Positions 1 through 31,766 of a DNA stretch of 31,766 nucleotides are shown here, in pieces. The position numbers and the translations under genes were made by a program. How positions within the stretch are numbered: the first letter of the stretch is position 1; every line of letters begins with the position of its first letter. This DNA is from Bacteroidota bacterium (lineage in GTDB: Bacteria > Bacteroidota > Bacteroidia > Bacteroidales > B39-G9). The notes under the pieces are model-generated. The model saw only the letters and a program-made list of their open reading frames with translations. It was not told the origin of the DNA and searched no databases. The stretch is from contig QMPG01000003.1 of assembly GCA_003648455.1 (NCBI GenBank), forward strand, positions 1 to 31,766, written 5' to 3'.

Positions 1-79
1 TCATAGAATCTTCAGCTGAAGCGAGGTTTTCACTTAAACTATTGTTGATATTTAAAAATAGGTCTACAGAACCAGCCAT
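1..79 (-). CDS. N-terminal part of a late gene, product unknown (partial)
   Basis: The first 26 codons of a minus-strand gene that runs off the window; it begins MAGSVDLFLNIN. A GGAG ribosome site lies 5 nt before the ATG at 79. The late-type element AAAAGATAA sits 24 nt upstream (104-112). It follows the hub-like gene on the same strand, so it is probably another tail or virion gene. Too little is present to assign a family. Confidence 0.6.
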   Translation of the reverse strand, partial: MAGSVDLFLNINNSLSENLASAEDSM

Positions 80-103
80 ATTTGCTCCAGGATGTTGTTT
101 CTA

Positions 104-112
104 TTATCTTTT
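104..112 (-). promoter_or_regulatory. Late-type promoter element
   Basis: Reads AAAAGATAA on the minus strand, 24 nt before the start of the partial gene at 79. It matches the GTAAAG[A/G]TAA element found before other virion-type genes in this window. Function is inferred from recurrence and position. Confidence 0.45.
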
Positions 113-125
113 CAATTAGAATTTA

Positions 126-2081
126 TTATGACAAATCTTCAATACCAGTAGTAGGATATCTCTGAACGTCTAGTGTTGTCTTAAATCCATTGCTCCCTAA
201 AGTATGAGTTATCTTCTTTATTAAATAATATCCAGTCAAATAACTAGGATTCAAAATCTTCTGATTAGATATGGATGTATTGTATTCATTATAATTTCTA
301 TAAACATTTAATCTTATATAGTATTGAAATGGTTGAAGGGTTGCATCGAACAAATAGAATGGATCTCCAAGAATTTCTACATTACCATAGAATATTCCTT
401 GGTTCATATTTTGTATTACTTTATTAGCAATAATATTAGCATTGCTATCTCCCGTATTTTCAACAACTTTATTAACAAGTGTAAAATTATTACTGTTTAA
501 TTGGTCATAGAAAGTTTCAGATACATTAGCTGGAGCTGAACCTTCATTTTCAGCAGCGCTTTCAGCTGGAGCTGATAATAAAACATCAACTTCATTTCCT
601 TTAACTATAATACTTTGGTTTAACTGAATAAAATCTAATTTATTTTTTACATTAAAGTTTGTGATGATACTTCTTGGAGAATTCATGTAATCGTAACTTC
701 TCACAAAACCTTGTTTTGTGTTATCTAATCTTCTATAGAAGAAACGAATAACTACAACAGTATCAGTTTTAGCACCTTTCTCAACATCCCAAGTTTGTTC
801 ATTAATAGAATAAGTATAAGGAATTGGTTCAAAGACTGTTGGGTCATATTTATTGTTTTTGTTATCAATAATCTCTTTGACTTTTTCTGCATCTGTTATA
901 TAAGTATTGTTTTCTTTGTTTCTAAGAATAGCAGGAACCTTGCTTATAAAATCATTAAGTAGTTCTTTTAATGACATGAATTCGTTTATAATATTAGAAG
1001 TTCTAACTCCGTTCTCATCAATTTCATATCTTGGTTCTCCTCCAAGAGACAAACTGATGTTTAACCACTTTGAACTTTCCTCTAAGTCTTTTCTGTCTTT
1101 ATCAGATAAATTTTCAGGAAAAGTATCTTCACCTTCTTTTGGCTCTACAGCCCATTGGATAGGTAAATCACTTGGTTCTCCATAATCAACATTTATTCCA
1201 ACATTTGCACTTCCTTCTGGAATTACTGGTTCTCCAACTATATTTCCAGTACTACCAGCAAGTGACGTATCTACTACCTGAACCCTTCCTCCGGTAGCTA
1301 AATACATTTGTTCAGCTATTCTCTTGAATAAAAATTGAGGGGTTCCTTTCATCAACGCAAAACGTTTAATTATTTTTGTTTTATCTAAAAAAGAATTAGA
1401 AATTGAAATACCTTCTACGTTTGCAACTAAACCTTTTTTCGTTAAGTTGAAGTTTAATCCCATCATCATAAAATAAATCCAAGGACTTTTTAAGTAAATG
1501 TTTCCATGATGGCCTTTTTTAGTTCTATCCTTCCATTCCGGAGAAGACATAAGAGCAGGTCTTTTTATTCTATCACTTTCAACTGGATCTGAATATCCAA
1601 ATCTAACACGAAAATTTATATTGTTGGAAGGATTAGGCATAAATTCTAAAATTGATTTAGCAGGAACTTTATCAAGTCTTTTAGTTGCTAAATCATTTCC
1701 ACCCTTTGTAGCGATAACTGATTTGATTACAATGTTTTCTAACCTTTCAAGGTCTTTATCGAATAGCTGCATACTACATTTAACAACACCACCGTTATCT
1801 TCTAGTGTTAAGTTCTCAAAGAAATTATCAAATTTTAAAGAACTTGTATCTCCAGATTTTGTAGGAGGAACATAATTAGAATTAGGTTTTCTAAAAGTAA
1901 CTGTAGTCCATTCATTAGTATCTGAAGGCTTAGCTTTTGAAAGATTTACTTCTTCTGTCGCTGTAATATTTGTTCTAAATTGAATTTCAACCCAAGGCGA
2001 CATAGGAAGAATACCATAAGTTGATAATTCTCCAGCACTTACGTGAAATGATTTTTCTGCTTTGAATATTGGTTTTGCCAT
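126..2081 (-). CDS. Baseplate hub-like tail protein
   Basis: A 651-residue protein without signal peptide or membrane segment. The C-terminal stretch (about residues 625-645, GYYLIKKITHTLGSNG, then a TTLDVQRY-type ending) has the look of the last strands of phage hub or late-control-D proteins, which often end in a 'ylI..v.H....g..T.L.l.R' pattern. The middle contains a Glu/Pro/Ser-rich linker at about 290-340. A GAGGA ribosome site and a late-type element (2096-2105) precede the ATG. In contractile tails such proteins form the trimeric hub under the tube and hold the spike. The hub call rests on the C-terminal pattern, the size and the tail-gene context; another baseplate or wedge protein is possible. 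Confidence 0.45.
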   Translation of the reverse strand: MAKPIFKAEKSFHVSAGELSTYGILPMSPWVEIQFRTNITATEEVNLSKAKPSDTNEWTTVTFRKPNSNYVPPTKSGDTSSLKFDNFFENLTLEDNGGVVKCSMQLFDKDLERLENIVIKSVIATKGGNDLATKRLDKVPAKSILEFMPNPSNNINFRVRFGYSDPVESDRIKRPALMSSPEWKDRTKKGHHGNIYLKSPWIYFMMMGLNFNLTKKGLVANVEGISISNSFLDKTKIIKRFALMKGTPQFLFKRIAEQMYLATGGRVQVVDTSLAGSTGNIVGEPVIPEGSANVGINVDYGEPSDLPIQWAVEPKEGEDTFPENLSDKDRKDLEESSKWLNISLSLGGEPRYEIDENGVRTSNIINEFMSLKELLNDFISKVPAILRNKENNTYITDAEKVKEIIDNKNNKYDPTVFEPIPYTYSINEQTWDVEKGAKTDTVVVIRFFYRRLDNTKQGFVRSYDYMNSPRSIITNFNVKNKLDFIQLNQSIIVKGNEVDVLLSAPAESAAENEGSAPANVSETFYDQLNSNNFTLVNKVVENTGDSNANIIANKVIQNMNQGIFYGNVEILGDPFYLFDATLQPFQYYIRLNVYRNYNEYNTSISNQKILNPSYLTGYYLIKKITHTLGSNGFKTTLDVQRYPTTGIEDLS

Positions 2082-2095
2082 TATGTTCCTCTATA

Positions 2096-2105
2096 GTTAT
2101 CTTTT
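2096..2105 (-). promoter_or_regulatory. Late-type promoter element
   Basis: Minus-strand AAAAGATAAC lies 14 nt before the ATG of the hub-like gene, with a GAGGA ribosome site in between. It is one member of the recurrent GTAAAG[A/G]TAA family. Confidence 0.5.
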
Positions 2106-2112
2106 CATTTTA

Positions 2113-2122
2113 GAAAGGTAAT
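2113..2122 (+). promoter_or_regulatory. Late-type promoter element (variant)
   Basis: Reads GAAAGGTAAT, a G-variant of GTAAAG[A/G]TAA, 21 nt before the small plus-strand gene at 2144. It lies back to back with the minus-strand element at 2096-2105, so the intergenic gap may hold two divergent late promoters. Confidence 0.35.
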
Positions 2123-2143
2123 GTTATATATAAGGAATACAAA

Positions 2144-2299
2144 ATGAAATTCAAAGATATAAAGAAAATGATTGGAGATAAAGTCTCCACCAAGAAACTC
2201 AAATCAATAATAGCAAAAATAACACCAGCAGATTTCAAAGCTGAAATGAAAAAGAAAAATGGTTCTATTCTTAACCTAATAAAGAAAAATATTAAATAA
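2144..2299 (+). CDS. Small basic protein, unknown
   Basis: A 51-residue Lys-rich reading frame beginning MKFKDIKKMIGDKVSTKK. A TAAGGA ribosome site lies 7 nt before the ATG and a late-type element variant further upstream, which supports it as a real gene. It runs convergently into the minus-strand gene ending at 2292; the two 3' ends overlap by 8 nt. The composition suggests nucleic-acid binding, but no family is recognised. Confidence 0.55.
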   Translation: MKFKDIKKMIGDKVSTKKLKSIIAKITPADFKAEMKKKNGSILNLIKKNIK

Positions 2300-2915
2300 T
2301 TCTCTGCGTCGTCGCAGGTCTAGTCGCTGATACAGTTTGCCTGTGAATAGGAACAGAATTTAAAGTCTGATTTATTCTGTTAGATAATTCATCTTGTGAA
2401 TAAGCTATCTGAACACCCGTTAAGTTTTGCATCTGTGGTTCTAACGTTTTGTTTAATCCAACAATCCAAGGAAAGCTGGACGGGTAGATTAGTTTCCCTA
2501 AATGAGTAAATCCAGCGGAAACCATTCTTGGGTTTGCTATCATTGAAGTATGGTATCTTCTATATGCTGTTTTTATAATGTTAGGTCTATTTAATTTTAA
2601 AAATCTATAAAATAATCTTGGGTTCATCCGCTGATTACCTTTTTTAAGTAAATAAAGCATTCTGGCGAACCATGCTTTGTCTGAGTAATTTAAGTAGTTG
2701 GTATTTATACCATCAGTATAATGGCCTTGTTTAGTGACGAATCTTCTTTGCCCAGAATATAAAACAAAAATTAGAGGATTTGGGTCTATTTTATAGTTAG
2801 TATAACGCATTGAGTAAATGCATCCAAAGATGAGAGATTTGCCATTTGTACTTTGCATTGCGTATCTGCGATTTTTTAGTTTGGCTAAAATCCACCCGAT
2901 TACACCGCCTGCCAT
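2292..2915 (-). CDS. Conserved-looking phage protein, function unknown
   Basis: A 207-residue protein with a hydrophobic N-terminus (MAGGVIGWILAKLKNRR). A compact region at about 28-75 contains SMRYTNYKIDPNPLIFVLYS followed by a GINTNYL motif. The rest is rich in Arg and Tyr (LFYRFLKLNRPNIIKTAYRR). It is the last gene of a short minus-strand late operon with the 58- and 84-residue genes upstream. It looks like a virion or DNA-processing protein of a myovirus, but I cannot name the family. The ribosome site is weak (AGGT). Confidence 0.55.
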   Translation of the reverse strand: MAGGVIGWILAKLKNRRYAMQSTNGKSLIFGCIYSMRYTNYKIDPNPLIFVLYSGQRRFVTKQGHYTDGINTNYLNYSDKAWFARMLYLLKKGNQRMNPRLFYRFLKLNRPNIIKTAYRRYHTSMIANPRMVSAGFTHLGKLIYPSSFPWIVGLNKTLEPQMQNLTGVQIAYSQDELSNRINQTLNSVPIHRQTVSATRPATTQRII

Positions 2916-2922
2916 AATTTAC

Positions 2923-3099
2923 CTACTGAATTTGTTCTTTTAGTTCTATTATATAAGTGCCGTTACTTTTCATTGTTTTAATGAAACCCTTGTATTGATC
3001 TTTTGTTTCAAGATTGGCAACTTCTACAATACCAGAATCGGAATCTTTTTCTAAAAACTGCCAATCAGTTTTACCAATCTTGATGATAATGTCTTCCAT
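2923..3099 (-). CDS. Small hypothetical protein
   Basis: A 58-residue frame beginning MEDIIIKIGKTDWQFLEK. Its ATG overlaps the TAA of the upstream basic-protein gene (TAATG), indicating translational coupling. Its stop lies 7 nt before the next gene's start, so the three genes form one operon. The alternating hydrophobic pattern suggests a small beta-rich fold. No family is recognised. Confidence 0.6.
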   Translation of the reverse strand: MEDIIIKIGKTDWQFLEKDSDSGIVEVANLETKDQYKGFIKTMKSNGTYIIELKEQIQ

Positions 3100-3353
3100 T
3101 ATCTCTTAGCCATACTTCTTCTTCGTTTGGCTGCAATTTGAGCTGCTTTACCTTTATTCTTTTTTGCTGCTTTTCTTGCGGCTCTTTTTCTTTTCTTTAT
3201 TTCAGATGTAGACATCTTTACTTCGGTTCTTTGGCCGTCTTTATTCTTGATTTTGTAGCCTTTTTTGGTTGAAGAATATTTTGTTTTCCAGTTTCCACCT
3301 CGGACTACTCTCTCTTTCTTTATCATTTCTAAAATGGTTCCTAATTTAGCCAT
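3099..3353 (-). CDS. Highly basic small protein, possible virion DNA-binding protein
   Basis: An 84-residue protein whose C-terminal half (about 49-84) is almost entirely Lys, Arg and Ala (KKRKRAARKAAKKNKGKAA and an RRRSMAKR tail), resembling histone-H1-like tails. An AGAGGCG ribosome site precedes the ATG and a perfect GTAAAGATAA late element lies 27 nt upstream. This fits a late protein packaged with DNA or acting in head assembly, but that role is inferred from composition and promoter class only. Confidence 0.6.
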   Translation of the reverse strand: MAKLGTILEMIKKERVVRGGNWKTKYSSTKKGYKIKNKDGQRTEVKMSTSEIKKRKRAARKAAKKNKGKAAQIAAKRRRSMAKR

Positions 3354-3380
3354 ATAACGCCTCTTTACTAATTACTAAAG

Positions 3381-3390
3381 TTATCTTTAC
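3381..3390 (-). promoter_or_regulatory. Late-type promoter element
   Basis: A perfect minus-strand GTAAAGATAA, 27 nt before the ATG of the basic-protein gene. It lies opposite a plus-strand variant at 3413-3422 in the divergent gap 3354-3453. Confidence 0.55.
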
Positions 3391-3412
3391 GTTAAGTTTC
3401 TAACTTTGTCTT

Positions 3413-3422
3413 GTAAAGGTAA
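3413..3422 (+). promoter_or_regulatory. Late-type promoter element
   Basis: Reads GTAAAGGTAA, 31 nt before the gene at 3454, whose own ribosome site (GCAGGAG) lies between. This is the G-variant of the recurrent element. Confidence 0.45.
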
Positions 3423-3453
3423 TAATGACGTATGATAGACGCAGGAGTTTAAG

Positions 3454-3957
3454 ATGAATATTACGCTTGGAAACTTACTTGAAGAAATAAAGTTCGGAAA
3501 AGAATTTGTTGATTCTAAGAACACAATAAAAACTATAAATACATTTATGGATGAAGATTATAATATTTTTTTAGCAGGACAAAGATCTTCTGCATTACTT
3601 GAAGAATGTGATATGAATAAATCTTTTAATAAAAAGCTTGGAAGAGCTGTAAGGAACTATACTGAGTTTGAGAATAAACTCATTGAAGGTAAAGAAGTTT
3701 CTTCTGTTTACGCAAAGATGAAAATTAATACAATCGTCGAAGATGTAAACGCAGCAATTATCGAACTTGACAAAAACCCAAAAGTTTTACGAGAATCTAA
3801 TAAAGACGCAATCTCAAAGATTATCGCCTCTCTTAGTTTCGGAGTTGAATTACTTGGTGAAAATACAATAACTGGAAGAAGAGACTTTAGAGAAGCAAAA
3901 CAAACACTTCAGGCATTTGTAGATAAAGAAGCAAGATTAATTAAAGAAAGTATGTAA
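3454..3957 (+). CDS. Hypothetical protein, predicted helical
   Basis: A 167-residue, Lys/Glu/Asn-rich, mostly helical protein with no cysteine cluster beyond one Cys and no membrane segment. GCAGGAG lies 7 nt before the ATG, and a late-type element is further upstream. The gene stands alone on the plus strand between minus-strand late genes and ends at a strong bidirectional terminator. A late structural or scaffold-like role is possible, but no family is recognised. Confidence 0.6.
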   Translation: MNITLGNLLEEIKFGKEFVDSKNTIKTINTFMDEDYNIFLAGQRSSALLEECDMNKSFNKKLGRAVRNYTEFENKLIEGKEVSSVYAKMKINTIVEDVNAAIIELDKNPKVLRESNKDAISKIIASLSFGVELLGENTITGRRDFREAKQTLQAFVDKEARLIKESM

Positions 3958-3979
3958 AAATTTATTTAATATAGGCATT

Positions 3980-4009
3980 AAAAAAGACACTCAATTGAGT
4001 GTCTTTTTT
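3980..4009. terminator. Bidirectional rho-independent terminator
   Basis: The perfect palindrome GACACTCAATTGAGTGTC is flanked by A6 on the left and T8 on the right, so it can act on both strands. It separates the convergent genes ending at 3957 (+) and 4018 (-). The same palindrome recurs at 22502-22531. Confidence 0.9.
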
Positions 4010-4017
4010 TTGGGTTG

Positions 4018-5871
4018 TTAAAAATTCACACTATTTAGTATGTCTTCTTTTAAGGTTTTTGTTAATGCTGATTTAGTTCGATTAACTCTACCTTGAACTG
4101 CTTGAGTTAATAAAGTCTGAACTCTTTCTTTATACTCTCTCAAGAATGTAGAATATAATTTTTTCTTAGCTTCCATTTGTTTTTCAATAGCTTCTAATCT
4201 TTTTTTAGTTTCAGGTGGAAGGTTCTTTCTTTTTCCAAGAGCTTTTGCTTTCTTTGCAGCCGCTGCGTATTTATCGGCAGTAACTCCATAAATTGCACTA
4301 TGTGGAATATTTGTAATTCCTTTGTGTCCACCAGACTTATCAAAGTCTTGTTTAAAGGTTTTGTTTAAAAGTGCTACTACTTCATTGGGTTTATCAAAAC
4401 CTCTTTTCTTTAATTCTGCAACAGTAAACATTTCGTCTTTAGCCATTGTCATAGCTTTCTTTCCAAGAGTAACTAAATCAATCTCTTCTGGTTCGAACTT
4501 TTTACCTTTAGCTTCTGCTGCTTTTTTAAACTTAGCGTAATAATCAGGTCTCATTGACATCTGCCAAAACTTCCAGAAATCTCTAATTTGTGCTGCAATT
4601 TTTGGATCTTCAAACGAAAGATATCTATTTCCTTTCATATCTTTTTGAACAGCAACGTTTTCGGTTTTTCTAAGAATACCGGGAGTATCTTTCTGAACTT
4701 CATTCATTAATTTCTTCCAACCTGGAATGATTAATTTCTTTTGTTCTTCTTTAGACATTGCTTTCCACTTGTCTTTACCAGCTTTTTTCTCAGCTGCTTT
4801 ACTTGAAACATTCCAAATTCTTGATTTTTCTTGTCTTGAAATTGGTTTGAATTTATCTTTTACGTCCCAAGGTGGCATATCAGCATCACCTGGATCTACT
4901 GATTTAAGTTCTGTTTTTCCATCATCATCAATATCAAGATTTTTCTTAACCTGTGATGTTCTATTTCTCAGTCCAAGTTCAGCTTCGGTAGGAGCTTCAC
5001 CTCTACCAGTTTCTTTGCCTTTTCTAAGCCTAAAGTTTTCGCCTGTTTTGTCTTTGTCGATTGCGATTTGCATTTGTTTAGGAGCAGTTTTATTAAAACT
5101 TTCAATTGCGGCCCAGTCTATTTCACCGGATGGTTTACCTTCATAAGCTTTAAGTAATTCAACTTGTTTTTTCTGAAGATCAACATGTTTCATAGTTTCT
5201 TTATAAATGTTTAAAACAGTTGGATGTTTAATTGCTTTTTGAATAATTGATTGAACAGCACCAGGATTTTTAGTTTTAGCACTTCTCATTAATTGATTTA
5301 CAATAGATGATGTGATAATAGCTAATCTTGTTTTTGCGTTCTGTGATCCATCTTTCTTTCCAAGCTCTTTCTGTAGGTAAATATTGGTGGAAACATTGTC
5401 TCCAAATTTTGCAGAGTCAACAGCAGTAATCGCTTTAAGGTCTGTGTTGTTCATAAACCCTCTAGCCATTTTACTTGAAATGTGCATTGCGTCTGAGCCA
5501 AAACTAGAGTCAAAGTTTTTTCCGGTAGAACTTTTTCTATCAGATGCATGATGATCTGATTGAATATCTATTTTCTTATCTGCGCCTTCCGCGTCAATGA
5601 ATCTATCAAAGTCAACCACAACATTAATTTGTCCAGGTCTCTTTTTCAACTTCTTCATTTGAGTTTTTTCATCATCTCTATCATGAAGTAATACGGTTTC
5701 TATTTTATCAACACCCTGTTTTTTTAACTGCATACCAATAGCAATCGCTGACATAAGTCCATCAAAATCATCATGGTGTAAAATTTTTGCTGATTTGGTT
5801 CCTTTTGGAACTCTAACCCCAGATTCTAGTAATAATATTTGCTCTTGATCAAGGATGCTTTTAAAGTCCAT
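4018..5871 (-). CDS. DHH-DHHA1 family phosphoesterase-like protein
   Basis: A 617-residue protein. The N-terminal DHH motifs are visible in order: motif I HHDDFDG (32-38), motif II VVVDFD (84-89), motif III DHH (106-108) and motif IV VDS with the Asp at 152. Far downstream a GGH (514-516) matches the substrate-binding GGH of DHHA1 domains. DHH-DHHA1 enzymes of the RecJ/NrnA kind are Mn-dependent and cleave single-stranded DNA, nanoRNA or pAp-like substrates. About 350 residues between the domains are unusual, Lys-rich and partly disordered-looking. The C-terminus is helical. It has an AAGGAT ribosome site and lies 1 nt past the upstream gene's stop in a minus-strand late-oriented operon, an odd place for a nucleic-acid scavenging enzyme. 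The fold call is strong; substrate and role are open. Confidence 0.8.
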   Translation of the reverse strand: MDFKSILDQEQILLLESGVRVPKGTKSAKILHHDDFDGLMSAIAIGMQLKKQGVDKIETVLLHDRDDEKTQMKKLKKRPGQINVVVDFDRFIDAEGADKKIDIQSDHHASDRKSSTGKNFDSSFGSDAMHISSKMARGFMNNTDLKAITAVDSAKFGDNVSTNIYLQKELGKKDGSQNAKTRLAIITSSIVNQLMRSAKTKNPGAVQSIIQKAIKHPTVLNIYKETMKHVDLQKKQVELLKAYEGKPSGEIDWAAIESFNKTAPKQMQIAIDKDKTGENFRLRKGKETGRGEAPTEAELGLRNRTSQVKKNLDIDDDGKTELKSVDPGDADMPPWDVKDKFKPISRQEKSRIWNVSSKAAEKKAGKDKWKAMSKEEQKKLIIPGWKKLMNEVQKDTPGILRKTENVAVQKDMKGNRYLSFEDPKIAAQIRDFWKFWQMSMRPDYYAKFKKAAEAKGKKFEPEEIDLVTLGKKAMTMAKDEMFTVAELKKRGFDKPNEVVALLNKTFKQDFDKSGGHKGITNIPHSAIYGVTADKYAAAAKKAKALGKRKNLPPETKKRLEAIEKQMEAKKKLYSTFLREYKERVQTLLTQAVQGRVNRTKSALTKTLKEDILNSVNF

Positions 5872-5872
5872 T

Positions 5873-6088
5873 TTATTTATCCTTCTTCTCTAAGAGTTTA
5901 AGCAGAGTTTCAAAAGGCATATCAGTTTTAGCAATAACTCTTGTTCTACCATCTTCTAGCTTAATTGAAATAGAACCTTTAGGGTCTATTCTAATCATCG
6001 TATTTATTTCAGTTGGTTTTGCCACAGTTTTAAACTTTAGCTTATCTCTAACCAATTGTTTGAAATTAACCTTCGGTTTCTTCGCCAT
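5873..6088 (-). CDS. Small basic hypothetical protein
   Basis: A 71-residue protein starting MAKKPKVNFKQLVRDKLKFK. I chose this ATG because AAGGAT lies at proper spacing before it; a longer frame from 6115 has no ribosome site. Its start lies inside the end of the preceding gene (stop at 6066), a coupled arrangement, and its stop is 1 nt before the DHH gene. A beta-rich middle (MIRIDPKGSISIKLEDG) is visible. No family recognised. Confidence 0.6.
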   Translation of the reverse strand: MAKKPKVNFKQLVRDKLKFKTVAKPTEINTMIRIDPKGSISIKLEDGRTRVIAKTDMPFETLLKLLEKKDK

Positions 6089-6440
6089 CGTCATCATCCT
6101 TTTCAACTTTAACAATAGTTATTTTAGCCTCTTCGCTAAAGTTCTTTTTGATTTCTGATTCTACTATAGCTAGTTTTTCCATAGCAATTTTATATAGTTT
6201 GGTTTTATTAACATCTTTTTGAGCTTCACTATCTTCAGGGTTAATATTACATCCCATTCCAATTCTGGATCTTATTCCAAGACCTGATTCAGCGTCTCTT
6301 TTTATCCATTGAAGTTCTCGTAATAAAACACCGAAAGCTCCAATTAATCTTGCTTCTGCGTTCATAGTTTTTACTTGACTAATTTCAGATTCCTTAAGCT
6401 GTAATCCTGAGTTCTGTTTCATTTCATTAAGTATACTCAT
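6066..6440 (-). CDS. Hypothetical protein with acidic C-terminus
   Basis: A 124-residue protein starting MSILNEMKQNSG. AGGAG lies 6 nt before this ATG, while the ATG two codons earlier directly abuts AGGAG and is too close. The helical body is followed by an acidic tail (DDDDGEETEG). It overlaps the next gene by 23 nt and follows the 68-residue gene closely. No family recognised; operon membership with the DHH gene is clear. Confidence 0.6.
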   Translation of the reverse strand: MSILNEMKQNSGLQLKESEISQVKTMNAEARLIGAFGVLLRELQWIKRDAESGLGIRSRIGMGCNINPEDSEAQKDVNKTKLYKIAMEKLAIVESEIKKNFSEEAKITIVKVEKDDDDGEETEG

Positions 6441-6449
6441 GCACATCTC

Positions 6450-6656
6450 CTATCCAGTAACCTTTAGATTAAGGTTCATTAATTTTCTCATAGTATCTTC
6501 ATCTACATCATACATTTCTGCAAAACCATCAACTTCAGTATAATCAAAATCACTAATCATATCATTTATGAAACTTATATATTTTGGTTTAAGTTTCATA
6601 AATTCATCGTTTCCAACTTTTGACTTTTCTTGCATTTCTGTTATTAGTTTATTCAT
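6450..6656 (-). CDS. Small acidic hypothetical protein
   Basis: A 68-residue, Asp/Glu/Met-rich helical protein. Its ATG overlaps the TAA of the preceding gene (TAATG), so it is probably translated by coupling; the ribosome site is weak. No family recognised. Confidence 0.55.
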   Translation of the reverse strand: MNKLITEMQEKSKVGNDEFMKLKPKYISFINDMISDFDYTEVDGFAEMYDVDEDTMRKLMNLNLKVTG

Positions 6657-6970
6657 TAAAACACCATTTCTTTGTTTTTATCGTCTATGTCTTGATCTTC
6701 ACTATCAACTTTTACTCTGATTTGAATTAAAGGAAGGATTCCATATTCTTCTGTCTTATGAAACTTACCAGTTTGTCTGACATCAGTTCTGGATTGCATC
6801 CCAATCCAATCTTCAAATCTCGAATAATCTTTAAGGGATTTCTCAAGAACATAGCGTTTTCCCTCGCCGTCTTTTGCAACAACTACAAGGCCGTTCTTAC
6901 CGTGTCCTTTAGAGAACCTGACGAGTTTTCCTGTCTGAGTTGTTTTATTTACAAATTCGTTTAAGGTCAT
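6656..6970 (-). CDS. Hypothetical protein
   Basis: A 104-residue protein starting MTLNEFVNKTTQTGK. The frame is open upstream to 7036, but a perfect GTAAAGATAA element ends 4 nt before the ATG at 6970, inside that extension, and the extra N-terminal residues look like translated intergenic DNA. If the element is a promoter, this mRNA is essentially leaderless. A central beta-rich part contains GLVVVAKDGEGKRYVL. It heads the operon leading to the DHH gene. Family unknown. Confidence 0.6.
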   Translation of the reverse strand: MTLNEFVNKTTQTGKLVRFSKGHGKNGLVVVAKDGEGKRYVLEKSLKDYSRFEDWIGMQSRTDVRQTGKFHKTEEYGILPLIQIRVKVDSEDQDIDDKNKEMVF

Positions 6971-6974
6971 ATAT

Positions 6975-6984
6975 TTATCTTTAC
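6975..6984 (-). promoter_or_regulatory. Late-type promoter element next to a start codon
   Basis: A perfect minus-strand GTAAAGATAA only 4 nt before the ATG at 6970. It is the closest spacing of the family in this window and decides the start of that gene. Confidence 0.5.
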
Positions 6985-7010
6985 CTATGATTTTTAGTAT
7001 AACGCAAACA

Positions 7011-7103
7011 AGGCAATAAATTGCTCTCCAAACCAACAGGCAATATTTTGCCTGTTAATAATAAGCAACTTAGTAGTAGCTACTAAATGGCAATTTATTG
7101 CTC
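7011..7103. repeat. Cluster of inverted repeats
   Basis: GCAATAAATTGC (about 7012-7023) and its reverse complement GCAATTTATTGC (about 7090-7101) flank a 9-bp hairpin AACAGGCAA/TTGCCTGTT (about 7037-7058) and the palindrome TAGTAGCTACTA (about 7072-7083). The right end overlaps the last codons of the minus-strand gene ending at 7095. It may terminate or stabilise that gene's mRNA; the U-tract expected of a simple terminator is missing. Confidence 0.6.
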
Positions 7104-7874
7104 TTTTTCGGTCTTGTTAGAAACTTTATCAAGACTTTCTAAAGCAAGAGCAGTATCAGCAATAAGTTTATTTTTTCTACCTTCTTTTTTTAATCTCTGA
7201 ATTAATTTAGTTGAAATAAGTCCACCAGTAACTGCACCACCTACACCAACAGTTTTCAGTAAGTCTTTATTAGTTGCTTTTATATTTTGGTCATTAGCAA
7301 AATTTGCAATACCTTTAATTCCTCTACCTAAAGCTCTATCAACTCCAAGATTACCAGTATCAGTAATTGCAGAATCAGGAACTCTACTATTTTTTAGGTT
7401 TGCTACTCTTGCGCCGATATTTGATTCAGCTCCTGCAAGTGCACCAGATGCCTGTAGTGATTGTAGTCCAAAAATTCCAGCAATAAGAATTGCTGCAATT
7501 ACTGCAACTCCACCAGCTACTGCGAGTGCTCGTTTCGTAGAATCTTTTTTTGCGATTTTAATTAATTTTCTAAACTGAACTTCTGCTAATTTATATTTAG
7601 CTTTCACCTCACCTTTTTCAGAACCTTTAGCTTTTTTAAATTCATTTTCTAAAATTTCAAAAGTATTTGCTACTTTAATTGCTTCATCATAAAGTGGTTT
7701 GAGTTCCTTTGCGGTTTTCATATCGCCTTTTTTCAAAAGCTTTTCTCTTTTTTGGTTTATGTATTTTGCTAATCTTTTAATCTTAGAACTATTTTTAAAG
7801 AATACAATTCCTTCAGAGATGTATTCAACTTCATCCACTCCAGCTATATCTCTGATTTCTTCGTATAAATTCAT
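7095..7874 (-). CDS. Membrane-spanning late protein, unknown
   Basis: A 259-residue protein. The N-terminal 120 residues are Lys/Glu-rich and helical, probably coiled-coil. A strong hydrophobic segment at about 120-142 (VAVAGGVAVIAAILIAGIFG) is a likely membrane helix. A second Gly-rich segment lies at about 208-225 (VGVGGAVTGGLISTK). It has a GGAAGTG ribosome site and a perfect late element 27 nt upstream. The architecture could suit a virion protein that enters or contacts the host membrane. That is inference; no family is recognised. Confidence 0.6.
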   Translation of the reverse strand: MNLYEEIRDIAGVDEVEYISEGIVFFKNSSKIKRLAKYINQKREKLLKKGDMKTAKELKPLYDEAIKVANTFEILENEFKKAKGSEKGEVKAKYKLAEVQFRKLIKIAKKDSTKRALAVAGGVAVIAAILIAGIFGLQSLQASGALAGAESNIGARVANLKNSRVPDSAITDTGNLGVDRALGRGIKGIANFANDQNIKATNKDLLKTVGVGGAVTGGLISTKLIQRLKKEGRKNKLIADTALALESLDKVSNKTEKEQ

Positions 7875-7901
7875 ATTTCACTTCCATATATTAGGTTACT
7901 A

Positions 7902-7911
7902 TTATCTTTAC
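7902..7911 (-). promoter_or_regulatory. Late-type promoter element
   Basis: A perfect minus-strand GTAAAGATAA, 27 nt before the gene at 7874. Confidence 0.55.
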
Positions 7912-7934
7912 TTTTGCCAAAATAGAAAAACATT

Positions 7935-7944
7935 GTTAAGATAT
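7935..7944 (+). promoter_or_regulatory. Late-type promoter element (variant)
   Basis: GTTAAGATAT lies 35 nt before the gp26-like gene at 7980. It is a looser match to the family, but in the expected place opposite the divergent element at 7902-7911. A TATATAA-rich stretch follows and could contribute. Confidence 0.3.
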
Positions 7945-7979
7945 GTCATATATATAAAAGTATATAAGGAGAATTGTAA

Positions 7980-8834
7980 ATGGCAGAAGAAAAGCATGCT
8001 CCTCCAAAGGCACCTAAACTTGATTTAAGTAAAGTTCAGAATGTTCCATCCGGAGAGCGTAAAAAGAAAAAAGGTAAGTTTAATTTCACTGAAGCAGAAA
8101 TTACTCCACTTCCTTCAAGGGGAGTTCTCTACAAGAATGTAACAGCAGATGTAGATGTTCTTAATGGACAAATTCAAATGTATCCAATGACTGTAAAAGA
8201 TGAAGAAATTCTTTCTACAAGTAGATTCCTTAAAACAGGAGCTGCTACAAGAATGGTTATTGATAATTGTATTGCATCAGATATTGATGCAAGAGATATA
8301 CTTCTTTATGATAGTAACTATCTGTTATTTTTCCTGAGAGGTATTTCATATGGAAATGATTATAATTTTAAATTAAAGTGTGGTAATTCATCTTGCGGCA
8401 TGGAATTTGAACATACTGTAAAAATAGATGAATTAAAATTCGAAGAACTTCCAGAAGGTACAAAAGAACCTTTTGTAGTAACTCTTCCTAAGTGTGGATA
8501 CAAGGTGACTTTTGTTTTACCTCGCTTAGCACATTCAGAAGAAATTTACAATAGAAACAGAAATAGAAAGAAATCAACGACTTCTTCAGATCAGAGACTT
8601 GTTGATAATTTAATTGTAACTACAATCACAATTACTGATCCTGATGGGACTGAAGTTCCTGCTGGTGACTGGGAAGAGTTTTATGAATCTTTAATTGGAA
8701 TGGACAGAGCAGAACTAAAAGAAAAGGCAGATTTCTCAACTGGTGTTGATACTCTGGAGGGTGTTTCATGTCCATATTGTGAAACTGATTTCTCAGGTTC
8801 TATTCCAATAGGGGTAGAGTTTTTTCGGTTTTAA
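7980..8834 (+). CDS. 26: T4 gp26-like baseplate hub assembly protein
   Basis: A 284-residue protein matching the T4-type baseplate (gp26) pattern: LPSRGVLY near 45, YPMTVKDEEILS at 68-79, DILLYDSNYLLFFLRGISYG around 106-124, then two Cys pairs (C134/C139 and C264/C267) that could bind zinc. Proteins of this family help assemble the central hub of the baseplate. TAAGGAG precedes the ATG at good spacing. The frame ends in GAG TTT TTT CGG TTT TAA. A conserved-looking continuation is open in the +1 frame (next entry), so this stop may be bypassed by frameshifting. Confidence 0.75.
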   Translation: MAEEKHAPPKAPKLDLSKVQNVPSGERKKKKGKFNFTEAEITPLPSRGVLYKNVTADVDVLNGQIQMYPMTVKDEEILSTSRFLKTGAATRMVIDNCIASDIDARDILLYDSNYLLFFLRGISYGNDYNFKLKCGNSSCGMEFEHTVKIDELKFEELPEGTKEPFVVTLPKCGYKVTFVLPRLAHSEEIYNRNRNRKKSTTSSDQRLVDNLIVTTITITDPDGTEVPAGDWEEFYESLIGMDRAELKEKADFSTGVDTLEGVSCPYCETDFSGSIPIGVEFFRF

Positions 8835-9015
8835 TGAAGCGAATATAAATCAGATACAAGAGAGTATTTTTTATTTAGTTAAGTGGGGGTTCACTTATTC
8901 CGAAATAAAAAATATGGAAATCCCTGAATATAATAAATATATTCAGATGCTTAATCAATACTACAAAGATAAGAAAGCTGCGGCAGATAAAGCTGCTGGC
9001 AAAAAAGGGAGTTAA
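8824..9015 (+). CDS. gp51-like C-terminal extension reached by +1 frameshift
   Basis: From 8824 the +1 frame stays open for 63 codons and reads FGFNEANINQIQESIFYLVK, then WGFTYSEIKNMEIPEYNKYI and a Lys/Ala tail. The pattern 'E.ify.lvk.gf.y.ei.nm....' resembles short proteins annotated as hub assembly catalyst (gp51) beside gene 26 in T4-like marine phages, from memory. No ATG, GTG or TTG occurs in this frame before 8914, which is inside the conserved part, so independent initiation is unlikely. Slippage of tRNA-Phe from UUU to UUC at UUU CGG would join the frames. A homopolymer sequencing error in the T6 run would give the same fusion. Confidence 0.65.
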   Translation, partial: FGFNEANINQIQESIFYLVKWGFTYSEIKNMEIPEYNKYIQMLNQYYKDKKAAADKAAGKKGS

Positions 9016-9028
9016 GGCTCCCTTTTTT
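9007..9028 (+). terminator. Rho-independent terminator
   Basis: GGGAG (9007-9011) pairs with CTCCC (9018-9022), followed by T6. The stem overlaps the stop codon of the frameshift product and ends the late unit just before the first early promoter. Confidence 0.85.
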
Positions 9029-9030
9029 GC

Positions 9031-9059
9031 TTGACAATAAAAGAATAATTTGGTAATAT
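9031..9059 (+). promoter_or_regulatory. Early sigma70-type promoter
   Basis: TTGACA (9031-9036), 17 bp, TAATAT (9054-9059), with the conserved spacer start ATAAAAGAATAAT. Only 7 nt separate the -10 from the ATG at 9067, so the mRNA should be leaderless or nearly so. Confidence 0.85.
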
Positions 9060-9066
9060 ACCTTAT

Positions 9067-9246
9067 ATGTTTGGACGAAAAGAAAAGAAAACAATCAACA
9101 TTCTCGTAAAAGCCTCTTGGGGTTTGAGAAAAGCTTACGAAGCAGATTTGATTGGTTTTAGTGTTTATAAAGATTTTTTTGACTACGCAGAAGATGAGAT
9201 AGATGAATTAAAAAAGACAATAAAAAGCTTGACAATAAAAGAATAA
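9067..9246 (+). CDS. Small early protein, unknown
   Basis: A 59-residue protein beginning MFGRKEKKTINILVKASWG, with an acidic/basic helical C-terminal part. It is placed directly after an early promoter with no ribosome site. Its last codons (LTIKE and stop) are written by a second copy of the promoter sequence TTGACAATAAAAGAATAA at 9229-9246, so promoter DNA doubles as coding sequence. No family recognised. Confidence 0.6.
   Translation: MFGRKEKKTINILVKASWGLRKAYEADLIGFSVYKDFFDYAEDEIDELKKTIKSLTIKE
9229..9246 (+). promoter_or_regulatory. Half early promoter (no -10)
   Basis: TTGACAATAAAAGAATAA is an exact copy of the early promoter's left part. It is followed by GAGGGAAAAATG, the ribosome site of the next gene, and no TATAAT is present at 17 bp. 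It may be a decayed or recombined promoter. Confidence 0.5.
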
Positions 9247-9256
9247 AGAGGGAAAA

Positions 9257-9529
9257 ATGAAACACGAAGAAATTATTAATGCATCAGACAGATTAGAGGA
9301 AGCTATTTCAAAGCTTGAAGTCATGACTAGGAAAATTGAGAGCACAGAGGCTCCCGTAAATGATTCAGAGAACGCTAAAAATGAAGCTAGTCTTTCTTTG
9401 GCGGATTTTCTTAATTCTCAGCCTGATGTTTTATGTAAATATACCGATGCGATATACGATATAAAAAACAGATTAGAACTAGCTTTATTTAGTGTTGATA
9501 TAATGGAAATAACAGCAAATAAAGCTTGA
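9257..9529 (+). CDS. Small acidic helical early protein, unknown
   Basis: A 90-residue protein, predicted helical with heptad-like spacing (ASDRLEEAISKLEVMTRKIE). GAGGG lies 6 nt before the ATG. Its TGA stop is the TGA inside the TTGACA of the next promoter. It is probably cotranscribed with the 59-residue gene. No family recognised. Confidence 0.6.
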   Translation: MKHEEIINASDRLEEAISKLEVMTRKIESTEAPVNDSENAKNEASLSLADFLNSQPDVLCKYTDAIYDIKNRLELALFSVDIMEITANKA

Positions 9530-9554
9530 CAATAAAAGAATAATAGTGTATAAT
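9526..9554 (+). promoter_or_regulatory. Early promoter of the SSB-recombination operon
   Basis: TTGACA (9526-9531), 17-bp spacer beginning ATAAAAGAATAAT, TATAAT (9549-9554). Unlike the leaderless copies it is followed by a leader of about 75 nt before the SSB start. Confidence 0.9.
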
Positions 9555-9560
9555 TAATTA

Positions 9561-9628
9561 CCCGAAAGGGAAAATAAAGAGCCCAGAAGTCCAAAACCCC
9601 ATTGGGATACCGACACAGAGGCAAGGAG
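9561..9628 (+). promoter_or_regulatory. Structured leader of the SSB gene, possible translational operator
   Basis: The leader holds a tight hairpin CCCGAAAGGG (9561-9570). CCCA (9582-9585) can pair with TGGG (9603-9606), with CCCC at 9597-9600 as a competing partner. AAGGAG at 9623-9628 is the ribosome site. T4 gene 32 is autoregulated through a leader pseudoknot, so a similar role is plausible but unproven. Confidence 0.35.
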
Positions 9629-9636
9629 AAAAACAC

Positions 9637-10473
9637 ATGAATAAGACAGAAACCCAGGCTATGTTAGCCGCGATGGAAAGTGACAACAAAAAAGGCGCAA
9701 GTTCATATTGGAGCCCAGAGGCTGATGAAAATCAAATCAGATTTCTTCCTCCAGTAAAAGCAAATGGAGAAGTTCTTCCATATCATCATCACAAAGTGCA
9801 TTGGATTGATGGAACGCCTTACGAATGTATCGCTCAAACTTTTACTGATAAAAACGGAAAAGTTCACGAAGCTGAAGCATGTCCAGCATGTAAAACATCT
9901 AAAAAGTTTTATAAAATCGGAGAAAAAGATTCAGAGGAAAGAGAAATCGCTTATGATCTTTCCGGTAAGGATAGATATATTTTTAGAATCGTTGATCGTG
10001 CAAAAGATGAAAACTCAGTAACTACTCCTGAGTTTTATGAAGTTGGACCTACAATTTACAAGAAGTTCTTCGCAGTTATGAAGAGCGGTCGCTATGGTAA
10101 TATTGTTCATCCAAAAGAGGGTAGAGATTTTATTATTGACAAGCAGGGAACTGGTCGTAGAACAAATTACGATAATAGTGCTCCTGATCCTAATGTTACT
10201 CGTATTTTTGACAACGATGAAGATTTGATAAAAGTTCTTACATCTATTAAAGGAATGCCATATACTGATCTTATTGAATTCCCTACATCCGCAGCGATCA
10301 AAGAAGCTGTAGACGAATATCTTTCAGATGGAGTTTCAGAAAACTCCGCAGCAGTAACTGCAGCACCAAAACCTAAAGCAGTTGTTGCTCGGGTAGAAGT
10401 TGTTGAAACGCCTGCAAAAGCAGAAGAAGCTGATACAGATGCTGTAGATAGTATTCTTGCGGAATTTGAGTAA
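9637..10473 (+). CDS. 32: gp32-like single-stranded DNA-binding protein
   Basis: A 278-residue protein with the T4 gp32 layout. There is a short basic N-terminus for cooperative binding, then an OB-fold core with a zinc site readable as H55, C64, C82 and C85 (KVHWIDGTPYEC, then EACPAC). A Pro/Ala linker follows from about 225, with an acidic tail ending DSILAEFE for partner contacts. It coats single-stranded DNA in replication and recombination. It is first in the operon with uvsX and uvsW and has its own early promoter and leader. Its 3' end is followed by a strong terminator, which probably makes SSB more abundant than the downstream genes. Confidence 0.88.
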   Translation: MNKTETQAMLAAMESDNKKGASSYWSPEADENQIRFLPPVKANGEVLPYHHHKVHWIDGTPYECIAQTFTDKNGKVHEAEACPACKTSKKFYKIGEKDSEEREIAYDLSGKDRYIFRIVDRAKDENSVTTPEFYEVGPTIYKKFFAVMKSGRYGNIVHPKEGRDFIIDKQGTGRRTNYDNSAPDPNVTRIFDNDEDLIKVLTSIKGMPYTDLIEFPTSAAIKEAVDEYLSDGVSENSAAVTAAPKPKAVVARVEVVETPAKAEEADTDAVDSILAEFE

Positions 10474-10477
10474 AGTG

Positions 10478-10501
10478 AAAGGGGCTTCGGCCCCTTTTTT
10501 T
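10478..10501 (+). terminator. Rho-independent terminator between SSB and uvsX
   Basis: GGGGC-TTCG-GCCCC with flanking A and T runs (10478-10501). No promoter is visible between it and uvsX, so the downstream genes depend on read-through or antitermination. Confidence 0.9.
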
Positions 10502-10512
10502 AAAGAGGGAAC

Positions 10513-11775
10513 ATGGCAAAAGTAAAAGAAACATCTATCTTTGAAGATTTAGATAAAACAATTCAAAAACAATTTGACAACATGATCGATTTATCTAAAG
10601 TTGATGGAAAAGTTAAAACTTGGTATTCAACAGGTATTTATGCTCTGAATTATGCTATGTCAAGAAATTTAAAGTTTGGAGTTCCAGCAGGAAGAATTAC
10701 TTCTTTTGATGGACTTTCCGGAACAGGTAAGTCTTTAATAGCTTCAACTATCATGAGAGATCCACAACTTGATATGATAATCATTCTTGAAACCGAAGGT
10801 GGAGGACACGCAAAAGAACTTATTGAGTTTGCAGGCGTAGATATTAATAAAGTAAGGATTTTAAAATCTCATACTTTTGGCAACTATAAAATAAATAAGA
10901 AAACAGGAAAAATTGAAGATGTTCCTGATAATAAATTTCCTGTTAAGAAAGAAACAGAAACCAGCCTTTTTGTAGAAGGTGCTACAAGGCAAGTAAAGAA
11001 AATTGTAAGCACCTTACAATTTAATCCCAAACTACAGAAGGCTAAAATCTTAGTTTTGTTAGATTCACTTGGAAATCTTCAATCAGTTCGAGAATTCGGT
11101 GGAACATCTGACATGGGTGCTCGCTCACAAGATGTTGGTAAGTTCTTTAGAACTTTTGATACTGCGTTTGAAAAATCAGAAATTGCTTTTGTATTTACTA
11201 ATAAGTTATATACAAATATAGGAAATATTTATGATCCTTGGAAAGCAACTGGTGGAGTTAACGCAGAGTATAATCCTTCTATAAGCGTAAGACTTTCTGA
11301 GTTGGCCGCTAACGATGAAGTCGCAGATAAAGATATGACTGCTGAAAAAGAAAGACGGAAAACTTCTCTTGGTAGTTCGTTAAAGTCTATTAGAGGAAAA
11401 ATTCAAAAATCTAGGTTTGGAACTGAAAATAGAAACGCTTGGTTCTTATTTGACTTTGCAGTTGGACCAGTTCAACACTCAGGTCTATTCACACTACTTA
11501 AAGATTTTGACATCATATATAAAACAGGTAGTAGATATTCAATTGATGGTTGGAATAAAGATACTTCATTTTATAAGAAAGACTTTATTGAGCTTCTATT
11601 AAAAGATGAAGAGAAAAATATTGATATATTTCAGAAGCTTCTTGAAGCTAAAGAAATTGAAATGAAAGAAGCAAAAAGACATATTCAAGTTAATGATATA
11701 GAAGAACTTGAAGATGACAATGAATATGAAACCTCAGAGATGATAACAGCAATGGAGAAAGAAAATGGCAGTTAA
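10513..11775 (+). CDS. uvsX: UvsX recombinase (RecA family)
   Basis: 420 residues against about 390 in T4. Walker A GLSGTGKS at 67-74, catalytic Glu region ILETEGG near 91-97, Walker B ILVLLDS at 179-185 and a GGVNAEYNPS-type DNA-binding loop region near 249-258. The C-terminus is acidic and helical. It forms the presynaptic filament on SSB-covered DNA and drives strand exchange and recombination-dependent replication. An AAAGAGGGA ribosome site follows the terminator. The 3' end overlaps the GroES-like gene by 11 nt. Confidence 0.92.
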   Translation: MAKVKETSIFEDLDKTIQKQFDNMIDLSKVDGKVKTWYSTGIYALNYAMSRNLKFGVPAGRITSFDGLSGTGKSLIASTIMRDPQLDMIIILETEGGGHAKELIEFAGVDINKVRILKSHTFGNYKINKKTGKIEDVPDNKFPVKKETETSLFVEGATRQVKKIVSTLQFNPKLQKAKILVLLDSLGNLQSVREFGGTSDMGARSQDVGKFFRTFDTAFEKSEIAFVFTNKLYTNIGNIYDPWKATGGVNAEYNPSISVRLSELAANDEVADKDMTAEKERRKTSLGSSLKSIRGKIQKSRFGTENRNAWFLFDFAVGPVQHSGLFTLLKDFDIIYKTGSRYSIDGWNKDTSFYKKDFIELLLKDEEKNIDIFQKLLEAKEIEMKEAKRHIQVNDIEELEDDNEYETSEMITAMEKENGS

Positions 11776-12079
11776 GAGTTTAAGAGCATTAGGAGAAATG
11801 GTAGTAATTAGGTTTGATCCAATACCAATGCAAAATAAAGTAACAAAAGCTGGAATTGAGATAGTTGGTTCAGCTGATGGACAAGTTTCTTATGATATAG
11901 TTATAGATACTATTGGAACTGATGTTAAAGATGATTGTGGTTTTAAGGTTGGAGATTGTGTTGTTGTAAATCAGCATGATGTAATGAAAATGGATGTTGA
12001 AAATCCTGATGATATTATGACTCCAATTACAAAAGGAATCACAAGAGCTAGTTCTATCTGGGCAGTTTACGACGCATAA
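11765..12079 (+). CDS. GroES/gp31-like co-chaperonin
   Basis: A 104-residue protein with the GroES pattern: an N-terminal LRALGEMVVIRFDPI strand, a mobile-loop-like stretch (about 22-38, NKVTKAGIEIVGSADGQ), then VIDTIGTD and FKVGDCVVVNQHDV matching the 'G.....kvGD.Vl' core. T4 gp31 similarly replaces GroES so that host GroEL can fold the major head protein. The gene overlaps uvsX, which is unusual company for a capsid-folding factor. The sequence match is moderate; the GroEL partner is inferred. Confidence 0.75.
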   Translation: MAVKSLRALGEMVVIRFDPIPMQNKVTKAGIEIVGSADGQVSYDIVIDTIGTDVKDDCGFKVGDCVVVNQHDVMKMDVENPDDIMTPITKGITRASSIWAVYDA

Positions 12080-12081
12080 TA

Positions 12082-12414
12082 ATGTATGAATACAAAGTAA
12101 TTAAAGTAATTAAAGTTTATGATGGTGACACAATTACCCTCGAAATCGACTTAGGATTTGGAATAAGTAAAATTGATAGTTTTAGACTTGCAAATCTAAA
12201 TACCCCTGAAGTCAGAGGGGTGGAACGGCCAGAAGGTTTAATAGCAAGAGATTATTTAAGAGAAAGATTAGATACTTCTCTTGATGTTAAAGTTAAAACC
12301 ATAAAAGATAAACAGGGAAAATATGGAAGATATATCGCTGAGTTGTTTATTGATGGAATTAATATTAATAACGAGCTTATTGAAATTGGATTAGCTGAAG
12401 CGGTGCAGTATTAA
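12082..12414 (+). CDS. Staphylococcal nuclease-like (SNase/TNase) nuclease
   Basis: A 110-residue single-domain thermonuclease homologue. It shows VYDGDTI (12-18, metal Asp), RLANLNTPE with R35 and E43 at the catalytic positions, then GKYGRY with R83 as the second catalytic Arg. The usual metal-binding Asp in 'D-T-P-E' is Asn here (N40). No signal peptide is present, so it acts inside the cell. It might degrade host DNA or trim recombination intermediates. Its stop overlaps the uvsW start (TAATG), and it starts 2 nt after the co-chaperonin stop. Confidence 0.85.
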   Translation: MYEYKVIKVIKVYDGDTITLEIDLGFGISKIDSFRLANLNTPEVRGVERPEGLIARDYLRERLDTSLDVKVKTIKDKQGKYGRYIAELFIDGININNELIEIGLAEAVQY

Positions 12415-13766
12415 TGAAAATATTAATCACCGATGCGTATATTGCTATCGGTGATATGACAAAAGAACAGATGGTTGATATTAAATCCATCTTTACTTTT
12501 AAAGACATGTCAAAAGCAATGACAGCAAATGGTTTTAATAAAAGAAAAGTTAAAACCATTTGTTTTGCCAAGCAAAAAGGAAAAGCACTTGTTTTAAGAA
12601 CTGGTTTCTTAAAAGAACTCTTTAACTTTATAAAAGATGAAAGTATCCCAGTTGAAAGCATACAAGATAAGAGAACTAAATTATTTAAAACAAAACTCTC
12701 AGATGATGAACTGAGAACATACTTCAATCCAAACTTTAAATATGTGTCTCATCAAATCAGAGCAATAAAAGCATTATTGAAAACTAATGTGGGAATTATA
12801 AAAGCCCCTACCTCTGCAGGTAAAACAGAAATAATAATTGCTCTTCTTAAAATTTCAAAACTTCCAACATTAATTTTAGTTGATAGTGTCTCATTAGCAA
12901 CTCAAACCCTTAAAAGGTTTCATGACGCTGATATTGATTGTGGCATTTGCCACGGAAAAGCAAAAATTAATGGATATCATACAATAGCTACAATAGGTTC
13001 ATATAAAAAACTCGGAGATTTAACCAAATATAAAATGGTTATAGTTGATGAGTGTCATATCGTTGGATCAGCTAGGTTTCAAGAATTCTTTGAAACAACT
13101 AATTATCCTTATAGATATGGGTTCTCAGCCACTCCTGATGGAAATGACAAATATCGTTATGCAACAATCAGACAACATATAGGTGGAGAGATTTCAGAAA
13201 TCTTTACGGAAGAGTTGATAGAAAATAAAGTAATGGTTGCACCAAAAATAAAATTCATTACAACAGATTGTCCTCCAACCCCTTCTTGGGACGCAGCTTA
13301 TGAAAAGTGTATTACAAAGAACGAAGCTAGAAACAAAAAAATAGTAGAAGTTGCTTTAGAACAAGATGTTCCTACACTTATTTTGTATAAAATTATTGAA
13401 CACGGAAAAATCCTCGGTGATAAAATACCGAACTCAATTGTCTTGTCTGGAACTGATAGCGATAAGGTTCGAGAAGATGCTATTGCTAAATTCAAATCTG
13501 GTGAAATACAATATCTTATTGCTTCTAATATATTCAAACAAGGTATTTCAATTAATAACATTGAAACTCTCATTAACGCATCAGGTGGAAAATCTAAAAT
13601 AGAAGTCCTACAAAAAATAGGACGTGCTCTAAGATTACATAAAGGAAAAGATTACGCATTAGTCTATGATTTTATGGATAAAGGAAATAGATATACAGAA
13701 AGGCATTCCCTTCAACGTGAAAACTTATATAGAAAAACTGGTTTTGATGACATAGAAGTTATGTAA
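12414..13766 (+). CDS. uvsW: UvsW-like superfamily 2 helicase
   Basis: 450 residues. Motif I APTSAGKT (131-138), motif II DECH (212-215), motif III SATPDG (238-243) and motif VI QKIGRALR near 404-411. The N-terminal 110 residues match the position of the small T4 UvsW DNA-binding domain. UvsW remodels branched DNA, unwinds R-loops and links the switch from origin- to recombination-dependent replication. It is the last gene of the SSB-uvsX operon. The next gene starts after a late-type element beginning at this gene's 3' end. Confidence 0.88.
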   Translation: MKILITDAYIAIGDMTKEQMVDIKSIFTFKDMSKAMTANGFNKRKVKTICFAKQKGKALVLRTGFLKELFNFIKDESIPVESIQDKRTKLFKTKLSDDELRTYFNPNFKYVSHQIRAIKALLKTNVGIIKAPTSAGKTEIIIALLKISKLPTLILVDSVSLATQTLKRFHDADIDCGICHGKAKINGYHTIATIGSYKKLGDLTKYKMVIVDECHIVGSARFQEFFETTNYPYRYGFSATPDGNDKYRYATIRQHIGGEISEIFTEELIENKVMVAPKIKFITTDCPPTPSWDAAYEKCITKNEARNKKIVEVALEQDVPTLILYKIIEHGKILGDKIPNSIVLSGTDSDKVREDAIAKFKSGEIQYLIASNIFKQGISINNIETLINASGGKSKIEVLQKIGRALRLHKGKDYALVYDFMDKGNRYTERHSLQRENLYRKTGFDDIEVM

Positions 13767-13772
13767 AGATAA
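13763..13772 (+). promoter_or_regulatory. Late-type promoter element
   Basis: A perfect GTAAAGATAA followed by TTATAA, 25 nt before the ATG at 13798. It overlaps the last codon and stop of uvsW and marks the switch to a late block. Confidence 0.6.
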
Positions 13773-13797
13773 TTATAACTCATCGAAAGGAACTATA

Positions 13798-15765
13798 ATG
13801 CCTAAATTTGAAGATATTCTATTCACAGAATTAAAGACAGAAGATATAAAAGACGTAAATTTAGCAGAAGGTATTTTTCCAATGAATCCTCTTCTTGCTT
13901 TTTATACGTTTAAAAGAAACAGCTTAAAGAACCTCAAAAATATTAAGGGTGCTACTATAGGCAAGGTTAAAGAAAAAGGTAAGAAAACTAAAGCCGAACT
14001 AAAGAAAGGTGGAGAGAAACTAAGATCTACTTTAGATGCTGGTGGCGGAAAAGATCCCGACTCAACAGTTTATAGATTAACCAGAAAACAAGAAGAAGTT
14101 CTTTCAAAACTTCATGAGAAACATGGACCTAAATTTATTCAAGAACTTATGGATTTCAGAACTGGAGTTCTTGCTCCTTATCAAGTAATTAAAAGAACAG
14201 TTAAGAAAAATAAAATGCTTACTTCAACAGAAACTCTTGGTATGACAAAAGAACAATTTAAATCCGCTGTTGAGTCAGGACGAAGAAAGATTGAAGCTCG
14301 CGGAAATCGTTTTGATAAATTTGATGATTTAGAAGCAAATATTGAAAAACAAGAAAGATCAATCAAAGCACTTGAACAAGTAAGAGCTGGTATTAAAACA
14401 AATAAACAAATTCCTCCTACTATCCTTGAAAGAATACTTAAAGAGTATGATTTAGGGAAGAAAGAATTTGAATCCTATTCAATGAACGATTTAAAGAAAG
14501 CCTATTATGAAATAACAAAAAATGTTGATAGAATGGGTGAGATTGGTGCAGATGACGAAGGTGATGCATTAACTAAAGGACAAGAAATAAATAAACTTGT
14601 CCAGAAAAATATTAGACTGAGAAAAGGTATAGTTGCTAAAGATGACGCAGCGGAACGAATGAAGCTCAGATCAGCTGAATCTGAAGATGATTTAAAAGAA
14701 GATTATTTATATGAATACAAGATTGACTTAACTAAGAATAAAAATTTTAGATTGAGTAATGGTGGATTCAATTCTGCTCTTGGACTTTACTTTCTTAGAA
14801 AAGAAATAATGAGACAACTCAAACCAGAAAACAGAGATAGTATTTATAGACAAACTTATATGAAGATAGTTGATCAACTTATTGATGACGCTAAAAAAAG
14901 AAAAGCTGCTGCGGCAGCTAAAATTGTAAAAAACAAAGGTTCTGTTGAGTTTAACGAAAAAGAAAGAAAAATCTGGGAACTCAGACCATCCGTAAAAACC
15001 CAGTCTGGTGATATTAAAGACTACGTTCAGAAGCTTAAAGAAGAAGATTTCTTTAACCCTAAGTATTTTAAGAAATCTGATAAATTAACAGCTGCTGAGA
15101 AGAAAGTAGAGGCTGGTATTAAGAAGTTTGAGAGAAGTCTTAAAAAGAGAATCTCGCCGGAAGAGTATGCAGAGTTAAAAAAGTATAGACTAATAAATAA
15201 TCTTATTACAGTTGGAGAAATGAAGTCTCCAGATAAACTATTTAAATCTCAAGAAGAACTTAAATCAGAAATAAAAACAGATAAGAGAGAGTTCTTATCC
15301 GATGGTGAGTTTGAAAGAAAAATGAGAGAAATTTTAACTTCTGAATATGACTCTATTACAGACCTTAATAAAGCTAAGAAAGAAGCTCAAGAACTTATGG
15401 ATACTAAGAAAGAACAAGGTGATGATGACATTGCTGATGAGTTAGCTGGAGTATTAACTAAGATTAAAAATAGAAAGAATATTAAATCCGGAAAAATTGT
15501 TGGAAGTGAACTTGAATTAACAGACGTTGATCTTATTGATGCTGGATTAATTGAAAAAACTATTAAGACAATGTTGAAGAAAAACTACGAAGATGACGAT
15601 GAACTCAAAAGAGATCAAATCAGAATTAAGAGTATGGTTAAGAAGTATAAAGAAGAAGGTGGTGCAGACGCCGAAAGAAACATGGAAGAAATTGACTTCC
15701 TATTCAAAAAACTTTCAAGAAAAACTGGAACTTCTTCTGCTATAGCTGACGACGGTAACAACTAA
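13798..15765 (+). CDS. Large charged helical protein, probable virion protein
   Basis: A 655-residue, Lys/Glu/Asp-rich, almost wholly helical protein with several coiled-coil-like stretches and short basic repeats (KGKKTKAELKKGGEKL, KKRKAAAAAKIVKNK). No catalytic motif is seen. CGAAAGGAAC precedes the ATG and a perfect late element lies upstream. The two following genes are 11 and 10 nt away, forming one operon. A late internal or structural protein is the best guess from composition and promoter class. Confidence 0.6.
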   Translation: MPKFEDILFTELKTEDIKDVNLAEGIFPMNPLLAFYTFKRNSLKNLKNIKGATIGKVKEKGKKTKAELKKGGEKLRSTLDAGGGKDPDSTVYRLTRKQEEVLSKLHEKHGPKFIQELMDFRTGVLAPYQVIKRTVKKNKMLTSTETLGMTKEQFKSAVESGRRKIEARGNRFDKFDDLEANIEKQERSIKALEQVRAGIKTNKQIPPTILERILKEYDLGKKEFESYSMNDLKKAYYEITKNVDRMGEIGADDEGDALTKGQEINKLVQKNIRLRKGIVAKDDAAERMKLRSAESEDDLKEDYLYEYKIDLTKNKNFRLSNGGFNSALGLYFLRKEIMRQLKPENRDSIYRQTYMKIVDQLIDDAKKRKAAAAAKIVKNKGSVEFNEKERKIWELRPSVKTQSGDIKDYVQKLKEEDFFNPKYFKKSDKLTAAEKKVEAGIKKFERSLKKRISPEEYAELKKYRLINNLITVGEMKSPDKLFKSQEELKSEIKTDKREFLSDGEFERKMREILTSEYDSITDLNKAKKEAQELMDTKKEQGDDDIADELAGVLTKIKNRKNIKSGKIVGSELELTDVDLIDAGLIEKTIKTMLKKNYEDDDELKRDQIRIKSMVKKYKEEGGADAERNMEEIDFLFKKLSRKTGTSSAIADDGNN

Positions 15766-15776
15766 GGAGCTGATAA

Positions 15777-16538
15777 ATGCCTTTTGTAAAAGGAGTTTGG
15801 GTAGAACCAACTAAACAAGGAAAACAAAAAATATCTCCTTCTCAAGTTAACATGCAGTTTCTTTTAGCTAGACCTGTAGGTAAAACCTATAGAGTGGTTC
15901 AGTCTTTAATGATTACCAATAATAAAGTCTTTGATCCAAGACCACTTCAGCTGAGAAATATTAATAAAAAATCTTTATATGATTCAATTATATCAAAGGT
16001 TGCACTTTATGATAGACCTTATATGAAACTCGTTAGTTTTACAACTACCAGAGCAACATTTGAATTTGATTGGAATAAATGGATTAGAGATGCTGTAGCT
16101 AACGTAAAACCTAATAATAGAATTTCAAAGTTTGAACAGAGATTTAAGTTTAAGAAACAAGTTCCAAGAATGATTTCTTTTTCTAATTCAAGATTAAATT
16201 TTGGTGAATTTTTAGTTAGAAAATTTAAAGAATATATGAGCAAGAATAGAAAAGATAGAGTTTGGTTTGATAGGTTTCTCCCTAGAGAGTTTGCCGGAAA
16301 AATTAGGACTAAATTATCCACTATGTTTGATTATGAATATGATTGGCAACAAAATGAAGTTGTAGCTAAGCTAAAAAATATTTATATAATGGGTATTTTA
16401 TTTGCTCTTGGTAATGAAATTGCAAAAGACAGAAGTAAACCTTATGTTAAGATTGACTTTGAAAAAACAGTTAAAAGAAAAGCAAGAAGATTTGACAGAA
16501 ATAAATGGGAAAGTTTCATAAAGAAACGATTCATATAA
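15777..16538 (+). CDS. Hypothetical late protein
   Basis: A 253-residue, strongly basic and aromatic protein beginning MPFVKGVWVEPTKQGKQK, with a C-terminus rich in KRKARRFDRNKWESF. AAGGAGC precedes the ATG at good spacing. It is second in the 13798-16977 operon. No motif or membrane segment is recognised. The early part (MQFLLARPVGKTYRVVQSLM) looks beta-rich. DNA contact is possible given the charge. Confidence 0.55.
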   Translation: MPFVKGVWVEPTKQGKQKISPSQVNMQFLLARPVGKTYRVVQSLMITNNKVFDPRPLQLRNINKKSLYDSIISKVALYDRPYMKLVSFTTTRATFEFDWNKWIRDAVANVKPNNRISKFEQRFKFKKQVPRMISFSNSRLNFGEFLVRKFKEYMSKNRKDRVWFDRFLPREFAGKIRTKLSTMFDYEYDWQQNEVVAKLKNIYIMGILFALGNEIAKDRSKPYVKIDFEKTVKRKARRFDRNKWESFIKKRFI

Positions 16539-16548
16539 GGATAAAACT

Positions 16549-16977
16549 ATGACTTTTGATGACAAAGAAAAACTCGCAAAAAAGATTCCAGAAAACTTAG
16601 GTATGTATATCCCGGCTGGAAATAGAGCAGTAAGAGATAAACTTATGGAACTTGGTTCGAAACTGCAGATTGCAGATACAGCTACTAAACGAGAACTTGC
16701 GATAAAGTATTTTTTAGGTAAATTAAACGACATTAATTCAAAACAAAGAATGGGCAATCCATCTGATCCAGGACATAAATCTGATTATATAACTAAGATA
16801 AAGGGAATAGTTAAAAAAATTTTAGTTCTTTATGAACTTCCTTATGAGTCTTACCAAAAGATTAGCTTTAATCCTATTGAAGATAAATGGACTTATAATG
16901 AAAAAATAGAGCGTAGTAATTTTTACAATAACAAGTTGAAAAAAAGTCTTAAAGAACATATATTGTTCAACGTTTAA
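16549..16977 (+). CDS. Hypothetical late protein
   Basis: A 142-residue helical protein, third in the 13798-16977 operon, with an ATAAGGA ribosome site. Notable stretches are NLGMYIPAGNRAVRDKLMEL and a Lys-rich C-terminus ending KEHILFNV. No family recognised. Its stop lies just before an early-type promoter at 16980. Confidence 0.55.
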   Translation: MTFDDKEKLAKKIPENLGMYIPAGNRAVRDKLMELGSKLQIADTATKRELAIKYFLGKLNDINSKQRMGNPSDPGHKSDYITKIKGIVKKILVLYELPYESYQKISFNPIEDKWTYNEKIERSNFYNNKLKKSLKEHILFNV

Positions 16978-16979
16978 AC

Positions 16980-17008
16980 TTGACAAAAAAAGAATAATAT
17001 ATTATAAT
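16980..17008 (+). promoter_or_regulatory. Early promoter with no gene behind it
   Basis: TTGACA (16980-16985), 17 bp, TATAAT (17003-17008), with the conserved AAAAGAATAAT in the spacer. The transcript would meet a strong terminator about 50 nt later, and no credible ORF lies between. Confidence 0.85.
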
Positions 17009-17014
17009 TAATTA

Positions 17015-17071
17015 ATCGATACCCCCTACGTTGGTTATGCTGGGAACCGGATCAAAACGGTTCCCTTTTTT
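17015..17071 (+). ncRNA. Putative small RNA of about 57 nt
   Basis: This is bounded by the promoter at 16980-17008 and the terminator at 17042-17071. The body reads CGATACCCCCTACGTTGG and continues to the terminator stem. The only ATG (17038) has no ribosome site and its frame runs through the terminator into the opposite gene's terminator. The position between two convergent units suits a small regulatory RNA. The target is unknown. Confidence 0.5.
17042..17071 (+). terminator. Rho-independent terminator
   Basis: GGGAACCG (17042-17049) pairs perfectly with CGGTTCCC (17058-17065), followed by T6. Confidence 0.92.
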
Positions 17072-17077
17072 ACGCAC

Positions 17078-17103
17078 AAAAAACCCTTCCATTTCTGGAA
17101 GGG
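17078..17103 (-). terminator. Rho-independent terminator of the tail tube gene
   Basis: CCCTTCC (17084-17090) pairs with GGAAGGG (17097-17103). On the minus strand the stem is followed by a U6 run (A6 at 17078-17083). It lies 25 nt past the tail tube stop. Confidence 0.9.
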
Positions 17104-17128
17104 TGGAAGCGGGGAATTGAAGGGTTGA

Positions 17129-17668
17129 CTAGAATACAGGGGTAGTATCTTCGTCATTTCCTTTTATTGTATAATCATATTTGAATGTCACGGAACATTC
17201 AGAAATTGTGTCGTCATCGTAGGAAAAAGCATCTCCCCAAGAAACGTTTGTTGGCCAGACATAGTAAAGGTTCCAAAGTCTAACTACACCACCAGCTGGG
17301 TCTAATTGAGCCATTGTTGCCGAAGTGGAATACTGAGTTTTGAAATACATTTGTCCAGTAATAGGATTGTAAATTGATTGTGACCAATCGTAAAGGATTT
17401 GTCCGGAGGATTTAGATCCTGCGATATAATCGTAGAAGGTTGCTGCGAGATCGTTATAGGTAGGTTTTCCAGCAGTCCAAAATCTTTCATTTAATCTCTG
17501 GGCTTCAGTTGGATTAAAAGTAATATTAGGAACAGTTGCTGTGTGCATTGCGAAAGCTAATTCGGAAGGATCACCACCACCAGGAACTGCAGTAAACTGC
17601 ATAACGAAACGATTTTTCTTTAAAGGTTCTAAGGTTGAACTTTTACTTGTTGTTAATGATATAGCCAT
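17129..17668 (-). CDS. 19: Tail tube protein (T4 gp19-like)
   Basis: A 179-residue protein of gp19 size. Typical features are PLKKNRFVMQF near 16-26, TVPNITFNPTEAQRLNERFW near 45-64, LYDWSQSIYNPITGQM near 91-106, and the C-terminal WPTNVSWGD..SYDDDTISE block near 137-157. It stacks in hexameric rings to form the inner tail tube. A strong AGGAG ribosome site, a late-element variant upstream and its own terminator downstream mark a highly expressed single-gene unit. Confidence 0.92.
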   Translation of the reverse strand: MAISLTTSKSSTLEPLKKNRFVMQFTAVPGGGDPSELAFAMHTATVPNITFNPTEAQRLNERFWTAGKPTYNDLAATFYDYIAGSKSSGQILYDWSQSIYNPITGQMYFKTQYSTSATMAQLDPAGGVVRLWNLYYVWPTNVSWGDAFSYDDDTISECSVTFKYDYTIKGNDEDTTPVF

Positions 17669-17699
17669 TTATATCTCCTGAAAGTCTTATTATAATTAA

Positions 17700-17709
17700 C
17701 TTATCCTAA
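17700..17709 (-). promoter_or_regulatory. Late-type promoter element (variant)
   Basis: Minus-strand TTAGGATAAG lies 31 nt before the tail tube ATG, with TTAATTATAA following. It is a looser match to GTAAAG[A/G]TAA in the expected place. Confidence 0.35.
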
Positions 17710-17710
17710 T

Positions 17711-17720
17711 GTTAAGATAA
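17711..17720 (+). promoter_or_regulatory. Late-type promoter element (variant)
   Basis: GTTAAGATAA followed by TTATAG, 40 nt before the HNH gene at 17761. It is back to back with the tail tube element. Confidence 0.4.
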
Positions 17721-17760
17721 TTATAGTGAAAGTTATCAAAGAAAATTATTTGAGGACAAA

Positions 17761-18321
17761 GTGGATAGAAAAGAATACCTAAAAGAATATAAAGAATTAC
17801 ATAAAGAAGAGATAAAAGAGTATAAAAAATCTTGGTATCAAAGAAACAAAGAGAAAGTAAAGTCTCGCTCAAAAGAATACTATAAAGAAAATACAGAAAA
17901 AGTGAAAGAAAGAAATAAGTTTTATACTGACTTTAAGAATGAAAGTGATATGAATCATAGTATAAAATTAAATGTTCTTAGTCACATCAATACTGGAATA
18001 AGAAATGGTTGGTTTGAAAAAAGACTTGAACAGATGTTAGGATATTCTTCTTGGCAATTAGTTGAAAGACTTGAAGGTTTTTGGGAAAATAATATGACGT
18101 GGGATAATTATAAAACAAGTGGATGGCATATACATCACGTTATTCCAATGAAAGTGTTTAATTTTTATAATGAAGAAGAGATAAAAAAATGTTGGGATTT
18201 GAGAAACATATATCCATTATGGAACAAGGATAGACACACTGATATAGATTGGAAAGAAATAGATATATCAAAGTTGAATGATTTATTGCCAGACACTCTT
18301 TTGATGGAGGAATTAACGTGA
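17761..18321 (+). CDS. HNH endonuclease (putative homing nuclease)
   Basis: 186 residues from a GTG start with GAGGA 5 nt upstream. The N-terminal 55 residues are a repetitive Lys/Glu/Tyr helix. The HNH core is GWHIHHVIPM near 121-130, then WDLRNIYPLWNKDRHTD near 144-160. The usual H-I-D-H here reads H-I-H-H. Such genes are mobile and sit free-standing between phage genes. The next gene's GTG overlaps its TGA, so it is embedded in a transcription unit. Confidence 0.8.
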   Translation: MDRKEYLKEYKELHKEEIKEYKKSWYQRNKEKVKSRSKEYYKENTEKVKERNKFYTDFKNESDMNHSIKLNVLSHINTGIRNGWFEKRLEQMLGYSSWQLVERLEGFWENNMTWDNYKTSGWHIHHVIPMKVFNFYNEEEIKKCWDLRNIYPLWNKDRHTDIDWKEIDISKLNDLLPDTLLMEELT

Positions 18322-18563
18322 GATTTAATACTATGGTTAAAAAGTTCGTTTATTTTTTAGAGGTAAAAAATGAATATAGTCAGCTGTATGCTGATATGAT
18401 TATAGAAAATGCTACTGCGTGGAATAAAGAATGGTTATTAGAAGAGCTAACAAGACAGATAAAAGTTTTTAAAGAATATGACGAACAACCAGATAAAGTA
18501 AATTTTAATTATCTGCCATTTTGCGAACAGTTTCTACAAGAAAGACCGAAGTTATTCAGTTGA
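18318..18563 (+). CDS. Small hypothetical protein
   Basis: 81 residues from GTG, with GGAGG 7 nt upstream, overlapping the HNH stop by 4 nt. Aromatic and acidic, helical-looking (KKFVYFLEVKNEYSQLYAD). Its TGA stop lies within the TTGACA of the next promoter. No family recognised. Confidence 0.6.
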   Translation: MRFNTMVKKFVYFLEVKNEYSQLYADMIIENATAWNKEWLLEELTRQIKVFKEYDEQPDKVNFNYLPFCEQFLQERPKLFS

Positions 18564-18588
18564 CAATAAAAGAATAATTGCATATAAT
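18560..18588 (+). promoter_or_regulatory. Early promoter of the gp47/gp46 region
   Basis: TTGACA (18560-18565), 17 bp with ATAAAAGAATAAT, TATAAT (18583-18588). A normal short leader with AGGAG follows before the ATG at 18605. Confidence 0.9.
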
Positions 18589-18604
18589 AAAGTAGGAGAA
18601 AAAA

Positions 18605-18775
18605 ATGGACGAGATTACAAGATTAGAAGAAGCTATTGCGTTTGAGCAACAAAGGTTAGCTAATTTTATAGAAGAAGGTACAACTTCTTCCTCTGCGCTT
18701 CGTGATGTTTATTATGATATTATAAAAATGCAAGAAAAAATAAGGAGTCTTAGTGAAGGTATTGATAACGAGTGA
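18605..18775 (+). CDS. Small coiled-coil-like protein
   Basis: A 56-residue protein beginning MDEITRLEEAIAFEQQRL. AGGAG lies 7 nt before the ATG and a strong early promoter upstream. It overlaps the gp47 start by 23 nt, so it may feed ribosomes to gene 47. Helical with heptad-type leucines. No family recognised. Confidence 0.65.
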   Translation: MDEITRLEEAIAFEQQRLANFIEEGTTSSSALRDVYYDIIKMQEKIRSLSEGIDNE

Positions 18776-19730
18776 TTTACACATTCAATCAGGAATATAT
18801 ACAGACATTGGAATAGATTATATAGATTATCTATCGGAATACTGTAACGAATATGGGATAACAGACTTAATTATTGCTGGTGATATTTTTGAGAAATCAA
18901 GCAAGATTAATAATGATGCATTCATTCCATTGTTTTTTAAATTTATGGAGTTAAAGGAATCTGGTTTAAATATTACAATCGTATTAGGGAACCACGACAT
19001 TTACTCTGTTGACAATGATAGTTTAGTAGAAACGTTTGCTGTGTTTGGAAAAGTAATTAAGAATTTTGAACAAATTAAAATAGGTGGAAGGACAATAGAC
19101 TTTCTTCCTTATACTAAGGATGTTGATTTAGTCCCGAGTTCTGGAGATATTTTAATTACGCATCTTAGTATAGCAGATTTCTCTTTTGATAATAAGTTTC
19201 ACGTAAGTGAAAAAGCTGGAATGCCAAGAAAAATATTCGAAGGATACAACAAAGTATTCACAGGACATTTTCATAGACCACAAACCAAGGGAAACATTAT
19301 TTACATGGGTTCTCCATATCAAATGAACTTTGGCGAGATAGGACAAAGAAAAGGATTTGTTGTTTATGATTTAGAGTATGATGATTGGGAAAGAGTTTGG
19401 TATGAACAAGCTCCAATCTATAAGAAAATAACGGTTAATAATTTTCAAAACGAAGATGTAACTAATTGTTTTGTTCAAGTTGAAATAAAAGAAAAGATGG
19501 ATAATTACGTTCAATTAAAACACATTTTATATGAAAAAGGTGCTCTTATTGTATCTCCTAAATTTCTTGACTCCGAAGAAGAAATTACAGTTAATGAAGA
19601 AACGAAACTCGATATGAACTCTTCTGTTCCTGTAATGGTAAAAGAGTATATTCTTAATAGCATTGAGGCTACAGGAATTGACAATAAAGAGCTTGTTACA
19701 ATTTTTGATAAAGTGTTAGCAAGTATTTGA
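18753..19730 (+). CDS. 47: gp47-like recombination nuclease (SbcD/Mre11)
   Basis: 325 residues from a GTG start with AAGGAG at good spacing. All phosphoesterase motifs are present: SDLH (7-10), GDIF (43-46), GNHD (79-82), ITHLS with H137, and GHFH (171-174). With gp46 it forms the complex that resects double-strand ends for recombination-dependent replication. The upstream small gene overlaps its start. Its TGA stop is inside the next promoter's TTGACA. Confidence 0.92.
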   Translation: MKVLITSDLHIQSGIYTDIGIDYIDYLSEYCNEYGITDLIIAGDIFEKSSKINNDAFIPLFFKFMELKESGLNITIVLGNHDIYSVDNDSLVETFAVFGKVIKNFEQIKIGGRTIDFLPYTKDVDLVPSSGDILITHLSIADFSFDNKFHVSEKAGMPRKIFEGYNKVFTGHFHRPQTKGNIIYMGSPYQMNFGEIGQRKGFVVYDLEYDDWERVWYEQAPIYKKITVNNFQNEDVTNCFVQVEIKEKMDNYVQLKHILYEKGALIVSPKFLDSEEEITVNEETKLDMNSSVPVMVKEYILNSIEATGIDNKELVTIFDKVLASI

Positions 19731-19755
19731 CAATAAAAGAATAATAAGTTATAAT
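19727..19755 (+). promoter_or_regulatory. Early promoter abutting an ATG
   Basis: TTGACA (19727-19732), 17 bp, TATAAT (19750-19755). Only 5 nt (TAGAT) separate the -10 from the ATG at 19761, giving a leaderless mRNA. The -35 supplies the gp47 stop codon. Confidence 0.9.
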
Positions 19756-19760
19756 TAGAT

Positions 19761-19919
19761 ATGAAAACAACAAAAGGACGTTTGAAGTCCTTCCCAGTTA
19801 TATTTAGATACTTCTTAGAAGATACGATTATGATTAATCTAACGAAAGAGAAAGTAACAATTTTTTATGATGGGACTTACAAACAAACAAAAACAGGGCC
19901 AAGAGTTAAGAGGGGTTAA
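19761..19919 (+). CDS. Small hypothetical protein ahead of gp46
   Basis: A 52-residue basic protein beginning MKTTKGRLKSFPVIFRYF. It has no ribosome site because the promoter abuts its ATG. Its TAA overlaps the gp46 ATG (TAATG), so it may couple translation to gene 46. It is in the place of the small genes often found between 47 and 46 in T4 relatives, but no family is recognised. Confidence 0.6.
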   Translation: MKTTKGRLKSFPVIFRYFLEDTIMINLTKEKVTIFYDGTYKQTKTGPRVKRG

Positions 19920-22093
19920 TGAAACTTCAATATGTAAAACTAAAAAACTTCAAGAGTTATCCAGACCAGGAAACAACTGTTGATTTGAGTTTTGACGGCA
20001 TCAAACTTTTAGTCGGAGAGAACGGTGATGGAAAATCAACCTTTTTCGATGCTATTATTTGGGCCATCTATGGAAAAAACAAGGACGGTGTTGATGGTGT
20101 TGTCAATCGCAAAACTAAAAAGGATTGTAAGGTTGAAGTTGGCTTTAAAGTTGGTTCGTCTAGCTATTCAATTGTTAGATATAGGAAGCACGAGACAAAT
20201 GGTAATAAACTATTATTCTTTAAGGGAACTAAAAATATTTCACAGCGAACAGCAGGAGCAACTCAAGAGCTTATTGATGGAATAATTGAGATACAATATA
20301 ATACAATGATATCATCTGTAGTATTATCATCTGAATTATATACATCGTTTCTTCGGTCTTCTCGCGCTGATAGATTAAAAACGTTTGAGTCTATTCTTTC
20401 TTTGAAAGAAATTACTTTATTCTACAATAAACTCAAGAAGTTAAAAGAACCGATTGATGAAAAAGTTAGTAAATTAAACTTAGATATTGATAAAACTTTT
20501 GTAGCTATTAAATCTCTATCTGATAATATAGATGAATATAAAGATGGTGTTAAAAAAACACTACTTGCTTTTAAATCCGAAAAGGAAGCCTTACAAGGTG
20601 AGGTATTTCAACTAACAAGCAAAATATCAGAATATGATAGTATTGATGTAGACAAAGAAATTAATAACAACGAAGCTTATGATATTATTATTAAGCGGAT
20701 AAAAGAAATCGATGAATTAATTCTAATTGATAAAGGGAAACTAACTGATATAAACAGTTTAGTTGCTCAACTTGAGGATTGTGAAGAACAGATAGATAAC
20801 TATCAACGAATTGATATTCAAAAAGAGCTTATTCAAAATAAAGAATATTCTGATATTAAAGCAAAAAACGAAAAGGTCAATACAGCAATTGTAAAACTCT
20901 CTGCTGGAATAGTTTTAACTGGACACCTTGATAAAAACATAAAAGCTTTTCAAGATAAAATTTGGAATTTAGAAAAAGAAATAAAGAACATTCAAGAACA
21001 TCTTGATACTTGTCCTACTTGTGGACAAGAAGTAGAAAGAGAATTAACGGAAAAACTAGTAGCAGATAAAAATATTGTTCTTGATGATGTAAAAGTAAGC
21101 CTTAAAAAAGAGAAAGAAACATTAGAAAATGATTTAATCAAAAATAAAGAGATAGATGATGCTATCAAGAAATTAAAAGGTATGGTATCTGAAGCAATTG
21201 AGCCTGTTCATAGTGTTGAAATATTGCATGCAATGAGTGGAAAGTTAAAGGATGAAAAAAATAGAAGTCTTCTTCTCAAAAAAGATATTGAAAACGCAGA
21301 AAGTAATAATAAAGAAATTGAAACAAGGCTATCAGCGTATAGAGCAGAAAAGAAAATTAATGTAGATAATAAGTCTGAGCCTGAATATCATACTATGTTC
21401 CTGAAAGATTTAAGGGAAAAAATTGTTCTTCTTAAAGATGAAGCTGAAGAGAAAAGACAGAATATTCTAACAATAGATGTTAAAGCTAAATCTTCGTATG
21501 ATAAAGGTTATATAGATAACACTCAGGTGACAATAAAAGAGTTAAAGAAAACATTAACAAAAACCGATAAGAAACTAAAAAAAGCTACTATTGAAAAAAA
21601 ACACTATGAAGCCTTATTAACTATTTTCTCAAATAAGGATAGTGGATTTAAAAAGTTCTTTATTAATAAGATGGTTAGTATTTTTAATGATAGGGTTAAT
21701 TTTTATCTTCCATTCTTTTTTGATGATGATGTTGAAGTTGATTTTGATAAGGACTTAAATGAAGTTATAAAGATAAATAAAGAGGAAGTAACGTTTGCAT
21801 CATTTAGTTCAGGACAAAAAACAAGGTTTGATATAGCTATATCATTCTCACTTTTCTTCATGGTAAAGATGTTCTTTTCATCAACTATAAATCTTTTAGT
21901 GTTTGATGAAATATTGGATATGAATTTAGACAAAAAGGGATTTAATTCTGTGTATGAGATTATAGAGAATTTAGGGGATTTCAATACAGTTTTTGTTGTA
22001 TCCCATCAAGAGTTTTATAAGGAGAAGTTTAATCATCATATTCATATAAAGCGTAATAGTAAAGGATTTAGTTATATTTACAACGAGGTGTAA
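19919..22093 (+). CDS. 46: gp46-like recombination ATPase (SbcC/Rad50)
   Basis: 724 residues against about 560 in T4. N-terminal Walker A GENGDGKS (33-40). Long coiled-coil arms at about 170-580 are broken by a zinc-hook CPTC at 365-368. The C-terminal ABC signature FSSGQKTRFD lies near 629-638 and Walker B LLVFDEILD near 660-668. It dimerises through the hook and gates the gp47 nuclease in ATP-dependent resection. AAGAGGGG precedes the overlapped ATG. Confidence 0.93.
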   Translation: MKLQYVKLKNFKSYPDQETTVDLSFDGIKLLVGENGDGKSTFFDAIIWAIYGKNKDGVDGVVNRKTKKDCKVEVGFKVGSSSYSIVRYRKHETNGNKLLFFKGTKNISQRTAGATQELIDGIIEIQYNTMISSVVLSSELYTSFLRSSRADRLKTFESILSLKEITLFYNKLKKLKEPIDEKVSKLNLDIDKTFVAIKSLSDNIDEYKDGVKKTLLAFKSEKEALQGEVFQLTSKISEYDSIDVDKEINNNEAYDIIIKRIKEIDELILIDKGKLTDINSLVAQLEDCEEQIDNYQRIDIQKELIQNKEYSDIKAKNEKVNTAIVKLSAGIVLTGHLDKNIKAFQDKIWNLEKEIKNIQEHLDTCPTCGQEVERELTEKLVADKNIVLDDVKVSLKKEKETLENDLIKNKEIDDAIKKLKGMVSEAIEPVHSVEILHAMSGKLKDEKNRSLLLKKDIENAESNNKEIETRLSAYRAEKKINVDNKSEPEYHTMFLKDLREKIVLLKDEAEEKRQNILTIDVKAKSSYDKGYIDNTQVTIKELKKTLTKTDKKLKKATIEKKHYEALLTIFSNKDSGFKKFFINKMVSIFNDRVNFYLPFFFDDDVEVDFDKDLNEVIKINKEEVTFASFSSGQKTRFDIAISFSLFFMVKMFFSSTINLLVFDEILDMNLDKKGFNSVYEIIENLGDFNTVFVVSHQEFYKEKFNHHIHIKRNSKGFSYIYNEV

Positions 22094-22094
22094 C

Positions 22095-22502
22095 ATGGAA
22101 AAACAAACTCCGCCAATGCAATTAATGGATGAAATTATAACAAAACATAATTTCATTGATGTAATGAAGAATACTTATGGTTTAGCAATTTTAACTAATG
22201 GATCTTTTGTTAAAATCTTAAATAATTTTGAAGGAATTTGTGAAACCTGGAAGCTCTTTAACGAAGCAATGGCTATGGATGATGTGGAAGCTCAACAAAG
22301 AATTCTCTTAGAAAATACTAGAGGTGGAATTATAGATACAGGAACTACAGTAATTGATATTCAAACAATAGCAACTATGTATCCTTTATATAGAATGACA
22401 CATGATAATGAAGAAGTAAAAAAAATAAATAAATTTAAAATGAATGAAATAGATAATTTTATTTACTGGGATCAAACGATGGGAGAAACAGAAGACGAAT
22501 AA
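22095..22502 (+). CDS. Hypothetical protein downstream of gp46
   Basis: A 135-residue acidic protein, 1 nt after the gp46 stop, with GAGGTG at good spacing. It is therefore in the gp46 operon and ends it at a strong terminator. Mixed alpha/beta appearance with a GGIIDTGTTVIDIQTIATMY stretch. No family recognised. Confidence 0.65.
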   Translation: MEKQTPPMQLMDEIITKHNFIDVMKNTYGLAILTNGSFVKILNNFEGICETWKLFNEAMAMDDVEAQQRILLENTRGGIIDTGTTVIDIQTIATMYPLYRMTHDNEEVKKINKFKMNEIDNFIYWDQTMGETEDE

Positions 22503-22531
22503 AAAAAGACACTCAATTGAGTGTCTTTTTT
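22502..22531. terminator. Bidirectional rho-independent terminator
   Basis: The same GACACTCAATTGAGTGTC palindrome with A and T flanks as at 3980-4009, again between convergent genes (22502 + and 22533 -). Confidence 0.9.
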
Positions 22532-22532
22532 G

Positions 22533-23921
22533 TTATTTTGCTTCTGATTGTCTTGGATATTTTTCAACTGGTATGTCTACTTTCGTAGGACTTTCACTTC
22601 CTCTCATTGTAGTTACATTTGGAGCTACTTTTCTTTTAACTAGTCGTCTTGCTTTATCAGCATCTGCTCTAGCTTTATCTCTTATTGCTTTTGCATCTGC
22701 AAGTATTTTAGCTTTTATTGCTGGATCGTCACTTTCTATAAATTCTTTTAGTCTTTTAGGTGCCCATTTTTTAATAATTGCGTCACTTACTTCTGATTTG
22801 ATTTTTGATTTTACTTTGTCTGTAGTTGATTTGATAATAGGTGCTGCAACTTTAGCACCTCGTTTAATTCCAGCTTCTGCAACTTTAGCTGCTGAACCTA
22901 GTTTTTGTTTTAAAATATTTGCTGTTCTTGATTGAGTGACTTTTTCAGTTCCTTTCTTTATAGCTGAAGCCGCTTCTTTAGCTCTTCCACCTATTCTTTC
23001 TATTACATTGTCCATTGATTTTAGTTGTGCTTTATTAGATGCTGCGTTTATAATTTGTTTTACTTGTCCTAGGTAATTTTGTGAGTTTGTTGTTGCTTTT
23101 AGTCTTGATGAGAAGTTTGAGAAGTTTGAATAACGTTGTTCTTCTTTTTTGATTGAGTTTATTTTTTTGTTGACCGCCTTTTCCATATCGGTGGCAACTT
23201 TTTTCATTTTCATTTTTTTAACATCATTAACTGCTTTTTCAGAAGCATCGTTAACTTTTTCTAACGCTGCAGCTAAAGCTTCTTCTGCTTGTTTAGCAAT
23301 GTTAGATGGACCTTTAGGGTCATCAGGATTTACTTTCTGAACCTTATTCATAGGTTTTGAAAGTCTCTGAGTTTCCTTACCTCTTTTAATTAAATCAGCG
23401 GTTTTTAAATCAAGTGCGTCAGATGTTTCTTTTTCGGCCTTAGGTGTTTCTTCCGTACTTTTAGGAGCCTCAGTTTCCGCTTTTGGAGCTTCAGATGTCT
23501 TAGGTGTTTCAGTAGGAGTTTCCTTCTTAGAAGTTTTTATAGATTTGATATAAGGTTTAGTTCCCTTTCTAACATTCTGAATAATAGGTAAATCGCCTAT
23601 TTTATCATCACCTTCTGGTGTAAGATTAAGACTATCAAGAATTTCTTTATCAGCTTTAGTTGGTTTTGAAGATAAAACATCAATCGCTAAAGCAAGGTTT
23701 CTATAATCTTCTGTGTTTGTGCTGACAACTTTCTCCATAGCTGTTTGTAGAAAGTCATCTTTAAGTTCTTTAGATGCTTTTTTAACTATATCAGCGGCTA
23801 AAGTTTTTGCAGCTTTGCTTGTTTTAAACGCTGCTCCGCTTTGACTGATCATATCATCAAACGAAACAGGAGTTGCAGCTTCGTCTATTTTGTTATTGTA
23901 AAATTCTTTAAAGGATACCAT
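22533..23921 (-). CDS. Lys/Ala-rich late protein, probable virion component
   Basis: A 462-residue protein starting MVSFKEFYNNKIDEA. A low-complexity Pro/Glu/Thr/Lys linker at about 128-168 (ETPTETPKTSEAPKAETEAP) separates an N-terminal helical part from a long amphipathic Lys/Ala helical region up to about 420. The short N-terminal 'FkeF....' pattern recalls capsid-targeting leaders of T4 internal proteins, but weakly. CGGAGAAC and a perfect late element precede the start. A packaged internal or structural protein is the likeliest role. No enzyme motif is seen. Confidence 0.6.
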   Translation of the reverse strand: MVSFKEFYNNKIDEAATPVSFDDMISQSGAAFKTSKAAKTLAADIVKKASKELKDDFLQTAMEKVVSTNTEDYRNLALAIDVLSSKPTKADKEILDSLNLTPEGDDKIGDLPIIQNVRKGTKPYIKSIKTSKKETPTETPKTSEAPKAETEAPKSTEETPKAEKETSDALDLKTADLIKRGKETQRLSKPMNKVQKVNPDDPKGPSNIAKQAEEALAAALEKVNDASEKAVNDVKKMKMKKVATDMEKAVNKKINSIKKEEQRYSNFSNFSSRLKATTNSQNYLGQVKQIINAASNKAQLKSMDNVIERIGGRAKEAASAIKKGTEKVTQSRTANILKQKLGSAAKVAEAGIKRGAKVAAPIIKSTTDKVKSKIKSEVSDAIIKKWAPKRLKEFIESDDPAIKAKILADAKAIRDKARADADKARRLVKRKVAPNVTTMRGSESPTKVDIPVEKYPRQSEAK

Positions 23922-23948
23922 GCGTATGTTCTCCGAGTATTGTTTATT

Positions 23949-23958
23949 TTATCTTTAC
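23949..23958 (-). promoter_or_regulatory. Late-type promoter element
   Basis: A perfect minus-strand GTAAAGATAA, 27 nt before the gene starting at 23921. It lies just past the 3' end of the HNH gene. Confidence 0.55.
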
Positions 23959-23962
23959 AGAG

Positions 23963-24592
23963 TTAAGATGGTAATAGGTCTTTTATATTGTAACCTTCTA
24001 TCAAACTCGTTATTATACTATCTTTTTTTGTTATATTATCTTTTGCTGATATTATTCTCAAGTTTCTTAAATTCCAACCTTTCTCTAAATACTCTTTTTC
24101 GTTTTTATATAAACTTTGTGGAATTATATGATCTATATGAAACTCTTTACCATTATCTAAAAAATATTCCCAAGTAACACCATCAGGTAAATTACTTTTC
24201 AGATGATTTAATAGATCCTCTTTAGAGTATCCTAATAAATCTAGTGTTTTTCTGCCATCTTTATTTATGTATTGTCTCATAGCTGATTTAATTCTATTTT
24301 TCATTTTTCTAAATGGATCGTCTTTAACTTTTTTTTGCCACTTTCTAACGGATTTTATTCGAACCTTTTTGTTTTGTTCGTAATATATTCTGCCATATTC
24401 TTTTTTGTCTTCACAAACTATGTTAGTTCTTTTATTTTTTTTAGTGATATGACTATTTTTTATATCATAGTAATTCTTTTGTTTTATAATAAAACAAGCT
24501 TTACAGTAATTTCTGTATCCATCTTTACTATCTTTCTGCTTATAAAATTCGTTAGTCTCTTTTGTTTTTTTACAGTTATTACATATTTTCAT
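23963..24592 (-). CDS. HNH endonuclease with N-terminal zinc finger
   Basis: A 209-residue protein. The N-terminal C4 zinc module reads CNNCKKTKETNEF then YCKAC (C-x2-C, about 19 residues, C-x2-C). A basic middle and the HNH core follow: FHIDHIIPQSLY near 151-162 and GWNLRNLRIISAKDN near 172-186. Zinc-finger HNH proteins of this type are free-standing phage homing endonucleases. AAAGG lies 7 nt before the ATG, within a loose late-type element. It sits between the late gene on its own strand and the divergent dnaE promoter. Confidence 0.82.
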   Translation of the reverse strand: MKICNNCKKTKETNEFYKQKDSKDGYRNYCKACFIIKQKNYYDIKNSHITKKNKRTNIVCEDKKEYGRIYYEQNKKVRIKSVRKWQKKVKDDPFRKMKNRIKSAMRQYINKDGRKTLDLLGYSKEDLLNHLKSNLPDGVTWEYFLDNGKEFHIDHIIPQSLYKNEKEYLEKGWNLRNLRIISAKDNITKKDSIITSLIEGYNIKDLLPS

Positions 24593-24629
24593 AACTATAC
24601 CTTTACAAGTTATTCTTTACAAAAAAATA

Positions 24630-24658
24630 TTGACAATAAAAGAATAATAAGTTACAAT
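24630..24658 (+). promoter_or_regulatory. Early promoter of dnaE piece 1, abutting its ATG
   Basis: TTGACA (24630-24635), 17 bp with ATAAAAGAATAAT, TACAAT (24653-24658). Then TAGAC and the ATG at 24664: 5 nt, so leaderless. The PHP motif begins at residue 5, which fixes this start. Confidence 0.9.
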
Positions 24659-24663
24659 TAGAC

Positions 24664-25953
24664 ATGAGTTACTCACATTTACATCTTCATACACACATGG
24701 GATCAACCTTAGACGGAATAGGTTCATCTGAACAATATGCTAAATTAGCAAAAGAGCTTGGGCACCCAGCGATAGCTATAACAGATCACGGAAAAATGAA
24801 CGGGCATTACGAACATTATTTAGCGTGTAAGAAATACGGAATAAAACCAATCTTCGGAGTTGAAGCTTATGTTGAGTTTGAACTTGAAAGAACAGAAATA
24901 GTTAAAGAAAAAGAGAAGCGTGTTCGTAATAAGAATATGCATCTCGTTCTTCTTGCAAAAAACGAAATAGGTTATCATAACTTACTTAAACTAAACTACA
25001 TATCAAACTCAGATGAACAACATTATTATTACAAAAACCATATTCTACTTAAAGAACTTTTTAAACACAAGGAAGGAATTATTGTAGGAACTGCGTGTAT
25101 GGGTTCTCCATTTTCAAGATTACATATGGATGGAGAAGTTGAAAAATCAGAAAAACTTTTTAAACTATTCAAAGAACAATTCGGTGATGATTTTTACGCA
25201 GAGATACAACTAAATGAGATAACACATAGTATTGATAACTTCAAAGAAGGACAGAAATCTGTAAATGAATGGATTATTCACTTAGCTAAAAAATATGAAG
25301 TTCCAATAGTTTTAACTGGTGACGTTCATTATGCAACAAAAGGACTTGATAGAATACAAACACTTGCAATTGCAATTAGTCGTGGTGTAACTCTTAAAGA
25401 AATGGATTGGGATTTAGAAGGAAAGAGTTTATTCTATATGGATAAAAAAGACTTTCATCAATTCAATAAAGATTGGGGATATAATTATACAGATGAAGAG
25501 CTAGAAGAGTGGATGGATAATACTCAGTTAATTGTTGATAAATGTAGTTTTGAGTTCAAAGAGAGAAATAGATTGCTCCTTCCAACTTTTTCAGAAGATG
25601 ATGATAGTTTATTAATAACTGAAAGTAAGAAAGGTTTGATTGACAAGATGGGAGTTTCAGAGTGGTCTGAAGTTCCAGTGGAGTATCGTAAGAGATTAGG
25701 AAAAGAAGTTGAAATTATTCTCAGGAAAGGATTTGCTTCTTATATAATGATACTTTGGGATGTATTTAATTTTGCGAGAGATGAAGAAATAATGAGAGGC
25801 CCCGCGAGAGGCTCTGGTGGAGGTAGTCTTTTGTTGTTCGCTCTTGATATTTCAACATTAGATCCAATTAAATATGGACTTATTTTTGAAAGGTTTTTAA
25901 GTGATGAAAGAAGTGTGGATGTAGTTTATGATTATTTTGGAGAGGCAATATGA
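24664..25953 (+). CDS. dnaE: DNA polymerase III alpha (DnaE), piece 1: PHP and first palm half
   Basis: 429 residues. The N-terminal PHP domain has HLHLHTH (5-11), ITDHG (39-43), GVEAY (65-69), a TACMGS stretch and a GDVHY motif, so many metal ligands are kept and proofreading-type activity is possible. The palm start includes YIMILWDVFNFARDEE, GPARGSGGGSLL (379-390) and YGLIFERFLSDER (404-416). In intact DnaE the next residues are the catalytic 'PDIDIDF'. Here the frame reads SVDVVYDYFGEAI and stops. The catalytic Asp residues are instead on the separate gene at 29061. The next gene starts inside its stop (ATGA). It should work only together with the other pieces. Confidence 0.9.
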   Translation: MSYSHLHLHTHMGSTLDGIGSSEQYAKLAKELGHPAIAITDHGKMNGHYEHYLACKKYGIKPIFGVEAYVEFELERTEIVKEKEKRVRNKNMHLVLLAKNEIGYHNLLKLNYISNSDEQHYYYKNHILLKELFKHKEGIIVGTACMGSPFSRLHMDGEVEKSEKLFKLFKEQFGDDFYAEIQLNEITHSIDNFKEGQKSVNEWIIHLAKKYEVPIVLTGDVHYATKGLDRIQTLAIAISRGVTLKEMDWDLEGKSLFYMDKKDFHQFNKDWGYNYTDEELEEWMDNTQLIVDKCSFEFKERNRLLLPTFSEDDDSLLITESKKGLIDKMGVSEWSEVPVEYRKRLGKEVEIILRKGFASYIMILWDVFNFARDEEIMRGPARGSGGGSLLLFALDISTLDPIKYGLIFERFLSDERSVDVVYDYFGEAI

Positions 25954-26225
25954 ATTTAATACACAAACAAGAGTTAGAGATTTATGATATAAATATTTTA
26001 CATTTACCTTATAATTCTAAAATATTAAAAGTAGCTGAGCAAGATGAAAAACTTATGGTTTGGTATATTTATGATTATAGTTATATTGAAAAAAAAGAAA
26101 AGCGTATTTTTTATATTTATGGAACTGGAAATCCCATTGATACTTATGATGTAAGAACAAGAGAACATATTGATACTATTCTTATGTCTAACGGATTAGT
26201 TTGGCATATTTTTCTAGCAGTTTAA
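25950..26225 (+). CDS. DUF7352-like phage protein
   Basis: A 91-residue protein whose ATG overlaps the piece 1 stop, with GGAGAGG upstream. The pattern 'l.lP..skIL.v.eQ..kl..W', then YIYGTGNPID and a C-terminal GLVWHIF resembles the small DUF7352 family seen in many phages (from memory). Function unknown. It is the first gene of the block interrupting dnaE. Confidence 0.6.
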   Translation: MNLIHKQELEIYDINILHLPYNSKILKVAEQDEKLMVWYIYDYSYIEKKEKRIFYIYGTGNPIDTYDVRTREHIDTILMSNGLVWHIFLAV

Positions 26226-26235
26226 GTAAAGATAA
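26226..26235 (+). promoter_or_regulatory. Late-type promoter element
   Basis: A perfect GTAAAGATAA right after the DUF7352-like gene's stop, 16 nt before the ATG at 26252. It is the only perfect copy found inside the otherwise early dnaE region. Confidence 0.5.
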
Positions 26236-26251
26236 TATCAGTGAGGACGAG

Positions 26252-26530
26252 ATGACTAAAGAACTAAAAGTTAGATGCCGAGGTTGTGGTAAACCTTTTG
26301 ATGCAAGATTTGATATAAACGATCCTATGGATTATGCTTTTTGTCCAGTATGTAAGGAAGTTGTTGAAATCAACACTGGTTTGCACGGACAACTTAAGCC
26401 AAAACATGTTTTAGACAAAAGAAAGAAAGACAAAAAAATAAAAAAAGATAAAGAACTCAAAGATAAAAGAGAAAAAGATCTAATTAAATACTTAGAGAAG
26501 CTCGCTAAAGAAAAAGACAAAGATAAATAA
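26252..26530 (+). CDS. Zinc-ribbon protein with charged tail
   Basis: A 92-residue protein starting MTKELKVRCRGCGKPF. A zinc ribbon CRGC (9-12) pairs with CPVC near 32-35. The C-terminal 40 residues are nearly all Lys, Asp and Glu (KKDKKIKKDKELKDKREKD). TGAGGA lies at proper spacing, and the longer frame from 26201 would overlap the previous gene without a ribosome site. Probably nucleic-acid or RNA-polymerase binding, by composition only. Confidence 0.65.
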   Translation: MTKELKVRCRGCGKPFDARFDINDPMDYAFCPVCKEVVEINTGLHGQLKPKHVLDKRKKDKKIKKDKELKDKREKDLIKYLEKLAKEKDKDK

Positions 26531-26532
26531 TC

Positions 26533-26561
26533 TTGACAGAAAAAGAATAATAGTTTATACT
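26533..26561 (+). promoter_or_regulatory. Early promoter of the helicase gene, abutting its ATG
   Basis: TTGACA (26533-26538), 17 bp with GAAAAAGAATAAT, TATACT (26556-26561), then TAGGT and the ATG at 26567. The 5-nt gap implies a leaderless mRNA. Confidence 0.88.
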
Positions 26562-26566
26562 TAGGT

Positions 26567-27886
26567 ATGACAGAAGAAGAAAAAACTGAACTAAGAAAAG
26601 TTGCTGAAAAATATCTCAAAGACTTTAATACCTTAGATTATGAACTCAACGATGAACTTAGAAAAGCTATTCTTATGGCAGAATTATCTGAGAAGAATTT
26701 AATTATCTCTGGAAGTGCCGGAACTGGCAAATCCACTTTTATAGAATTACTTCAATTAAACAGCAACAAGAATTATGTTATACTTGCCCCTACCGGAGTA
26801 GCCGCTGTGAATGTGGGTGGTGTTACTGTCCATTCATTTTTCAAATTTCCTCATGGTATCATAAATAAATACGCAGTCAATAAAAGTATCAAAGACCTCG
26901 TAATGAAACTCGACGCAATTATCATAGATGAAATTTCTATGGTTCGTGCAGATATGATGGACGCAATAGATTACCAGCTAAGAGTATTAACAGGAAATGC
27001 CGAGAAACCGTTTGGTGGAATTAAGATTATCGCAATTGGCGACTTATTCCAATTACCACCAATCGTTCAAAAGGGAAGTCCTGATGAGAAATACATTAGT
27101 GATAGTTTTTATTCTTCCTGGTTTTTCTCTGCACCAGATATCGGTAAATTCACTATTGTCGAATTGAAGAAAATCTATCGACAGAACGATGAAGAGTTTA
27201 GAGGTGTCCTTAATAAGATTAGGATTGGAAAACAATCTTGGAATGATTTAAAGTATATTAATCAACGAGTAGTAAAAGAAGAAGACTTCGGTAAAGATTA
27301 TGTTTATCTATCTACTACTAATAAAGTTGCTGATGAAATCAATCAAAATAAATTGAATGAACTTCCAGGAATTACTGAATATAAATACAGTAAAATATAT
27401 GGAACGTTTCCTCCATCAATGTATCCAACTCTTGATGTATTACAACTGAAGGTTGGTGCTCAAATAATGATGTTGAGAAACACACCTTGGTATTATAATG
27501 GTCAAGTTGGTTCTATAATTGCATTATCAAAAGACAACATCGCCGTTGAACTTGAAGATGGAAGTCAGTATTTTATTAATCCTGAAACTTGGTTTAATTA
27601 TGAATACGAATTGAAAGATGGAAAAATTCGAATGATTGAAAAGGGGTCTTTCGCTCAATATGCAATTAAACTAGCTTGGGCTATTACTATCCATAAAAGT
27701 CAAAGTAAAACATATAATAAAGTCTATATTGATTTAGGTAATGGTGCTTTTAGCGCTGGACAAACTTATGTTGCTCTTTCTCGATGTAAAACCCTTGGTG
27801 GTATTGGGTTGAAATATAAAGTGGATAAAAGGGATATCATTGTTGATAGAACTTTGAAAGAGTATTTTATGCCAAAATTAGCTTGA
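26567..27886 (+). CDS. dda: Dda/Pif1-like superfamily 1 DNA helicase
   Basis: A 439-residue helicase. Walker A GSAGTGKS (49-56), APTGVAAVNVGG near 74-85, DEIS (121-124), GDLFQLPP (158-165), and the C-terminal AITIHKSQSKTYNKVYID and YVALSRCK motifs of the Pif1/RecD2/Dda group. In T4, Dda is a 5'-3' helicase that helps start replication and strip proteins. The gene has its own early promoter and sits between dnaE pieces 1 and 2. Its TGA stop falls within the next TTGACA. Dda versus Pif1 naming is not certain. Confidence 0.88.
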   Translation: MTEEEKTELRKVAEKYLKDFNTLDYELNDELRKAILMAELSEKNLIISGSAGTGKSTFIELLQLNSNKNYVILAPTGVAAVNVGGVTVHSFFKFPHGIINKYAVNKSIKDLVMKLDAIIIDEISMVRADMMDAIDYQLRVLTGNAEKPFGGIKIIAIGDLFQLPPIVQKGSPDEKYISDSFYSSWFFSAPDIGKFTIVELKKIYRQNDEEFRGVLNKIRIGKQSWNDLKYINQRVVKEEDFGKDYVYLSTTNKVADEINQNKLNELPGITEYKYSKIYGTFPPSMYPTLDVLQLKVGAQIMMLRNTPWYYNGQVGSIIALSKDNIAVELEDGSQYFINPETWFNYEYELKDGKIRMIEKGSFAQYAIKLAWAITIHKSQSKTYNKVYIDLGNGAFSAGQTYVALSRCKTLGGIGLKYKVDKRDIIVDRTLKEYFMPKLA

Positions 27887-27911
27887 CAATAAAAGAATAA
27901 TAGAATATAAT
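27883..27911 (+). promoter_or_regulatory. Early promoter of the HNH gene
   Basis: TTGACA (27883-27888), 17 bp with ATAAAAGAATAAT, TATAAT (27906-27911). There are 9 nt to the ATG at 27921, so the leader is at most a few nucleotides. The -35 supplies the helicase stop codon. Confidence 0.88.
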
Positions 27912-27920
27912 TAGGTAAGA

Positions 27921-28616
27921 ATGAAAAAATGTAGTTTTTGCAAAAAAGAAAAACCTCTCGAAGATTTTGGAAAACTATCATCAAGTAAAGATGGATTAAA
28001 TTCAGCGTGCAAAATTTGTAGAAAAGAAATTAATATTAAAAGTTATGAAAAGGTTGGAAGAAAACAAAATACTGATAAACAAAAAGAAGCAATTAAAAAC
28101 TATAAAGCAAAATGGTTTCAAGATAATAAAAAGAGAATTAGAGAGAATATATTAACTGACGAGCAAAAAGTAAAAGTAAAAAAATATAAAGCTGATTGGT
28201 TTCAAGAAAATAAAAAAAGACTAAATAAGATTAATTTAATGAGAAGAAAAACTGAACCAAAAGTTAAAATAAATCATTTAATGTCTGGTGCTATCTTAAA
28301 GTGTTTAGGTAGAGATAAGAATGGAAATAAATGGACTGAAATAGTTGGATATACAGCAGAGGATTTATTAAATCATTTTGAAGTCGATGTAATACCAAAA
28401 GGGTATCATATAGACCATATCATTCCTATAAACGCTTATGATTATTCATCTATTGATGATGAATTTTTGAAGTGTTGGAACATTAGAAATTTAAGAATAA
28501 TTCCAGCTAAGGAAAATTTATCAAAGGGAGATAAACTTGACAAAAAGATGATAATTGAACATAATATAATAGACTTATTACCGAAGGAGGTAGTCTTTGA
28601 AGGACTGGACTTTTGA
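27921..28616 (+). CDS. HNH endonuclease with N-terminal zinc finger, next to an intron
   Basis: A 231-residue protein. The N-terminal C4 finger reads CSFCKKEKPLEDF then ACKIC. A Lys-rich middle shows two similar segments (YKAKWFQDNKKR and YKADWFQENKKR). The HNH core is GYHIDHIIPINAY near 160-172 and CWNIRNLRIIPAKEN near 185-199. It is free-standing and lies about 220 nt upstream of an ORF-less group I intron, an arrangement known as collaborative homing when the nuclease cuts the intron-minus site. Related in design to the minus-strand HNH at 23963-24592. Confidence 0.85.
   Translation: MKKCSFCKKEKPLEDFGKLSSSKDGLNSACKICRKEINIKSYEKVGRKQNTDKQKEAIKNYKAKWFQDNKKRIRENILTDEQKVKVKKYKADWFQENKKRLNKINLMRRKTEPKVKINHLMSGAILKCLGRDKNGNKWTEIVGYTAEDLLNHFEVDVIPKGYHIDHIIPINAYDYSSIDDEFLKCWNIRNLRIIPAKENLSKGDKLDKKMIIEHNIIDLLPKEVVFEGLDF
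28537..28565 (+). promoter_or_regulatory. Possible degenerate early promoter
   Basis: TTGACA (28537-28542), 17 bp reading AAAAGATGATAATTGAA, CATAAT (28560-28565). It resembles the early family but has a weak -10 and lies within HNH coding sequence, upstream of the gene at 28597. Confidence 0.3.
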
Positions 28617-28896
28617 AGAATTAAAAAATACTTGTGATGAAGAGGTAAAAAAATATCCTCATCTTGAAAAAAAGTATAAAAAAGAACTTTCAATCGCCAA
28701 ACGTTTTTATAAAAATGGAAGAAATCTATATCAGGAACTAATAGACAAGAAAGATAAAATAGATACAAGATATATTATACCATACTTGTTAAAAATAACA
28801 GATACATGGATAGATAAAAATCCTGTTTATATTCAGGTTAGTTCTGGAGCCTCAGGTGGTAAGGCTTATGCCACCCGTTATAGAAATATAGCGTAA
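28597..28896 (+). CDS. Small protein interrupted near its end by a group I intron
   Basis: It starts at TTG with a very strong AAGGAGG 4 nt upstream, overlapping the HNH 3' end. Unspliced it reads 99 residues, the last 18 encoded by intron DNA (VSSGASGGKAYATRYRNIA region). If the intron 28839-29051 is removed, the frame becomes 81 residues ending KNPVYIQV followed at once by TAA, and the dnaE piece 2 ATG comes 6 nt later. Helical, Lys-rich, no recognised family. A faint resemblance to the DnaE pre-palm region was considered and not accepted. Confidence 0.6.
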   Translation: MKDWTFEELKNTCDEEVKKYPHLEKKYKKELSIAKRFYKNGRNLYQELIDKKDKIDTRYIIPYLLKITDTWIDKNPVYIQVSSGASGGKAYATRYRNIA

Positions 28897-29051
28897 AAAA
28901 TGTTCTAAATTGTCGGGGAACTCCAGAGATGGACAATCCGCAGCGAAACCCGAAAGGGGACGTTCAACGACTATAATGGACTACCTAAACGTAAAGTCGT
29001 AGGTAAAGGGATAGTCTGATCTTGCTATATAATCTAAAAATAAAAAGCAAG
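28839..29051 (+). ncRNA. ORF-less group I intron (about 213 nt)
   Basis: The conserved core is readable. P1 is AGGU (ending at 28838, U at the splice site) with GCCT (28849-28852). P2 is GGTGG (28855-28859) with CCACC (28871-28875). Then come CGGGGAAC and GACAATCCGCAG (P4/Q-type), a CCCGAAAGGG P6-type hairpin, and GTTCAACGACTAT (R) containing P7 GACTAT (28969-28974) paired with ATAGTC (29011-29016, S). P9 is CTTGCT (29021-29026) with AGCAAG (29046-29051), its last G serving as omega-G. The order and spacing match T4 td-like IA2 introns. Core call is strong; exact ends are inferred. Confidence 0.85.
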
Positions 29052-29060
29052 CTAACATAA

Positions 29061-29672
29061 ATGATAGATATAGATACTGATTGGCAGGGCGATGGACGAG
29101 AAAAAATCTACAATTATCTCAACAAAAAATACGGCAGCGAAAGAGTTCTCCACGTGGGAACGTTTTCTACGCTCGGACCTGCATCAGCGGCTAAGGATAT
29201 TCTCCGTGCAAATAGTATCGACTTTGGCAAATCTAATAAATTTACTAAAGTTCTTGAAAAACAGGAAACGTGGCAAGAAAACTTAGATAGAATAAAAGCA
29301 AACGATAAAGATAATTGGAAGTTTTATCTTGACAATAAAGAAGTTCTCGATGATGTTCCTCACCTTATCGGTAAAATCCGACAAAGTGGAAAACATGCTG
29401 GAGGAATTGTTGTAAGTGAGAAACCTATTTATAATTATATTCCAGTTGATAGAGTAAAAGGGGAAGTTGTAACAGCTTTTCCGGAGAGTGGAAGCAATAC
29501 TGTTCTTGATGAAATAGGTATTATTAAATATGATATATTAGGTATTTCAATTTTAGATGTTATGGCAGAAGCTATTGAAATGGTTGATGAAAAAATGTAT
29601 GAAATAGAAGAAGATGGAATTAGAAAAGTAGTTCCAGCTAGCTATATAGATAAGGAGATAGAGAAACTATAA
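29061..29672 (+). CDS. dnaE: DnaE piece 2: catalytic palm segment
   Basis: A 203-residue protein starting MIDIDTDWQGDGREKI, which corresponds to the 'PDIDIDF' catalytic motif of DnaE with D5 and D7 as the metal Asp pair. It continues with YGSERVLHVGTFSTLGP (24-40), SGKHAGGIVVS (109-119) and GIIKYDILG (153-161), where D158 is the third catalytic Asp. It ends before the 'ldd...y.l...dt.GvFQl' segment found in the gene at 31620. No ribosome site precedes the ATG; it lies 10 nt after the intron's 3' end, so splicing and coupling to the small upstream gene may control its translation. It must combine with pieces 1 and 3 to make an active site. Confidence 0.88.
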   Translation: MIDIDTDWQGDGREKIYNYLNKKYGSERVLHVGTFSTLGPASAAKDILRANSIDFGKSNKFTKVLEKQETWQENLDRIKANDKDNWKFYLDNKEVLDDVPHLIGKIRQSGKHAGGIVVSEKPIYNYIPVDRVKGEVVTAFPESGSNTVLDEIGIIKYDILGISILDVMAEAIEMVDEKMYEIEEDGIRKVVPASYIDKEIEKL

Positions 29673-29890
29673 TGGGAATTAAAAATAAAGAAGTAATGCA
29701 ATTAATTAACAGCAAGACAAAAGAGATGGAAAAACATCTTAATGTAATAGAGGAAGAGCTACAAAAAGATGATGATAGATTTAAGAAAGCTGTCGTAGCT
29801 ATTTCATCAGGAAAAATTATGAAACTACATCAAGATATAGCATATTTTCTTGGCGTGTTCGATGACAATCCAAAGTATGAGGGAAATTAA
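29672..29890 (+). CDS. Small hypothetical protein
   Basis: A 72-residue helical protein. Its ATG overlaps the stop of dnaE piece 2 (TAATG), and its own stop overlaps the ligase ATG, so it is coupled on both sides. Coiled-coil-like N-terminus (NSKTKEMEKHLNVIEEELQK). No family recognised. Confidence 0.6.
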   Translation: MGIKNKEVMQLINSKTKEMEKHLNVIEEELQKDDDRFKKAVVAISSGKIMKLHQDIAYFLGVFDDNPKYEGN

Positions 29891-31203
29891 TGCTTAAAGA
29901 ATTACAGGAAATGGTTGATGATTTAACATCAACAAATTCAAATAATGAAAAAATTGAAAGATTAGCTAAGTATGAAAATTTAAAGAAAATCATAAAGTAT
30001 GCTCATAATCCAATGATGCAATTTTATGTCACTTCCAAGACTGTAGAGAAATATGCTAAAACTAATAATAAAGTTAGTGATGAATGGACTAGTGTTGATG
30101 AAGAAGGTTTGTTTGATTTATTAGATAAATTAAGCACAAGAGAACTATCAGGGCATAATGCTCTTAATGCAGTTGAAAGCTATATTACTGGCTCAGGTAG
30201 AGAAGAATATAAAGATTTAATTTATTCTGTTATAGATAAAAACCTGAAAATAAGAATGAGTGATACTACTATCAACAAAGTATTTCCAGAATTAATTCCA
30301 GAGTTCAAAGTTCAACTAGCCGACAAAATTGATATAGATAAAATACCAGATTTCGAAAATGAAAAATGGTTTGCGTCAAGAAAGCTTGATGGTGTAAGAT
30401 GTATTACCATAGTGAAACAAGGAAGTGTTAAGTTTTATAGTAGAACCGGAAAGGAATTTACTACACTTGATTTAGTTCAAAAAGCAATTAGAAAAGAGTT
30501 AATAAGTTTATCTGGGTTGGACTTTGTTCTTGATGGTGAAATGTGTATTATTGATGAAAATGGTAATGAAGACTTCACAAGTATAATTAAAGTAATTCGT
30601 AAAAAAGATTATACTATTTTAAACCCAAGGTATAAAATTTTCGACTTCTTATCATTAAATGACTTCTTAAAGAAATCAAGTAATGAAGTTTTTTCATCTA
30701 GGTATAAAGTTTATAGCGAGATAAAATCTCCTTCTGGTATTCTTAGCCCTGTAGAACAAGTTTATATAGACAGTGCTAAAACTTTCAGTGAGTTGTCTGA
30801 GCAAGCAGATGAACTTGGATGGGAAGGACTTATCGTTAGAAAAGATGTTAAGTATGCAGGAAAACGTTCTAAGAATATGTTAAAAGTAAAACAGTTTCAC
30901 GAAGCTGAATATGAAGTTCAGGCAATAACTAGTGGAATGATTAGATTTATTTCAAAAGAAACCGGACTTGAAGAAGAAGAGATAATGCTTAGTAATGTGG
31001 TTATTGAGCATCTTGGAAATAATGTTGGGGTTGGTTCTGGATTTACCTTAGAACAACGTCAAAGTTTCTTTAAAAATCCGGATTTGATTATAGGAAAAAC
31101 CATAACAGTTAAATACTTTGAAGAAAGTCAGGATAAAGATGGTAATGTTTCTTTGAGGTTCCCTGTCGTAAAGCATATTTATGATGGAGCGAGGGAAGTT
31201 TAA
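29890..31203 (+). CDS. 30: ATP-dependent DNA ligase (T4 gp30-like)
   Basis: 437 residues against about 487 in T4. The adenylation motif I KLDG with K165, motif III-type LDGEMCI (214-220), motif IV WEGLIVRK (311-318) and motif V MLKVKQF (330-336) are all present. An all-helical N-terminal DNA-binding part spans about 1-150 and an OB-fold follows motif V. It seals nicks in replication and repair. GAGGG precedes the ATG. The gene sits between dnaE pieces 2 and 3. Confidence 0.92.
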   Translation: MLKELQEMVDDLTSTNSNNEKIERLAKYENLKKIIKYAHNPMMQFYVTSKTVEKYAKTNNKVSDEWTSVDEEGLFDLLDKLSTRELSGHNALNAVESYITGSGREEYKDLIYSVIDKNLKIRMSDTTINKVFPELIPEFKVQLADKIDIDKIPDFENEKWFASRKLDGVRCITIVKQGSVKFYSRTGKEFTTLDLVQKAIRKELISLSGLDFVLDGEMCIIDENGNEDFTSIIKVIRKKDYTILNPRYKIFDFLSLNDFLKKSSNEVFSSRYKVYSEIKSPSGILSPVEQVYIDSAKTFSELSEQADELGWEGLIVRKDVKYAGKRSKNMLKVKQFHEAEYEVQAITSGMIRFISKETGLEEEEIMLSNVVIEHLGNNVGVGSGFTLEQRQSFFKNPDLIIGKTITVKYFEESQDKDGNVSLRFPVVKHIYDGAREV

Positions 31204-31589
31204 TGTTAGACATCAATAAAGATATTCTCAACGAGAAGTACAACGAAGGTGATATGGAATATTTTTTTGATAAGGCTAGTAAAATAGCGGACTTCGTACT
31301 AACAAAAACATACAAAGTATATGATACTGAAAAAAGAGCTGATATGGTTCAGGAGTGTCTTGAAAATCTTTGGAAGAAAGTTCAACAAGGCAAAGTTGAT
31401 GGCTCAAAAAACTTAATGAGTTTTGTTTGGCAAAACTCAACGTTTAGAATAAAAGAAATCCTAAGAAAAGAAAAAAATAGAAATCGCATTGCTCCTTTTA
31501 TTTCATATGATAATGATGAAATGGAATTTATGAAAGGAATTGATAGCAATAAATATGGAGAAGCAGAAATAGCTAAGATATTTATTTGA
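31203..31589 (+). CDS. gp55-like sigma factor candidate
   Basis: A 128-residue protein with a sigma region 2-like helical stretch: KRADMVQECLENLWKKVQ near 46-63, then LMSFVWQNSTFRIKEILRKE near 73-92 and a basic KNRNRI. The same layout occurs in T4 gp55, the late sigma factor, which is longer (about 185). No region 4 is present, as in gp55. GAGGGA precedes the ATG, which overlaps the ligase stop. It would direct RNA polymerase to late promoters, perhaps the GTAAAG[A/G]TAA element seen here. Its stop is inside the next promoter's TTGACA. Confidence 0.6.
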   Translation: MLDINKDILNEKYNEGDMEYFFDKASKIADFVLTKTYKVYDTEKRADMVQECLENLWKKVQQGKVDGSKNLMSFVWQNSTFRIKEILRKEKNRNRIAPFISYDNDEMEFMKGIDSNKYGEAEIAKIFI

Positions 31590-31614
31590 CAGAAAAAGAA
31601 TAATTAAGTATAAT
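31586..31614 (+). promoter_or_regulatory. Early promoter of dnaE piece 3, abutting its ATG
   Basis: TTGACA (31586-31591), 17 bp with GAAAAAGAATAAT, TATAAT (31609-31614), then TAAAT and the ATG at 31620. The 5-nt gap is the same as for piece 1. Confidence 0.9.
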
Positions 31615-31619
31615 TAAAT

Positions 31620-31766
31620 ATGATAAAAGTAATTAGAGAAGTATCTAAACAAGATTTAAAGGATCACCTGTACGATTTAAATACAGATGATCCTAATATT
31701 TATGTTGAAGCTAATAATGATAATAGTATTGGTATCTTTCAGCTCAATGGAAATCTTGCACACGAA
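31620..31766 (+). CDS. dnaE: DnaE piece 3 (partial, runs off the window)
   Basis: The first 49 codons of a plus-strand gene, beginning MIKVIREVSKQDLKDHLYDL. The stretch NTDDPNIYVEANNDNSIGIF followed by QLNG corresponds to the DnaE segment 'ipldDkk.y.ll...dT.gvFQle' that directly follows the third catalytic Asp region ending piece 2. It has its own leaderless early promoter. The fingers and C-terminal parts are presumably encoded beyond the window. Confidence 0.75.
   Translation, partial: MIKVIREVSKQDLKDHLYDLNTDDPNIYVEANNDNSIGIFQLNGNLAHE

What the first reader, a model, noticed from the sequence alone, without database searches (positions are those of the whole stretch)
24664..31766. Replicative DnaE split into at least three separately started genes
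Consecutive parts of one family C polymerase lie in order but apart. PHP plus the GPxRGSxxGSL palm half ends at 25953, the catalytic palm segment with all three Asp starts at 29061, and the following 'D..GiFQL' segment starts at 31620. The gaps hold a helicase, HNH nuclease, intron, ligase and sigma-like gene. Pieces 1 and 3 have near-identical early promoters, so the pieces look expressed rather than decayed. The palm active site would have to be built from separate chains. Split gp43 and split-intein DnaE are known elsewhere; a three-piece, intein-free DnaE interleaved with other replisome genes is new to me.
Basis: partly seen in the sequence, partly recalled or inferred. Interest (0 to 1): 0.92.

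Follow-up and report, generated by a model that had tools for sequence, protein, structure and literature searches.

The report
Phage replicative polymerase in three genes
An uncultivated phage encodes its DnaE-type replicative DNA polymerase as three separate proteins, so its active site has to be put together from different chains; many related metagenomic phages do the same, which points to an established design and not a broken gene.

Summary
N (24664-25953) carries PHP and the RGS half of the palm. C (from 31620) begins the fingers and is cut by the contig end. M does not start at 29061: that ATG is the end of a 203-nt group I intron (28861-29063). M starts near 28597; splicing joins 88 + 202 codons in frame. 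An intronless near-twin protein matches the 3' exon 202/202.

The 88 residues are most of a ~100-aa palm insertion; one relative has N and M as a single 715-aa ORF containing it. Stand-alone N, M and C have many metagenomic homologues of uniform length. The early promoter motif precedes N and C here, and N, M and C in three relatives. PolA and PolB were absent from 10 contigs (one of 201 kb), none proven complete. No intein or second group I intron was found at the N|M or M|C junction.

Best reading: a three-subunit DnaE assembled non-covalently. Precedents: two-gene DnaE in phage P1201, split PolA and PolB elsewhere. New, as far as the searches show: the break inside the palm, three chains, and its spread in uncultured phages. 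No activity was tested.

The parts
24630..24658 (+). early-type promoter of N (TTGACA-17-TACAAT), 5 nt before the ATG
   Evidence: motif TTGACANNAAAAGAATAA, 10 exact copies in the window; sequence
24664..25953 (+). dnaE-N: 429 aa, PHP domain + palm half with GPARGSGGGS and FERFL, conserved tail SVDVVYDYFGEAI
   Evidence: Pfam PF02811 and PF07733 11-99; 75-77% identical in 3 relatives; 1212 homologues within the tool's length limits
27883..27911 (+). early-type promoter before the HNH gene and, behind it, M
27921..28616 (+). free-standing HNH/endonuclease-VII-like gene directly upstream of and overlapping M; possible mobility partner of the intron (inference)
   Evidence: phrog_1035 E=3.6e-18; no match between dda and M in L004 and L005, about 100 codons left in L003
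28537..28565 (+). candidate promoter of M (TTGACA-17-CATAAT) inside the 3' end of the HNH gene
   Evidence: read by eye from the sequence; in L003-L005 the early motif starts 47-65 nt before M
28597..28860 (+). dnaE-M 5' exon: 88 aa, TTG start behind GAAGGAGG; the greater part of the palm insertion
   Evidence: continuous with the catalytic part in L004 (295 aa), L005 and P0009
28861..29063 (+). group I intron, 203 nt, no ORF; P1 pairs GGTGGT (exon) with GCCACC; ends in G
   Evidence: RF00028 60.5 bits, E=3.9e-15 in a 341-base search; 197/203 identical to the 202-nt intron of L003
29064..29672 (+). dnaE-M 3' exon: 202 aa, catalytic IDIDTDW pair and third Asp (KYD) of the palm
   Evidence: PF07733 102-260; 202/202 identical to intronless P0009
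31586..31614 (+). early-type promoter of C, 5 nt before the ATG
31620..31766 (+). dnaE-C, first 49 codons (start of the fingers, GIFQL); cut off by the contig end
   Evidence: PF17657 3-51, below the cut-off; in relatives about 500-540 aa

Best explanation
The phage's replicative DNA polymerase is a family C (DnaE) enzyme made as three proteins: N (PHP + first half of the palm), M (second half of the palm with the three catalytic Asp, preceded by an added helical segment) and C (fingers and the rest). They assemble non-covalently into one polymerase. Shown: three genes, their domain content, conservation, spacing, promoter motifs, an in-frame group I intron in M, and the lack of a detected intein or second group I intron at the junctions. 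Inferred: M is joined by self-splicing before translation; the pieces bind one another, using the segments that flank the breaks (N tail, the ~88-aa M leader, the M C-terminal hairpin-helix and the C N-terminus) as docking surfaces; the assembly replicates the phage genome. Origin (inferred): the gene broke at the palm|fingers boundary and inside a ~100-aa palm insertion; other genes and homing nucleases then settled in the gaps.
Against: No complex was modelled or measured; the tool folds single chains only. All contigs are metagenomic and none is known to be complete, so another polymerase is not excluded. C is only 49 codons here. The M leader evolves faster than the rest (second-position divergence 0.23-0.25 against 0.05-0.08 for the catalytic exon). 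14 of 120 listed N lack the RGS pattern, 3 of them with an intein domain, and 27 of 120 lack the HxHxx.GS pattern sought in the first 60 residues; the patterns are crude.
Confidence: 0.83

Rival explanations
1. The pieces are rejoined covalently: by RNA trans-splicing of a split intron or by protein trans-splicing with an unrecognised mini split intein at N|M and M|C.
For: The neighbourhood is full of such elements: a cis group I intron in M; split inteins with an HNH gene between the halves inside C of L003 and inside M of L005, and split intein halves inside C of L059.
Against: Only 12 residues follow ERS in N, and no Hint/intein family matches N, M or the ORFs between. No group I intron was found in 25880-28700 or 29500-31766 (weak, see Tried and rejected). 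The intron's P1 fits its own upstream exon exactly. In L004, with no intron or intein in N, M or the visible 483 codons of C, the three are still separate. Each piece has its own promoter motif in three relatives.
Confidence: 0.06
2. The pieces are remnants: the polymerase is decaying and the phage uses the host replicase or another polymerase.
For: Fragments of a normally single gene; mobile elements in and around it; contigs not proven complete.
Against: Uniform lengths and kept catalytic motifs across many homologues; codon-position pattern of purifying selection; no PolA or PolB found in 10 contigs; conserved promoter motifs.
Confidence: 0.04
3. The three-chain DnaE works but is an accessory (repair or translesion) polymerase and not the main replicase.
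For: No polymerase activity or phenotype is known; helicase, ligase and gp46/47-like recombination genes surround it, as in a repair and replication cluster.
Against: No other polymerase found in the 201-kb L005 contig; early-type promoters; synteny with replication genes.
Confidence: 0.07

Closest known systems
Corynebacterium phage P1201 gp59 + gp58 (NC_009816)
   Same: DnaE in two annotated, adjacent, slightly overlapping genes; gp59 (652 aa) ends after the palm, gp58 (476 aa) starts just before the GIFQF fingers motif: the same palm|fingers break as M|C.
   Different: PHP and the whole palm are one chain; no palm insertion, no N|M break, nothing between the genes. Whether both are made as separate proteins there was not checked (frameshift not excluded).
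Split PolA of OM43 phages MEP401/MEP402 (PMC10580990, passages seen)
   Same: Phage replicative polymerase annotated in two ORFs with a small ORF between, also in most related metagenomic genomes (so the paper).
   Different: Family A, two ORFs; the authors consider an intron possible.
Cyanobacterial DnaE with split intein (recalled; cited in PMC3919608, passages seen)
   Same: DnaE encoded by separated genes.
   Different: There a split intein ligates the halves (recalled); here no intein was found at the N|M and M|C junctions. Relatives have split inteins at other sites within C or M.
Split gp43 (PolB) of some T4-like phages (recalled) and split PolB of phage MIJ3 (PMC6892783, passages seen)
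   Same: Phage replicative polymerase in more than one gene with a homing nuclease nearby.
   Different: Other polymerase family; [quoted passage not shown]
Bacillus phage G gp329 / gp331 / gp339 (JN638751)
   Same: DnaE in three annotated ORFs (gp331 unlabelled in the record; assigned here by sequence and), with a homing endonuclease (gp330) and seven genes in the gaps.
   Different: Breaks lie inside motifs and the ORF ends look unrelated to DnaE, as in intron-interrupted genes; no Rfam intron was found there, so its nature is open.
Group I introns in phage dnaE, e.g. Bacillus phage KLEB27-3 gp166/165/164
   Same: Probable group I intron in a phage dnaE (22.2 bits, below the gathering score of 50).
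   Different: There the interruption holds an HNH gene and the exons continue one chain; here the intron has no ORF and sits inside one of three separate genes.

Membership tests
Family C DNA polymerase (DnaE) | PHP domain | tested here: met
   PF02811, E=1.7e-35 in N
Family C DNA polymerase (DnaE) | palm GxxRGSxxGS motif | tested here: met
   GPARGSGGGS in N; RGSGGGS invariant in 4 phages
Family C DNA polymerase (DnaE) | catalytic Asp pair and third Asp | tested here: met
   IDIDTDW and KYD in M; columns D95, D97, D250 invariant in 14 M
Family C DNA polymerase (DnaE) | fingers domain | tested here: inconclusive
   window: 49 codons, 19.1 bits, below the cut-off of 22; 7 of 10 contigs over the cut-off
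Family C DNA polymerase (DnaE) | fold of PHP + palm | tested here: met
Family C DNA polymerase (DnaE) | one continuous polypeptide | tested here: not met
   three genes, 2.6 and 1.9 kb apart
Family C DNA polymerase (DnaE) | polymerase activity | not testable with these tools
   needs bench work
Split-intein DnaE | IntN/IntC at the junctions | tested here: not met
   no Hint/intein match in N, M or the ORFs between; the C end of piece C is not in the window
Group I intron | conserved core above the gathering score | tested here: met
   RF00028 60.5 against 50 bits
Group I intron | P1 with U.G at the 5' splice site, terminal G | tested here: met
   GGTGGT|AAGG..GCCACC and ..ATG| read from the sequence
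Group I intron | exons joined as in an intronless homologue | tested here: met
   P0009, L004 M
Group I intron | self-splicing | not testable with these tools
   needs in vitro splicing or RNA reads

The most novel reading that the evidence does not exclude
A large, so far uncultivated phage group replicates with an obligate three-subunit DnaE whose catalytic palm is a heteromer: one chain brings the RGS loop, a second the metal-binding Asp, a third the fingers. Purpose-made docking segments flank each break, and the subunits are separately promoted. The split is older than most of the group; single-chain N-M forms in it are later re-fusions.
Probability: 0.6. Interest if true: 0.82.

Novelty: new variant of a known kind. 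Interest (0 to 1): 0.7.

Why it matters
Replicative polymerases are normally one catalytic chain. A natural, long-lived, widely shared three-chain version broken through the active-site domain would show that the palm of a C-family polymerase tolerates being a heteromer. It would give a ready-made split polymerase with fused, adjacent and separated natural versions to compare. It also warns that surveys that discard DnaE fragments lacking an intact active site (as PMC3919608 says it did, passages seen) cannot see such enzymes.

Tried and rejected
Piece 2 as a gene starting at ATG 29061: rejected (intron end). Intron splicing of N to M: the intron's P1 pairs perfectly with its own upstream exon, while the end of N offers no such match (read by eye); no other group I intron found in the gaps.

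The whole-window Rfam scan missed the intron; only the 341-base search found it, so 'no Rfam match' in longer stretches is weak evidence.

Bacillus phage KLEB27-3 as a cultured example of split DnaE: rejected, intron-interrupted. Other cultured phages looked at have a single annotated gene: Moorella phage MTATph1, Psychrobacillus phage Perkons, Bacillus phage vB_BcoS-136, Pseudomonas phage DL52. These are a handful of the 1284 records with an N match.

The paper believed most relevant (Kazlauskas et al. 2016, recalled) and Dassa et al. 2009 (named) are not held. Paper searches listed no paper whose title or abstract start reports a three-gene DnaE; I opened passages of four listed papers. Subscription journals are mostly absent, so this does not show that it is unreported.

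Rows dropped: for the tree I left out P0109, P0142, P0187 and P0214 (one near-copy, three intein-bearing) and used the first 430-440 residues of fused and intact proteins. Contig co-occurrence uses equal contig lengths of 5 kb or more as a stand-in for identity, on listed rows only (106 M; 115 N, leaving out P0109 and the 4 fused; 120 C).

Full report
What is there. N (24664-25953, 429 aa) has the PHP domain and the first part of the DnaE palm (PF02811 1.7e-35, PF07733 positions 11-99). The segment 29061-29672 continues PF07733 from position 102 to 260. The contig ends 147 bases into a gene that begins like the DnaE fingers (PF17657 positions 3-51, 19.1 bits, under the cut-off). Between them lie a DUF7352 gene, a Dda-like helicase, an HNH/endonuclease-VII-like gene and an ATP-dependent ligase. 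The 'sigma-like' gene has no family match; I keep the name as a label only.

Correction of the middle piece. A search of 28780-29120 finds a group I intron over 28851-29037 (RF00028, 60.5 bits, gathering score 50). P1 is GGTGGT|AAGGCTTATGCCACC with a U.G at the splice site, and the sequence ends ..ACATAAATG, which puts the intron at 28861-29063. The upstream ORF (TTG 28597 behind GAAGGAGG) is the 5' exon: 88 codons, in phase with the 202 codons downstream. L004 has the same protein without intron as one 295-aa ORF, and L005 has it uninterrupted at this place. P0009, an intronless protein from another contig, is identical to the 3' exon over 202/202 residues and to the 5' exon over 72/84. The intron is shared with L003 (197/203 identical), where the 120 exon bases on either side are only 82/120 and 93/120 identical, as expected of a recently moving element.

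The organisation is conserved. Within the stretches fetched, the close relatives L003, L004 and L005 have N, a Dda-like helicase, M, a 72-aa gene, the sigma-like gene and C in this order, with the ligase in the window and L005 only. More distant ones (about 45-56% identical in N over most of its length) keep N, M, the sigma-like gene and C downstream of a gp46-like gene, also gp47-like where the stretch reaches it: L018, L050 (= L060), L058, L059, L061; L066 ends before C. The N-to-M distance, measured to the start of the open frame, is -4 nt (ATGA overlap) in L050, 8 nt in L061, 147 nt in L058, and 1.0-4.1 kb in the other seven loci measured. In L019/L020 (two contigs) N and M are one 715-aa ORF, in which the N tail and the M leader together form a ~100-aa insertion ahead of the catalytic Asp pair. 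Intact DnaE of about 1070-1130 aa from phages about 33% identical in N (L021, L024-L041 and others) also have 109-116 residues between FERFL and the catalytic motif in the 10 measured; L022 and L023 do not, by the alignment.

Numbers. Protein searches gave 106 M-like proteins, 91 of them 280-330 aa; 1212 N-like, of the 120 listed 112 are 400-435 aa and 4 are fused forms of 708-714 aa; and 227 C-like, of the 120 listed 103 are 470-555 aa. The length limits of the tool exclude intact DnaE from the N and M lists, so these are not frequencies of split against intact; they do show that the stand-alone forms are numerous and uniform. The fingers motif GxFQ was located in 100 of 120 C, median residue 37, range 19-42; no listed C carries M sequence (0 of 120). 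Of 92 M of 270 aa or more, 88 have both catalytic patterns; the other 4 lack the second and all carry an intein domain. By equal contig length of 5 kb or more, 42 contigs hold at least two separate pieces and 8 all three (a stand-in for identity). In 50,697 phage records the M of L004 has hits in 597, and 0 cover 80% of it. In one genome for each of 84,980 species the pattern search found one locus, in a contig filed under a Nealsonbacteria MAG; this does not prove a host.

Selection and expression. Window against relatives, third codon positions differ by 0.44-0.46 in N (second positions 0.09-0.13) and 0.40-0.45 in the catalytic exon (0.05-0.08). The M leader is looser, 0.42-0.52 against 0.23-0.25. 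The motif TTGACANNAAAAGAATAA occurs 10 times without mismatch in the window; 0.42 would be expected with up to 2 mismatches. It stands before N, dda, M and C in L003, L004 and L005. In the window it precedes N, dda, the HNH gene and C, and six other places; M has a TTGACA-17-CATAAT sequence at 28537-28565, read by eye. The motif was not found in the fetched stretches of L018, L019 or L050, so promoter evidence is limited to the close relatives.

Tree. In a tree of 126 N sequences (113 split, 5 fused, 8 intact outgroup) the intact ones fall outside. The 5 fused ones lie inside the split group and need 4 changes, or 5 with the outgroup counted as joined. Fusion looks secondary, but support within the group is uneven, the method was 'quick', and long branches were flagged.

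No rival polymerase. PF00476 and PF00136 match 0 of 10 contigs, including the 201-kb one, while the controls ring in 10 and 5 of 14 genomes. PF07733 finds only the pieces in the window and in three relatives. PF17657 finds one place in each of 8 of 10 contigs and none in 2 short ones. The contigs may be incomplete.

How it most likely works. Shown: three genes, an intron-containing M, conserved active-site parts on N and M, conserved ends. Inferred: after intron removal the three chains assemble. The palm forms across N and M, C docks through the extra segments at the M C-terminus and its own N-terminus, and the assembly is the replicase. Confidence 0.83 in a non-covalent three-chain enzyme.

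Compared with the known. Corynebacterium phage P1201 has DnaE as gp59 + gp58 broken at the same palm|fingers point, so the M|C break has a precedent. Split PolA is reported for OM43 phages and most of their metagenomic relatives (PMC10580990, passages), and split PolB with a putative split intein for phage MIJ3 (PMC6892783, passages). Bacillus phage G has DnaE in gp329, gp331 and gp339, of unclear nature. I found no precedent for the break inside the palm or for three intein-free chains in the searches named. Two papers I would have checked are not held. I therefore file it as a new variant of a known kind (split phage polymerases).

Noticed in passing
window 24653-24664, 26556-26567, 31609-31620: The -10 element ends 5 nt before the ATG of N, dda and C, so their mRNAs should be leaderless. 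For C the distance from TTGACA to ATG is kept at 34-35 nt in all four phages; for N it is 34 nt here but 45-47 nt in the three relatives.
   Followed up: partly
window 27921-28616; L003 9246-9545; L005 9680-9734: A free-standing HNH gene sits directly before the ORF-less intron's host gene. L003 keeps 100 codons of it (71% identical) and the L005 leader still reads like its C-terminus (by eye), as if the gene came and went: a candidate for collaborative homing with the intron.
   Followed up: partly
L003 12253-15063, L059 9486-12320, L005 9734-11928: Split inteins break C (L003, L059) and M (L005) again, with an HNH gene between the halves in L003 and L005, making four genes for one polymerase.
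   Followed up: partly
L050 5777-8251, L048 8573-10957, L019 13258-15291: Contiguous inteins inside N at the RGS motif (L050) and inside C (L048, same contig as L005; L019 by sequence only, not scanned): a dnaE crowded with mobile elements at several sites.
   Followed up: partly
Bacillus phage G JN638751 239245-250008: dnaE lies in gp329, gp331 and gp339 with a homing endonuclease (GIY-YIG type by eye) and then seven genes between. Broken mid-motif and no Rfam intron found; large intron, trans-splicing or another mechanism is open.
   Followed up: partly
window 28861-29063: The permissive Rfam scan of the whole window missed a group I intron that scores 60.5 bits when a 341-base stretch is searched.
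   Followed up: yes
P0077: An M-like protein on a contig of 939,135 bases; whether a huge phage or a host contig was not looked at.
   Followed up: no
window 22443-22534 and 10474-10501: Two weak Rfam hits (Phe_leader, BSR0709) look like intrinsic terminators: hairpin followed by a T run.
   Followed up: no
window 9637-13763, 18753-22093: T4-like replication and recombination set (ssDNA-binding protein, UvsX-like, helicase, SbcD/SbcC-like = gp47/gp46-like) but a DnaE in place of the T4-type PolB.
   Followed up: partly
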